Below are positions 1 through 50,513 of a DNA stretch of 50,513 bases, piece after piece. Within the stretch, counting starts at the first letter, position 1. Every line of letters starts with the position of its first letter. This DNA comes from Pseudomonadota bacterium. GTDB taxonomy: Bacteria; Pseudomonadota; Gammaproteobacteria; Burkholderiales; UBA11063. The position numbers were made by a program, and so were the translations under genes. The notes beneath the pieces are model-generated. The model was not told where the DNA came from. It did no database searches and worked only from the letters and a program-made list of their open reading frames with translations. Where the stretch lies: positions 1-50,513 of the forward strand of contig RXKA01000038.1 of the NCBI GenBank assembly GCA_003962985.1, written 5' to 3'.

Positions 1-3
1 ATC

Positions 4-16
4 TTGTTAAAGATCT
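4..16 (-). promoter_or_regulatory. boxA-like antitermination site (leader of a probable rRNA operon leaving the window)
   Basis: Read on the minus strand this is AGATCTTTAACAA, close to the boxA consensus TGCTCTTTAACA found in proteobacterial rRNA leaders. It lies about 50 nt downstream of a strong minus-strand promoter, so transcription runs off the left edge. No 16S sequence is inside the window, so the rRNA operon itself is inferred. Confidence 0.5.
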
Positions 17-62
17 GTTTTAGTTCTTCTTTTCTACCACCGTTTCTCAGCGGCAGGACGGT

Positions 63-92
63 ATTATCACACAACATCTACTACAATGTCAA
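63..92 (-). promoter_or_regulatory. strong sigma70 promoter with GC-rich discriminator, rRNA P1 type
   Basis: On the minus strand a perfect -35 TTGACA (87-92) is followed after 18 nt by GATAAT (63-68), preceded by TGT, giving an extended -10. The stretch just downstream (about 39-62) is GC-rich in otherwise AT-rich DNA, as in stringently controlled rRNA/tRNA promoters. A boxA-like site follows at 4-16. The promoter points out of the window. Confidence 0.6.
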
Positions 93-199
93 ATTATTTC
101 ACTAAATTAATTCAACAACAAACAAACACAGCTCCACCTCAAATGCCCAATTAACACTGTAGCACAACGACTTAAACAACATTATACACAATACAAAAA

Positions 200-249
200 A
201 GTTACTATAATTCCCAAATTTCTTGTATTTAGGTTAATATATAGTAACT
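200..249 (-). terminator. probable terminator of the porin gene
   Basis: Perfect 10-bp inverted repeat AGTTACTATA (200-209) / TATAGTAACT (240-249) with a long 30-nt loop. On the minus strand it is followed directly by a run of T (about 194-199). It lies 35 nt past the porin stop codon. The long loop makes it less certain than a classic terminator. Confidence 0.5.
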
Positions 250-284
250 TTAGTTGCTTCTTTAGTTATTTTATTAGCTATCTC

Positions 285-1832
285 TTAGTATGTATAGGTA
301 ACCATTGTTTGAAAATAGAAGAAATTACCTCCATCGACAAAGTTAGTAGCAGGAGATATTGCATAATCACCCTGTACATGTACTATTAATCCTTTAGGAG
401 CACCATTTGGCACCCATTTTAAATCGACATCAAATTCTTGCATTGGATTAACAGTATTAAATTGTTCGTAAGCAATCTCAATCTTCGTGCGGCTATCTCC
501 AGGAATTGGTTTAAAGATTAATGCACCACGGTAAGAATTACCAGCACCCTGTTCAATCATACCAGCACCAAGACCTGATGTATATAATGGGTCATTAACA
601 ATTGTAAAGGTATATGGAGAAATGAATCCGCCATTATAAAATGAGTTTTGTGGACCAAACATTGTATCATATGATATCTCTGCATTTAGCCAATCATCAA
701 AACTATAACCAAACTTGGCTCCCATCAGATAACTATTGACTGCACCATCACCAACCACCTGCGGAGTAGTAGTTGCCATTCCCCATGTATTCTGGTTACC
801 GATCTGCACACCTAGATTAAATTTATTAATTGGATTTAGATGAAACTCATATTCTGAATCCGCATAGAGTGTATTTGCATAACCAGAGAAAGAATATGCC
901 CACATATTTAATTTATAATTGTCACTTGGGTGGAATATTGCACCGAGTGCCATGCTACCACCAGAGGTGTAGTTATCGGTAAAAATCTGTTGTTGTCCAT
1001 TATATGGTGAACGAGTAACATAATTACCATAACTTTGGTTATACATAGTATCTTGTCCAAAACTTGTTGATCCCATCGGTTCAAAAGCATTTGTAGCAAT
1101 ACCTGTTAAGCGCCAATTATTAGAAATTTGATAGTTAACTAATGCCCCTTGGTAAGGAGCAGTTACCAACATTGCATCATCATATGAGTTCATCCATGGA
1201 GTAGTTAGAATAATCCAACCAGCATCAACCTGCACTTTATCTGCCAATTGATATTCTACATATAGCTGTGATGGAGTTACCACTTGTGAATTTGGTAACA
1301 TATAATATGAAATATCACCACTTAGATAGCGCATACCAGGTTGTAAAAATGGATTCACTACCTCTAATGTACCACCAAGAGCAAAACCGCCAACATGTCC
1401 AGATTGCATAAAAAGACTACCACCATAGGCGTAGTTATTATTTGGGACATTTAAAATTGCCCATGTAGTACCAACTTGAGCGTTGTAAGTACCATTAGTA
1501 AAAAATTGTTCCCATAATCCCTTATTACTAACATCGCTTTCGCTAACCATATGACGACCACCTGCGGTTAACATATGATTATATGGATCTTGAATATAAT
1601 TATTCGGTGAAATGTACTTATCGTGATATGCGGTAGTTATACAAACACCATCTTCATCACGCGCACATTGATCAATTGTGAAATCATTACTTTCTGCGCT
1701 ATTATAGATTAAACGTTTTTCTTTTTTTATTTCAGCAGGTGTTGCTACAGAACTTTCGGAAACTGCTACATCAGCAAAAGATAGCATCGGCATACTTGTC
1801 ATTATTAATGACATTAGTGTTTTAATACGCAT
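285..1832 (-). CDS. outer-membrane porin, OprD-like
   Basis: A 515-residue outer-membrane beta-barrel protein, probably a channel for small solutes. The start at 1832 (MRIKTLMSLIMTSMPMLSFA) gives a clear signal peptide cut after SFA and has AGGGAG just upstream; a frame extending to 1898 would put 22 polar residues ahead of the signal. The mature part alternates aromatic and small residues and ends in TMVTYTY, the aromatic C-terminus used for barrel insertion. A segment reading VDAGWIILTTPWMNSYDDAML recalls OprD-family porins. It stands alone on the minus strand, divergent from the mannosyltransferase. Barrel identity is fairly sure; the subfamily and substrate are not. Confidence 0.65.
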   Translation of the reverse strand: MRIKTLMSLIMTSMPMLSFADVAVSESSVATPAEIKKEKRLIYNSAESNDFTIDQCARDEDGVCITTAYHDKYISPNNYIQDPYNHMLTAGGRHMVSESDVSNKGLWEQFFTNGTYNAQVGTTWAILNVPNNNYAYGGSLFMQSGHVGGFALGGTLEVVNPFLQPGMRYLSGDISYYMLPNSQVVTPSQLYVEYQLADKVQVDAGWIILTTPWMNSYDDAMLVTAPYQGALVNYQISNNWRLTGIATNAFEPMGSTSFGQDTMYNQSYGNYVTRSPYNGQQQIFTDNYTSGGSMALGAIFHPSDNYKLNMWAYSFSGYANTLYADSEYEFHLNPINKFNLGVQIGNQNTWGMATTTPQVVGDGAVNSYLMGAKFGYSFDDWLNAEISYDTMFGPQNSFYNGGFISPYTFTIVNDPLYTSGLGAGMIEQGAGNSYRGALIFKPIPGDSRTKIEIAYEQFNTVNPMQEFDVDLKWVPNGAPKGLIVHVQGDYAISPATNFVDGGNFFYFQTMVTYTY

Positions 1833-1939
1833 AACTCCCTCATTGATAATAATAATTTGATTAAGGCGTATTTTATCATTGCTATTGAGCGTTAACACTA
1901 GCGAAAAGCTACTATCTTCAACTATTTAAGAATACATCT

Positions 1940-1948
1940 TGTTATAAT
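1940..1948 (+). promoter_or_regulatory. extended -10 promoter for the mannosyltransferase gene
   Basis: TGTTATAAT is a perfect extended -10 element about 45 nt upstream of the ATG at 1994. No good -35 is seen at 17 nt; TTCAAC at 1917-1922 is too far at 20 nt. Confidence 0.4.
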
Positions 1949-1993
1949 AACGCCAAATATTTATTTTTAAACTATCAATTTGAGCGTAACTAT

Positions 1994-3775
1994 ATGATAC
2001 TATTTGAATCTATACTCTTAGTTGCAATTATAATAATAATTAGCATTTTTACAACACTTAAAACCACAAAAGCACTAAATCAAACCAATTTGTTAGATAA
2101 AACAGATTTTAAAATCATGTTTTTGCTAACTTTTATGTATTCATTAGTTGCGCTATATAATCTTGGTTCATTAAATTCGCCAACTGGAAGTTGGAATGCA
2201 CAAAATAGAAATGACACACTAACTCTAAACTTTAATCAGCCAACGAAGATATCTGCTATTTATTATTACACAGGAATTAGTAATGGCAAATATCACTGGG
2301 ACTATCTGAGTAATAATCTTGAACCTGGTATATTTGATGATTCAACTGCACGTCTTGGCTATCCCGCACATTATAAATGGAATAAATTTAATCCTAATAT
2401 AGCCAATAAAGTTTCACAAATTCAATTAGTTTTAGATGAACCTGAGCTAGAAATTAAGCAACTTGCTATTTTTGATGAACAAAATCATTATATTAGTGGC
2501 ATCAAAGTAAGTTCATCAAATAATTCAAGTACCAATAACTTAATAATGCCAATTGAACCTAATAACTATCAAGATAATTATCTTAGTTCAACCTATTTTG
2601 ACGAAATTTTTTATGCTACTACCGCTTATCAATATCTTCACAAATTAAACCCTTATGTTGCAGTACATCCGCCATTGGGGATGTTAATTATTGCTATCGG
2701 TATTTTATTCTGCGGAATGAATGCTTTTGGCTGGCGCATTATGCCTGCTCTCGCAAGTATAGCATTAGTTCCTCTTATGTATATTTTTGCCAAGCGACTA
2801 TTTGGCAATAGACTCTCTGCCGTGATAGCAAGTGTTATTATCATGTTTGAACCAATGCATTACGTAATGGGTAAAATTGCTTTCCTTGATGGAATTGTTA
2901 CCTTCTTCATTTTATTAGAATATTATTATTTATATAGTTATTTACAATTAAGACAAAATTGTGCTTCAATTAATGATTGTTACACTACGCTCTTAAAAAT
3001 GGGAATTGCTTTTGGAATCGGCATTTCTTGTAAATGGAGTGCACTCTACTTCACCGTTCCACTACTTTTATCATTACTATATGGAGAAATCGCATTAGCT
3101 AAACCAAATATTAAGCAATTTCTACATTCCGTAGTCTTTTTATTTGTTACATTAGTCATACTGCCACTTAGTATTTACTGTTTAAGCTATGTACCATTTA
3201 TAATTTCACAAACAGACACTGAATTATTTAGTTTCATCTGGCGTATTCAAACCTATATGTATCAATTCCAAGCCCATGGCTTAGCTAATGCTACTCATCC
3301 ATATGCATCAAACTGGTTAGAATGGAGTACATTGAAAACACCAATGTCATTATTTTTTTGGCAGGATGGCACTGTGGCAAATTCAATTGCTTTTATCGCT
3401 CATCCATTAATTGCTGTTGCTACTTTCCCTATTTTATTATTCCTAATTGCCATTAGCATAAAACAACGTGGAAAATTACAGCCATGGTTTCTGCTTATTG
3501 CAATTTGTGCCCAATATCTGCCATATGCATTTATTACTCATATCATGTTTATTTACTATTTCTACTCAACCATTCCACTATTAATACTGGGTTTGGTAGA
3601 AATTCATAATACATTATTTGATTGGAATAAGCCTGTTCACCGCTATATAACTTACTTACTCTTAGGTTTATATATAGCCATTTTTATTATGTTTATCCCC
3701 GCAACTAGTGGTATCGAATTCCCACGTGATTATGTGGTAAAATATCTATTATGGCGTAATGGCTGGAACTTCTAA
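1994..3775 (+). CDS. PMT-family (GT39-like) protein O-mannosyltransferase or related glycosyltransferase
   Basis: A 593-residue multispanning membrane protein. It has an N-terminal helix pair, then a roughly 150-residue soluble loop with a possible sugar-binding character (SPTGSWNAQNR.., YYTGISNGKYHW). Next comes the PMT core: acidic pair FDEIFY near residue 203, then HPPLGM and the run GWRIMPALAS..PLMYIFAKRLFGN. The C-terminal four helices resemble the PMT_4TMC domain (WFLLIAICAQYLPYAF..HIMFIYYFYSTIPLL). Family members move mannose from a polyprenyl phosphate to protein Ser/Thr in the inner membrane, facing the periplasm. They are typical of actinobacteria and fungi and less common in proteobacteria. 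The next gene encodes an exported DUF2844 protein in the same transcript. Family is confident, substrate unknown. Confidence 0.75.
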   Translation: MILFESILLVAIIIIISIFTTLKTTKALNQTNLLDKTDFKIMFLLTFMYSLVALYNLGSLNSPTGSWNAQNRNDTLTLNFNQPTKISAIYYYTGISNGKYHWDYLSNNLEPGIFDDSTARLGYPAHYKWNKFNPNIANKVSQIQLVLDEPELEIKQLAIFDEQNHYISGIKVSSSNNSSTNNLIMPIEPNNYQDNYLSSTYFDEIFYATTAYQYLHKLNPYVAVHPPLGMLIIAIGILFCGMNAFGWRIMPALASIALVPLMYIFAKRLFGNRLSAVIASVIIMFEPMHYVMGKIAFLDGIVTFFILLEYYYLYSYLQLRQNCASINDCYTTLLKMGIAFGIGISCKWSALYFTVPLLLSLLYGEIALAKPNIKQFLHSVVFLFVTLVILPLSIYCLSYVPFIISQTDTELFSFIWRIQTYMYQFQAHGLANATHPYASNWLEWSTLKTPMSLFFWQDGTVANSIAFIAHPLIAVATFPILLFLIAISIKQRGKLQPWFLLIAICAQYLPYAFITHIMFIYYFYSTIPLLILGLVEIHNTLFDWNKPVHRYITYLLLGLYIAIFIMFIPATSGIEFPRDYVVKYLLWRNGWNF

Positions 3776-3794
3776 ATTTAAAAGGTATTTAATA

Positions 3795-4229
3795 ATGCGT
3801 AAAACATCTGTAATTACCGCGCTAGCAATATTACTTTCGTTACCAATCTCCGCATGGGCAACATTGGGACAAAACGTGCAATCTATCAATATTGATGCAA
3901 GTAACTTAAATGCAGAAGTTAGGAGTACCGACCGTGGAGCATATCAGATTTATGAATTGACTGCAGCGAATGCTGATGGCGGCGGTGGTTATGTACGTGA
4001 ATATCTCGACCCCAATAATGATGTAGTGTTTGGTGTAAGTTGGTCTGGTATAACTTATCAAGCTGCAGAATTAGTTTTGGGAGCATATCTCAATCAAGCT
4101 AAGGCTCTTGCAGGAACTGATCAAAATCGCTTTGATTATGATATGGGTGGTTCTGAAGACAACTACAATGGATATTTTGTCTTAGTCCCTGCAACACCTT
4201 ATGGTCTTAATACTGCGGTTGTGCGTTAA
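3795..4229 (+). CDS. exported DUF2844 family protein
   Basis: A 144-residue protein with a signal peptide (MRKTSVITALAILLSLPISAWA) cut before TLGQN. The start at 3795 is preferred because AAAAGG precedes it and the signal starts there. The features YQIYELTAANADGG..VREYLDPNNDVVFGVSWSG and the following LVLGAYL match DUF2844, a small periplasmic family of unknown function in betaproteobacteria. It begins 19 nt after the mannosyltransferase stop, so the two are probably cotranscribed; it could be a substrate or partner of that enzyme, which is only inference. Confidence 0.7.
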   Translation: MRKTSVITALAILLSLPISAWATLGQNVQSINIDASNLNAEVRSTDRGAYQIYELTAANADGGGGYVREYLDPNNDVVFGVSWSGITYQAAELVLGAYLNQAKALAGTDQNRFDYDMGGSEDNYNGYFVLVPATPYGLNTAVVR

Positions 4230-4264
4230 ACCTCAACACAATGTGCGACTAATCCAAAAGTTAT

Positions 4265-5491
4265 TTACTTAGCGTTACGAATTGTCTTACTCACAATCAA
4301 GGTTCCGCAAGTATTACCAAAAATATTAACCATTGTCCGTACGCGATCGACAATACGATCTAATGGCATCAGAATTGCAATTGCGGACAATGGAATCCCT
4401 GCCATACCAAATACTGTCACAAAACTCACCATTGAAGTTTCTGGAATTCCACCAACAGCAATACCCGTTAGGATACACACTAGTGCTAAAAGTAATTGTT
4501 GACTAATATCGGGATGAATGCCAAGTATATGCATAAAGAATAAACATGCCGCTATTTCATACATCATGCCTGAAGCAAAATTCATAGAAGCACAAATTGG
4601 TAACATAAAATTAATTACTTTTTTGTCACCACCAAATTGTTCCGCTTTTTCTAACGCAATTGGTAGGGTTGCTAATGAACTAGAGGTAACAAATGCCGTC
4701 GTGAAAATTGGTAATGATTGCTGCAATAAATTGCGCACACCCAATTTTTTATATAAAAAAACTACCAATATCAATTGCCATAAAAAATGAATAAATAAAC
4801 CAACAAAGAATAGACCAACAAATTTTAATAATCCAAGTAGATTAGTCCCTAAGCTGCCACTTAAATAACTCTCTGCTACCGAATTACCGACCAAAACAAA
4901 AATTGCCAGTGGTGCTAGGTACATCACACCATTAAGCAGAGCTAGGAACATTTCACGCAAACTACTCATCACATTCAATACAGGAATGGCTTTATCATGA
5001 TTTAACGCACAAGTAATACCAAATAATATTGAAAATACAACAATTGGTAAAACATCAAAATTAACTAATGAATGAAAGATATTTGAAGTAAATAGGTAAT
5101 TAAAAATCTGCGCGGGATTAATTGCCGTTGATGTTGAATCAGTATATTTCGCTGCACTTAATAGACTTTGCGCATTAATGTTGCCACTAATATCAACCAA
5201 ATTAAAAACAATTAAGCCTATGGTTACCGCAATAATTTCTGTACATAGAATATAGACAACTGAATTACGCGCAACAATTTTAAGTTCACGAATCTGCTTC
5301 AGATTACCAATCGAAACAATTAATGAGGTCATTACAATTGGCAAGGCACATAACTTCAATAGATTTATGAATGTAGAACTAATAAATTCGAGATGAATAA
5401 ATAACTTAGGTATAATTAAAGCAATAATAAATGCAAAAACTACACTTGCTAAGACTATCTTACCTTGATGCTCGCGAAATAATTTACCCAT
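4265..5491 (-). CDS. dicarboxylate/amino acid:cation symporter (DAACS family)
   Basis: A 408-residue inner-membrane secondary transporter of the GltP/DctA/SstT superfamily with eight predicted transmembrane segments and two re-entrant loops. The serine-rich hairpin SSSLATLP (HP1) and the C-terminal DRIVDRVRTMVN helix are visible. Two sites differ from glutamate transporters: the NMDGT sodium motif is replaced by MNFASGM, and the last helix has Asn393 (IFGN) where the Na1-site aspartate usually sits, so ion coupling may differ. AAGGA precedes the ATG. It is the last gene of a minus-strand run, 17 nt after the ABC exporter. Substrate not predictable. Confidence 0.8.
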   Translation of the reverse strand: MGKLFREHQGKIVLASVVFAFIIALIIPKLFIHLEFISSTFINLLKLCALPIVMTSLIVSIGNLKQIRELKIVARNSVVYILCTEIIAVTIGLIVFNLVDISGNINAQSLLSAAKYTDSTSTAINPAQIFNYLFTSNIFHSLVNFDVLPIVVFSILFGITCALNHDKAIPVLNVMSSLREMFLALLNGVMYLAPLAIFVLVGNSVAESYLSGSLGTNLLGLLKFVGLFFVGLFIHFLWQLILVVFLYKKLGVRNLLQQSLPIFTTAFVTSSSLATLPIALEKAEQFGGDKKVINFMLPICASMNFASGMMYEIAACLFFMHILGIHPDISQQLLLALVCILTGIAVGGIPETSMVSFVTVFGMAGIPLSAIAILMPLDRIVDRVRTMVNIFGNTCGTLIVSKTIRNAK

Positions 5492-5508
5492 TCTAATTAT
5501 CCTTCTGA

Positions 5509-7269
5509 TTAAAGATCATTCCCACGTAACTGTAAATTCCACAAATATGAATAATGCTTATTTGCATTCAATAACTCTTGATGTGTTCCAGACTCAATGA
5601 TATTACCATGATCTAGTACATAAATCATATCTGCATTAACAATCGTGGATAGGCGATGTGCAATAACAATCGTCGTACGACCTTTTGCAACATGTAACAT
5701 TGCTTGTTGAATTAAATCTTCGGTATGATTATCTAGTGCTGAGGTTGCTTCATCCAAAATCAAAATTGGTGGATTTTTCAAAATTGCCCGCGCTAAAGCA
5801 ATCCGTTGGCGCTGCCCACCTGATAGGCGCTGACCTCGTTCACCTATCATAGTTTGATAACCATCAGGTAATTGTAAGATAAACTCTTCTGCTTCAACTA
5901 ATTTTGCTACTGCATAAATTTGCTCTAAACTTGCTGCAAAACTACCATAGGCAATATTTTCAGCAATTGTTCCATCAATAAGGAAGGTTTCTTGACTCAC
6001 TACACCGATTTGTTGACGAAGAGAATTAAGAGTTAATTCTTTGATATCCTGCCCATCAACCGTAATTTGTCCACCCTGATAATCATATAAACGTAATAAT
6101 AATTTGATAAGCGTCGATTTACCAGAACCTGTACCGCCAACTAACGCAATAGTCTGCCCAGCGGGAATGGTTAAATTTAGACCATGAAATAAACTATCGC
6201 GCTCATTATATGCAAAATTAACATGGTTAAAATGTACTTCACCATTACATGGTGATTTAATCACCTTTGCACCATCTTGAATCGTAACAGGAGCACTCAA
6301 CAATCCCATGACACGGGTAATTGATGCCATTGAACGTTGATACATATCGGTAACTTGACCCAATTGGTTAAGTGGCCACAATAAACGCTGCGATAAGAAA
6401 ATCAGAATACTATACGAAGCAACTGCAATTTGTTTATCAATGGTTAAAATACCACCATAAATTAATGAGACTAAAAAGCCACTCATAATGATAATCCGAA
6501 TTACTGGTGTTGCTGCTGCAGATAATAAAATTGCATGTTTATTTGCATTAGCGTACTCATTACTAAATTGCTTTAGTTGCTCACTCTCATACTTTTCTGT
6601 CGTAAAGTTTTTGATGGTTGCAATTCCTGATAAATTAGCATTTAATTTAGCATTTAACGCCCCCGCCGAATTTCTTACTCGCAAATAACGTGGTGCCAAT
6701 TTATTGCGGAAGAAAAAGACACCAATTATAATCAATGGCATAGGTAAGAAACTTAATAGCGCTACTTTAGCCGAAATTATAAAGAAAATAACACCAATAA
6801 TTAATGTTGAACTAACGATTTGAATAATTTGATTAACTCCATCATTCATAAAGCGTTCAAGTTGATTAATATCATCATTTAAAATCGCCATTAAATTACC
6901 AGTTGCTTTATTTTCAAAATATTCTAACTGCAAGTTTTGAATATGCTGATAACTATCCATCCGTAAATCATGTTGAATATGTTGTGCTAAATAACACCAT
7001 TTTAAAGAATACAAGTATTGAAAAGTTGATTCTAGCATCCAAATCAAGCCAGTAAAAGAGCCTAAACTAACTATTTGAGCAATCACATTGTGTATTCCCC
7101 AATGAGCCAGCATTGAATCTTGTTGTTTGACAACTACATCAACCGCAACCCCGATAAGAATTTCTGGGAAGATATCAAAAATCTTATTCATTAACGAATA
7201 AAAAGTTGCAAGACCAATATCAACTCGATAGTTTTTGGCATAGCGAAATAATTGAACTAATGGATGCAA
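5509..7269 (-). CDS. ABC exporter, fused permease/ATPase, MsbA-like
   Basis: A 586-residue half-transporter. An N-terminal six-helix membrane domain (about residues 15-310) is followed by a nucleotide-binding domain with Walker A GGTGSGKST, signature LSGGQRQRIALARAI, Walker B ILILDEATSALD and the H-loop IAHRLST. It would act as a homodimer exporting lipid, drug or peptide. The start codon is TTG at 7269, supported by AAGGA 7 nt upstream and by the family's usual N-terminus; no ATG fits. It lies 25 nt after the bestrophin gene and 17 nt before the symporter gene, so it is probably part of the same transcript. Substrate unknown. Confidence 0.85.
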   Translation of the reverse strand: MHPLVQLFRYAKNYRVDIGLATFYSLMNKIFDIFPEILIGVAVDVVVKQQDSMLAHWGIHNVIAQIVSLGSFTGLIWMLESTFQYLYSLKWCYLAQHIQHDLRMDSYQHIQNLQLEYFENKATGNLMAILNDDINQLERFMNDGVNQIIQIVSSTLIIGVIFFIISAKVALLSFLPMPLIIIGVFFFRNKLAPRYLRVRNSAGALNAKLNANLSGIATIKNFTTEKYESEQLKQFSNEYANANKHAILLSAAATPVIRIIIMSGFLVSLIYGGILTIDKQIAVASYSILIFLSQRLLWPLNQLGQVTDMYQRSMASITRVMGLLSAPVTIQDGAKVIKSPCNGEVHFNHVNFAYNERDSLFHGLNLTIPAGQTIALVGGTGSGKSTLIKLLLRLYDYQGGQITVDGQDIKELTLNSLRQQIGVVSQETFLIDGTIAENIAYGSFAASLEQIYAVAKLVEAEEFILQLPDGYQTMIGERGQRLSGGQRQRIALARAILKNPPILILDEATSALDNHTEDLIQQAMLHVAKGRTTIVIAHRLSTIVNADMIYVLDHGNIIESGTHQELLNANKHYSYLWNLQLRGNDL

Positions 7270-7294
7270 GAGGTAATCCTTCTATTAATAAATA

Positions 7295-8227
7295 TTATAC
7301 TTTGTGTTCGGCAATCGCTTTAACATTACGTAAAATGTTACCTGCAATAGTGTCTAACTGTAAATCATTATCATCAGTACCAAATGGGTCTTCTAATTCT
7401 TCCGCCATCAGTTCTAAGCCCAATAATATATACAACATCACCAACATCATAGGAATAATTAGGTAACCAAATTTATCTGCCCAACCAAAAGGGAAAATTA
7501 GCGAGTAAAACAATAAACCTTGCTTAACAAAGAAAGAAAATGAAATTGGCACTGGCGTACTTGCAATTCGCTCACAACCACCAGTAACATTAATCAAGCT
7601 AACAATATGGGTATCTAATGATAAATATTGCTCCATAGTAAGAATACCATCTTTACGCAACTGGTTAATTGCACGATACATATGATTTGCTAAATAAACA
7701 CATGGGTGTACGTTCGCACTTGGATCATAAATTACTCCGATAGATGCGAACTCTTTAATAATTGACTCAACGTCTTTACGTAAATGTGATTTGAGAACTT
7801 GCGGAAAAATCCGTAGGAAGTCATAAAATTCATGGTGTTCTGCTAAACCCGCGAAATTCTCGAATTTCATACTAACATTACGACAATCATTAACTAATGT
7901 TCCCCATAAGTTACGTCCTTCCCACCAGCGTGAATACGTCGTATTAACCCGAAAGCTAATTACAATGGAGAGGACAAAACTAAATACCAAATGAAATTGC
8001 CCGAGATTAGGATTATGAATTTTATCAAATAATGTCCAATAATTCTCCATAATAACGATACTCAGAGCATAAACCGTCAGTACTGTCATTACAGGGAATA
8101 ATTTGCGGAATACTTTTTCACGATGAAAGAAAAACATATGATTAAACCACGTTTGTAAATCATGTGCTTTACCGTGTTTGATATTGCTACCAAAAAAGAC
8201 ATTAAAAATCGTCATTAAGAATTTCAT
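7295..8227 (-). CDS. bestrophin family (UPF0187) ion channel
   Basis: A 310-residue membrane protein of the bestrophin/RFP-TM family, pentameric channels for chloride or cations in the inner membrane. The signature [21 protein letters not shown], following the second hydrophobic segment, is clear, as are [30 protein letters not shown] and the acidic C-terminal [16 protein letters not shown]. Its ATG overlaps the hscA stop by four bases (ATGA), so it is translationally coupled to the Fe-S chaperone gene. No ferredoxin gene lies between them. Confidence 0.85.
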
Positions 8228-10104
8228 ATTTTATCTGCCACTTCATTAATATCGCGACCTGATAATGCATGATGAATTGCTTTATCCATTCTTCGATTCG
8301 CAAAGTTACTACTAATTTGATTTAAGTCATCAGTTTGCTGTTTGATTTTATTAGTTAATTGCGCATAATCATCAGGTGCTTTGGCTAAGGTTATTTTTAA
8401 TTTCATAATCGCATTATTAATCTGACTTAACTCTTCTTCGGTCAATAAATCCGCATCAAGATATAATGCTTTCTCGACTGAGTCAATTAGTGCCTGTGCA
8501 TCAACTACTGCTTCTTGATATAATCGTACTTGCATATCATGATTGGCATTCGAGATTGACTCTTGCAACATTGCCCCGATTTGTTCATCGCTTAAACCAA
8601 AACTGGGTTTTACCTCAATCGAACTAGTAACGCCTGTCATCATTTCTTTTGCACTAACTGATAATAGACCATCCGCATCAATTTGATAGGTAATTCGTAT
8701 ACGTGCTTGCCCTGCTACCATTTGCGGGATACCACGCAAGGTAAATTTAGCTAATGAACGACAATCTTTAACTAACTCACGTTCACCTTGTACTACGTGC
8801 ACCGTCATCGCAGTTTGACCATCTTTATAGGTGGTAAAATCTTGTGCACGCGCAATTGGTAATGTTGAATTACGTGGAATAATTTTTTCAACTAATCCAC
8901 CCATAGTTTCAACCCCCAATGATAATGGTGTTACATCAAGTAAGAGCCAATCATCTTTTTTATTTCCCACCAAAACATCTGCTTGGATACTAGCCCCTAT
9001 TGCGACTACTTCATCAGGATTAATTGAAGTTAGCGGTTCACGTCCAAATAATTCACCAACCATCTGACGCACTAATAACATGCGGGTCGAACCACCGACC
9101 ATGATAACTTCATCAATTTGATCCTTATCTAATTTAGCATCACGTAGCGCTTTTTTAACTGGCAGAAGTGTTTTTTGTACCAAATGGCGTACCAAATTTT
9201 CATACTCTGTACGCGTAATTACAAAATTTACCAAACGTTTAGTTGAGAGTACTACGCTAAAAGAGGCTTTTTCAGATTGAGATAATTGTTCTTTTATTTT
9301 CTTCGCATTGATTAGTAATATCGCACTATCTTCATCATTGAGCTGCGAGAGTCCTGCCTTCTCCATAATATAACAAGATAAGCGATGATCAAAATCATCA
9401 CCACCCAAATGCGTATCACCACCAACAGCAAGAACCTCAAACACTCCTTTAGTTAAACTTAGAATTGAGACATCTAAAGTCCCACCACCTAAATCATAAA
9501 CCAAAAAAGTACCTTCATTTTTACTATCTAATCCATACGCAATTGCAGCCGCCGTTGGCTCATTAAGTAACCGTAATACATTAAGCCCAGCTAGCTCACC
9601 CGCTTGACGGGTTGCTTGACGTTGTGCATCATCAAAATAAGCTGGAACAGTTATAACCACCCCAGTTGGCTCTTCACCAAGCGCTTCTACTGCCATATTG
9701 CGTAGATAACGTAGGATATCTGCTGATACTTCAACGGGATTTTTAACACCTTGAGCGGTATCAATTTGAATTAAACCAGAACTATTAACAAATTTATATG
9801 GATAACGAATAGTCGTGTCTAAATCAGCAAAACTACGTCCCATGAAACGCTTTACCGACACAATTGTATTACTCGGATCAGTACTTCGTAATGTTGCTGC
9901 CTGCGATCCGATCTGGGTTTCCTTACCATAATTAACAATTGATGGGATTAGTTTACACCCATCATGATTAACTAAAACAGTTGCCTCACCACTTCTAACT
10001 GTCGCGACTAAGGAATTAGTCGTACCTAGATCGATTCCAATTGCGATATTATGTTGATGTGGATTACCTGATAAATCAGGTTCTGCAATTTGTAATAATG
10101 CCAT
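8224..10104 (-). CDS. hscA: Fe-S cluster assembly chaperone HscA (Hsp70)
   Basis: A 626-residue Hsp70 paralogue that helps transfer nascent Fe-S clusters from IscU to acceptor proteins together with HscB. The ATPase domain shows [28 protein letters not shown] and [14 protein letters not shown]; the substrate-binding domain shows the linker [17 protein letters not shown] and the helical lid. Length fits HscA (~620) and it lacks the acidic C-terminal tail of DnaK. Its place in the isc cluster, 25 nt after hscB, separates it from the dnaK gene at 46.7 kb. AGGAA precedes the ATG. Confidence 0.95.
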
Positions 10105-10129
10105 TTTATATATTTCCTAGTGTATTTCT

Positions 10130-10654
10130 TTATAAGTTACTTAGCGTACGGTCTACAACTTGTAGTAATTTATCATAAAAAGATAGTTGCTTGATTAATT
10201 CAATAATTTCATTATATTGTTGAACCGCAAAATATTGATTAATTGTCACTACCAAATTATCTGCTTCATCTTTAAGCTGTTGTTCAATTTCTTCAAGTGC
10301 ATCAATATCGCTCGCACTTTCTGCTTCTTCAATAGATTCTCGTAATTCAATCTGTTTAAGTAAAAATTCTGGAGTAAATTTTGTATCATGCACTAAATCA
10401 ACAGCTATCTTGGCTAATTCTAACAAGTAAATTGCTCGCGTTAGGGGATTCAACAACGTATTATAGGCATGATTAATATAACTGGATATTGACAATGCCA
10501 ACGTAGATAATTCACTATCATTAGCAAAATTATCTGGATGATATTCTTGTTGTAAAGTCCGCATTTTTGATTTTAGTGCCGTCATGTCAAGCATAAAGCT
10601 TTGTGGAAGATCAAATAACTGATAGTAATTTTGTTGTAATATATTTTTGTTCAT
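10130..10654 (-). CDS. hscB: Fe-S assembly co-chaperone HscB (J-type)
   Basis: A 174-residue DnaJ-type co-chaperone that brings IscU to HscA and stimulates its ATPase. The J domain (about residues 8-75) carries the HPD motif in YHPDNF and NHAYNTLLNPLTRAIYLLEL; the C-terminal three-helix part that binds IscU follows. Length matches E. coli HscB (171). It starts 116 nt after iscA, the only sizeable gap in the operon; the gap holds a strong hairpin. No good Shine-Dalgarno is visible before the ATG, so its translation may be weak or controlled. Confidence 0.93.
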   Translation of the reverse strand: MNKNILQQNYYQLFDLPQSFMLDMTALKSKMRTLQQEYHPDNFANDSELSTLALSISSYINHAYNTLLNPLTRAIYLLELAKIAVDLVHDTKFTPEFLLKQIELRESIEEAESASDIDALEEIEQQLKDEADNLVVTINQYFAVQQYNEIIELIKQLSFYDKLLQVVDRTLSNL

Positions 10655-10684
10655 AATCGTATTAATAATTTCAGCTCTGCTCTT

Positions 10685-10694
10685 GGGATATCCC
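10685..10694. repeat. palindrome GGGATATCCC upstream of hscB
   Basis: A perfect 10-bp palindrome about 30 nt before the hscB ATG. On the minus strand the local sequence AATTGGGGATATCCC contains a second TTGGGG that could pair with CCCCAA of the upstream hairpin at 10727-10745, so the two structures could be mutually exclusive. It may instead be a protein-binding site. Confidence 0.35.
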
Positions 10695-10726
10695 CAATTA
10701 TTTGCTATCTAATTTTAAAAAAGTGA

Positions 10727-10745
10727 ATGCCCCAATTTGGGGCAT
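10727..10745 (-). terminator. hairpin between iscA and hscB, possible internal attenuator
   Basis: ATGCCCCAA / TTGGGGCAT is a near-perfect stem with a very short loop, followed on the minus strand by TCACTTTTTT. It looks like a Rho-independent terminator inside the isc operon, 26 nt past the iscA stop. It would lower hscBA expression relative to iscSUA, or act as an RNA processing site. Confidence 0.6.
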
Positions 10746-10770
10746 ATCTTTTAGCAATCAATGTTGCCTG

Positions 10771-11094
10771 CTATACAGTAAAACTTTCACCGCAACCACA
10801 TTCATCTTTGGTATTTGGATTGGTAAACTTAAATCCTTCCTGCACACCTTCCTTAACATAGTCAAGAACCGTGCCATCTAGATACTGTAAACTCTTAGCA
10901 TCAACAAAGATTTTGATTCCATTTGATTCAAAGGTTTGATCATCTTGATTAATGGTATCTACAAATTCCAGCTTATAAGCCAATCCTGAGCAACCAGAAG
11001 TTTTGACACCAAGGCGCAATCCAATACCCTTGCCCCTTTTAGTTAAAAATGCCTGAACTCTTGCTGCTGCAGACTCTGTCGCTCTTATTGCCAT
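10771..11094 (-). CDS. iscA: A-type Fe-S carrier protein IscA
   Basis: A 107-residue A-type carrier that delivers Fe-S clusters to targets. The three conserved cysteines are present: SGCSGL and the C-terminal CGCGESF. The length equals that of E. coli IscA. AGGAA precedes the ATG. It starts 9 nt after the iscU stop, in the order iscR-S-U-A-hscB-hscA. Confidence 0.95.
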
Positions 11095-11103
11095 AATAAA
11101 TTC

Positions 11104-11484
11104 CTATTTATTTTTTGCTTTATAATCATCAATTGCGGCTTTAATCGCATCTTCAGCCAATACTGAACAATGGATCTTAACAGGTGGTAGTTCTAACTCC
11201 TCTGCAATATCCATATTTTTGATTTGCTGTGCTTCATCTAAAGTTTTACCTTTTAGCCACTCGGTAACCAATGATGATGATGCAATAGCAGATCCGCAAC
11301 CATAGGTTTTAAATTTGGCATCTTCAATAACGCCATTATCACCAACTTTGATTTGTAATTTCATTACATCACCACAAGCTGGTGCACCCACCATACCTGT
11401 ACCAACATGAGCATCATTTTTGTCTAATGTACCTACATTACGTGGGTTTTCGTAGTGCTCGACTACCTTATTTGAATATGCCAT
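11104..11484 (-). CDS. iscU: Fe-S cluster scaffold protein IscU
   Basis: A 126-residue scaffold on which IscS-derived sulfur and iron are assembled into clusters. The conserved cysteines lie in APACGDVM, KTYGCGSAIASSS and IHCSVLAEDA; the HscA recognition motif LPPVK (ELELPPVKIH) is intact. AAGGGA precedes the ATG. It begins 14 nt after iscS. Confidence 0.97.
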   Translation of the reverse strand: MAYSNKVVEHYENPRNVGTLDKNDAHVGTGMVGAPACGDVMKLQIKVGDNGVIEDAKFKTYGCGSAIASSSLVTEWLKGKTLDEAQQIKNMDIAEELELPPVKIHCSVLAEDAIKAAIDDYKAKNK

Positions 11485-11498
11485 TGTTATATCCCTTT

Positions 11499-12740
11499 TT
11501 AATGTAAAATTACATCACGTTGATTACCATGTTCTGCCCATTGGAAATTTGCAACATCAATACCGTCTTGATACATTTCCCATAGCGGCGATAACTCACG
11601 CAACTTACTCACTTTATCTTGTAATAATTTTATTGTATAGTCAATTTCTTGCTCAGTCGTGAAACGGCTGATACTGAAACGAATTGAACTATGAGCTAAC
11701 TCATCATTACGCCCTAACGCACGTAAAACATATGAAGGCTCTAATGACGCAGATGTACATGCCGAACCACTCGATACTGCAATATCTTTAATTGCCATCA
11801 TTAACGATTCACCTTCAACATAGTTAAAGCTAATATTAAGATTTTGAGCAACACGCTGCTCTAAATCACCATTAACATAAACCTCTTCCATGTTTTGTAA
11901 CCCAGCTAATAGCTTATCTCTTAATGCTCTCAATCTAGGCAACTCAGTCGGCATTTCTTGTTTAGCTAACTCAAATGCTGCACCCATACCAACTATTTGA
12001 TGAGTCGGTAATGTACCAGACCTAAATCCACGCTCATGACCACCACCATGAATTAATGGTAGTAATCGCACACGAGGCTTACGGCGGATGTATAACGCAC
12101 CGACACCTTTAGGACCATAAACTTTATGTGCTGAAAAGCTCATCAAATCAACACTTATCTCAGATAAATTTACATCAACCTTGCCAACAGCTTGCGCTGC
12201 ATCGACGTGAAAAATGACTCCCTTTTCACGACATAGTTTACCAATCGCACTAATATCTTGAATAACACCAATTTCATTGTTGACAAACATCACTGACAAT
12301 AAAATAGTGTCACTACGTATTGCTGCTGCTAGTTTATTAAGATCAATCAAACCATTTTCTTCAGGGTTTAGATATGTTACTTCAAAACCAATCCGCTCCA
12401 ATTCACGCATAGTATCTAAAGTAGCCTTATGCTCGGTTTTTATCGTGATTAGGTGCTTACCTTTTTCTTGATAAAATTGAGCGGCTCCTTTTAGCGCAAG
12501 ATTAATAGATTCGGTAGCCCCAGAAGTCCAAATAATCTCTTTCTCATCACAACCAACAGTGTCTGCCACTTGTTTGCGTGCCTTTTCTACAGCAGCCTCA
12601 GCTGTCCAGCCAAAGCTATGTGAACGCGATGCTGGATTACCGTACTCTTCAGTTAAGTAAGGCATCATTTGTTCTAATACACGTGGATCAATTTTGGTTG
12701 TAGCTGCGCTATCCAAATATATTGGCAATTTTAACGTCAT
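11499..12740 (-). CDS. iscS: cysteine desulfurase IscS
   Basis: A 413-residue PLP-dependent desulfurase that takes sulfur from L-cysteine for Fe-S clusters and tRNA thiolation. The start at 12740 ([15 protein letters not shown]) matches the family N-terminus and has AGGAG upstream; a longer frame from a TTG at 12761 has no ribosome site. Visible motifs: PLP lysine in [14 protein letters not shown], mobile-loop catalytic cysteine in [25 protein letters not shown]. The length is slightly above E. coli IscS (404). It begins 25 nt after iscR. Confidence 0.96.
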
Positions 12741-12765
12741 TTTATCTATTTGCTCCTGCAATTAA

Positions 12766-13212
12766 TTACGTACGGCAAAACATAATTTTTGATGGTTCTC
12801 GTGAATCAGCACGACTCAATAAATCTTTTAAGGTAATTTGCTCTAAATAATTGTATAATTCTTTAGTTAAACCAGCCCATAAATCGTGTGTCAAACATGG
12901 ACCTGTTTCCTTACAATTTTTACCACCACGACAAGTACGCGCATCCATATCTTCATCAACCGCTTTAATAATTTCAGAAATATGAATATCGCCCAAATCG
13001 CGACTCAATACATATCCGCCACCAGGACCTTTATAACTTTTTACAATCTGTCCTTTACGCAATTTAACAAACAATTGCTCTAGGTACGATAACGAAATAT
13101 TTTGACGTTCACTAATATTATATAGAGTAATCGGACGCTTGTTATCATCACTATAAATAGCTATATCTAGTAACGCCGTTACTGCAAATTTTCCCTTAGT
13201 AGTTAATTTCAT
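12766..13212 (-). CDS. iscR: Rrf2-family Fe-S regulator IscR
   Basis: A 148-residue Rrf2 winged-helix repressor that senses Fe-S status through its own [2Fe-2S] cluster and controls the isc operon. The N-terminal HTH (MKLTTKGKFAVTALLDIA.., ISLSYLEQLFVKLRKGQIVKSYKGPGGGY) and the cluster cysteines TCRGGKNCKETGPCLTH (C-x5-C-x5-C, as in E. coli IscR) are present. AAGGA precedes the ATG. As first gene of the cluster it should autoregulate; a 7-bp inverted repeat lies 52 nt upstream. Confidence 0.95.
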   Translation of the reverse strand: MKLTTKGKFAVTALLDIAIYSDDNKRPITLYNISERQNISLSYLEQLFVKLRKGQIVKSYKGPGGGYVLSRDLGDIHISEIIKAVDEDMDARTCRGGKNCKETGPCLTHDLWAGLTKELYNYLEQITLKDLLSRADSREPSKIMFCRT

Positions 13213-13263
13213 ATTTAACTATCCTTAAATCTTTATAAAACATAAAACATATCATTTCTATTA

Positions 13264-13294
13264 GGTTAGTTGATTAAAGTTAAATTGACTAACC
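13264..13294. promoter_or_regulatory. candidate operator upstream of iscR
   Basis: Inverted repeat GGTTAGT (13264-13270) / ACTAACC (13288-13294) with a 17-nt AT-rich spacer, in the iscR upstream region. On the minus strand one arm reads TTAGTCAATTTA, similar to the type 1 IscR half-site TAGTCAAGTAT. The fit to the full 25-bp type 1 consensus is partial, so IscR binding is an inference. Confidence 0.35.
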
Positions 13295-13403
13295 ACTTAA
13301 ATGAATAACAATAATATAAACAATGTTCCCGTATTGTACATTAACCCAGTATTTTTGTCAAGTAAATAACATTATTATTTTTGTTATGTTTGATGGCGTT
13401 GTT

Positions 13404-14294
13404 TTACATAGCAATTGCAGTAGTGCCAGTCAGGAAGAAATCAATAAATCTTCTAATCTTAGGTTCAACATAGCGAAACTTAGAATAATAGTAATAAATA
13501 TCCTTATCCGTTGCTTGATACTCAGGAAAAATCTCATGAAGTTGATTGGTTTGTAAATAAGATTGCACAATATAGTGCGGTAACTGTACGATACCAATAC
13601 CATTTAACGCACACTCCAACATTGCACTAATTTTATTTAAAACTAAATATGGCTTAATTTCTAGCTCGACACCCTGCTTTAACTTGATTATCTGATTAGA
13701 AACAATTCGATTTTCATGGCAAATATATTTGTACTTAGTAATTTCACTTAATTGCTCTGGATAGCCATATTGCTGAAATAAGCTGGGACTACCACATAGT
13801 ACATAGCTAGCTTTACATAAGCTTTTTTGTATCAAGTCCTCATCTGATGGCGGTGAAGCAAAACCGATTGCAATATCGATATCACCCGTCGAAAAATCAG
13901 GGATTTCTTCACTAATCGTAATTGCTAACTGAATTTTTGGAAATTGCTCACTAAATGATGCAATATACGGAAAAATCAACTTATTGGCAAAATGTTCAAA
14001 AATACAAACCCGCAAAACACCCTCTGGATAATCAAGAAATTGTTTACACATCAATCGAGTTTCATCCAACTCTTTTTGCAACCTTCGACATTGATGTAAT
14101 AACAATATTCCATTTTCAGTTAGCTGAATTCGTTGGTTAGCACGAATAAATAAATCGCTCCCAATTTGCTGCTCAAGTTTTTTGATTTGCAAACTAACCG
14201 CGGTTTTACTAACATTTAGCTTACGTGCTGCATCGGTAATACTTTGCGTATTCGCAACAACAGCAAAAGTTTCAAATAAATCTGCATTAATCAT
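13404..14294 (-). CDS. LysR-family transcriptional regulator
   Basis: A 296-residue LTTR. The N-terminal winged HTH (ADLFETFAVVANTQSITDAARKLNVSKTAVSLQIKKLEQQIGSDLF) is typical, followed by the two-lobed effector domain (residues ~90-290). The ATG at 14294 is chosen since the domain begins right there; an upstream TTG at 14318 only adds eight odd residues, and neither has a clear ribosome site. It is transcribed divergently from a methyltransferase with a 98-nt shared promoter region, the usual layout for an LTTR and its target. Effector unknown; the leucine genes nearby are not obvious targets. Confidence 0.85.
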   Translation of the reverse strand: MINADLFETFAVVANTQSITDAARKLNVSKTAVSLQIKKLEQQIGSDLFIRANQRIQLTENGILLLHQCRRLQKELDETRLMCKQFLDYPEGVLRVCIFEHFANKLIFPYIASFSEQFPKIQLAITISEEIPDFSTGDIDIAIGFASPPSDEDLIQKSLCKASYVLCGSPSLFQQYGYPEQLSEITKYKYICHENRIVSNQIIKLKQGVELEIKPYLVLNKISAMLECALNGIGIVQLPHYIVQSYLQTNQLHEIFPEYQATDKDIYYYYSKFRYVEPKIRRFIDFFLTGTTAIAM

Positions 14295-14392
14295 GATATG
14301 TAAAGTTTTTCTTAACAACTGTTGAGATTATTATAACATTATTACGATAGTGTAAAGTATATAATAACGTCACTAAGCATAAGGAGCGGAAA

Positions 14393-15151
14393 ATGGCACA
14401 TAATAACTGGGATGCTTCACTGTATGATGGCAAACATAGCTTTGTTACTGAGTATGGCAATGATATTGTGGAATTACTGAATGCACAATCTAATGAACTA
14501 ATTTTGGACATCGGGTCTGGGAGTGGTGAATTAACTGCCAAGATAAATAACCTTGCTTTAAACGCAATAGGAATTGATGCATCAGCAAACATGGTTAATC
14601 AAGCTAAACTCAGATTCCCAGAGATAACGTTTTATCAACATAATGCCGAAGAACCATTTCCATTCGAAGATAAATTTGATGCAATTTTTTCGAATGCGGC
14701 TCTCCACTGGATGCTAAATCCAAAGCCAGTTATTGCCAATATCGCACAAGCCTTAAAATCCGATGGGCGGTTTGTGTTTGAGATGGGCGGTAAAGGTAAT
14801 ATTGCAACTATTATCCAAGCTATTGAATTTGCAGCACAACAAGTTGGAATAACTGAGTTGCCAATTTATAACTACTTTCCCTCAATCGGTGAATATGCTA
14901 GTTTACTGGAACAACACGGATTAAACGTTGTATATGCCGTCACATTCAAACGCCCAACGCTCTTACAAGGAGAAGATGGACTACGCAATTGGATTAGAAT
15001 GTTTAGAAACTCGATCATCAAAGACCTTGACCAAGAGCAAGCTGAAGATTTTTTTCGCCATGCTGAAGCATTTGCAGCTAATAAACTGTATGTGAATCAA
15101 CAATGGGTAGCTGATTATGTACGTTTACGTATGGTAGCAATTAAATCCTAA
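14393..15151 (+). CDS. class I SAM-dependent methyltransferase, trans-aconitate methyltransferase-like
   Basis: A 252-residue SAM methyltransferase. Motif I LDIGSGSGELT (about residues 34-44), the acidic residue at IGIDAS, motif II-like FDAIFSNAALHWM and a post-core part FEMGGKGN are visible. The opening NNWDASLYDGKHSFVTEYG and the SNAALHW segment recall Tam (trans-aconitate methyltransferase). AAGGAG lies 7 nt before the ATG, and a TATAAT at 14360-14365 may be its -10. The gene sits between a LysR regulator and leuC. In yeast a related enzyme (Tmt1) methylates 3-isopropylmalate, so a link to leucine synthesis is possible but unproven. Confidence 0.7.
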   Translation: MAHNNWDASLYDGKHSFVTEYGNDIVELLNAQSNELILDIGSGSGELTAKINNLALNAIGIDASANMVNQAKLRFPEITFYQHNAEEPFPFEDKFDAIFSNAALHWMLNPKPVIANIAQALKSDGRFVFEMGGKGNIATIIQAIEFAAQQVGITELPIYNYFPSIGEYASLLEQHGLNVVYAVTFKRPTLLQGEDGLRNWIRMFRNSIIKDLDQEQAEDFFRHAEAFAANKLYVNQQWVADYVRLRMVAIKS

Positions 15152-15214
15152 ATAATTCGCCAAAATTTAGCAAGGTAATAAGCATGATAAGCTACGAGAA
15201 ATAATCATTGTTGA

Positions 15215-15243
15215 TTGACTATACTCACTGTTTACGGTATAAT
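15215..15243 (+). promoter_or_regulatory. sigma70 promoter of leuCD
   Basis: TTGACT (15215-15220), 17-nt spacer, TATAAT (15238-15243). It lies 55 nt before the leuC ATG and is one of the best promoters in the window. Confidence 0.75.
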
Positions 15244-15297
15244 AATAAATGTTTTTACTTTTTTAAAGTTCTCAAGAACTGAAAGAATCTATACAAA

Positions 15298-16686
15298 ATG
15301 AAACAAAATATTATCAATAAAATCTGGGATCATCATGTGGTACAAAATAAGCCTGGATTCCCTACTACACTCTATATCGATAGAATCTTGTTACACGAAG
15401 TAACCTCAGCCCAAGCGTTTGCAGAATTAAAAAAACGCAATATTCCGATTCGCAATAAAGATCATTTGTTGGCAACTATCGATCATTCTATTCCAACTGA
15501 TAAAAATCGCGCCGTAATTGCCGATGAAATTGCCAGAACCCAAGTTGATACCTTGCGTAGAAATTGCCAAGAAACAGGTGTGACGATTTATGATATTGAA
15601 AGCTCACATCAAGGAATTGTTCACGTGGTTGGACCTGAACTAGGATTTACATTACCTGGTACGACTATAATTTGTGGTGATTCACATACTTCAACACACG
15701 GTGCATTTGGTGCGCTTGCGTTTGGCGTAGGAACATCAGAAATCACTCACGCAATGGCTTCAAGCTGTATTTTGCAAAGTAAACCAAAAACATTCAAAGT
15801 TGAATTCACAGGTAAGCCAAGTAAATACTTTACTGCCAAAGATGCAATTTTGAAATTAATTTCAGTAATTGGAATTGGTGGCGGACAGGGTTGTGTCATT
15901 GAATATGTTGGTGAATACATTCGTGAACTTAGCATGGAAGGTCGTATGACTATCTGTAATATGTCAATTGAATGTGGTGCTCGCGCTGGTTTAGTTGCTC
16001 CTGACGCAACTACATTCGCATACTTGGAAGGACGTGAATACGCTCCTAAAGGTGCAGCGTGGGAAAAAGCTAAAACGGAATGGTTGAAATTAGTTAGTGA
16101 CGCAGATGCAGATTATGATCAATCAATCACTATTGATTTAACCGATGCAGCTCCAATGCTAACATGGGGTATTAACCCAGAACATGCTATCGCGATTAAT
16201 GAAACGGTACCTGGTTTAGATTCAGGAAGCGACAAATCAACATTAGAAAAAGCTTACGCTTATACTGGATTACACGCAGGACAAAACCTAGCAGGTATTA
16301 GTGTGGATTATGTTTTTGTTGGTAGTTGTACTAATGGACGTATTGAAGACTTACGTGCTGTAGCTAGTATTTTAGATGGTCGTAAAGTTGCACCACACGT
16401 AACAATGTATATTGTGCCAGGTTCTGAACAAGTCTTAGCACAAGCAAAAGCTGAGGGATTAGATAAAATTTTTGCAGCCGCTGGTGCCGATTTCAGAATG
16501 CCTGGTTGCTCAATGTGTTTAGCAATGAATCCAGATAAGGTTCCTGAAGGTAAACGTTGTGTAAGTACCTCAAACCGTAATTTTATTGGTCGTCAAGGTC
16601 CAAATAGTATTACTCATTTGGCTTCACCACAAACAGCAGCAGCAAGTGCTGTTCTTGGTTATGTAGCTAGCGAAGGAGATTTATAA
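15298..16686 (+). CDS. leuC: 3-isopropylmalate dehydratase large subunit LeuC
   Basis: A 462-residue aconitase-family enzyme which, with LeuD, isomerises 2- to 3-isopropylmalate in leucine synthesis. The [4Fe-4S] ligands are in VFVGSCTNGRIEDLR and PGCSMCLAMNPD; CGDSHTSTHGAFGALAFGVGTSE is the family signature. Length is close to the bacterial standard (466). The ATG at 15298 is fixed by homology of the N-terminus (NKIWDHHVV); no strong ribosome site precedes it. Its stop overlaps the leuD start by one base (TAATG). Its Fe-S cluster gives a metabolic link to the nearby isc operon. Confidence 0.96.
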   Translation: MKQNIINKIWDHHVVQNKPGFPTTLYIDRILLHEVTSAQAFAELKKRNIPIRNKDHLLATIDHSIPTDKNRAVIADEIARTQVDTLRRNCQETGVTIYDIESSHQGIVHVVGPELGFTLPGTTIICGDSHTSTHGAFGALAFGVGTSEITHAMASSCILQSKPKTFKVEFTGKPSKYFTAKDAILKLISVIGIGGGQGCVIEYVGEYIRELSMEGRMTICNMSIECGARAGLVAPDATTFAYLEGREYAPKGAAWEKAKTEWLKLVSDADADYDQSITIDLTDAAPMLTWGINPEHAIAINETVPGLDSGSDKSTLEKAYAYTGLHAGQNLAGISVDYVFVGSCTNGRIEDLRAVASILDGRKVAPHVTMYIVPGSEQVLAQAKAEGLDKIFAAAGADFRMPGCSMCLAMNPDKVPEGKRCVSTSNRNFIGRQGPNSITHLASPQTAAASAVLGYVASEGDL

Positions 16687-17258
16687 TGGAAAAATTTGAT
16701 ACGTTCAATAGTAAAGTAATTCCTGTTGATTTAGACAATGTTGATACCGACATGATTATCCCTGCACAACACCTAAAAAGTGTTAGCAAGGAAGGTTTTG
16801 GAGAACACTTATTCTCTAATCTACGCCAAATGTATCCTGATTTTATTTTAAATCGTCCAGAATATAGCACAGGACAGATTTTATTGTCTAAATCTAACTT
16901 TGGCTGTGGATCATCACGTGAGCATGCCGCATGGGCAATTCAACAGTACGGCATAAAAGCAGTAGTATGTAGCTCGTTTGGTGATATCTTCTTTAACAAT
17001 TCAGCTAAAAATGGTTTATTGTTAATTACTCTACCTGAAGAAACAATTAATAAATGGTTGGCATTATCATTAGCTGATAGTACTTTGACAATGAATATTA
17101 ATTTAGAACACCAAACAATTAGTTTCGCTGGTGAAACATTTAGTTTTAACTATGATGAATTCCGTAAGCACTGCTTATTAAAAGGTTTGGATGATCTTGA
17201 TTATTTATTATCACAAACTGCGGATATCAGCGCTTATGAGTCCACACGCTCAATCTAA
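16686..17258 (+). CDS. leuD: 3-isopropylmalate dehydratase small subunit LeuD
   Basis: A 190-residue swivel-domain subunit of isopropylmalate isomerase. The motifs VIPVDLDNVDTDMIIPAQHLK and NFGCGSSREHAAWAI (substrate-binding loop) are intact. The ribosome site GAAGGAG is inside the end of leuC and the genes overlap by one base. A terminator-like hairpin follows 24 nt after the stop, separating leuCD from leuB. Confidence 0.96.
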   Translation: MEKFDTFNSKVIPVDLDNVDTDMIIPAQHLKSVSKEGFGEHLFSNLRQMYPDFILNRPEYSTGQILLSKSNFGCGSSREHAAWAIQQYGIKAVVCSSFGDIFFNNSAKNGLLLITLPEETINKWLALSLADSTLTMNINLEHQTISFAGETFSFNYDEFRKHCLLKGLDDLDYLLSQTADISAYESTRSI

Positions 17259-17281
17259 ATGAATTAGGTTATAACACAACT

Positions 17282-17313
17282 GATACTTGTTTGATAGATA
17301 TCATTCAAGTATC
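17282..17313 (+). terminator. terminator after leuD
   Basis: GATACTTG (17282-17289) / CAAGTATC (17306-17313) with a second inner stem TGATA / TATCA and a GA loop, followed by TTTTCTGTTT. It should end the leuCD transcript. Confidence 0.7.
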
Positions 17314-17570
17314 TTTTCTGTTTAAGCATTTAGAATAAAATAGTTTAAAGCTAGCAAATAAAGAGCGATTGAAGTAAGATAAAACCCAGTGACTAAATTA
17401 CAACAATTGCCATTAATTATATTGCACTGCATATAATTTAAAATATTCAATAGATTACAAAGAGATAATTGATTGTGAATTATGAAAATAATCACGCAAA
17501 AAAGCCACAATCTATTGGCATATCCTCATGGTATATGCGAAAATGGCGGGTGCAGTAAAAAACAAGTCTT

Positions 17571-17579
17571 TGTTATAAT
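17571..17579 (+). promoter_or_regulatory. extended -10 promoter of the leuB-ilvC operon, with a long leader
   Basis: TGTTATAAT is a perfect extended -10 (TATAAT at 17574-17579) with no good -35. A start here leaves about 225 nt of untranslated leader before leuB at 17813. The 17259-17812 gap otherwise holds the leuD terminator, an imperfect GCATAT..ATATGC repeat near 17519-17540, and an AT-rich stem AGTTATT / AATAACT near 17755-17774; no gene is supported there. Confidence 0.45.
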
Positions 17580-17812
17580 GCATGAAATAGCAAAAATTAT
17601 GAATAACCGTAAATCATGTCACTTAAATTATCATTAAATACATGCTTTACTTAATAGCACTATTTTGAATTACTATAATTGTCATAATTAAATCATAATT
17701 CCAAGTATTTCAATTAGCAAAATAAAAATATAACAAATTGATATAACTAAAATAAGTTATTATTACAAATAACTAACCGAATTTAATATAACTGCCAAGG
17801 TAAAGGAATACA

Positions 17813-18895
17813 ATGAATAAGAAAATTGCAATTTTAGCAGGTGACGGGATTGGTCCAGAGGTTATGGCACAAGCAATTCGTGTCTTAGATGCAGTTGCAG
17901 CTAAATTTGAGCATAAATTTGATTATGTTGAAGCACTAGTTGGAGGTGCTGCTTATGATCACTACCAAAATCATTTGCCACAAGAGACAATTGATGTTTG
18001 TAAGGGTGCCGATGCGGTATTATTTGGTTCAGTTGGCGGACCAGTAGAATTACAACATGAAGCTAAATGGGCGAATTGTGAGGCTAAATCAATTTTGGCA
18101 TTACGCAAAGCATTTAATTTCAATATTAATCTACGTAAAATGACATTGTATCCTGAAATTGCGGCACTTTCTCCACTACGTCCAGACTTACTTAAAGATG
18201 GTTTGGATATTGTTGTATTCCGTGAATTAGTAGGTGATGTTTATTTTGGTGAGCATACTCTTGATGAGAAAAATGGCGAACGTCATGCTTTCGATAGTGG
18301 TGAATATACTGAAAGCCAAATTCGCTCAATTGCAGAATATGCATTTAATGTTGCTCGTACGCGTAAAAACCGCATCATTTCGGTTGATAAAGCGAATGTA
18401 ATGGCAATGTCAAAATTATGGCGTCAAGTAGTTGGTGAAGTAGCTAAACAAAATCCAGATGTAGCGTGTAGTGATATGCTTGTCGATAATTGCGCGATGC
18501 AATTAGTAAAAAATCCTGCTCAATTTGATATTATTTTGACATCAAATCTATTTGGTGATATTATATCTGACGAAGTATCAGTACTATCTGGTTCTGTGGG
18601 TATGATGCCATCAGCAAGTTTTAGCCCATCAGGTTTAGCGTTATATGAACCTGCAGGTGGTTCAGCACCAGATATTGCAAATAAAAATATTGCAAATCCA
18701 ATTGCACAAATTCTATCAGCATCGCTAATGCTTGCATATTCATTTAATATGCTCACTGAAGCAAATGCAATTGATGAAGCGATTAAGGCAACTATTGTCG
18801 CTGGATTTAGAACTGGTGATATTGCAACTAAACTTGGCAATGAGACAGTTGTAGGCACTAAAGAATTTACAGATCAAGTAATTGCTCGTTTATAA
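17813..18895 (+). CDS. leuB: 3-isopropylmalate dehydrogenase LeuB
   Basis: A 360-residue NAD-dependent decarboxylating dehydrogenase, third step of leucine synthesis. The N-terminus KKIAILAGDGIGPEVM, catalytic VDKANVMAMSKLWR, the metal-binding LFGDIISDEVSVLSGSVGMMPSAS and the NAD loop YEPAGGSAPDIANKNIANP are all present. AAGGAA precedes the ATG. It opens a second operon (leuB, leuA, ilv large, ilv small, ilvC) with gaps below 20 nt. Confidence 0.96.
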   Translation: MNKKIAILAGDGIGPEVMAQAIRVLDAVAAKFEHKFDYVEALVGGAAYDHYQNHLPQETIDVCKGADAVLFGSVGGPVELQHEAKWANCEAKSILALRKAFNFNINLRKMTLYPEIAALSPLRPDLLKDGLDIVVFRELVGDVYFGEHTLDEKNGERHAFDSGEYTESQIRSIAEYAFNVARTRKNRIISVDKANVMAMSKLWRQVVGEVAKQNPDVACSDMLVDNCAMQLVKNPAQFDIILTSNLFGDIISDEVSVLSGSVGMMPSASFSPSGLALYEPAGGSAPDIANKNIANPIAQILSASLMLAYSFNMLTEANAIDEAIKATIVAGFRTGDIATKLGNETVVGTKEFTDQVIARL

Positions 18896-18912
18896 AACTA
18901 CTGGATATTACG

Positions 18913-20514
18913 ATGACAAAAAAACAAGTCTATATTCTCGACACTACCCTACGCGATGGGCAACAATCCCCAGGTGCAGGTATGTCATTTGAAGACAATT
19001 TACATTACGCTGAATTAGCCCATAAGCTACAAATTGATGTCCTTGAAGCAGGTTTTCCTTCTGCAAGTAATACCGATTTTGAAATTGTAAATCAAATTTC
19101 ACAAAACATGGCAGCTAAAAACTCACCAATGATAATATCTTCATTGTGTCAATTACGTGAAGATCAGGTTATCCGTACTATGGAAGCTCTTGCGCCTAGT
19201 TTAGCGATTGGTAGAGCGCGAATTCACATCTATGTTCCTGTAGATCCTGAACTAATGGCTGCATCATTGGGTAAATTAGCCGATAATAAACCTGCAATTA
19301 TTGAAACAGTATACCGCCTAATTAAAATCATGAGTGACAAAGGATTTGAAGTAGAATTTAGTCCAGAGGGTTACTCCCGTCAACGCGACAATTTTGACTT
19401 TGTAACTGCGTTGATTCGCCAAGCTATTTCGGCTGGTGCTAGCGTAATTAATTGTCCAGATACTATTGGTGGTGCTTATGAATTAGAGGGTGAATCTTAC
19501 TTCATTAACAACATGGCAAAACACAAAGCTATTATGGAACAAGAATTTCCTGAGCGTGAGATAATTTGGTCAATGCATTGCCACAATGACTTTGGTACAG
19601 CATTGCAAAATAGCTTAAATGGTGTATTTAGAGGCGTTGCGCGTCAAATTGAAGGTTGTATTAATGGTGTAGGCGAACGTGCAGGAAATGCTGCCCTTGA
19701 ACAATGCATCATGGTCATTCGTCAGTTTGGACAAAACCCAGCATTAGAACAACAATATTTTACCAATATCAATATTGGCTACCTCAAAGAGGCATCTGAC
19801 TTTATCGCCGAACGAATGCTACCACGTCAACCACATTCACCGATTGTGGGTAAAAATTCGGCAAGCCATACATCTGGTGGTCATATTAATGCTATACTAC
19901 GTAATCCATTGGCATATCAACCATTTGATCCACGTGATATCGGTAGTGAAATTAGTTTTGTCTTTGGACCACTAAGCGGAAGTAATCATGCACAGCAAAT
20001 AATTCATAAATTTGCCTACAAATGTGACGATAACGAAAAAGTTGTAGTTTGTCAAGCAATCAAAGATTACTACGCGGATCGCCGTAAAGGTGTTACCGAC
20101 GAAGAATTAATCGTGGCATATAAATGGTATCGTGCTCCGATAAAACTAACTTCAATTGATTATGCTAAAAGTAAAGATAGTGTTACACGTGTGACATTAA
20201 AAGGATTATTCTTTGATAAAGAAGATTTAACAATTGAATATAGTGGTAAAGGTTCGGCATTAAGCGCATTAAATAATGCAGTTAATCAGGCACATGATGG
20301 TATAATGGTCGTAGACTATAGTTCTCGTTCACGTGGAATTACTGTAGATGCTATTTGCGAATCAAAAATAGTCATTTCATTAAATAATCAGCGCTATGAA
20401 GGCATCGCAGAAGATGATGATATCGAATTGTCAGCACTAAAAGCCTTTGTTAATGCTGTAAATAATGCGTATATCGAAGAAAATTTTAAAATTAACTCAA
20501 TAAAAGGTTTGTGA
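18913..20514 (+). CDS. leuA: 2-isopropylmalate synthase LeuA
   Basis: A 533-residue enzyme condensing acetyl-CoA with 2-oxoisovalerate, the committed leucine step. The TIM-barrel motif DTTLRDGQQSPGAGM, the metal-binding HCHNDFGTALQNS and NGVGERAGNAALEQ are intact. The C-terminal ~130 residues form the LeuA dimer/regulatory domain used for leucine feedback. Length fits the long bacterial LeuA class (about 510-530). It begins 17 nt after leuB. Confidence 0.95.
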   Translation: MTKKQVYILDTTLRDGQQSPGAGMSFEDNLHYAELAHKLQIDVLEAGFPSASNTDFEIVNQISQNMAAKNSPMIISSLCQLREDQVIRTMEALAPSLAIGRARIHIYVPVDPELMAASLGKLADNKPAIIETVYRLIKIMSDKGFEVEFSPEGYSRQRDNFDFVTALIRQAISAGASVINCPDTIGGAYELEGESYFINNMAKHKAIMEQEFPEREIIWSMHCHNDFGTALQNSLNGVFRGVARQIEGCINGVGERAGNAALEQCIMVIRQFGQNPALEQQYFTNINIGYLKEASDFIAERMLPRQPHSPIVGKNSASHTSGGHINAILRNPLAYQPFDPRDIGSEISFVFGPLSGSNHAQQIIHKFAYKCDDNEKVVVCQAIKDYYADRRKGVTDEELIVAYKWYRAPIKLTSIDYAKSKDSVTRVTLKGLFFDKEDLTIEYSGKGSALSALNNAVNQAHDGIMVVDYSSRSRGITVDAICESKIVISLNNQRYEGIAEDDDIELSALKAFVNAVNNAYIEENFKINSIKGL

Positions 20515-20515
20515 G

Positions 20516-22204
20516 ATGAAAATAACAGGTGCACAGGCAATCATTGAATCACTACTAGCTGAAGGAGTAGATTTAGTATTTGGCTATCCAGGTGGCGCGA
20601 TTCTACCTACTTATGATGCTTTATTTGAAAGCAAAGAACGAATCCGTCATGTTTTGGTGCGTCACGAACAAGGTGCGGCAATAGCAGCAGAAGGCTACGC
20701 TAAATCAAGTGGACGTACAGGTGTCTGTATTGCGACTTCAGGTCCTGGTGCAACCAATTTAGTAACGGGAATTGCAGATGCAATGCTGGATTCTGTGCCA
20801 TTAGTATGTATCACAGGTCAAGTAGCGAGTAGTTTAATTGGTACAGATGCATTCCAAGAAGCAGATATTGTGGGGATAACAATTCCTATTACCAAATGGA
20901 ATATTCAAGTTAGTCGTGCAGAAGACATTCCTAATGCGATTGCTAAAGCATTTTATTATGCCAAAGATGGACGACCAGGTCCAGTGTTAGTTGATATTAC
21001 TAAGGATGCCCAAGCTGGGATGATGGAATTTACCGAGTATGCGAAGTATGTTCCACGCGGTAAAAAATCTACACAGCACAAACACTCAGATATGCAATTT
21101 ATTGAGATTGCGGATTTATTAAATAATGCTAAGCGTCCTCTAATCCTAGCTGGTAATGGGGTTGGTATTGCAAATGCCGAAGAAGAATTAGTAAAATTAG
21201 CAGAAAAAGCAACTATTCCAGTTGCATGTACTTTGCATGGTCTACATAGTTTCCCTTCCAACCATGAATATTTTGTTGGCTTATTAGGTATGCATGGTAA
21301 TTATGCACCAAATATTTTGACTAATGAAGCAGATGTAATCTTAGCAATTGGTATGCGTTTTGATGATCGTGTGACTGGTAATTTAGCTCGTTATGCTAAA
21401 CAAGCTAAAATTATCCATGTTGATATTGATTTTGCCGAAATCAATAAAAATGTACGCAGTCATATGCATGTACAAGCAGATGCTAAATATGCAATTAGCC
21501 ATATCTTACGTTTTGTGCAAAGTAATAACCACAAAGAGTGGCACCATCGGTTTAAGCATTTGCATGATCAGGAATATGAGCAAGTGATCAAGGCTGAATT
21601 AAGTCATAAAGGTGATATGATTCGTATGCCACAAGCCATGGATTTGGTTTCACGTAAAACTAAAGGTGAAGCGATTGTAGTGCCTGATGTAGGACAAAAT
21701 CAGATGGTAGCAATGCGTTACTATAAATTCCAAAAACCTAAATCACACATTTCATCAGGTGGCTTGGGCACAATGGGATTTGCCCTACCTGCTGCAATTG
21801 GGGCAAAAATGGCAAATCCAGATCGTGAAGTAATTTGCGTTGCTGGTGATGGTGGTATTCAGATGAATATCCAAGAATTAGGTGTAATTCTACAAGAAAA
21901 ACTACCCGTTAAAATATTGTTGTTAAATAATAATTATCTTGGTATGGTACGCCAATGGCAAGAAATGTTCTACGAAGAGCGTTACTCATTTGTTGATTTA
22001 GTTAGCCCTGATTTTGTAGCCCTTGCTAATGCATACGGGATTAAAGCGCGCAAGGTGACATCACCAGATGAGCTTGAAGAAGCGGTTGATGAAATGTTGG
22101 CATCTAAAGAAGCCTATTTCTTGGAAGTAGTTGTGGAAAAACGTGAAAAAGTGTTTCCAATGATTCCCGCAGGTTCGGCGGTTGATGAAATTAGATTGTC
22201 TTAA
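20516..22204 (+). CDS. ilvB: acetolactate synthase large (catalytic) subunit
   Basis: A 562-residue ThDP-dependent enzyme forming acetolactate or acetohydroxybutyrate for valine, leucine and isoleucine. The catalytic glutamate region RHEQGAAIAAEGYAKSSG, the FAD-binding middle domain and the ThDP motif AGDGGIQMNIQELGVI..NNNYLGMVRQWQE are all clear. Its start is one base after the leuA stop (TGAGATG), so it is tightly coupled. Symbol could equally be ilvI or ilvG, which cannot be told apart here. Confidence 0.94.
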   Translation: MKITGAQAIIESLLAEGVDLVFGYPGGAILPTYDALFESKERIRHVLVRHEQGAAIAAEGYAKSSGRTGVCIATSGPGATNLVTGIADAMLDSVPLVCITGQVASSLIGTDAFQEADIVGITIPITKWNIQVSRAEDIPNAIAKAFYYAKDGRPGPVLVDITKDAQAGMMEFTEYAKYVPRGKKSTQHKHSDMQFIEIADLLNNAKRPLILAGNGVGIANAEEELVKLAEKATIPVACTLHGLHSFPSNHEYFVGLLGMHGNYAPNILTNEADVILAIGMRFDDRVTGNLARYAKQAKIIHVDIDFAEINKNVRSHMHVQADAKYAISHILRFVQSNNHKEWHHRFKHLHDQEYEQVIKAELSHKGDMIRMPQAMDLVSRKTKGEAIVVPDVGQNQMVAMRYYKFQKPKSHISSGGLGTMGFALPAAIGAKMANPDREVICVAGDGGIQMNIQELGVILQEKLPVKILLLNNNYLGMVRQWQEMFYEERYSFVDLVSPDFVALANAYGIKARKVTSPDELEEAVDEMLASKEAYFLEVVVEKREKVFPMIPAGSAVDEIRLS

Positions 22205-22214
22205 GGGGAATTAA

Positions 22215-22472
22215 ATGACTACAAATAATGATATGCACATTATTACCATAGTTACTCGAAATTCTTTGCGTGTACTGCAACGAATTTCTGGATTATTTTC
22301 ACGTTACAGTGTTAATATTGATCAGATGAGTATTTTTAGCGGTCAAGATGGACTATCTTACTTTTCAGTAATAGTTTATAGTGATGACCATTCAGTACAA
22401 AAATTGACGAATCAATTAAACAAAATCGTCGAAGTATGCGATGTTCGCATCGTTAATCATAAACATTTTTAA
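22215..22472 (+). CDS. ilvN: acetolactate synthase small (regulatory) subunit, short ACT-only form
   Basis: An 85-residue ACT-domain subunit that activates the large subunit and can confer valine feedback. The ACT core HIITIVTRNSLRVLQRISGLFSRYSVNIDQMSIF is followed by a short second half and ends at NHKHF. The common IlvH has about 160 residues with a second C-terminal domain, missing here; the size resembles IlvM or IlvN of enterobacteria. AAGGGG precedes the ATG, 10 nt after the large subunit stop. Confidence 0.85.
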   Translation: MTTNNDMHIITIVTRNSLRVLQRISGLFSRYSVNIDQMSIFSGQDGLSYFSVIVYSDDHSVQKLTNQLNKIVEVCDVRIVNHKHF

Positions 22473-22489
22473 TTTTGGAAGGAAAATTT

Positions 22490-23533
22490 ATGGCTATCAT
22501 GAATTTTGGTGGTGTAGAAGAGAACGTTATTACACGTGAAGAATTTCCGTTGGCTAAAGCACGTGAAGTGTTAGCGAATGAAACAATTGCGGTAATTGGT
22601 TACGGTGTGCAAGGTCCTGGTCAAGCGTTAAACTTGAAAGATAACGGTTTTAATGTAATCGTTGGTCAACGTTCGCCATCTAAATCATATGATAAAGCTG
22701 TTGCTGATGGTTTTGTACCAGGTGTAAGTTTATTCTCACCTGAAGAAGCATTAGAAAAAGCTACTGTTATTATGTATCTATTAAGTGATGCAGCGCAAAT
22801 TGCGATGTGGCCAACAGTACAAAAACACTTAACTAAAGGTAAAGCATTATACTTCTCTCACGGTTTTGGTATTACTTACAAAGATCGTACTGGTATCGTG
22901 CCTCCTAGCGATGTAGATGTATTCTTAGCTGCTCCTAAAGGTTCTGGTACTTCATTACGTCGTTTATTCCTTGAAGGCAAAGGTTTAAATTCATCATATG
23001 CAGTATTCCAAGATGCAACTGGTCGTGCTACTGAACGTTGTTTAGCTCTTGGTATTGGTATTGGTTCTGGCTACTTATTTGAAACTACATTCCAAAAAGA
23101 AGTTTACTCTGACTTAACTGGTGAACGTGGTATCTTGATGGGTGCTTTGGCTGGTGTTATGGAAGCTCAATACAATGTACTTCGTAAAAATGGTCACTCA
23201 CCTTCAGAAGCATTCAATGAGACGGTTGAAGAATTAACTGAGTCATTAATCAAACTAGTTGGTGAAAATGGTATGGATTGGATGTATGCTAATACTTCTA
23301 CTACAGCTCAACGTGGTGCTTTGGATTGGAGAAAACCTTTCCGTGATGCTACAGCTCCTGTATTTGAAGAATTGTATGCTAAAGTTGCAGCTGGTGAAGA
23401 AGCTCAACGCTCAATCGACACTAACTCACAAGAAGACTACCGTGTTAAATTAGAAGCTGAATTAGCTGAAATCCGCGATAGCGAAATGTGGCAAGCTGGT
23501 AAAACTGTACGTTCATTACGTCCAGGTAAATAA
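22490..23533 (+). CDS. ilvC: ketol-acid reductoisomerase, Bacteroidetes/eukaryote-like type
   Basis: A 347-residue NADPH-dependent enzyme converting acetolactate to dihydroxyisovalerate. The start at 22490 (MAIMNFGGVEENV) has GGAAGGAA directly upstream; the longer frame from TTG at 22475 overlaps that ribosome site. The nucleotide loop is GYGVQGPGQALNL, followed by VGQRSPSKSYDKAVADGFVPG, LLSDAAQIAMWP, APKGSGTSLRRLFLEGKGLNSS and LTGERGILMG. This sequence is of the form I know from Bacteroidetes, chlamydiae and fungi/plants. The usual proteobacterial enzyme instead has GYGSQGHAHALNLRDSG. Regular codon use suggests high expression. Strong terminator follows. Confidence 0.93.
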   Translation: MAIMNFGGVEENVITREEFPLAKAREVLANETIAVIGYGVQGPGQALNLKDNGFNVIVGQRSPSKSYDKAVADGFVPGVSLFSPEEALEKATVIMYLLSDAAQIAMWPTVQKHLTKGKALYFSHGFGITYKDRTGIVPPSDVDVFLAAPKGSGTSLRRLFLEGKGLNSSYAVFQDATGRATERCLALGIGIGSGYLFETTFQKEVYSDLTGERGILMGALAGVMEAQYNVLRKNGHSPSEAFNETVEELTESLIKLVGENGMDWMYANTSTTAQRGALDWRKPFRDATAPVFEELYAKVAAGEEAQRSIDTNSQEDYRVKLEAELAEIRDSEMWQAGKTVRSLRPGK

Positions 23534-23547
23534 TACTTTCATAATAA

Positions 23548-23581
23548 AAATAAATCCATGGTTTTTACCATGGATTTATTT
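23548..23581. terminator. bidirectional terminator between ilvC and the kinase gene
   Basis: Perfect 15-bp stem (23548-23562 / 23567-23581, core AAATCCATGGT) with a TTTT loop. The A/T-rich stem ends give an A run before and a T run after, so it can work on both strands for the two convergent operons. Confidence 0.85.
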
Positions 23582-23600
23582 CTTGATCACACAGATTTGG

Positions 23601-25091
23601 CTACATATCACCAGTCTGACTACTATAGCCACTACTCTGTGATGGCGCTTGTTGAGTAGTAGAATTACTCTTAGGTTTTGGCTTAACAACTTTTTTTGGC
23701 TTTGATACAGTAGTGTTATTTATTGGTGGTTCAACAGGGTCACTCACGACAACTGGTGCTGGTGGTACTGGTGTTGGAGCACTTATAGCCTCAGATGGGG
23801 CTGGCGATGTAATAACACTCTCATTAGTCGACACATTATTTGATTTGGTTATATCACCTGAAGCAAATAAACTATCCCAAAATATCACTACTATAATAGT
23901 AATCCCAATTAATACATATATAGCATACAATAAATAATTATTCTTTTTATTGGTACTACTTACAACTTGTTGAGAAGTGGCAGGTTGTGGTTGAACTGGA
24001 ACTTGTGGTTGAACTGGAGCTTGCGGTTGTATTTGTGTTGCCGCCAAGTTCTTTTTGGATTCAATATCTGATATACTATCTGCAAATGCCAACTCCCACT
24101 CGCTTGCGGTTGGACGCTTTAAGTTATTAAGATTACTCTTATCGAAAGCTTTTATGAATAATTGACGTAATTTTGTTCCAATAAGTGGCCAAATAATAAT
24201 GACTAAGTTTTGTTCTGGACTGATCTTATTGTGGAAATATGATCTAACCTTGTTTTTGTCATCATCATCTGGTAATTTAAACACATTATTTTTTATACTA
24301 TCATTCTTATTCCCACTACTTGAAATAATTGAGAATGGGCTCGCCCCATGCATCAAAATACCAAAAAATAACACCGCTAGAGCAAATAATTCATGCTGGT
24401 CAGTTCGAGGATTCTTACTAAAAAAATCCCCAGGATTTGGATATGTCAATAATATCTCAGGCGCTATATAACCTTCAGAAAATAATGCCGTTATATGATT
24501 TGGTGGTACTTGATAACTATCGGTATCAATCAGAAAAGCATGATATGTTTTTTTACTTACAAGAAAGTTTTCAAATTTAATATCAGCAAATAAAATGTGA
24601 TGCTGATGTAAAAATTGAATTCTGTTCGAGACTTCTTTACAGATTTTCAGTAATACAGCAACATACTCATATATAATATAGTTTTTGTTACTTGATGACT
24701 TGTAATCTTTCTGAAATTTCACATTTAAATCTTTAAATATTTCTTGAGATTCTTTATATTCTGTCATATCAATTTTTGGCATTAAATACCCTACAAACAC
24801 TCCGTTCTTATCAACGAGGATACTATCTGCATCTGGCCATGTAATGTACGGATTGCTAAACGACATTTGTGACATGTCTAATATTTTCTTTATTTTTTCA
24901 GGAGTATATGCACCTCTTTGAGAAACTGGTTCACCGTAACCTTTATACATTTTGGCACACAGCCTTTGGTCTATATCAACATCATGTATCCAACCCTCAC
25001 CACTATTGTCCCCATTCAATTGCTTTTTAATTATTACGGGAGAATCATCTTTTTTCTTAAAAAATTTTTCGTTTGTGAATTTACTAGGCAT
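23601..25091 (-). CDS. membrane-anchored Ser/Thr protein kinase-like protein (TerY-P triad kinase)
   Basis: A 496-residue protein with a eukaryote-like kinase domain at about residues 20-345, a Gln/Pro-rich linker, one transmembrane helix (about 386-405) and a Pro/Ser/Thr-rich periplasmic tail ending in a Gln/Ser stretch. The kinase fold is divergent: the ATP lysine is probably in LCAKMYKG; the catalytic loop is FADIKFENFL (D170, K172, N175; HRD is FAD) and the DFG motif is DTD (189-191). The key catalytic residues remain, so activity is plausible. It ends the unit, 2 nt after the PP2C gene, with a vWA gene before it. This kinase/PP2C/TerY-type vWA trio is the TerY-P triad known from stress-response neighbourhoods. 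Confidence 0.75.
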   Translation of the reverse strand: MPSKFTNEKFFKKKDDSPVIIKKQLNGDNSGEGWIHDVDIDQRLCAKMYKGYGEPVSQRGAYTPEKIKKILDMSQMSFSNPYITWPDADSILVDKNGVFVGYLMPKIDMTEYKESQEIFKDLNVKFQKDYKSSSNKNYIIYEYVAVLLKICKEVSNRIQFLHQHHILFADIKFENFLVSKKTYHAFLIDTDSYQVPPNHITALFSEGYIAPEILLTYPNPGDFFSKNPRTDQHELFALAVLFFGILMHGASPFSIISSSGNKNDSIKNNVFKLPDDDDKNKVRSYFHNKISPEQNLVIIIWPLIGTKLRQLFIKAFDKSNLNNLKRPTASEWELAFADSISDIESKKNLAATQIQPQAPVQPQVPVQPQPATSQQVVSSTNKKNNYLLYAIYVLIGITIIVVIFWDSLFASGDITKSNNVSTNESVITSPAPSEAISAPTPVPPAPVVVSDPVEPPINNTTVSKPKKVVKPKPKSNSTTQQAPSQSSGYSSQTGDM

Positions 25092-25093
25092 AT

Positions 25094-25978
25094 TTAAACT
25101 CTTTTAATTCTTTTTATCATGTTTTTATATTTTGATTTCTTTTTTCTTCTCTTATCTTTTATGTAGTCATAAACTATATTATGTTTTTCTAAAGGTACAT
25201 TAATTTTATTATCAGGCTTATATTCGTTCAAATTATTAATTAATGTCATTATATTAAGACTACAATCATCAAATACTTTACAGTTTGGAACTAATAATTT
25301 TTCAACAAATTGGTTAACTTCGTTTTGATGATAATGCCCTTGTTGGATTAGATTAATCAACTTTTGAGCGTTATTGCCAAAAAAATGTTCTTTATTACTA
25401 AATAAAACATGTCCTGAGCCATCTGACATTAACATAAATCCACTGATATTATCTAACCTATCACGTAAAACTCTCAGATGTCGAGGCAAGTTACTTCCTG
25501 TTGTCATAAAAGTTGAATTTGGCGTTTCACCATTTTCTGGTAAAGATAGAGGTTCTAAAGTTCCAAAATCACGATTATAACCAATTATACCATCACCAAC
25601 ATGTAATGCAATATATCGTCCGTCTTTTATGGCAACGCATAATAGAGTTGATGACAATTCATATATATCACAGCCTATTTCTGAACTTAGTCTTTTCAAT
25701 GGAGTTTGTATTGTATTACATAATAAGTTAATTACATCTTCAAGATTAGTACTATAAATATCTTCAAAATTACTCGACAGTTCATTACACATTACTTGAC
25801 AAACTAATTCTGCACCTTGTTCTGGATATTTATACGAACCTGCTCCATCAGCCAAAGCTATCACCAAAACGCCATTACTTTCCAAACTATATACACGATC
25901 TTGTCCATTTTTATTAATTGAACTATGTTTTAGTCCAGTACTTGCAGCATACATAATTTGCCAATTATTTTGTTCCAT
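25094..25978 (-). CDS. PP2C-type Ser/Thr protein phosphatase
   Basis: A 294-residue PP2C phosphatase (PP2C_2-like). The metal-binding aspartates are in NGQDRVY (D27), ALADGAGS (D44), ALHVGDGIIG (D129), LMSDGSGH (D186) and FDDCSLNIM (D237/D238). A basic C-terminus (KDKRRKKKSKYKNMIKRIKR) may hold it at the membrane or to nucleic acid. The predicted job is to reverse phosphorylation by the kinase encoded 2 nt downstream. Between the vWA gene and this gene there is a 71-nt gap with a perfect 12-bp stem-loop. No strong ribosome site is seen before the ATG. Confidence 0.85.
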   Translation of the reverse strand: MEQNNWQIMYAASTGLKHSSINKNGQDRVYSLESNGVLVIALADGAGSYKYPEQGAELVCQVMCNELSSNFEDIYSTNLEDVINLLCNTIQTPLKRLSSEIGCDIYELSSTLLCVAIKDGRYIALHVGDGIIGYNRDFGTLEPLSLPENGETPNSTFMTTGSNLPRHLRVLRDRLDNISGFMLMSDGSGHVLFSNKEHFFGNNAQKLINLIQQGHYHQNEVNQFVEKLLVPNCKVFDDCSLNIMTLINNLNEYKPDNKINVPLEKHNIVYDYIKDKRRKKKSKYKNMIKRIKRV

Positions 25979-26008
25979 ATTAAAACTTTCATTATTTTAT
26001 CTGAGTTA

Positions 26009-26037
26009 ATATAGTGTACAAAAAGTACACTATATTG
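26009..26037. repeat. perfect inverted repeat between the vWA and PP2C genes
   Basis: AATATAGTGTAC / GTACACTATATT, 12-bp arms, 5-nt loop. No T run follows on the minus strand, so it is not a classic terminator. It may be an operator, an RNA stability element or an RNase site that sets the vWA to PP2C ratio. Confidence 0.6.
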
Positions 26038-26049
26038 TATAAATATTAG

Positions 26050-26763
26050 TTACTGGTTAAATGAAAATACGGGTAGTGGTGGTTGTTCAATAGTTGGGGC
26101 TTGTCCTGCAACTGAATTAGACATCGCAACAACAGATTTACCTAACCATTCGAAAAATTTAGAAAAATCAGTGCCAGCATCTTTTACCTGTATAAAAATC
26201 TTACTCGGGTGTATAGATGCAAGCTCTTCTTCATTAACACACTCACCTATTCCGACACAAACAACATTTAATTTTTTACTGTTTATCAAATTATGAACTT
26301 GTTTTATTTGTTCCGCTAAAATTTCAGGATCTGTTGAACCTCCGTCAGTCATTAACACTAACCATGGCTGATAATAATCAATTGCCAATTGCTGAAATTC
26401 TTGCTTTTTGGTTTCTAATTTATTTAGAGCATATTTTATTGCTGATCCTGTAGCCGTAAGTCCCAAAGTATTTAAAACTAATTGAGTTGGTTCAAATTGT
26501 TCAGCTTCAATAAAATCGGTAAATTGCTTCTCTTGACCAGTAGATCCAAACCCTATCACTGACACTAATGCTGACTGACTGGCAATTGGATCCTTTTGTA
26601 AACTTTTAAAAAAATCCTTAACGGCACTTTCTAACAGTGGTATTTCTCCTGCCATTGAACCGCTTAAATCTAATAGAACCGCAATTGGCACACGTGTTGT
26701 GTTATTTAACTTTTCATCGCTAAATTCTAAATCACTGAAGTCATCAAGTCTATGGTTACTCAT
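26050..26763 (-). CDS. TerY-like von Willebrand factor A (vWA) domain protein
   Basis: A 237-residue cytoplasmic protein made almost wholly of one vWA domain. The complete MIDAS metal site is visible: DLSGSM (32-37), T104 in LTATGSA and D139 in LMTDGGS. The C-terminal FFEWLGKSVVAMSNSV matches the end of TerY-family proteins of tellurium-resistance loci. Such proteins are thought to act as metal-dependent assembly partners for the kinase and phosphatase encoded next door. AAAGGA precedes the ATG, inside a 12-bp palindrome AAGGATATCCTT. Confidence 0.85.
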   Translation of the reverse strand: MSNHRLDDFSDLEFSDEKLNNTTRVPIAVLLDLSGSMAGEIPLLESAVKDFFKSLQKDPIASQSALVSVIGFGSTGQEKQFTDFIEAEQFEPTQLVLNTLGLTATGSAIKYALNKLETKKQEFQQLAIDYYQPWLVLMTDGGSTDPEILAEQIKQVHNLINSKKLNVVCVGIGECVNEEELASIHPSKIFIQVKDAGTDFSKFFEWLGKSVVAMSNSVAGQAPTIEQPPLPVFSFNQ

Positions 26764-26782
26764 AAGGATATCCTTTTAAAAA

Positions 26783-27001
26783 TTAATTATGATTTTTACG
26801 TTTTTTCTTTTTTGGTTTTGGAGTCGGTGTCGGCGTTGGGGTTGCCTTAATCTCTTCTTTCTTCTGATTAATTAGCATTAACCGTTGCTGATATTCATAT
26901 TCAGCCGTGGGTTTCACATATAATGCTGCTTTTTTCATCACTACAACTAAGAGTAATGAAATTAATAGAATAATTACTTTGAAGTGTGAAATAGATTGCA
27001 T
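26783..27001 (-). CDS. small single-pass membrane protein with Pro/Lys tail
   Basis: A 72-residue protein of unknown function. It has one N-terminal transmembrane helix (about 8-28), a charged helical stretch (YEYQQRLMLINQKKEEIK) and a tail of Thr-Pro repeats ending in PKPKKKKRKNHN. Its ATG overlaps the stop of the M48 protease gene by one base (TAATG), so it is translationally coupled and probably works with that protease or with the vWA protein downstream. No family recognised. Confidence 0.6.
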   Translation of the reverse strand: MQSISHFKVIILLISLLLVVVMKKAALYVKPTAEYEYQQRLMLINQKKEEIKATPTPTPTPKPKKKKRKNHN

Positions 27002-28101
27002 TATGGGTTCCCCATCTTATTCATTAAATGCACAATATTCTTGGTACGAGCATAATTTGTCGGATGAGAATCTTGGAAAAAGCGTTGCCATGAGAAACCA
27101 CCAGCGTTGTTACCATAAAATTTATCCAGCGCGTCAAATAGGTCAAGCAAACCTTGTCCATAACCTAATTTTGTAGCAAATGCATCAGCGCGATATTCTT
27201 GCCCACGACTAGTTAAATTAATCAATGGTGTAATAACATAATAATTAAATTTTTCATCAAACCATAAACAAATAATCCCAGGCAACATCGCTAACCATAA
27301 GAGGAGCGCAATCATTAAAAGCGGAAAAGCAAGGATTAAGCCAAAACAACCACCATCCAACATACCGCCACCAGCCATGAATGCCATATCTCGCCATTTA
27401 CGTGGCGATAATTTATGAAAGGTACTCCGTATCAAGAGCGAAACCATACCAATGCCAATCTTAAACTGATTAATCTCGGTATCTTTATTCACAAAATGTC
27501 CAATTTCATGCGCAAGAACGGCTTTAAATAAATCATTATCTTGTTTATTATGGCTTTGTAGATAAGTTAGCACTTTCTTAGTCGGGCGTAAAACCTGTGT
27601 TGGCGTAATATGAAAACCAATATTCTCATTATCATCCTGAATTTCAAAATCAAACTTATTATAGTCAGGTAAAGTTATATTTAATTTTGTTGATGCATTA
27701 TTATGAATCTCAGCTAATGCTGCGGATAATTTCTGACGAATTGGATCTTGTGGATTAATTATTTTATAATTACTATATCCATCCACGATTTTTACAAATA
27801 TTTTCCAGACTCCAGTAATATATACCAATACATTGATACCAATAAAAATCATTGTACCTTGAAAGGCATAATACATGAATGAGTACTTACCGCTAGAAAC
27901 ACGGAGAAGAAAACTATCAAGTATTTCCGAACCGATTAAGTCTTGTGAAGTAAATTGGATTATATTCAGAAAATGTAAACCATCAAAAATAAGATGTCTT
28001 AATGCCATAAATTCAATTAGAAGACATAGCACTAACAAAAACATCATAAATGAAGAAAAAATTAGACCTAAAAAATAAACTGTCACTGATAAGATTCTCA
28101 T
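27001..28101 (-). CDS. M48-family membrane zinc metalloprotease
   Basis: A 366-residue protein with two transmembrane segments near the N-terminus and about two more after the active site. The zinc motif HEIGH (in VLAHEIGHFVNKDTE) and the third ligand in EYRADAFATK mark an M48 (HtpX/Ste24-like) peptidase. The C-terminal SWQRFFQDSHPTNYARTKNI is the usual late M48 segment. The start at 28101 (MRILSV) is an ATG with GAGAG upstream; the longer frame starts with TTG. HtpX-type enzymes remove damaged membrane proteins; here the protease lies between lipoproteins and a kinase/phosphatase set, which suggests envelope quality control. Confidence 0.85.
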   Translation of the reverse strand: MRILSVTVYFLGLIFSSFMMFLLVLCLLIEFMALRHLIFDGLHFLNIIQFTSQDLIGSEILDSFLLRVSSGKYSFMYYAFQGTMIFIGINVLVYITGVWKIFVKIVDGYSNYKIINPQDPIRQKLSAALAEIHNNASTKLNITLPDYNKFDFEIQDDNENIGFHITPTQVLRPTKKVLTYLQSHNKQDNDLFKAVLAHEIGHFVNKDTEINQFKIGIGMVSLLIRSTFHKLSPRKWRDMAFMAGGGMLDGGCFGLILAFPLLMIALLLWLAMLPGIICLWFDEKFNYYVITPLINLTSRGQEYRADAFATKLGYGQGLLDLFDALDKFYGNNAGGFSWQRFFQDSHPTNYARTKNIVHLMNKMGNP

Positions 28102-28122
28102 ATTACTCTCATTTAACAAGAT

Positions 28123-28785
28123 TTAATTATCATAAACAATCACTTTAGGTGCAAATGAGCTTTCTTGTTGCGTTGATCGCTCACTAGTATCCACATAATT
28201 AACTAATTGCTCCATTACTTTAGTTGCCAAATCCTGTGATGTTTCACGTAAAATCAAAGGATTATTAACTCTGAATATCTCACCTGATTTTAAAATTGCA
28301 GTTTGTGAACCAGTAGCATTTATATTAAATGCTGCTACACTAGCCTTGTCTTTCAAGCGTAATAATTTATAACTTACCGTAACAGATAATGTACGTGTAG
28401 CAGTAATACTATTGGTATTCGGCACTTGATAAGTGTTATCAAAATTATCTGTAGCAATAACCTGACCAATTAGTACATAACTCAGTCCGTCTATAATAAG
28501 TGCATCATGACTAACATGTCCTGACTCAGGTGATAGATGATGTTGATTAGCATCGTATTGCTTACCAGGGTCTGAGGTATTAATTGTTGCTAAATTAAAT
28601 CCTTTTGGCGCTTCAATAACTTTAAATTTACCACTTTTAACCAGTGCCCCACGAACATCAATATTATTGATACCAACATTTGTGACACCAGGAGAATAAA
28701 CTAAATTAGGAATAGCTAAATTGGGTAACGCAAAAGAAAACTTAGCACATAAGGCTAAAATAGTACATAAACGAATCCGTTTCAT
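28123..28785 (-). CDS. exported CsgG-like envelope protein
   Basis: A 220-residue protein with a cleavable signal peptide (cut near SFALPN). The body resembles CsgG/LpoB-type outer-membrane assembly proteins: DALIIDGLSYVLIGQVIATDN, TLSVTVSYKLLRLKDKASVAAFNINATGS and a final amphipathic helix RETSQDLATKVMEQLVNYV. Two Cys in the signal do not form a good lipobox. AAAGGA precedes the ATG; gaps of 30 nt before and 21 nt after keep it in the operon. The family is a fair match, the function unknown. Confidence 0.5.
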   Translation of the reverse strand: MKRIRLCTILALCAKFSFALPNLAIPNLVYSPGVTNVGINNIDVRGALVKSGKFKVIEAPKGFNLATINTSDPGKQYDANQHHLSPESGHVSHDALIIDGLSYVLIGQVIATDNFDNTYQVPNTNSITATRTLSVTVSYKLLRLKDKASVAAFNINATGSQTAILKSGEIFRVNNPLILRETSQDLATKVMEQLVNYVDTSERSTQQESSFAPKVIVYDN

Positions 28786-28815
28786 ATAGTCCTTTCTGGT
28801 CTAATTTTTGAAAAA

Positions 28816-29397
28816 TCAATACGTCATTGCTTTAGAAATATTTTTACTATTTCTAAAAATTGCAGCACCTTGCTGAACATCAAATACTTGGACAAAGAAA
28901 GTATATGCAACTAAGGTTGTTTTGCCATCAACACCCACAGAAGTATCACTCGTTAATTTGCCATCAATGCGACATTGTGCAGCTTTCATCTTACCCATTT
29001 TAGAAGTGGATGATTGGTCATACAGACCAGATTGATTTTGTCGTGATAATTCATCAACTTGATTACCCATTTCATCACTCGATACAACATAGATTGAATG
29101 CACGGCTGAAGAGTTAGACAGTTTATCTGCCATTGCATTTGTCATCACTGATGTATCAACATATTGATCAGTTGCATTCTTAACTGGCGAAATAGTAAAA
29201 GACTTACACGAATTCATTTTTCCACTTTGAATTAATTGTCCAGCCATTTCTTGAGCGACTGTACGTAAATCATTTTGACTAAAATTAGTATTCAAACTAT
29301 TAACTGCATTTGGATCCACATAAGCAACTTTTGGTGTAGCACAACCTGAGATAAACAAAACACTTAATAATGATAACTGTAGTAATTTTGACTTCAC
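28816..29397 (-). CDS. LpoB-like outer-membrane lipoprotein (PBP activator family)
   Basis: A 193-residue lipoprotein; the lipobox ISGC places the lipidated cysteine at residue 19. The mature part (SQNDLRTVAQEMAGQLIQSGKM..KSFTISPVKNATDQYVDT, then a second helix and CRIDGKLTSD) fits the LpoB family, whose E. coli member reaches through the cell wall to activate PBP1B. The start codon is GTG, with AAAAGG 7 nt upstream. It lies between a COG3014-like lipoprotein and a CsgG-like gene, an arrangement I recall from other proteobacteria. Confidence 0.75.
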   Translation of the reverse strand: MKSKLLQLSLLSVLFISGCATPKVAYVDPNAVNSLNTNFSQNDLRTVAQEMAGQLIQSGKMNSCKSFTISPVKNATDQYVDTSVMTNAMADKLSNSSAVHSIYVVSSDEMGNQVDELSRQNQSGLYDQSSTSKMGKMKAAQCRIDGKLTSDTSVGVDGKTTLVAYTFFVQVFDVQQGAAIFRNSKNISKAMTY

Positions 29398-29478
29398 AAT
29401 AATACCTTTTATAGATTACATATAAAATACAAACTAAATTAATAATTTAGCTTGTATATTTCTTACCTAAAATAACTC

Positions 29479-30870
29479 CTAATTTTGGAGCATTGAGTTT
29501 TGTGGATTAAATAAAACCTGATTGCCGATAACTCTGAAAGTTAAAATTTGATATGGTTTATTCAATTGAATTTCTTTAGTGTACGTAACACCATTCACTA
29601 CAACTTTGATTGTATGCGTACCATAAGCTAAAGTTTGACGATTAATATTAATCTGACCTGGTAATAATGCCCAACTACGTTCATCTGCTCTATCTAATAA
29701 TGCACCACCGACACTAGTACCAACACTTAGTAAAGTCCCAAGTCCACCACCTGTTGAACATGCAGCTTGAGAAGTTGCAATATTCCGTACTGCTGCAGCT
29801 ACATTACGGGTAATAATATATGAAGTATTATCTTTGATAGCGCGTGCTGCCATTAAGTTTGTATTTACCATTGGGAGTGGTTGAACGATGCTATTGTCTA
29901 GTGTATAACTATAGGTTGCTTGATTTGTCTTATCGATGATCAAAGATGGATAAAATACATTAATCATATTAACACATGAATTTTTTGTACCAACTAGGTT
30001 TAAATCAATCGGAACATGAACTTCATTCGACTTAATTTGTGGCGCATGACCTGTTTCTTCAACAATTAATAAATCAGTATATCCAGTTTTTGGACGTACT
30101 TTCTTATCAATGTTAGTGATGCTTTGCTGAATTAATTTATTAGTAGGATTTAACTGTCCAGCTTTAACGTATCCAGGTCTAGCCAATGATGGTTCGCCCA
30201 AAGCTTCAAAAATAAAACCAGCTAAATAATGTCCAAATGCATTTTGATAACTATTTTTAAGTGCTAAAACTTCAGGGCTATTAACATCTTTGAAATCAAA
30301 GTTCTTAACTATTTGTTTAGTCAAATAATCTTCAGTTTTATCTTTACTTTGCTTTTGCGCATCTGCGGATGCCTGATTGTAGAGGTATTGATTATAGTTT
30401 TGAATAGCTTGCTCAATCTGGTACATACGTTTAATCTCAATTCGAGCGTTGTCCAAATTATCCAAATCAACATGATTAAGTGCATGATATGTAGTCAAGA
30501 ATGATTTCTCATAACCACGAGGCTCATAATCATTTACATTATCATTAAGTAACATAGCCGTTGCACTAGTGCTAACTTTACCTGCTGTTGTATTTGCCCA
30601 ACTAGCAGCCCATGTATCAATACTTGATTGTGCACGAGTAAAATACAAATTGCTTGATTCATAGCGTTGATTCATCCTTAGCAATGAACCGTATTCCATA
30701 TTAAACAATACATCTGTTGTACTTTCTGCTTCCATTGCAGTGCCCAAATTACCAGAATAAATATTATTTAATCGAGCATCTGTCTTGCTCTTATAAGAGC
30801 TAACTGGATTATTTGCACACCCTACCAAAGAAGTAATTAATGCGGATAAAATTAATGTTTTATGTTTCAT
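29479..30870 (-). CDS. COG3014-like lipoprotein with TPR-like helices
   Basis: A 463-residue outer-membrane lipoprotein with the lipobox LVGC at residue 18. The N-terminal half is rich in helical repeats (LLRMNQRYESSNLYFTRAQSSID; FGHYLAGFIFEALGEPSLARPGYVKAGQLNP), as in TPR proteins. The C-terminal part has beta-rich segments and a Gly-rich stretch (STGGGLGTLLSVGTSVGGALL). This layout matches the COG3014 family usually encoded beside LpoB-like proteins. GGAG precedes the ATG. It is the first gene of the eight-gene unit; its promoter carries the CAYACT palindrome. Confidence 0.7.
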   Translation of the reverse strand: MKHKTLILSALITSLVGCANNPVSSYKSKTDARLNNIYSGNLGTAMEAESTTDVLFNMEYGSLLRMNQRYESSNLYFTRAQSSIDTWAASWANTTAGKVSTSATAMLLNDNVNDYEPRGYEKSFLTTYHALNHVDLDNLDNARIEIKRMYQIEQAIQNYNQYLYNQASADAQKQSKDKTEDYLTKQIVKNFDFKDVNSPEVLALKNSYQNAFGHYLAGFIFEALGEPSLARPGYVKAGQLNPTNKLIQQSITNIDKKVRPKTGYTDLLIVEETGHAPQIKSNEVHVPIDLNLVGTKNSCVNMINVFYPSLIIDKTNQATYSYTLDNSIVQPLPMVNTNLMAARAIKDNTSYIITRNVAAAVRNIATSQAACSTGGGLGTLLSVGTSVGGALLDRADERSWALLPGQININRQTLAYGTHTIKVVVNGVTYTKEIQLNKPYQILTFRVIGNQVLFNPQNSMLQN

Positions 30871-30907
30871 ACTAACTCCATAAATTAATCGAACTTATAC
30901 AGTGAGT

Positions 30908-30935
30908 ATTGTAGCATTATTCACACCATAGTATG
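30908..30935 (-). promoter_or_regulatory. promoter/operator of the lipoprotein-TerY-P unit
   Basis: On the minus strand CATACT (30930-30935) sits at the -35 position, 16 nt before TACAAT (30908-30913). The 14-bp palindrome CACACC-AT-AGTATG (30922-30935) overlaps the -35. The same CATACT/TATAAT arrangement is found twice more, at 40481-40509 and 44234-44262. Confidence 0.5.
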
Positions 30936-31121
30936 AATACAGTCCTCATAAAATACAGAAATTAATTAATTATAATCACTATAGTGTATCATTTTTATAA
31001 TGGAACTATATTAACTAAAATAGCAAATTGAGTATAACAATTAGCTTATAATCATATTATCAACTAATATTTTTCGTGTAAAATACAGCTAAGTTATTTG
31101 CTAATTAACCACTACTTATAA

Positions 31122-31135
31122 CACACTGTAGTATG
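31122..31135. promoter_or_regulatory. CAYACT-NN-AGTRTG palindrome
   Basis: CACACT-GT-AGTATG is the best copy of a palindrome that recurs near 30.9, 37.7, 40.5 and 44.2 kb. It resembles the 14-bp operators of small XRE repressors. It lies 250 nt upstream of the lipoprotein-kinase unit. Confidence 0.45.
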
Positions 31136-31470
31136 AAAGTATTAATTTAATTTTATTCCTTAATCCAAATATCCAATATTACGAATAACACATAAAAAAT
31201 ATACAAGTTTTACTTTAAAAAGTAATTGACTGACTTCTAAATATGCAAACATAAAGTAGTTGATCACTACTACTTAAATTATAGTAGACAAAATACAACA
31301 CCTAAGGCAAGTAAATCCACATAAAAAGCTTATATAGTAATATTTATCTACTTGACGTAATTAGCCACTTCATATATAATTTTTGAGAAAGTATACATTT
31401 AAGTTAAGAATAAGTACTAAATACATACAGCATTAAATGAATATAACCAATATATTTTAGAAAGCGCACC

Positions 31471-31725
31471 ATGGGAAGAGTTAAACATTTAGAAAAATGG
31501 GAACGTATTGAGATTGAAACCTGTTTGAGACGAGGATGTAGTATCACTGAAATTTCTAAACAAATTAATCGTTCAAAAAGCTGTGTGTCCAAGGAAATTC
31601 GCCTTAATACCGATCCCGTGACAGGCAGATATAGTTGTGAGAGAGCTGAAACACTACACCGAGAAAGACAATACCAAGCCAAAGCTGGTACTATCCTACT
31701 TCTCGGTCGACGCGTTAAAAGATAA
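31471..31725 (+). CDS. truncated IS30-type transposase, N-terminal HTH only
   Basis: An 84-residue frame that begins like an IS30-family transposase: KHLEKWERIEIETCLRRGCSITEISKQINRSKSCVSKEIRLNT (HTH_38), then GRYSCERAETLHRER. A full transposase has about 300-400 residues with an integrase DDE core; here the frame ends at GRRVKR and six bases later the opposite Lon-like gene ends, so the catalytic part is gone. No terminal inverted repeats were found. Read it as an insertion-sequence remnant, unless the isolated HTH is used as a regulator. It marks the edge of the accessory patch. Confidence 0.65.
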   Translation: MGRVKHLEKWERIEIETCLRRGCSITEISKQINRSKSCVSKEIRLNTDPVTGRYSCERAETLHRERQYQAKAGTILLLGRRVKR

Positions 31726-31731
31726 AAGAAT

Positions 31732-33498
31732 TCACAGTAAAACTTGGGTTTCCTGTTCACAAAATAAGTCATCATAATGTTTAAAGCGCAGATAATTATC
31801 CAATACCTCAACATTAATATCTTTGCCACAAGTATTACAGTGCCAACTGAAATCAGGAAATACAAAATAGATCAGTTCAAAAATATTGCGCACTGCTACA
31901 ATATTAATCAGGTTTTGATATTCGTAGTATATGGCTTCAGAATTAGCTGCACTTACATAAACAGTACTTAAATTAGCCTCAATGCAACCTTGAATTTTTT
32001 CATTAATCATACCCACTGCAGTAATTGAACCATCCAATTCAATACAACCACTAAAAGCTAAACTATTACTTAATGGTAATCGCAAAAGTTCTGATAACAT
32101 TGTAATAAAATACACCATGCCAGCCGAACCTCCATCATGCTGCGAGTCTAATTCATGATGACTAATGATTATATCATTGGTACGCAATACTGATTCTTGA
32201 TCGCCAAGAAATAAGCGACTATGAATCTTAATTAGACTGAATGCTACCTTAATTGATTCACGAACCGCACCGCTAACCTGCCCAAGAATATCGATTTGAC
32301 CACTGCCTGCTGATAACCGAGCAGTAACAAAATTTAACATACCTCGCCGAGATTGTTTATTACCATAAACGGCAATAGCATACGCAGTACCAATCAATTG
32401 AATATTGCGTGGTACAACTTTGATATCATTAGCTGCCTGATATTTCTCCATTACTTGAGGAAAATTACGCATTATCCATTGACAATCAATATTGAGATTT
32501 TTTAATTTATGTTGCTCTAAATAATATAATCCTTTATTGATTACTTGAGTGGTGAAACTCTTAATTTCGCGTACCCCACTAATTGGTTCTTTGCTAACTG
32601 AATCAATTGACTTATAGTCAACGATAGTTTGGCATGCATCATAACTAAAGTGCAAAGGAAAATCTGGCTTATAGTCACGAAGAATGGTTGGCAACAAATA
32701 CTTATGTAAGATTGCAACTTTCTCCTCTGGCTCATAATCCTCAACTTTCACCATAACCAATCGTGAACGTAATGGTTGAGATATCTTTTCAGGATCATTA
32801 GCCGTAAATAAAAACGAAACCTTGGAGATATCAATCCCTGTATCCAAAAATAAATCGTGAAATGACTTATTTAAAACAGGATCACAAATTGATAATAAAG
32901 CTGACTCCATCGAACCATGCACATCATCAGTATTCATTTTATCTAATTCATCGAATACGATTATGGGATTCATGCATTTACTATCCATCAGACTACGCAC
33001 CAAATCACCATATGACGCAGAACGATAGCCACGCTCTTGACCAATCAAACTAAAGGAATGCCGTCCAGGAAGAGATATCAATACGAATTCAGCATCTAAT
33101 GCTTTGGCTAAACTATGACAAAAACTAGATTTACCAATTCCAGGTTTACCATAAAAACAGAAATATGGTAACTTATGATTATTAATCTTGTATTTACTCG
33201 CGAGTAAATGTTCAATGATGGAATCTTTCACGCGATGAAAGCCATAATGATACTTATCTAATAATTCGCGGACTTGATGACAATCTTGATTATATGGTTT
33301 GTAAACACCATAGGGAATACGCGTCAACGCATTGATAATATTTTTTGATTGTTCACTGCGCAAGCGAGCTTCGGGTTCATCTGCCCCAATTTGCTCAATA
33401 CGTTGCTTAATAGTGTTTGGAAGATTTGCGGGAATGTTTTTACGTAGATCGTTGATATCTAAATCTTGTAACGCAAATGAAGTTTTTCTTGCTACCAT
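31732..33498 (-). CDS. Lon-like ATP-dependent protease lacking the N-terminal LON domain
   Basis: A 588-residue AAA+ protease. From the ATG at 33498 (AGGAG upstream): Walker A YGKPGIGKSS near 117-124, Walker B IIVFDELDK near 178-185, then the Lon-type small domain (GVREIKSFTTQVINKGL). The peptidase domain holds the Ser in DGGSAGM (S458) and the Lys in INEKIQG (K501). The 43-residue spacing equals S679/K722 of E. coli Lon. The normal ~300-residue N-terminal substrate-binding region is reduced to about 110 residues. An added C-terminus with a CNTCGK pair could bind metal. It has its own strong promoter and lies next to an IS remnant. Confidence 0.8.
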   Translation of the reverse strand: MVARKTSFALQDLDINDLRKNIPANLPNTIKQRIEQIGADEPEARLRSEQSKNIINALTRIPYGVYKPYNQDCHQVRELLDKYHYGFHRVKDSIIEHLLASKYKINNHKLPYFCFYGKPGIGKSSFCHSLAKALDAEFVLISLPGRHSFSLIGQERGYRSASYGDLVRSLMDSKCMNPIIVFDELDKMNTDDVHGSMESALLSICDPVLNKSFHDLFLDTGIDISKVSFLFTANDPEKISQPLRSRLVMVKVEDYEPEEKVAILHKYLLPTILRDYKPDFPLHFSYDACQTIVDYKSIDSVSKEPISGVREIKSFTTQVINKGLYYLEQHKLKNLNIDCQWIMRNFPQVMEKYQAANDIKVVPRNIQLIGTAYAIAVYGNKQSRRGMLNFVTARLSAGSGQIDILGQVSGAVRESIKVAFSLIKIHSRLFLGDQESVLRTNDIIISHHELDSQHDGGSAGMVYFITMLSELLRLPLSNSLAFSGCIELDGSITAVGMINEKIQGCIEANLSTVYVSAANSEAIYYEYQNLINIVAVRNIFELIYFVFPDFSWHCNTCGKDINVEVLDNYLRFKHYDDLFCEQETQVLL

Positions 33499-33561
33499 TA
33501 CTTTTCTCCTTAAAATATTTATCATATTTTTTAGAGAGTTTTTTTTAATATCCAGATAATT

Positions 33562-33590
33562 ATTGTATCTATTTTGGGTATGTGTGTCAA
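33562..33590 (-). promoter_or_regulatory. sigma70 promoter of the Lon-like protease gene
   Basis: Minus strand TTGACA (33585-33590), 17-nt spacer, TACAAT (33562-33567). A perfect -35 and near-perfect -10, 64 nt before the start codon. An upstream CTTGAAA (33624-33630) resembles a heat-shock -35 but lacks a matching -10. Confidence 0.75.
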
Positions 33591-34035
33591 TAGTTCGGGC
33601 GAAAGTAGTTTTTTGGATAGTTTCAAGACACCATAGCCAAAAACCACCTCATAATAGAAACAGAAAATGACAAAAATCAACTTCACTAATATATAGTTTT
33701 TACAATGCAAATTAGTAGATTACAAAAGTTATCCACAACCAACATACAACAATACCATAAAATAGACAAAAAGTCAAGCACTAAAAAAACGCCTCAATTT
33801 TGCATGTATTACAATTTATAAAATAAAAAATCATTGAAATAGAAACTCAGCATATTTCAAAATTTGACATAAATTTTACCCATTAAAGGTTTATTATCAT
33901 GCATATTTTCTATTACAAATTAAAAAACTACCAGTTTAATTTATTCACTAACACAGGAAAATGCTTTTAGCATACTAACTATTTAAAGATAATACACGAA
34001 GGATATTAATAGATTGAGTTCTTACACGAGAAGAA

Positions 34036-34071
34036 ATTAGCTCAATTACTCCATCAGGTATTTGAGCTAAT
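34036..34071 (-). terminator. possible terminator after the antitoxin gene
   Basis: ATTAGCTCAA (34036-34045) / TTGAGCTAAT (34062-34071), perfect 10-bp arms with a 16-nt loop, followed on the minus strand by TTTCTTCTC. It lies 70 nt past the antitoxin stop. Confidence 0.45.
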
Positions 34072-34140
34072 AAGTTTAGGTTGACTAAAATCAGGCTTGA
34101 ATACAAAATTTATGACACTCTCTATTTAAGACATTTTCAT

Positions 34141-34449
34141 TCAAATTAATATAGCAATTCCTTTTTCTTCTATTAAGTTCAATAGTTTCAAAGCTGCACC
34201 ACTTGGCTTTTTAACTCCTCTTTCCCATTGTGCAATTGTTGAAGGACTGATATTCAAGTATCTTGCCAAGATTGATTGACTAACATGTTCTTTATCTCTC
34301 AACATTCTGATTTCCTCAGGCGAAAACTCTTTGATGTCTTTTAGACATAATTTATCAAAAGTCTTCATTGTTTGCTTATCTGCTATACCAAGCTCATGAA
34401 TTCTTTTCATTGAACTATGAATTTCATTTAATGTTCTACTTTGTTTCAT
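34141..34449 (-). CDS. HigA/NadS-type antitoxin, XRE helix-turn-helix
   Basis: A 102-residue antitoxin/autorepressor. The HTH is at about 55-95: EIRMLRDKEHVSQSILARYLNISPSTIAQWERGVKKPSGAALKLLNLIEEKG, a close match to antitoxins paired with RelE/HigB-like toxins. It overlaps the 3' end of the toxin gene by 14 bases, in the toxin-first order usual for HigBA. The toxin gene is broken, so this is now a lone antitoxin that may still bind its own promoter. Confidence 0.85.
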   Translation of the reverse strand: MKQSRTLNEIHSSMKRIHELGIADKQTMKTFDKLCLKDIKEFSPEEIRMLRDKEHVSQSILARYLNISPSTIAQWERGVKKPSGAALKLLNLIEEKGIAILI

Positions 34450-34813
34450 TTTTTACCTCATACAATTCTTTATTTTCTAATAAATTATCAATTTCAGATT
34501 TAGATAATCCCATTAAAAATTTAGCATAACCTTGTATCGCAATTAATTCTTGACTTTCAATATTATCTCGTTCATTTTTGGCAAATCCAATAATGAACAC
34601 CCACATACCATTATAATTAGAAGCTAAGATAGTTCGATAACTCCCACTTTTCTCAAATCCTTGTCGAGCAACTCTTTTTTTGAAAACTCCACCACCAAGA
34701 TTAGCATCGACCAAGCCAGATTAGATTTCTTGGATTGCTTTTAGTAGCAAATTATCTCCAACTGAGGATTTCTTTTGCCACTTACTAAATGTTGCTGTTT
34801 TATATATACTTAT
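34436..34813 (-). pseudogene. RelE/HigB-type toxin gene with an in-frame stop
   Basis: The downstream 92 codons read LVDANLGGGVFKKRVARQG..SGSYRTILASNY..WVFIIGFAKNERDNI, the conserved body of a RelE-like (HigB-type) toxin. Upstream in the same frame the expected first part is present (YKTATFSKWQKKSSVGDNLLLKAIQEI), but a TAA at 34721-34723 interrupts it where family members have a glutamate (E-x-G-L), so a single GAA to TAA change is likely. The expected start is ATA (34811-34813) instead of ATG. Together this indicates inactivation; a restart at TTG (34714) would lack the N-terminal helix. Confidence 0.75.
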
Positions 34814-34940
34814 TTTTCAATCTTAACTTTGTTACTGTGATTATAGCACTTAGTACTATAGTTCGTCAATAATCAAATTTCTTCTAATCTAAACCTTCAC
34901 ATATTAAATACTAAATAGTTATTGATTGAAATTCTTGAAT

Positions 34941-35429
34941 TTATTCTGATGAAATCAAAGCATCTTTTGTTGCTTCAATAGTAGTGAATGGATCTTCCAA
35001 CCCTAGGAATTGATGAAAATATAGCAAACTTGATGTTGCGCAAAAATAGTATGCTTCTTTGTTATATTTACCAGCTTCCAACAGCATAAATTTTTTCTTG
35101 TACTGATGAATATAACGTTTGAGTTGTTTCTCAATTTCATCTTTGAAACTAAAAATATCAACCTTTTGCACACTATCCAATAATTTTACTTTTTTTCCAA
35201 TATAATCATCAGCTGACATGATAACTGTTTTGGAAAAATCAATACATTTATTTTTGTTCTCACTATTTTTAGTTAAACGAATAATTTTATCTTTTGCTTT
35301 CTTCTTGATCTTATATTCAGCTACACCCTCATTAGACCTTAATGGGATAGCAAATTTATTACCATCAATTTCCAATAATATAACTATATATGGACGAATA
35401 TTGTTTTTCAATATTTGCTTACAATGCAT
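34941..35429 (-). CDS. uncharacterised protein, possible type III toxin (ToxN/TenpN/AbiQ-like)
   Basis: A 162-residue, lysine-rich protein. The segment RPYIVILLEIDGNKFAIPLRSNEG followed by IDFSKTVIMSADDYIGKK..LLDSVQ and EKQLKRYIHQYKKK recalls ToxN/TenpN endoribonucleases, where 'VLEI-G-KY-PL-S' opens the fold. The match is from memory and weak. No tandem RNA repeats (the type III antitoxin) are seen upstream; only about 20 nt separate it from the terminator of the preceding lipoprotein gene. GGTGA precedes the ATG. Alternatively it is an unrelated small nuclease or orphan. Confidence 0.4.
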   Translation of the reverse strand: MHCKQILKNNIRPYIVILLEIDGNKFAIPLRSNEGVAEYKIKKKAKDKIIRLTKNSENKNKCIDFSKTVIMSADDYIGKKVKLLDSVQKVDIFSFKDEIEKQLKRYIHQYKKKFMLLEAGKYNKEAYYFCATSSLLYFHQFLGLEDPFTTIEATKDALISSE

Positions 35430-35447
35430 AATATCACCATAAAAAGA

Positions 35448-35471
35448 AAACCATAGTTTTCACTATGGTTT
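35448..35471 (-). terminator. terminator of the large lipoprotein gene
   Basis: AAACCATAG (35448-35456) / CTATGGTTT (35463-35471), 9-bp perfect stem, 6-nt loop, followed on the minus strand by TCTTTTT. It lies 10 nt after the stop codon of the gene ending at 35481. Confidence 0.8.
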
Positions 35472-35480
35472 CTACTGGTT

Positions 35481-37658
35481 TTATTGACCGCTATAACCGT
35501 TACTAATTGTATTTAGTTTTAATGGCGCTGATCTAGTTACAATACCTTTACCGTCGTTTCCGCCTGTTGAAAGTATGCCGTAACTATTATTGGTTTTCAA
35601 ATTTTGAGCAACATTAACTAAGTAACTATTTTTATCAATTGAACAACTAGTCATATCAAATTTAACTAAAACATTAAAGTTCCAATCAACAATACTACCA
35701 TTCTGCATACTTGAATAATAAGGAGAGAATAACTGTCCATTAATCCATGTTGGTGAACCATAGCGCGTTAAATTAGCTTGCTGTGGAACATCCACGTATT
35801 GATTAGGAGTTTGGTTTTTAACCCCACAAGCAACACTCCAATTTTCACCATAAGTTAAACCAACATTAGCCGCAAAAGCAAATTTAGATTCATCAGCAGT
35901 TACCGCAGTTAAAATTAATCCACCGCGAGTACCACCATATACAGGTTTAGTCATTGCACTATTTGGGTCTAAATAGAATTTACTAACTAAAGTTGCACTA
36001 GGTGTATCATTAGTATCATTGTTCATACGGTATACATAACACCAATTTGGATCTTGATTAGTAAGTTCTGTTTTTACATGATCAGCAAAGTAGCAAACTG
36101 AGTAATAAAATTTACCATTACCACCTAAAGCGTATGCTGATACCATTGTTCTATCATTGCTATCTCTTATAATACTTTTCGTAAATGGTGCAATCAGACG
36201 TGATTCACTTGTATAGTAAACCCCATTTACTTTGTACAATTCACGATAAAAACCGTCTTCATATATATATTTACCACTATCCGACAACGCAAGTGCTGCA
36301 CCTACGTAATCAAATCCATGTAGTTTTCCATACGGGTCTGTTGAGTCACCAATTTGCGTAGGATCACGATTGTCAGTTGCTAAACGGTTGTAAATAGGCG
36401 TAGCAAGGGTATTATTTGCGCTATTATAAGTCATACTGATACCGTATCTACTAGCACCATATTCTTCACCCCAAATCCACGTATCGCCGTTTTTGTTATA
36501 CACTGGTTGCATAGAGCCACCTTTAAGATTATACCCATCACCAAAGAATTGTGTACCTAAAGAGAAGTCATAAGTTGAACTACCTAGTGGGCTTACAAAG
36601 TACGTACCCCATACATAATCATACATTGAGATGTTTTGATTACTAAGTTTTAAATTCTGTTCACGCACATACAATACAGGTGAACCATCACCATTATCAT
36701 GACAAGAGGTTTGAATGTCAACATGTTCCTCGGTGCGGTTATCATAGCTATCTGGTACTGCTTTAAAAATAAAATTTGATTTATATTGCTTAACTATACC
36801 ACTTTGTTTATTACACACATTTTTACTATTTGTTGAAAAATAAAAAGCCTGAACTTGATTTTTGTATCGGTATTTATAAGCGCCATAATATTTTGGATAA
36901 TCTTCATTTACATCATAACCATTACCAACTACTTTATACGCATAATCAAAGCTAAATTTTAATAAATCACTTTCACTAAAATTAGTACCTTGAAATTCAG
37001 CATTGTAACGAACAATACATGATTGATTAGGGGCTAAAGCTATTGGTTTAACTTTGTCGCCGCCATCAATACCGTTATCTGGATTATATTCATAACAGAA
37101 TGGTAAACCTGTTTTATTTACATAGTCGTTACGATTATTTAAACCATTTACATGATCGTATATAACGCTAGGATAGTTAGCAACCATGCCACCAAAACCA
37201 TGTAAAGAACCAGACCAAACGTGTGTGGCTGGATTACGATCTGAATATTCTGCCTTAATTCCATCTTTGCTAAATACTTGTTCAGATTCAAAGCGCTCAG
37301 TAAGCAAATTACCACGTACAAGTGTTTTACCATTGTATTCAAAAATATACCCTAATTCACACTCTTCTGGTGTTTGGATGAATTCGATTGATTCAGTATT
37401 AGGATTTGTAATTTTTAAATACCAGAATTGATGACCACCAACTTTTAAATTTGGAATACCTTGCACCATCGCACCGTTGCTATCTTCTACATATTGCTCG
37501 AATTTAATTGGCTGTAAATCCAAATGTCGTTGAGTAGCATCAGGATTAGTTGTTGGAGTAGGATAAGGATCATCACCACCATTAGAAGAGCTACCACCAC
37601 CGCCATTACAAGCAACCACAAAACAACTAGCTAGCACTACAGGGAATATTTTTTTCAT
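35481..37658 (-). CDS. large lipoprotein of unknown function
   Basis: A 725-residue lipoprotein. The signal MKKIFPVVLASCFVVAC ends in lipobox VVAC (Cys17), followed by a Gly/Ser spacer (NGGGGSSSNGGDD) and a Pro/Thr linker. The rest is beta-rich with many Tyr, Asn and Gly and several Cys that could form disulfides. No domain recognised. A ribosome site AGGAG precedes the ATG. It is divergent from the XRE regulator across a 148-nt region with two palindromic sites, so it is a likely target of that regulator. Confidence 0.75.
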   Translation of the reverse strand: MKKIFPVVLASCFVVACNGGGGSSSNGGDDPYPTPTTNPDATQRHLDLQPIKFEQYVEDSNGAMVQGIPNLKVGGHQFWYLKITNPNTESIEFIQTPEECELGYIFEYNGKTLVRGNLLTERFESEQVFSKDGIKAEYSDRNPATHVWSGSLHGFGGMVANYPSVIYDHVNGLNNRNDYVNKTGLPFCYEYNPDNGIDGGDKVKPIALAPNQSCIVRYNAEFQGTNFSESDLLKFSFDYAYKVVGNGYDVNEDYPKYYGAYKYRYKNQVQAFYFSTNSKNVCNKQSGIVKQYKSNFIFKAVPDSYDNRTEEHVDIQTSCHDNGDGSPVLYVREQNLKLSNQNISMYDYVWGTYFVSPLGSSTYDFSLGTQFFGDGYNLKGGSMQPVYNKNGDTWIWGEEYGASRYGISMTYNSANNTLATPIYNRLATDNRDPTQIGDSTDPYGKLHGFDYVGAALALSDSGKYIYEDGFYRELYKVNGVYYTSESRLIAPFTKSIIRDSNDRTMVSAYALGGNGKFYYSVCYFADHVKTELTNQDPNWCYVYRMNNDTNDTPSATLVSKFYLDPNSAMTKPVYGGTRGGLILTAVTADESKFAFAANVGLTYGENWSVACGVKNQTPNQYVDVPQQANLTRYGSPTWINGQLFSPYYSSMQNGSIVDWNFNVLVKFDMTSCSIDKNSYLVNVAQNLKTNNSYGILSTGGNDGKGIVTRSAPLKLNTISNGYSGQ

Positions 37659-37718
37659 TTTAACTCCTATTACGAATTACTATAATTTGGTTTTTATTTA
37701 TAATCTTTTTACATTATC

Positions 37719-37753
37719 AACACTACTGTGTTATTTTATCATACAACAGTGTG
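37719..37753. promoter_or_regulatory. two palindromic operators between the large lipoprotein and XRE genes
   Basis: CATACA-AC-AGTGTG (37740-37753) fits the CAYACT-NN-AGTRTG palindrome with one mismatch. A second, AACACT-AC-TGTGTT (37719-37732), is centred 21 bp away, two helical turns. They lie in the divergent promoter region and are good candidates for autoregulation by the small XRE protein. Confidence 0.5.
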
Positions 37754-37806
37754 ATACAAGAAATAATTATTTATGTTAAATTGCAAGTTTTACAAGGAGT
37801 AAGGGC

Positions 37807-38064
37807 ATGAAAAATTTGAATCCACTTTTTGTGGACTTGGGGAAATTAATCCGGGATAAGAGGGTTGCTGCCAACTTATCCCAAGATGAATTAGCGTGGC
37901 GCTGTTCATTACACCTAAATGCAATCTGGAAAATTGAAAAGGCTAAAAGCGAAATCAAACTATCAACTCTAATTAAAATATTTCGTGAATTAAAATTATC
38001 ATTTGTAGTGATTGAGCACCTTTTAGAAAAACATACCACGCAGGAATTAAGTTTAGAAATGTAA
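37807..38064 (+). CDS. small XRE-family transcriptional regulator
   Basis: An 85-residue protein that is nearly all one Cro/C1-type HTH: LGKLIRDKRVAANLSQDELAWRCSLHLNAIWKIEKAKSEIKLSTLIKIFRELKLSF. There is no effector domain. AAGGAG stands 9 nt before the ATG. It faces the large lipoprotein gene across two palindromes, and the same palindrome lies at other lipoprotein promoters nearby, which suggests a local regulon. It could also be an orphan HipB/HigA-like antitoxin. Confidence 0.85.
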   Translation: MKNLNPLFVDLGKLIRDKRVAANLSQDELAWRCSLHLNAIWKIEKAKSEIKLSTLIKIFRELKLSFVVIEHLLEKHTTQELSLEM

Positions 38065-38087
38065 TTGCGTACATCACTAAACTTAAT
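38046..38087 (+). terminator. long inverted repeat ending the XRE gene
   Basis: ATTAAGTTTAG (38046-38056) / CTAAACTTAAT (38077-38087), with an inner ATGTA / TACAT stem, followed on the plus strand by ATTTATATTTT. It overlaps the 3' ends of the two convergent genes and probably acts as terminator for the XRE gene. Confidence 0.55.
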
Positions 38088-39120
38088 ATTTATATTTTAC
38101 TAATGTAAATGGTGGTGTAAGAAATCCATCCTGCGCCACCTGTGCATTAGCAAATAAATAGCCACTCCCATGAGTAATTGACATACAAACACCAGCTATA
38201 CCATCATGAGATAATGATGTCCATGGTGTAGCACTAGTTGCATCCAATCTGATTTGTTGAACTGGATTGCTTAGAACACTACCACAAGTATACAAATAAT
38301 CACCCTGAATCGTAAAATCATAAGGTGAAGAAGCACTACTTACCCAATCTTGTAAATCAGTTCCCAATAAAGATGATTTAACAAAACTTCCTGAGATAGA
38401 ATAATATGAGTAACGTTTTCCAAGTATATTTATTTCTGAAACATCAGATGATTTAAACCCTTGGCTAACTGCACTAATCGTAACAGCACCACCATCAGGA
38501 GATACACTCATAGCAGATTCGCTATAAATATTATATGGCGTTGCAAACCAATATAACTTACCACCATAATAATTAAAACCACCTACGCTACTTCTTGGTT
38601 CAATAGGCTTTTCAACATAATTACTACCATCAAAGTAATTCTCATAAATCTTACTAGCTTTGGTAACAGCACGACTAGCCATATTAATGGTATAAATAAA
38701 ATTAGGATGTGGGAGAGATGTATTATTATCAACTCCAAATACATAAAGATTGCCATTTGAATCACTGGTAACCTTTGACACGCTAACATCAGCCAAACCC
38801 GTCACAGTAGTACAACTCCATGGAGTAGTACTGGAAGCATCAGCTCCAATAGAGCATAATTGTGTTGTACCATACAGCAAATTATTAAGCAAATAAACTG
38901 AATTAGTAGCTTTATCATAAAATATAGGTAGCGCTGCAAATACTTGATTTGCAAACGGTGCTCCAACTTGTACCCATTTACCATTAGTATTTGGCGTTGG
39001 TGTAGGCGCTGGTGTTGGATCACCACCATTATTTGATGGTGAAGAACCGCCTCCACTATTACAAGCAACCAAAGCCGTTGCACCTAATAGAGCCATTAAT
39101 AATACTGATATCTTTTTCAT
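38083..39120 (-). CDS. lipoprotein, MKKISVLLM signal family, possible beta-propeller
   Basis: A 345-residue lipoprotein with the signal MKKISVLLMALLGATALVAC (Cys20), then a Gly/Ser and Pro-Thr linker. The mature part has recurring motifs such as YDKATNSVYLLNN, SDSNGNLYVFGV, YGGKLYWFAT and GDYLYTCG, which resemble blades of a beta-propeller/Kelch-like repeat. The signal is almost the same as that of two neighbours, but the mature part is not. Second gene of the unit starting at 40174; its upstream AAGGTGT leader is shared with the gene at 41549. Function unknown. Confidence 0.7.
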   Translation of the reverse strand: MKKISVLLMALLGATALVACNSGGGSSPSNNGGDPTPAPTPTPNTNGKWVQVGAPFANQVFAALPIFYDKATNSVYLLNNLLYGTTQLCSIGADASSTTPWSCTTVTGLADVSVSKVTSDSNGNLYVFGVDNNTSLPHPNFIYTINMASRAVTKASKIYENYFDGSNYVEKPIEPRSSVGGFNYYGGKLYWFATPYNIYSESAMSVSPDGGAVTISAVSQGFKSSDVSEINILGKRYSYYSISGSFVKSSLLGTDLQDWVSSASSPYDFTIQGDYLYTCGSVLSNPVQQIRLDATSATPWTSLSHDGIAGVCMSITHGSGYLFANAQVAQDGFLTPPFTLVKYKY

Positions 39121-39159
39121 CTACACACCTTACTAGAATTTCATTGATTAACCTAATCC

Positions 39160-39187
39160 AGCTAATAGCTCGTCAAAACTATCAGCT
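39160..39187 (-). repeat. hairpin AGCTAATAG / CTATCAGCT between two lipoprotein genes
   Basis: 9-bp stem with one G-T pair. A related hairpin lies at 41924-41952 in the same place, after a paralogous lipoprotein. With no T run, it may be an intercistronic processing site or weak terminator. Confidence 0.5.
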
Positions 39188-39211
39188 GTTATTGAACTAA
39201 AATTATTAACC

Positions 39212-40174
39212 TTATCGCGCTAAACCGATTGCTTTCATAGCTGACTTATTAGCCGACTGACCTTGATATAAAGGATAAGGCAAGGTTTGCGATGAGCTAA
39301 TATAAGTTAATCTTTCTGTTGCAATTAAGCCTGATGCCAATTGTGCTCCAGCACAATCATCCCACTGATAAAAACTAACGTTAGCAGAGAATGTATTATT
39401 CTTCCACATAGCATTAAAGTAATGACCATCCGAAGGTAATGGTGCGGTATTAACTGGTGGTGAAGGATAACAGCCATCTAAAGGATTACAAGAATAATTA
39501 CCATTACTAGTAATAACCACTGTTGAGCCAGCTATAGCCTCTTTATAATGCATCCCAGAACAACTAGTTGGTAAATTATCATCAGGAACAACATAGGTAG
39601 TATTATTGGCATAAGTACCATATGGTAATTGTACCTCGGTTGGTTGTTGATAATTATTAATCACATGAATCACAAAGTCAGGATCACCACCACCAACAAT
39701 AGTACCTATTACTTCATACTTACCAGCTGGTGCACCATTTGGTGAAATTGTCAAAGTACATAAATAATTACCATTTGCATCTGGGAATCGGCATTGATTT
39801 GCAGGTAGACCTGCGGATGTTGTACTGGTAAATTCAGGTTTCGGATTGCTATCTGGTTTAATTGTAAAATTCATGGTAAATGGTGTCGTTACTCCATTAC
39901 TTTCTACATAAAATGATATTTCATAACTATCTTTGTTTGAGATATACAAATCAGTAAATCCTGACAAAACAGGCGACTCTACAGCGCTACCTAAGTTAGT
40001 ATTACCCAATTGTCTTGGTAAAGCTGCAAGAGGAATAGTTTTATTATATGAAGATGCAGCGTTTGGCGCGCCAACACCTGAAGAACCACCACCATTACCG
40101 CTGCTGCCACTACCACAAGCAACCAAAGCAGTCGCCCCAAATAGACTCATTAATAATACTGATATTTTTTTCAT
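39212..40174 (-). CDS. lipoprotein, MKKISVLLM signal family, Cys-rich
   Basis: A 320-residue lipoprotein. The start at 40174 has AAGGAG 7 nt upstream; the longer frame begins inside that ribosome site. Signal MKKISVLLMSLFGATALVAC (Cys20) then a Gly/Ser-rich spacer. The mature part has an Ig-like N-terminal portion (YISNKDSYEISFYVESNGVTTPFTMNF) and a Cys-rich C-terminal part (SCSGMH, YSCNPLDGCYP, WDDCAGA), presumably disulfide-bonded. Its upstream 35 bases are nearly the same as those of the gene at 41984. First gene of the unit driven by the promoter block at 40461-40849. Confidence 0.7.
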   Translation of the reverse strand: MKKISVLLMSLFGATALVACGSGSSGNGGGSSGVGAPNAASSYNKTIPLAALPRQLGNTNLGSAVESPVLSGFTDLYISNKDSYEISFYVESNGVTTPFTMNFTIKPDSNPKPEFTSTTSAGLPANQCRFPDANGNYLCTLTISPNGAPAGKYEVIGTIVGGGDPDFVIHVINNYQQPTEVQLPYGTYANNTTYVVPDDNLPTSCSGMHYKEAIAGSTVVITSNGNYSCNPLDGCYPSPPVNTAPLPSDGHYFNAMWKNNTFSANVSFYQWDDCAGAQLASGLIATERLTYISSSQTLPYPLYQGQSANKSAMKAIGLAR

Positions 40175-40480
40175 ACAAGACTCCTTCTCCATTTTAAATT
40201 ATTTAATTGCTTCAAATTATCACGAATATCAATCAATAGATAAACTACGAATGCGACTATAACGACACCAACTACACCACAAATTCTCCAGCTGATTACA
40301 AATTTGTTGACCGACCATCAATGGTTTTCATTAAAACAATTGTAATTATTCTGGATTAAATTCAAATATAAGTAAGATTAGATTCAGCATGTTGACTCTA
40401 AAATAATGAATATTTAATAAGATAATTTGTCACATGGATAATAAATTGTTAGACTTGAATTTTTATTTCGCATAGTCGTA

Positions 40481-40509
40481 ATTATATCATTTCATCCCAC
40501 AACAGTATG
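40481..40509 (-). promoter_or_regulatory. promoter/operator in duplicated block, copy 1
   Basis: Minus strand CATACT (40504-40509), 17-nt spacer, TATAAT (40481-40486). The palindrome CCCACA-AC-AGTATG (40496-40509) overlaps the -35, and a second, CATACA-AC-AATGTT (40519-40532), lies 23 bp upstream. CATACT is a poor -35, so an activator or an alternative sigma factor may be needed. Confidence 0.5.
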
Positions 40510-40821
40510 AATTACAATCATACAACAATGTTAATTAATTACAACAAGTAGAATAAATTTAGCCAACGTAGTAGTCAAAGTTTAGGATATGTATTAAGTG
40601 GTAATTAAGAATTTATTGAATAAACTAACAGCAAAATATCACAATTGATGCACAGTAACCTAATCATCAAATAAATTAAGTAATTCAAAATAATAGACAA
40701 CATTCAACTAAATTAAAATCTGATTAGTGAATGGAGTAACAGATCCTGATATGATAAAAAGAGGTCGCGAAAAAATGAGATGAGTTCCACTATAAAAGTG
40801 ATACAAAACACAACAAAAAAA

Positions 40822-40849
40822 GCCTGATGTTAAATACAACACATCAGGC
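40822..40849 (-). terminator. terminator of the 41984-40887 operon
   Basis: GCCTGATG (40822-40829) / CATCAGGC (40842-40849), 8-bp GC-rich stem, followed on the minus strand by TTTTTTTGTTG. It lies 38 nt after the stop of the gene at 40887. Confidence 0.85.
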
Positions 40850-40886
40850 AAGGAATACATTTCAAATCTAATTAATATCTGCTAGA

Positions 40887-41549
40887 TTAACCGCCTGTCG
40901 CGGTTGAAATAACCATCTGGGCATCTGGAGTTGTCATATCCTTTGTATTCCATTTATAAGTACCGATTAATCCCCAATATGGTTTACTATCAGAATTGGT
41001 TGATATAACTTTTCCATCTGTTTTGATACTCAGCTTACCATTATAAGCATGATTACCATACATCTCTAATGCATAACGGTCTGCTTTAGTTTTGCTATTA
41101 ATTATAATTTGCTTAGATTTGACATCATACTTAAAATCAACTGGAATATAAAAACCATCACCTTGCGCAGAACCAATTGTGGCATTAAATTCCTTCTCTT
41201 GAATTATATTACCAGTATATTTTAAAGTTAGGTGACCTTTGCATTCACCCAAATATTTACTGCTTATAATATGTTTTCCATTCTTAGCATCAAGAGCTAC
41301 TACATCATTAAACTCTTTCTCACAACCAGCTAATAATTTTTTTAAATCTTGCTCTGGTATAGGTTTATTTTTAACTTTGGACTCGTTTTTAAAGGCTAAA
41401 AAATATCCACCCACGACATCAGTATCAACATCAACCTGATATTGACCAGTACGACTAATTTGTACCTGATTATCATAATTTTGTGGTGCGTAACAACCAG
41501 ATAAACTGGTAACAAGCAGAGCAACTATTAAACTATAACGTTTTTTCAT
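40887..41549 (-). CDS. lipoprotein of unknown function
   Basis: A 220-residue lipoprotein with lipobox LSGC (Cys19). The mature part is beta-rich and polar (GQYQVDVDTDVVGGYFLAFKN; KYLGECKGHLTLKYTGNIIQEKEF; YGNHAYNGKLSIKTDGKV) with two cysteines that may pair. Its ATG overlaps the stop of the 110-residue lipoprotein gene by one base (TAATG), so they are coupled. No family recognised. A terminator follows. Confidence 0.65.
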   Translation of the reverse strand: MKKRYSLIVALLVTSLSGCYAPQNYDNQVQISRTGQYQVDVDTDVVGGYFLAFKNESKVKNKPIPEQDLKKLLAGCEKEFNDVVALDAKNGKHIISSKYLGECKGHLTLKYTGNIIQEKEFNATIGSAQGDGFYIPVDFKYDVKSKQIIINSKTKADRYALEMYGNHAYNGKLSIKTDGKVISTNSDSKPYWGLIGTYKWNTKDMTTPDAQMVISTATGG

Positions 41550-41881
41550 TATTTTTGCTCCCCTGTAACTTTTTTAAAGCTAATTTTATTATCAAATAAT
41601 CCATTAGTAGATAACTCTGACTTCTGTTCATCTAAAATGAAAGTTGTCCCATCAACTATTAAATTATCACCTTGAATTGTCACTACAATGGTATTTGATT
41701 CGCCACTAGCTTGCAATAACAAACCACTCTCCGATTTACTTACCGTAAATGATGTATTTGCATCATTTATATCTTGCCATGTTCCAACAAATTTACTTTC
41801 TGTACTTTTACCACATGAAGTAAGAAAAATCATTATACCCACAAGAATAATGACACTAACAAATATTGAAATTCTTTTCAT
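41549..41881 (-). CDS. small lipoprotein, lipocalin-like WxD repeat type
   Basis: A 110-residue lipoprotein with lipobox LTSC (Cys23). The mature part begins KFVGTWQDINDANTSFTVSKS.. and continues with GDNLIVDGTTFILDEQKSEL, the pattern of small beta-barrel 'GTW' lipocalin-like domains in lipoproteins. AAGGTGT precedes the ATG; this leader is shared with the gene at 38083. Coupled to the gene downstream. Function unknown. Confidence 0.6.
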   Translation of the reverse strand: MKRISIFVSVIILVGIMIFLTSCGKSTESKFVGTWQDINDANTSFTVSKSESGLLLQASGESNTIVVTIQGDNLIVDGTTFILDEQKSELSTNGLFDNKISFKKVTGEQK

Positions 41882-41923
41882 CCATACACCTTATTAAAAT
41901 TTCATTAATGAATTATTTAATAG

Positions 41924-41952
41924 AGCTAATAGTTCATCAAAAACTATTAGCT
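41924..41952 (-). repeat. hairpin AGCTAATAGTT / AACTATTAGCT between lipoprotein genes
   Basis: 11-bp perfect stem, 7-nt loop, 32 nt after the stop of the gene at 41984. Paralogous to the hairpin at 39160-39187. No strong T run on the minus strand. Confidence 0.55.
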
Positions 41953-41983
41953 ACCATTTATATAATGTATAAAATAATAGATC

Positions 41984-43378
41984 TTACTGATAAATACAAG
42001 TACTATTAGCTAAATTACAGCTAACCGCACCAAAAGTGTCAAAAGTTCCATAAATACCACCAGACGAATTTACAATTGTAGTATATGCAGGCAAGCTATA
42101 TGAATAAACTGATGGTTCGCTCGTAATAAATGAATGATTACCATTTACATTCTCATATTCAAAAGCTGTGCCAGCTGGAAAAACATCAATAATGATATTA
42201 AAATTATCATCTGTTGTATTAGAACGACTAAACCAATGAGCCGCAAGAGGTATTTGAATTGTTGAAATACTACCAAAAGCATTTACTTTGGAGAAATCAA
42301 CTAAAATATCTTCTGTTGCCAAACCTTGTTTTTGACCAGAAATGGTATCACCCGCCCACGCCATAAATGTATCTGGGCTAGTTAATGCATTTTCTGGAGA
42401 TGATCCTGACATCATGCCATAATAACCAATATTTTGATAACCAAACCCAAATCCTAAAAATTCATTATTTACCGCAGCAAAATTACCAGCTCCAATAAAA
42501 CCTGTTTTAGTATCCAAATCACGATTATTAGAGGTATAACCAACAGGGCTTGGATTTTGCCACTGATAGCGAATACGAATAAATCCATTACGAGTATTTA
42601 TATTATTGATTGGATAACCAAATGCCTCAATATTGATATCATATGTTGCAGAAGTGTTGTCAGAATAATTAATGGTCAGAGAATTATTAGAGGATGCAAC
42701 CTGAGTGCTATAAAGTTGCTTGGTTTGTGTAACGCTAGGAACCGTCGGAGAGATTGTAACACTACAATTGCCATTAGAAACAATAGCCTTACCAGTACAA
42801 TTATCATTAATAATTGAGAAACCTGAGGTTGGAGTTAAGCTGCTTATTGTCTTCGCACTTGGATTAGTATTAGTAAACTCTAACGTAGTTGTACCATAAA
42901 TATAATTTGTATTAATTCCAACTCCATCAATAGTTTGCCCAGCAACAATATCGTAATTAAAATTTGTTGTACCAGTAAATTTCTCATTATTGTAATAATA
43001 AGAATAATCAAGTAAATAAGATTTCTCGCCATTTCCAGTTGGCTTTAACAAAAAATTAGTACTACAATTATTAGAATCAGCAGAAATATTGACTGTGTTA
43101 CAATTAAGTGATTCTGCTACACCATTCAAGTTACCATCACTACTAAGTGAAGATAAACTCATAGTAAAACTCTCTATACCAGACATATTCGCAACTGCAT
43201 TAATCATAATTGGAAGATTAGCATTAATACCAGTTTTAATGTCATTCGGAGTAATATCTACCTTAACAGATGGTGAATCTGGCGTTGGTGTCGGTGTAGG
43301 TGTTGGATCACCACCATTACAAGCTACCAAAACCGTAGCCCCAACTATACTCATTAATAATACTGATATTTTTTTCAT
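41984..43378 (-). CDS. lipoprotein, MKKISVLLM signal family, Ig-like domains
   Basis: A 464-residue lipoprotein with the signal MKKISVLLMSIVGATVLVAC (Cys20) and a Thr-Pro linker. The mature part appears to have several beta-sandwich domains; one (TTTLEFTNTNPSAKTISSLTPTSGFSIINDNCTG..SNGNCSVTISPT) looks like the choice-of-anchor/DUF1573-like repeat seen in surface proteins. Ribosome site AAGGAG. Its upstream bases match those of the gene at 39212. It follows two small membrane-protein genes in the same direction. Function unknown. Confidence 0.7.
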   Translation of the reverse strand: MKKISVLLMSIVGATVLVACNGGDPTPTPTPTPDSPSVKVDITPNDIKTGINANLPIMINAVANMSGIESFTMSLSSLSSDGNLNGVAESLNCNTVNISADSNNCSTNFLLKPTGNGEKSYLLDYSYYYNNEKFTGTTNFNYDIVAGQTIDGVGINTNYIYGTTTLEFTNTNPSAKTISSLTPTSGFSIINDNCTGKAIVSNGNCSVTISPTVPSVTQTKQLYSTQVASSNNSLTINYSDNTSATYDINIEAFGYPINNINTRNGFIRIRYQWQNPSPVGYTSNNRDLDTKTGFIGAGNFAAVNNEFLGFGFGYQNIGYYGMMSGSSPENALTSPDTFMAWAGDTISGQKQGLATEDILVDFSKVNAFGSISTIQIPLAAHWFSRSNTTDDNFNIIIDVFPAGTAFEYENVNGNHSFITSEPSVYSYSLPAYTTIVNSSGGIYGTFDTFGAVSCNLANSTCIYQ

Positions 43379-43421
43379 ACAAGGCTCCTTCTCTATTTTA
43401 AATTATTAATTACTAAATTTT

Positions 43422-43805
43422 TTATTTGATATCCGCTGGTTTACCAGTAGCGCCAATAACTAATACGATTATATGTAGTATTGTTGGAATAAATGGAATT
43501 GAACTTAATACTGGTGTCAAATCAAATAGGAGTGCAATAATTGGAAATATAACAATCCATTTTTTACCAATCCAGCCACCACGCATAAAGGAAGCAATAC
43601 AAAGAATGATTAAACAAATAGCGTGTAGCAAGAAAGGAAAATGTGTAAACATTGAAGTACGTCCACCAGATGCCACATCAACCAAACCACCTGCCGCATT
43701 TGCCATTACTGAGTTTGAACCAAAGTATGGTAAAATATAAGTTAATAATGCTACTAAAATATATACCGTCAAAAAGCCACCAGAATTTTTCATTAATTTT
43801 TTCAT
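43422..43805 (-). CDS. small integral membrane protein
   Basis: A 127-residue protein with three to four hydrophobic segments (about 12-26, 57-75, 85-103, 105-120) and short polar loops, e.g. GLVDVASGGRTSMFTHFP. No family recognised. GGAAG precedes the ATG. It lies between the Pmp3-like gene and the lipoprotein gene at 41984, in one direction, so probably cotranscribed. Confidence 0.6.
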   Translation of the reverse strand: MKKLMKNSGGFLTVYILVALLTYILPYFGSNSVMANAAGGLVDVASGGRTSMFTHFPFLLHAICLIILCIASFMRGGWIGKKWIVIFPIIALLFDLTPVLSSIPFIPTILHIIVLVIGATGKPADIK

Positions 43806-43960
43806 ATTTTTCTTCCTAAATATTATAAGTATTTTAATTTAATTACGTATATAGTTAACTTATTGCCAATTGAGCACTTTTATTTAATAATAATTGAATA
43901 ATTACAGTTTATTATGAAATTTTATTGCTTATTTCATATTGAGCTAACTATATACTATAT

Positions 43961-44146
43961 TTAATTGTTATGATTAAGTAATCGTTGTTGATTCTCAAAA
44001 TTTGTAATTGATATAAATGACCAGATAGTCGCAGGTATCCAACCAATTAATGTTATTTGAAGTACTAAACAAATAATTCCTTGAAAGGGCTTGCTCATTG
44101 TAAAAAAAGTCAGCCATGGGAAAAATAAAGCCAAAATATAACGCAT
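43961..44146 (-). CDS. YqaE/Pmp3-family small membrane protein
   Basis: A 61-residue protein with two transmembrane helices. MRYILALFFPWLTFFTMSKPFQGIICLVLQITLIGWIPATIWSFI follows the Pmp3 pattern (ILA-F-P-L..L--LLTLIGWIPG-IH). The family is linked to membrane potential and salt stress. The start at 44146 has GAGGTG 5 nt upstream and matches the family; a frame to 44161 adds five residues without support. First gene after promoter copy 2. Confidence 0.75.
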   Translation of the reverse strand: MRYILALFFPWLTFFTMSKPFQGIICLVLQITLIGWIPATIWSFISITNFENQQRLLNHNN

Positions 44147-44233
44147 ACACACCTCATACAAAAGATATTATTAATAATCATCTGTCATAATAAACCTAAT
44201 TATTTATAGATAATTTTATTTCGCATAGTCGTA

Positions 44234-44262
44234 ATTATAACACCACCTCCCACAACAGTATG
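44234..44262 (-). promoter_or_regulatory. promoter/operator in duplicated block, copy 2
   Basis: Minus strand CATACT (44257-44262), 17-nt spacer, TATAAT (44234-44239) with TGT in front, an extended -10. Palindrome CCCACA-AC-AGTATG at 44249-44262. It should drive the Pmp3-like gene and the lipoprotein genes behind it. Confidence 0.5.
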
Positions 44263-44575
44263 AATTATAATCACACAACAATGTCAATTAATTACAACAA
44301 TCAAAATAAATTTAACCAACGTATCAGTCAAAGTTTAGGATATATATTAAGGGGTAATTAAGGATTTGTTGAATGAACTAACAGCAAAATATCACAATTC
44401 AGGTATGTTAACCTAAGTATAAAATAATCTAAGTAATTCAAAATGATTTAGTTGATTTACCTCAATTAAAACCTGATTAGTGACTGGAGTAACATATCTT
44501 GATATAATAAAAAGAGGTTGTGAGAAAATAAGACGAGTTCCACTATAAAAGTGATACAAAACACAACAAAAAAAA

Positions 44576-44603
44576 GCCTGATGTTAAATACAACACATCA
44601 GGC
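44576..44603 (-). terminator. terminator after the periplasmic protein gene
   Basis: GCCTGATG (44576-44583) / CATCAGGC (44596-44603) followed on the minus strand by TTTTTTTTGTTG. Same hairpin as at 40822-40849. It lies 32 nt past the stop at 44635. Confidence 0.85.
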
Positions 44604-44634
44604 GAGAAATCATTAATATGAATTAAGATTAGAA

Positions 44635-45675
44635 CTAACTACTAACTGCACTTTCAATAGCTTTTACTATAGTTGTGACTTGAGTACTATCTAAATTTAT
44701 GCCACCATCACTAGACATAGCATATGGAATGATTGCTTTATATACTGCCTTGGATTGATTACGGTATGGATAAGCAACAACATTAATTGGAATATAATTA
44801 CCATGTAATTTATAACGATAAGTATTCATAATTTGATCCGTATTTATATCCCATTTCGCCTCAATAAACTCTTCTTGAGCTTTACGCTGCGAATCAGTTA
44901 ATTTAGTGCCAGTTGGTTTACACGTTTTTATATCAAGAGTACTAATTTCCTTACCACTAGTTGCATTGTGTATTATTTTGTCATTCGTATCACATATTGG
45001 AAATTTATGCCAATCATACTTACCCAATAAACGCCCCAAATTACCATGTACACTATCTACCGAATACTGGTTGTCAATCTCACCTTGTGTTAGATGGTAT
45101 TTAGTTAATTCAACTTTATTTGGCTGAATGATACTAATTAAATTATTCCTCAGTTCAATCGGTTGTGCCAAAGGATTATGACGAGTTAAACTCATATTTG
45201 AAGCATTAATTTCTACGGTGTCAGGTACAATCACTTTTGCAACTAAATAAGATTCTTCCTGTATTACTTTAACTGGGAGCGTGAAACTAAGATTATTATA
45301 AATATCACTCTCAACTAATTTAGCGGTTATTGCGCCAGCATCATTTTTTACATTATGGTATTCGACAATAATTTTGTCTTTGCCAATGGTAATATATGTT
45401 CCAGTACGGATAGCACATTTTTCTTCTGAAGACCAACGTGAACAAGGTGCTTTCTTAGCTATAGTTGGATAAGCAGTATTATCTAAAATAACACGGCTTA
45501 AATTCGCCATTATTGTCAATGCATCAACTGGCTGACCATCAAAATCAGTTGCCAAAAACTTATAGCTCAGTGTCGTAGGTTGCACTTCTAACTTTTCACT
45601 ATCTTGATAGTTAGATGCATATGCAAAATTCACTGACATTATTAATGGAAATAAACTCAATATACTTTTTTTCAT
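44635..45675 (-). CDS. exported periplasmic protein of unknown function
   Basis: A 346-residue protein with a signal peptide (MKKSILSLFPLIMSVNFAYA) cut near AYAS. The mature part has four cysteines (PCSRWSSEEKC close to residue 80, ICDTND, KTCKP) and beta-rich stretches (YLVAKVIVPDTVEINASNM). It starts 14 nt after the beta-barrel gene, so the two are likely one operon. No family recognised. A strong terminator follows. Confidence 0.65.
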   Translation of the reverse strand: MKKSILSLFPLIMSVNFAYASNYQDSEKLEVQPTTLSYKFLATDFDGQPVDALTIMANLSRVILDNTAYPTIAKKAPCSRWSSEEKCAIRTGTYITIGKDKIIVEYHNVKNDAGAITAKLVESDIYNNLSFTLPVKVIQEESYLVAKVIVPDTVEINASNMSLTRHNPLAQPIELRNNLISIIQPNKVELTKYHLTQGEIDNQYSVDSVHGNLGRLLGKYDWHKFPICDTNDKIIHNATSGKEISTLDIKTCKPTGTKLTDSQRKAQEEFIEAKWDINTDQIMNTYRYKLHGNYIPINVVAYPYRNQSKAVYKAIIPYAMSSDGGINLDSTQVTTIVKAIESAVSS

Positions 45676-45689
45676 ATACTATTTCTGTC

Positions 45690-46472
45690 CTAGAAGCGGT
45701 AACCTAAGCTAAGTGATAATACGGGATAAAATGGGAATGCGCGTAATCCAGAATCTAAATTATCCGTGAATGTGTTAACTTGATTATTAAAATTATCACA
45801 AGATCCAGCAGATGTTGAATTACATTGTAAATTAGTTGAAACTGTTGCTTTAGCAAGCATTACACCTGCATCAAAATTGATTAGAAAACCTTTTTTATCA
45901 ATAGTACTAGCAGCTTGAGAACCTATACCAATACCTAGATATGGTGAGAAACTTGGGTAATTAATAGAAGCACTACCACTAGCGGTCATCCCATCTCCAA
46001 TATCAATATTATTGCCAGACAATGTCAATGACCGATTATCATAATACATACCACCAGTAAAGCGGAATGAACCACCAAATGGTTTATAGTCCAATAATAA
46101 CCCAAGTGTATTGAATTTCACATTAAACTCATTATTATCAATATCAAACTTGCTGATAGGCAAAAAATTGTATTGTCCGCGAATATCCAGATAATCAGAA
46201 TATAATGCATGTGCTAGATTAATACCAATACCTAGTGTACCACCTTGAACTGAAACACCCCATGCACTCACAAAATCTTGTGATTCTTGTTGATTGGCTA
46301 CCGCTACGGGTGGCGCAATCAAAGTTTCATTATGCGTTATTGTTGAATTTGGTTCAAGTTGGCTATTTACTGTAGTAGTGTTGGCTTCTAACTCTAATGG
46401 TTGGTTGTCATCGGCAAATACCATAGATGACAAAATAATTGAACTTAATGTCGCTAATCTTAATAATCTCAT
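45690..46472 (-). CDS. outer-membrane beta-barrel protein
   Basis: A 260-residue outer-membrane protein. The start at 46472 (MRLLRLATLSSIILSSMVFA) gives a clean signal peptide with AGAGGG upstream; the longer frame begins with GTG at 46493 before that ribosome site. The barrel shows alternating strands (WGVSVQGGTLGIGINLAHAL; DIRGQYNFLPISKFDIDNNEFNVKFN; FRFTGGMYYDNRSL) and ends in LSLSLGYRF, the C-terminal Phe used by BAM. Similar ~230-residue proteins occur in other proteobacteria without known function. First of two genes with 44635. Confidence 0.7.
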   Translation of the reverse strand: MRLLRLATLSSIILSSMVFADDNQPLELEANTTTVNSQLEPNSTITHNETLIAPPVAVANQQESQDFVSAWGVSVQGGTLGIGINLAHALYSDYLDIRGQYNFLPISKFDIDNNEFNVKFNTLGLLLDYKPFGGSFRFTGGMYYDNRSLTLSGNNIDIGDGMTASGSASINYPSFSPYLGIGIGSQAASTIDKKGFLINFDAGVMLAKATVSTNLQCNSTSAGSCDNFNNQVNTFTDNLDSGLRAFPFYPVLSLSLGYRF

Positions 46473-46546
46473 GTTAAATAATCCCTCTCTCACTCACGAT
46501 AAAGGGATATTTTAACACACTAAACCATATATACGCCACAATAAAT

Positions 46547-46560
46547 CATACTATCATGTA
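46547..46560. promoter_or_regulatory. partial CAYACT palindrome upstream of the beta-barrel gene
   Basis: CATACT-AT-CATGTA has one perfect half-site of the CAYACT-NN-AGTRTG motif, 75 nt upstream of the start. The right half matches poorly. Confidence 0.25.
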
Positions 46561-46658
46561 AATAAATTCATAATTACAATATCAATGTTATGTTTTTATA
46601 GTTTAATCGTAGCTAAATAGCATCAAACACACAACACCTAAAATCCTTTAAAATAAAA

Positions 46659-46686
46659 AAAGCGGCTGGAAAAATCCAACCGCTTT
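46659..46686 (-). terminator. terminator of dnaK
   Basis: Stem AAAGCGGCTGGA (46659-46670) / TCCAACCGCTTT (46675-46686) with one wobble pair and a 4-nt loop, followed on the minus strand by TTTTTTATTTT. It lies 19 nt past the dnaK stop. Confidence 0.9.
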
Positions 46687-46704
46687 CTTTTGCTAAACTA
46701 GCTA

Positions 46705-48630
46705 TTATTTCTTGTCATTAACTTCAGTATATTCTGCGTCAATCACATCATCTTTAGCTTTGCTTTCACCTGCGCCTTGAGCTTGCTCACCTGCAGCGCC
46801 TTGCTCTTTTTGCATATCAGCATACATCATTTCACCGATTTTTTGTGATGCAGTCATCAACTCTTGAGTTTTAGCTTCGATTTCTTCTTTGTTATCGCCT
46901 TTAGCTGCTTCTTCTACCGCAGCTAACGCAGCTTCAATCTTAGCTTTTTCATCTGCAGATACTTTATCACCATAATCAGCCAAAGATTTTTTAACTGAAT
47001 GAACCATACCATCCGCTTGATTACGCGCTTGTACCAATTCAGCAGCTTTTTTATCTTCTTCAGCATGAGCTTCAGCATCTTGTACCATTTGTTGTACTTC
47101 TTCTTCCGACAAACCAGAACTAGCTTGAATAGTAATTTTGTTTTCTTTACCAGTTGCTTTATCTTTCGCTGATACATGCAAGATACCATTAGCATCGATA
47201 TCAAAAGTCACTTCGATTTGTGGCGTACCACGTGGAGCTGGAGCAATACCGCCTAGGTTAAATTGACCTAGTGATTTATTACCTTGTACCACTTGACGCT
47301 CACCTTGCAACACATGGATTGTAACTTCTGGTTGATTATCAACCGCAGTTGAGAACACTTGTGATGCTTTAGTTGGGATAGTTGTATTTTTGTTAATCAA
47401 TTTAGTCATCACGCCACCCATAGTTTCAATCCCAAGAGATAACGGAGTAACATCAAGTAACAATACATCTTTACGATCCCCTGCCAATACTGAACCTTGA
47501 ATCGCTGCACCAACTGCAACTGCTTCATCTGGATTCACATCTTTACGAGGCTCTTTACCAAAGAATTCTTTTACTTTATCTTGTACACGTGGCATACGAG
47601 TTTGACCACCAACCAAGATAATATCATCGATATCACTTGCTGATAAACCAGCGTCTTTTAATGCTACACGGCATGGCTCAATTGTACGTTCAACTAATTC
47701 TTCCACAATTGACTCAAATTTAGCACGCGTAATTTTTTGTACCAAATGCTTAGGACCAGTTGCATCCATAGTAATATATGGCAAGTTAATTTCTGTTTGT
47801 GCAGCAGAAGATAATTCAATCTTAGCTTTTTCCGCAGCTTCTTTCAAACGTTGTAATGCCATTACGTCTTTTTTAAGATCAATACCTTGTTCTTTTTGGA
47901 AATCAGTAATAATCAAATCAATTAAACGTTGGTCAAAATCTTCACCACCTAAGAATGTATCACCATTCGTTGACAATACTTCAAATTGGCTCTCACCATC
48001 CACATCAGCGATTTCAATAACGGATACGTCAAATGTACCACCACCCAAATCATACACAACGATTTTACGATCTTTGCCATCTTTTTTAGCTAGACCGAAT
48101 GCCAACGCTGCTGCTGTAGGCTCATTAATAATACGTTTAACTTCAAGACCAGCAATACGACCAGCATCTTTAGTTGCTTGACGTTGACTATCATTGAAAT
48201 ATGCAGGAACGGTAATAACCGCTTCAGTTACTGACTCACCCAAGTAATCTTCAGCTGTTTTTTTCATTTTTTTCAAAACTTCAGCTGAAATTTGTGGTGG
48301 TGCTAATTCTTTATCATTTACTTTAATCCATGCATCGCCATTTGCTGCTTTAACAATGCTATATGGCATAAGATCGATATCTTTTTGCACTTCTTTTTCT
48401 TCAAAACGACGACCAATCAAACGTTTGGCAGCATAAATTGTATTTCTTGGGTTTGTTACTGCTTGACGTTTTGCAGGAGCACCAACTAGTGTTTCACCAT
48501 CAGTATAGGCAATAATTGATGGAGTTGTACGCGCACCTTCTGCATTTTCAATAACTTTTGGTTGACCATTTTCAATAACTGCTACACATGAATTGGTTGT
48601 ACCTAAATCAATCCCGATAATTTTTCCCAT
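46705..48630 (-). CDS. dnaK: molecular chaperone DnaK (Hsp70)
   Basis: A 641-residue Hsp70 acting with GrpE and a J-protein in protein folding and heat-shock control. [49 protein letters not shown] and the linker [19 protein letters not shown] are all present, and the tail ends in the acidic [16 protein letters not shown] typical of proteobacterial DnaK. AAAAGGAA precedes the ATG. No dnaJ follows in this window; a terminator does. The order is grpE, truncated patatin, dnaK, all on the minus strand. Confidence 0.97.
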
Positions 48631-48660
48631 AATGCTATTCCTTTTTATTCATTAAATCAC

Positions 48661-48686
48661 GATTGATTAAGTATCTTCAATCAATC
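48661..48686 (-). repeat. inverted repeat in the dnaK leader
   Basis: GATTGATT / AATCAATC, 8-bp perfect arms with a 10-nt spacer, between the promoter and the dnaK ribosome site. It would form a weak AU-rich hairpin in the 5' untranslated region and might add temperature-dependent control, but it does not cover the ribosome site. Confidence 0.4.
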
Positions 48687-48705
48687 ATTTGTTCTTAGTA
48701 CAAAA

Positions 48706-48732
48706 GATAAGGCTAATTTTTGCTATTTCAAG
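48706..48732 (-). promoter_or_regulatory. heat-shock (RpoH-type) promoter of dnaK
   Basis: Minus strand CTTGAAA (48726-48732), 13-nt spacer, CCTTATC (48706-48712). The -35 is a perfect RpoH consensus; the -10 is a fair fit to CCCATNT. Confidence 0.6.
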
Positions 48733-48851
48733 TATTTTTGCTAACTTTTTTTACTTTTTTGTCATTTAACAGAAAGCCATAAGAAAATAGAAACATAACC
48801 TACTGCTTAACAACCAAAAATTACCCCAGTAAAAACTGAGCAGATTTTTAT

Positions 48852-49610
48852 TTACATAAATTTTTCAACAATATCCGTTGAAGATTGCTTACCAATTTTA
48901 TCAAAATGATTTGCTAAAAACTCATCAGCAAGCCTACGTCCACTTTGGAATAAATAATCAATATATTCGGCATCGGTATTTAGTTTACTCGACACACCCA
49001 AACCTTTAACTACACTTTCGGCTTCAATAGTATGAATGTATACCCGTTTATGTTTTTCTGAGCTTAGTTCACCATTGTCAATCAAATCAGTTACAAATTT
49101 AACTGCACGTAATTCACGCATCAAGCTAGAGTTAAAAGATAATGTGTTAATCCGATCCAAAATTTCACGGGCATGTGTTGGTGTTTCTTCAATGTTAACT
49201 GGATTAATTTGCACAATTAAAATATCTTGAGATTTAGTTTCACTAATTAGTGGGAATAATGGCGGATTACCTATATAACCACCATCCCAATAGTCTTCAC
49301 CATCAACCTCAACTGCTTGGAATAAAAACGGTAAGCACGCAGATGCTAAGACTGCATTTAAGCATACATCACTATTTTTAAAGACTCTAAGACGACCATT
49401 GCCAACATTGGTTGCGGCAATAAACAGTTGGCAAACTGAATTGGTATGAAGATAATCAAAATCTATCGTTGATGCTAATACATCACGGAGTGGATTAATA
49501 TTTAATGGGTTTAATTCATATGGTGACATTACTTTGGAAATAATATTGGCATGAAAACTTTTATATCCAACCGAGAGCGCAGAGGAAACCCCTAAGAATA
49601 TTAACTTCAT
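48852..49610 (-). CDS. N-terminally truncated patatin-like phospholipase
   Basis: A 252-residue frame that matches the last two thirds of bacterial patatin-like lipases: SPYELNPLNINPLRDVL..IDFDYL, LFIAATNVGNGRLRVF, AVLASACLPFLFQAVEVDGEDYWDGGYIGNPPLFPL. The catalytic Asp lies in DGGY. The first ~100 residues with the glycine-rich oxyanion loop (GGGxRG) and the nucleophile GxSxG are absent, and the 126 nt up to grpE are too short to hold them. So it is an inactive remnant, or a protein without lipase activity. The start at 49610 has AAGG nearby; a TTG at 49619 is possible. It lies between grpE and dnaK, after a terminator. Confidence 0.75.
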   Translation of the reverse strand: MKLIFLGVSSALSVGYKSFHANIISKVMSPYELNPLNINPLRDVLASTIDFDYLHTNSVCQLFIAATNVGNGRLRVFKNSDVCLNAVLASACLPFLFQAVEVDGEDYWDGGYIGNPPLFPLISETKSQDILIVQINPVNIEETPTHAREILDRINTLSFNSSLMRELRAVKFVTDLIDNGELSSEKHKRVYIHTIEAESVVKGLGVSSKLNTDAEYIDYLFQSGRRLADEFLANHFDKIGKQSSTDIVEKFM

Positions 49611-49688
49611 GATATACAACCTTCTGGATGGTAATGTCTATTTTGTACGTAATGATATCATGAATAGATGGGCGTTAAAAAACTAAAA

Positions 49689-49711
49689 ACTCTGAGTATA
49701 ATACCCAGAGT
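49689..49711 (-). terminator. terminator of grpE
   Basis: ACTCTGAGTA (49689-49698) / TACCCAGAGT (49702-49711), with one wobble pair and a 3-nt loop, followed on the minus strand by TTTTTAGTTTTTT. It separates grpE from the truncated patatin and dnaK. Confidence 0.85.
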
Positions 49712-49736
49712 CTTAATAAACGTCTTTATTAATCTA

Positions 49737-50291
49737 TTATTTTGCTACAGTAACCATAGCAGCACGCAAAACGCGACCATTTAGCATATAACCTTTTTGC
49801 ATTACTGATACGATAGTATTTGATTCTTGTTCGTGCTCTTCAACCACGCTCATAGCTTGATGCAGGTTAGCATCCAACTTCTCTTTAACTTGTGGGTTAA
49901 TTTCTTTGATTTGCTGTGTCTCAAATACTTTTACCAATTGTTGCAACGTCAAATCAACACCCATTTTTAGCATATCAAAATTACCTGATTGATCTTTTAA
50001 TGCCATTTCTAAATAATCTTTAACCGTTACAATTTCACGAGCAAAATTTGAGATGGCATAATCACGAGCTTTTTTAACTTCATCTTGTGAACGACGTTGA
50101 GCATTTTGCATCTCTGCAATTAAACGCAAATTATTATCTTTCAATTCATTTAATTCTTGTTGTAATTTTTCCAGCTGACTAACTTCTTCTTGCTGGGTTT
50201 CTTCAACCGTATCGGCTGTAGTTGATTGCACTTGCTCTTCAGTCACTGGTTGTTCAGTCTCTTGATTATCGGTAATGTGAGTATTTTCCAT
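49737..50291 (-). CDS. grpE: nucleotide exchange factor GrpE
   Basis: A 184-residue co-chaperone that releases ADP from DnaK. It has an acidic disordered N-terminus (ETEQPVTEEQVQ..), a long coiled coil (LEKLQQELNELKDNNLRLIAEMQNAQRRSQDEVKKARDYAISNFAREI) and the C-terminal beta-domain with VVEEHEQESNTIVSVMQKGYMLNGRVLRAAMVTVAK. Length is near the E. coli protein (197). AGGA precedes the ATG. A heat-shock-like promoter is 40 nt upstream. Confidence 0.96.
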   Translation of the reverse strand: MENTHITDNQETEQPVTEEQVQSTTADTVEETQQEEVSQLEKLQQELNELKDNNLRLIAEMQNAQRRSQDEVKKARDYAISNFAREIVTVKDYLEMALKDQSGNFDMLKMGVDLTLQQLVKVFETQQIKEINPQVKEKLDANLHQAMSVVEEHEQESNTIVSVMQKGYMLNGRVLRAAMVTVAK

Positions 50292-50327
50292 GCGATTACT
50301 TCCTAAATAAATATATTTGTGATTTAT

Positions 50328-50353
50328 ATATGTCCAAAGTCAAATTTTTCAAG
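50328..50353 (-). promoter_or_regulatory. heat-shock (RpoH-type) promoter of grpE
   Basis: Minus strand CTTGAAA (50347-50353), 12-nt spacer, GACATAT (50328-50334), a fair match to CTTGAAA-N-CCCATAT. The same region can be read as a sigma70 promoter (TTGAAA with an AT-rich -10). Confidence 0.5.
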
Positions 50354-50409
50354 ATATTATACTATTAATTTAGGTAAATTTGTCCATAAACCAATAATTC
50401 TGAATATGT

Positions 50410-50483
50410 TAGAATCTATCCTAATTACCTGAGTCCTCACTTTTTTATTTTTGCTGAAAGTGAGAATAATAGATCTTTAACAA
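50410..50483 (+). promoter_or_regulatory. leader of a probable rRNA operon leaving the window to the right
   Basis: An extended -10 (TG-T-TAGAAT, 50407-50415), a hairpin CTCACTTT / AAAGTGAG (50436-50443 / 50457-50464) and a boxA-like AGATCTTTAACAA (50471-50483), in that order on the plus strand. The boxA-like core is the same 13 bases as at 4-16 (minus). No coding frame follows before the end. The rRNA assignment is inferred. Confidence 0.4.
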
Positions 50484-50513
50484 ATAAGTAATTAAAAAAT
50501 AAAAAAGGCATAA

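Follow-up and report, generated by a model that had tools for sequence, protein, structure and literature searches.

Gene content and layout of the tract

The window, a stretch of 50,513 nucleotides, comes from an uncultured bacterium that is related to the water-dwelling Aquella and belongs to the genus Aquella; its genome is a 2.54-Mb draft of 207 contigs. Eight minus-strand genes were found at 23601-30870. All the ORFs were confirmed in place and the names given in the first-pass annotation proved largely correct. In the direction of reading, the tract starts with the genes of a COG3014-like outer-membrane lipoprotein (29479-30870; 463 aa, lipobox LVGC), an LpoB-family lipoprotein (28816-29397; 193 aa, lipobox ISGC) and a periplasmic protein with CsgG/HpaA/FlgT fold (28123-28785). 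These are followed by a membrane M48-family zinc protease (27001-28101; 366 aa, HEIGH and ExxxD motifs, with a possible upstream start at TTG 28119) and a small membrane protein (26783-27001; 72 aa). The last three genes encode a TerY/YegL-type vWA protein (26050-26763), a PP2C phosphatase (25094-25978) and a Hanks-type kinase (23601-25091). Pfam matches well over the cut-offs were obtained for LpoB (PF13036, 5e-24), Peptidase_M48 (PF01435, 1e-11), VWA (PF00092, 8e-15), PP2C_2 (PF13672, 8e-34) and Pkinase (PF00069, 4e-11). The nearest solved relative of the M48 protease is Ste24p (1.7e-4). The small membrane protein, read from its sequence as one hydrophobic span with a Pro/Thr/Lys-rich tail, has no significant family match in Pfam or NCBIfam.

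The intergenic gaps from the COG3014-like gene to the kinase gene are 81, 30, 21, -1, 19, 71 and 2 nt. The earlier description of the gaps as very small thus holds for five of the seven and fails for the 81 nt between the COG3014-like and LpoB genes and the 71 nt between the vWA and PP2C genes. The 1-base overlap of the M48 and small membrane protein genes was confirmed, the M48 stop and the following ATG having one base in common, as was the 2-nt gap between PP2C and kinase. A terminator hairpin with a U-run is present on the minus strand at 23546-23581, between the kinase gene and the convergent ilvC (-21.7 kcal/mol, z -5.9, 0/200 shuffles), and serves as the common 3' terminator of the tract and of ilvC. 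Collinearity, short gaps and one 3' terminator make the layout of the eight genes compatible with a single transcript, and co-transcription in this one genome is plausible. The 71-nt gap carries a perfect 11-bp inverted repeat with a 5-nt loop (26009-26035), which was reached in 34 of 20000 composition shuffles of the gap and is single copy genome-wide with up to 3 mismatches allowed. As an RNA hairpin it has a z of -2.2. Possessing no U-run, it may serve as an operator, as a processing site or as a weak attenuator.

The GC content of the tract genes is 29-35% compared to 34% in the genome, with a lower value for PP2C. Horizontal import was rejected on composition, as apart from PP2C the genes are at the genome level. 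Insertion at a fixed site was uninformative, since the sequence past ilvC varies among the congeners read.

The vWA-PP2C-kinase triad and its relatives

The triad is present and adjacent in the order vWA, PP2C and kinase, as seen from the ORFs and the Pfam matches. Alignment showed that the MIDAS of the vWA protein is complete (D32, S34, S36, T103 and D140), that all the metal-binding Asp residues of the PP2C protein are kept and that the catalytic K47, D170, K172 and N175 of the kinase are invariant. In agreement with the first-pass annotation, the kinase is predicted to cross the membrane by one hydrophobic span, read from the sequence at about residues 386-404 (about 23880-23936), after which a Pro/Lys-rich and predicted extracytoplasmic C-terminal tail follows. 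The kinase tail (23601-23870) and the small membrane protein (26783-27001) both show Pro/Lys-rich low-complexity sequence beside a single hydrophobic span.

The absence of a TerD partner was also confirmed, as the TerD family PF02342 had no match in any of the 23 genomes that represent the genus. This absence had been taken as unusual, but E. coli yegL-pphC-yegI has the same arrangement. The E. coli genes are in the same order and homologous gene by gene, hence a triad lacking ter genes and having a membrane kinase is already described. In single pairwise comparisons, the vWA protein showed 38% identity over 132 aa to YegL (E 2e-23), the PP2C protein 26% to PphC (E 3e-9) and the kinase 23% over 359 aa to YegI (E 6e-20). 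The two systems share the three families, the gene order and the lack of ter genes, and a location of the window kinase in the inner membrane, as for YegI, is predicted from its one clear hydrophobic span. In E. coli, PphC (YegK) dephosphorylates YegI, which is a membrane kinase (PMC13232886), and the title of a paper in the reference list of that article describes the conserved kinase motifs of YegI as missing. The window kinase keeps D-x-K-x-x-N together with its Pro/Lys-rich tail, whereas YegI has a longer C-terminal part. In E. coli, pphC-yegI adjoin the Hsp70-family gene yegD; the window has no yegD and carries the M48 and lipoprotein genes upstream instead.

The vWA gene has a patchy distribution. 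Searches retrieved it from 17 of 398 other genomes at the level of the order and from 12 of 368 at that of the class. In most of these loci PP2C and kinase genes come next, and in some of the weaker class-level ones vWA alone was recognised. No copy was detected in the 22 congeners (0/22), and a first sample covering 38 further families of the order gave none either.

TerY-P triads, which are associated with tellurite or stress loci and with CoCoNuT systems, resemble the window triad in the vWA, PP2C and kinase families and in the complete MIDAS. The window triad differs from them by the lack of TerD in its genus and of a zinc ribbon on its kinase. With PF02342 absent, it was not placed among tellurite-type TerY-P triads. 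Membership in the anti-phage TerY-P systems of PADLOC was rejected too, as the TerY model gave 12.2 bits (E 0.024) with the window vWA protein and the partner models had no match. We consider it improbable that the triad, the M48 protease and the small membrane protein form a TerY-P-like defence module to which the lipoproteins are bystanders. TerY-P modules do form part of CoCoNuT systems, and OB-fold-kinase modules related to them are reported to act as stand-alone anti-phage systems (PMC11090510), the TerY-P cluster of H. pylori is an island (PMC4978471), the vWA distribution is patchy, and the RelE-family toxin-antitoxin pair and the remnant of an IS30-type HTH_38 gene lying nearby would fit a variable region. 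However, besides the weak TerY score, the kinase has a membrane span and neither a zinc-ribbon nor an OB extension, nuclease or helicase genes do not adjoin the tract, and the resemblance to the YegLKI-type triad is stronger.

The lipoprotein cluster and its linkage to the triad

The libraries used hold no Pfam or NCBIfam model for COG3014, so the name of the first gene rests on the first-pass annotation and on the position of the gene within a COG3014-like/DUF1425/LpoB cluster. In the AF2 model of the protein (pLDDT 81) the N-terminal part is helical and TPR-like, Foldseek matching TPR proteins weakly, and the C-terminal part is beta. The copies of close congeners, as well as the second one of this genome, share 61-64% identity with it. 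The LpoB-family protein scored 85.3 bits with PF13036 (cut-off 22.3) and 90.9 bits with the NCBIfam equivalog TIGR02722, under its cut-off of 110.55. BLASTP found no similarity between it and E. coli LpoB, though the Pfam LpoB profile matches. The third protein had been called CsgG-like. This is valid at the level of fold, in the CsgG/HpaA/FlgT/TolB group (AF2 pLDDT 72.6; best Foldseek match CsgG 4uv2, E 1.7e-7, TM 0.46), while no Pfam CsgG match was found. The protein carries a Sec-type signal but lacks a lipobox and hence is no lipoprotein; having neither the Pfam match nor the lipobox, it was not placed among the CsgG curli exporters.

COG3014 was found in 16 of 22 congeners, several of which are incomplete; six gave no match, and the window genome has two copies. 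Elsewhere in the genus the genes after it are usually those of a DUF1425 lipoprotein and LpoB, sometimes along with a CsgG-fold gene, in several different genomic places, and the DUF1425 neighbour matched PF07233 in three of three copies tested. The window cluster has in common with this Aquella cluster the succession of a COG3014-like and an LpoB-family gene, in many cases accompanied by a CsgG-fold gene, and differs in lacking the usual DUF1425/YcfL gene. The DUF1425-LpoB neighbours of Aquella resemble the ycfL-lpoB pair of E. coli, and here too the window copy differs by having no DUF1425. In phylogenetic trees the window copy falls inside a clade of close congeners in which its sister is not resolved. 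The window LpoB is closer to the copies of other species than to the second in-genome copy (C84), and a recent duplication within the genome was rejected, as a sister relationship between the window copy and C84 had no support.

The lipoproteins had been linked to the control of cell-wall synthases. The known target of such control through LpoB is missing, as the UB2H domain of PBP1B, on which E. coli LpoB acts, was not detected over cut-off in 23 draft genomes of the genus, and two weak UB2H matches that were opened turned out to be Mfd. On these 23 draft genomes, LpoB control of PBP1B was rejected.

The lipoprotein genes and the triad, proposed earlier to be one system, are apart in all the relatives examined, a finding which the earlier proposal itself had named as its refutation. 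Sixteen further COG3014 copies, including the second in-genome copy, were read in context and none (0/16) was near a triad or the M48 gene of the window. The search was extended to 112 triad loci spanning 1.70 Mb, composed of 4 plasmid loci, the best 80 from a genome-contig scan and 28 from class and order searches. In profile searches of these loci, LpoB, COG3014 and CsgG-like genes were not found outside the window. M48 genes were present in 2 of the 112, the best 80 of the contig scan included, at about 6 and 9 kb from vWA and never adjacent to the triad. The association is thus conserved nowhere in the sample, and a conserved operon was rejected on the congener maps and the 112 loci, again including the best 80 of the contig scan. 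The linkage result covers 22 congeners, several of them incomplete, and its single-sequence searches may overlook very divergent partners. A plasmid search with the M48 and CsgG-like proteins as queries gave no match.

These results bear on the proposal that the tract is one operon for envelope or cell-wall phospho-signalling, in which the lipoproteins would sense or act in the outer membrane, the M48 protease would relay or degrade and the triad would signal in the cytoplasm. Collinearity, the short gaps, the M48/small-protein overlap, the kinase span with its tail and the common terminator agree with it; the lack of any conserved association, the missing UB2H target, the hairpin-bearing 71-nt gap inside the triad and the 81 nt after COG3014 disagree, and we regard it as rather unlikely. 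Somewhat better placed, though still doubtful, is that the five genes from M48 to kinase are one unit for membrane-protein quality control, in which the kinase/phosphatase pair would control the M48 protease. M48 overlaps the small protein gene by 1 base, with 19 nt from there to vWA, and both M48 and vWA have no close relatives in the genus; for M48, searches of 22 congeners and 399 genomes of the order retrieved generic M48 domains only. The Hsp70-family neighbour of E. coli pphC-yegI points in the same direction. The lack of an M48 gene adjacent to the triad in the 112 other loci, including the best 80 of the contig scan, stands against it.

A probable phospho-switch beside a second lipoprotein cluster

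The explanation which we find probable is that the tract combines a YegLKI-type phospho-switch and a lineage-specific M48/small membrane protein pair with a divergent second copy of the genus-wide lipoprotein cluster lying beside them, the lipoproteins probably being independent. The pairing of triad and lipoproteins is most likely an arrangement of one genome and not a new cell-wall signalling system. The collinearity of the eight genes and the common terminator count against this two-part explanation because they fit a single transcript, and the absence of a compositional sign of recent import was also counted against it. Since the five-gene block is compatible with it, the confidence placed in the alternatives partly overlaps with that placed in the two-part explanation. 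What points to a joint function of lipoproteins and triad is collinearity; a local link is possible, and a functional link might exist in this one species despite its absence elsewhere. In such a case a YegLKI-type switch captured by the lipoprotein cluster and M48 could form a new trans-envelope stress circuit, the kinase tail reading the state of the outer-membrane lipoproteins, which we hold to be improbable.

Evidence for the switch comes from the intact active sites, the order of the genes, the single hydrophobic span and the conserved adjacency of the triad. In the two-part explanation, the kinase would be anchored by its single span with the Pro/Lys-rich tail outside the cytoplasm, would autophosphorylate and then phosphorylate cytosolic targets. 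The PP2C protein would reverse this phosphorylation, and the vWA protein would bind Mg2+ at its MIDAS and assemble the partners. The M48 protease may have a role in the switch, and the lipoproteins probably act apart from it. To our knowledge, neither inputs nor targets have been identified for YegLKI-type triads, even in E. coli. A lineage-specific triad in which the kinase active site is intact and M48 is a possible partner would offer a place to look for them. The tract also illustrates that a system suggested by collinearity in one genome may find no support in relatives.

Several other features were observed upstream of the tract. Upstream of the COG3014-like gene are two near-identical 16-bp sites (TTCATACTAnnGTGTG), at 30920-30937 and 31122-31137, with a spacing of exactly 200 bp. 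The first forms a perfect dyad, and the site count with up to 2 mismatches was reached by 0 of 100 window shuffles. Across the genus the dyad, TTCAYAC-N4-GTRTGAA, occurs at chance frequency, and a shared operator regulon was rejected. Between the lipoprotein cluster and a Lon-like gene, a truncated HTH_38 fragment as in IS30-type transposases is found on the plus strand (31471-31725). The product of the Lon-like gene (31732-33525, minus strand) is a Lon-type AAA+ protease in which AAA and Lon_C domains were matched and which keeps DGGSAG and a downstream Lys; it matched no Lon N-terminal domain and scored well under the canonical Lon cut-off. At 34141-34714 (minus strand) there are a RelE-family toxin gene (PF06296) and an overlapping HTH antitoxin gene. 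Further upstream, a row of large lipoproteins is encoded on the minus strand at 35481-43378, with no Pfam match in those tested. Their signal peptides are alike (MKKISVLLM...GATALVAC in several) but the rest of each protein differs, and they perhaps represent a lineage-specific surface-protein family.

What the first reader, a model, noticed from the sequence alone, without database searches (positions are those of the whole stretch)
40461..44603. Two ~390-bp near-copies of an intergenic terminator-promoter block
40461-40849 and 44214-44603 align along their whole length, including the filler between terminator and promoter, while the flanking proteins are unlike. Each block ends one operon and starts the next. 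Intergenic DNA conserved while genes diverge is unusual. The filler may hold a small RNA, or the block may be a unit of gene-cassette exchange by homologous recombination. A weak conserved plus-strand promoter (GTGAMT-17-TATRAT near 44480-44505) could make an antisense RNA.
Basis: seen in the sequence. Interest (0 to 1): 0.6.

Follow-up and report, generated by a model that had tools for sequence, protein, structure and literature searches.

The report
Duplicated terminator–promoter block between lipoprotein operons
A freshwater bacterium carries two roughly 400-letter copies of the same stretch of control DNA, each ending one gene group and starting the next in a fast-changing lipoprotein gene cluster; it looks like an ordinary local duplication of a switch region rather than a new RNA or mobile element.

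Summary
40461-40861 and 44214-44614 are 86.6% identical over 402 columns, along the whole length, and end sharply. They are the only two copies in the genome. None was found in 60 relatives, in the 398 other genomes of the order searched, or in phages or plasmids. The genome is most likely a species of Aquella (Neisseriales).

On the coding (minus) strand each block reads: terminator hairpin plus T-run after the upstream gene, about 300 nt, then a consensus extended −10 (TGNTATAAT). Those are the only two such elements on the minus strand of 38-47 kb.

The small-RNA idea is not supported: no Rfam match, coding-strand fold z-scores +0.12 and −0.57, no compensatory change. Cassette exchange is partly supported, in altered form. 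The third gene after block B and the first after block A share an 86.6% identical leader but have unrelated mature parts; a third leader is a mosaic joined at its start codon.

Most likely: duplication of an operon-boundary control module inside a species-specific lipoprotein island that shuffles modules, working like Borrelia's erp promoter/leader system. Ordinary in kind; mildly interesting.

The parts
40461..40861 (-). block A (terminator, about 300 nt, extended -10 promoter), between gene 40887-41549 and gene 39212-40192
   Evidence: blastn 86.6% to block B, E=1.8e-134; only two copies in the genome
44214..44614 (-). block B, between gene 44635-45675 and the Pmp3-like gene 43961-44149
40815..40849 (-). 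intrinsic terminator A: 9-bp stem GCCTGATGT/ACATCAGGC, 10-nt loop, 7 T (stem-loop 40822-40849)
   Evidence: sequence; folded stem; sequence unique to the two blocks at up to 3 mismatches
44568..44603 (-). intrinsic terminator B, same stem-loop (44576-44603) and T-run
40782..40849 (-). longest stretch without substitution (A side; B side 44535-44603); holds the terminator and a conserved CACTTTTATAGTG inverted repeat
   Evidence: P=0.0014 under uniform placement; CACT/AGTG pairs also
40481..40489 (-). extended -10 TGATATAAT, block A (predicted start of transcription about 40474)
   Evidence: only two TGNTATAAT on the minus strand of 38-47 kb; expectation 0.029 per 390 nt per strand from 304 kb of the own genome
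44234..44242 (-). extended -10 TGTTATAAT, block B; kept although bases around it differ from copy A
40505..40523 (-). inverted repeat GTATGA-N7-TCATAC just upstream of the extended -10 (B: 44258-44276, one arm changed); possible operator, weak
   Evidence: 3 places in the genome; 1 such repeat in A, 0 in B, 1.57 expected in shuffles
44500..44508 (+). plus-strand TGNTATRAT promoter-like site (A: 40747-40755); may be chance
43311..43419 (-). lipoprotein leader module (5' UTR plus signal peptide) of gene 41984-43378
   Evidence: 86.6% to 40107-40218
40107..40218 (-). lipoprotein leader module of gene 39212-40192
39053..39187 (-). mosaic leader of gene 38083-39120: signal-peptide codons (39053-39120) like the two leaders above, 5' UTR (39101-39187) like that of gene 41549-41881; join at the ATG
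41862..41952 (-). leader of gene 41549-41881 that matches the 5' UTR of the mosaic leader (76.9%, 91 columns)
43961..44149 (-). Pmp3/YqaE-type 62-aa membrane protein, first gene after block B
   Evidence: PF01679 E=3e-8, 34.0 bits vs cut-off 22.9

Best explanation
The block is an operon-boundary control module. On the minus strand it carries an intrinsic terminator that ends the upstream transcript, an upstream regulatory stretch of about 300 nt, and an extended -10 promoter that starts the next operon (Pmp3-like gene, 127-aa membrane protein and lipoproteins after B; lipoproteins after A). It exists twice because a piece of this species-specific lipoprotein island was duplicated, by local duplication or by recombination of diverged copies, while genes and leaders around it were reshuffled. 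Both operons would then answer to the same signal. Shown: the two copies, their sharp ends, the terminator sequence, the retained -10, the shared leaders with unrelated mature parts, and absence from the relatives searched. Inferred: that the -10 is used, that the filler binds regulators, that the operons are co-regulated, and the order of events.
For: Whole-length 86.6% identity, E=1.8e-134. Substitutions avoid the terminator side (69-column run, P=0.0014). TGNTATAAT is kept in both copies although neighbouring bases changed, and these are the only two on the minus strand of 38-47 kb. Functional orientation relative to both flanking genes. The order block then leader is the same in both halves and both modules diverge equally (86.6% and 86.6%). 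Mosaic third leader joined at the start codon. The region beside dnaK is different in all 8 relatives inspected: of the 20 window proteins given, only GrpE (6 of 8), DnaK (8 of 8) and 29479-30870 (1 of 8) match there. A 33% homologue of gene 39212-40192 in another genome of the genus (G012) sits behind another gene with an unrelated intergenic of about 175 bp, so block and gene are not obligatorily linked.
Against: If one tandem duplication made both block and leader copies, the DNA between them should match; 40219-40460 vs 43421-44213 is at shuffle level (139 of 300 shuffles as good), so that DNA was replaced or the two modules were copied separately. No transcript data. With two copies and no outgroup, constraint cannot be separated cleanly from gene conversion; the binned-variance test is marginal (P=0.048). 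The putative operator palindrome is within chance and one arm is changed in copy B.
Confidence: 0.66

Rival explanations
1. The filler encodes a regulatory RNA, in two copies (on either strand), and the conservation is that of the RNA.
For: Conserved non-coding DNA of about 300 nt; a conserved plus-strand promoter-like site; slightly stable plus-strand folds, z=-1.50 and -1.91.
Against: No Rfam match; coding-strand folds at shuffle level (z=+0.12, -0.57); no compensatory pair among 76; the plus-strand fold includes the terminator stem; no T-run after the hairpin on the plus strand (sequence).
Confidence: 0.1
2. The block is a recombination handle: repeated borders let whole lipoprotein operons be exchanged between strains by homologous recombination (cassette swapping).
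For: Species-specific island; leader mosaicism joined at the start codon; a 69-column substitution-free run compatible with gene conversion.
Against: Only one genome carries the block, so no alternative cassette is seen between two blocks. At 13.4% divergence, homologous recombination between the copies would be poor except in the near-identical run (established knowledge, recalled). No uptake-sequence-like enrichment of the hairpin sequence in 304 kb.
Confidence: 0.15
3. The block is a non-autonomous mobile element (MITE- or mobile-promoter-like) that inserted twice.
For: Sharply bounded repeat of constant length at two intergenic sites with non-homologous immediate neighbours.
Against: Only two copies, 3.75 kb apart, same orientation, both placed correctly as terminator and promoter; local-alignment score of one end against the reverse complement of the other only 11 and 12, and no target duplication seen by eye; no relative in phages, plasmids or viral contigs (the last one exact pattern).
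Confidence: 0.07

Closest known systems
erp (ospEF/elp) genes and the 'upstream homology box' of Borrelia cp32 prophages
   Same: Conserved promoter and leader DNA in front of lipoprotein genes with diverse mature parts; [quoted passage not shown]
   Different: Here the block includes the terminator of the previous operon; only two copies; on a contig with grpE/dnaK and not a prophage plasmid; in block B the first gene is a Pmp3-like membrane protein and the lipoprotein with the shared leader comes third; no sequence relationship claimed.
Mobile promoters / 'promoter propagation' (Matus-Garcia 2012; van Passel 2014; seen only as references in PMC8049555 passages; the papers are not held)
   Same: Repeated upstream DNA in front of non-homologous genes within one genome.
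   Different: Two copies in one cluster only; no sign of transposition; longer than I recall for that class (recall).
Horizontal regulatory transfer / switched intergenic regions (described in PMC5890482, passages)
   Different: Defined by comparing alleles of one locus between strains; no second strain is available here.

Membership tests
Borrelia erp / upstream homology box | conserved promoter DNA upstream of several lipoprotein operons in one genome | tested here: met
   two blocks, 86.6% identical
Borrelia erp / upstream homology box | conserved leader polypeptide with diverse mature parts, directly behind the conserved promoter | tested here: inconclusive
   leaders shared, mature parts unrelated, but after block B two genes lie between block and leader
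Borrelia erp / upstream homology box | location on cp32-type prophage replicons | tested here: not met
   contig carries grpE/dnaK; block absent from phages and plasmids collections
Structured regulatory RNA family (Rfam) | match at gathering score | tested here: not met
   0 matches in the window
Structured regulatory RNA family (Rfam) | fold more stable than shuffles / covariation | tested here: not met
   two sequences only, so covariation has little power
MITE or other transposed repeat | terminal inverted repeats and target-site duplication | tested here: not met
   (end scores 11 and 12, no shuffle control; flanks read by eye)
MITE or other transposed repeat | copies dispersed in the genome | tested here: not met
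   two copies, 3.75 kb apart, none elsewhere
Neisseriaceae DNA-uptake-sequence terminator | hairpin arm is an over-represented genomic word | tested here: not met
   the 9-nt arm word has 6 counts over both strands in 304 kb, four of them expected from the two hairpins themselves; not among the enriched 10- and 12-mers listed
Integron gene cassette | attC site and integrase | not tested
   no dedicated search; the family scans covered 18 proteins of the window only
Mobile promoter | empty-site alleles in relatives | not testable with these tools
   no second genome of the species held; relatives lack the surrounding island

The most novel reading that the evidence does not exclude
The block is a terminator-to-promoter 'insulated docking module': repeated operon borders and repeated leader modules together let a free-living freshwater betaproteobacterium swap lipoprotein operons and mature domains while keeping regulation, an erp-like surface-diversification system outside pathogens.
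Probability: 0.13. Interest if true: 0.5.

Novelty: new member of a known kind. Interest (0 to 1): 0.22.

Why it matters
If the shuffling reading holds, it shows modular diversification of lipoproteins (promoter, leader and mature part moving separately) in a tap-water and freshwater lineage with no known host. That would suggest that such systems are a general way to vary the cell surface and not only an immune-evasion trick. As it stands it is a well-documented local duplication of a control region.

Tried and rejected
Small RNA: rejected on folds, Rfam and covariation. Coding filler: no ORF of 60 aa or more lies inside the blocks.

Distant homologues: a sequence-only profile of both copies against 23 genomes of the genus gave the two own copies and weak matches. 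The best of these, G022:C49:119004-119288 (E=0.004), lies mostly inside a prepilin-like ORF and aligns poorly, so I count it as chance. The other five weak matches (E 0.026-0.084) were not inspected. A 41-nt match of B in L048 lies within a 501-aa ORF and scores E=0.061 in nhmmer. Two genome-contig scans found nothing, one an exact 29-nt pattern and one the protein 44635-45675.

Tandem-duplication remnant between block A and its gene: not detectable. DNA-uptake-sequence idea: rejected. Operator palindrome regulon: only three places in the genome; the third (C100:12507) has no TATAAT close behind it. A partial likeness at 31291-31314 to the terminator loop is not a third copy: a profile search of the masked window and the own-genome sample found none. 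The G002 homologue of the gene upstream of block B ends at a contig end, just before where the block would begin, so that test failed for lack of sequence.

Full report
WHERE IT IS. The window is contig C152 of a 2.54-Mb, 207-contig genome, 93.7% complete. Same-genus genome G016 is one contig of 2,820,660 bp, the size given for the Aquella oligotrophica P08T chromosome (PMC6612550, abstract and passages). The genus is therefore most likely Aquella (Neisseriales). The genes around the finding are on the minus strand: grpE, a patatin-like fragment, dnaK, then 45690-46493, 44635-45675, block B, a Pmp3-like 62-aa protein (PF01679), a 127-aa membrane protein, lipoproteins 41984-43378, 41549-41881 and 40887-41549, block A, lipoproteins 39212-40192 and 38083-39120. 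Calling these 'lipoproteins' and 'membrane protein' rests on their signal sequences and hydrophobicity as read from the translations; no curated family names them at its cut-off.

THE OBSERVATION. The two blocks match over 402 columns at 86.6%, E=1.8e-134, with 51 substitutions and one indel over 393 columns. The likeness covers the filler and stops at both ends. Substitutions are not even: the terminator side has 69 columns without one (P=0.0014), while the overall unevenness is marginal (P=0.048). This fits either constraint on the terminator region or a gene-conversion tract; two copies cannot tell these apart.

ANATOMY. Read on the minus strand, each block begins with a 9-bp stem, a 10-nt loop and a T-run, about 31-37 nt after the stop codon of the preceding gene, and ends with a consensus extended -10, TGNTATAAT. 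That motif occurs at 0.029 per 390 nt per strand in 304 kb of the own genome, and nowhere else on the minus strand between 38 and 47 kb. Several bases just before the TG differ between the copies, yet the TG and TATAAT are kept. A 6+6 inverted repeat just upstream could be an operator, but such repeats are expected by chance (1.57 per shuffle), and copy B has lost one pair of it.

NOT AN RNA, AS FAR AS FOLDING CAN SAY. Coding-strand folds have z=+0.12 and -0.57. Plus-strand folds have z=-1.50 and -1.91 and include the terminator stem. No compensatory change occurs in 76 consensus pairs, though two sequences give little power. Rfam has no match.

DISTRIBUTION. Two copies in the genome by BLAST (ten further matches at E 0.46-0.86 are chance level), by profile and for the terminator at up to 3 mismatches. 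None in 60 relatives (22 of them of the genus), none in the 398 other genomes of the order searched with block B (a sample that includes only part of the genus), none in the phage and plasmid collections, none by one exact pattern each in genome contigs and viral contigs.

THE WIDER PATTERN. Leaders are shared between lipoprotein genes whose mature parts are unrelated. 40107-40218 and 43311-43419 are 86.6% identical. The leader of 38083-39120 has signal-peptide codons like those two (84-87% over 68 nt) but a 5' UTR like that of 41549-41881 (77% over 91 columns), joined at the start codon. Thus parts of genes move separately in this cluster, and the duplicated block is one more such part. Block and leader diverge to the same degree, and the order block then leader recurs, which suggests one duplication; but the DNA between them does not match (139 of 300 shuffles as good), so replacement followed or two events occurred. 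In eight relatives the DNA beside dnaK carries other genes. A homologue of 39212-40192 with a related leader (74% over 72 columns) lies in G012 behind a phosphoheptose-isomerase-like gene (name from recall of its sequence), with its own short terminator and intergenic.

COMPARISON. The best functional parallel is the erp system of Borrelia, where conserved promoter/operator and leader DNA precede diverse lipoproteins (PMC10016077, passages). It works like it in part, but is not a member (see membership table). Mobile promoters and horizontal regulatory transfer are the general categories (passages only). Searches for a description of such a block showed none in the titles and abstract starts listed; this is not proof of absence.

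VERDICT. Real, non-chance, and most likely an ordinary duplicated operon-boundary control region in a shuffling lipoprotein island.

Noticed in passing
48852-49619: A 255-aa patatin-like fragment (PF01734, profile 108-190 of 191 only) lies between grpE and dnaK, whereas grpE sits close to dnaK in 6 of 8 relatives inspected.
   Followed up: no
38083-43419: Mosaic lipoprotein leaders: near-identical 5' UTR and signal-peptide DNA in front of unrelated mature proteins, one leader joined from two types at its ATG.
   Followed up: partly
34141-34714: RelE-type toxin (PF06296) with an adjacent HTH protein, a likely toxin-antitoxin pair.
   Followed up: no
43836-43966: Long imperfect inverted repeat (58-nt arms, 71% complementary, 15 nt between) in the intergenic between the 127-aa gene and the Pmp3-like gene.
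   Followed up: no
40203-40345: An open hydrophobic minus-strand frame without a start codon upstream of gene 39212-40192; no likeness to the Pmp3-like or 127-aa proteins (111 and 89 of 500 shuffles as good). Possibly a gene remnant.
   Followed up: partly
31732-33525: AAA plus Lon_C protein (PF00004, PF05362), a Lon-like protease at the edge of the island.
   Followed up: no
L054 (G002:C306) 1-989: Another genome of the genus has 48-50% homologues of 44635-45675 and 45690-46493 in the same order, but its contig ends just before where block B would begin.
   Followed up: partly
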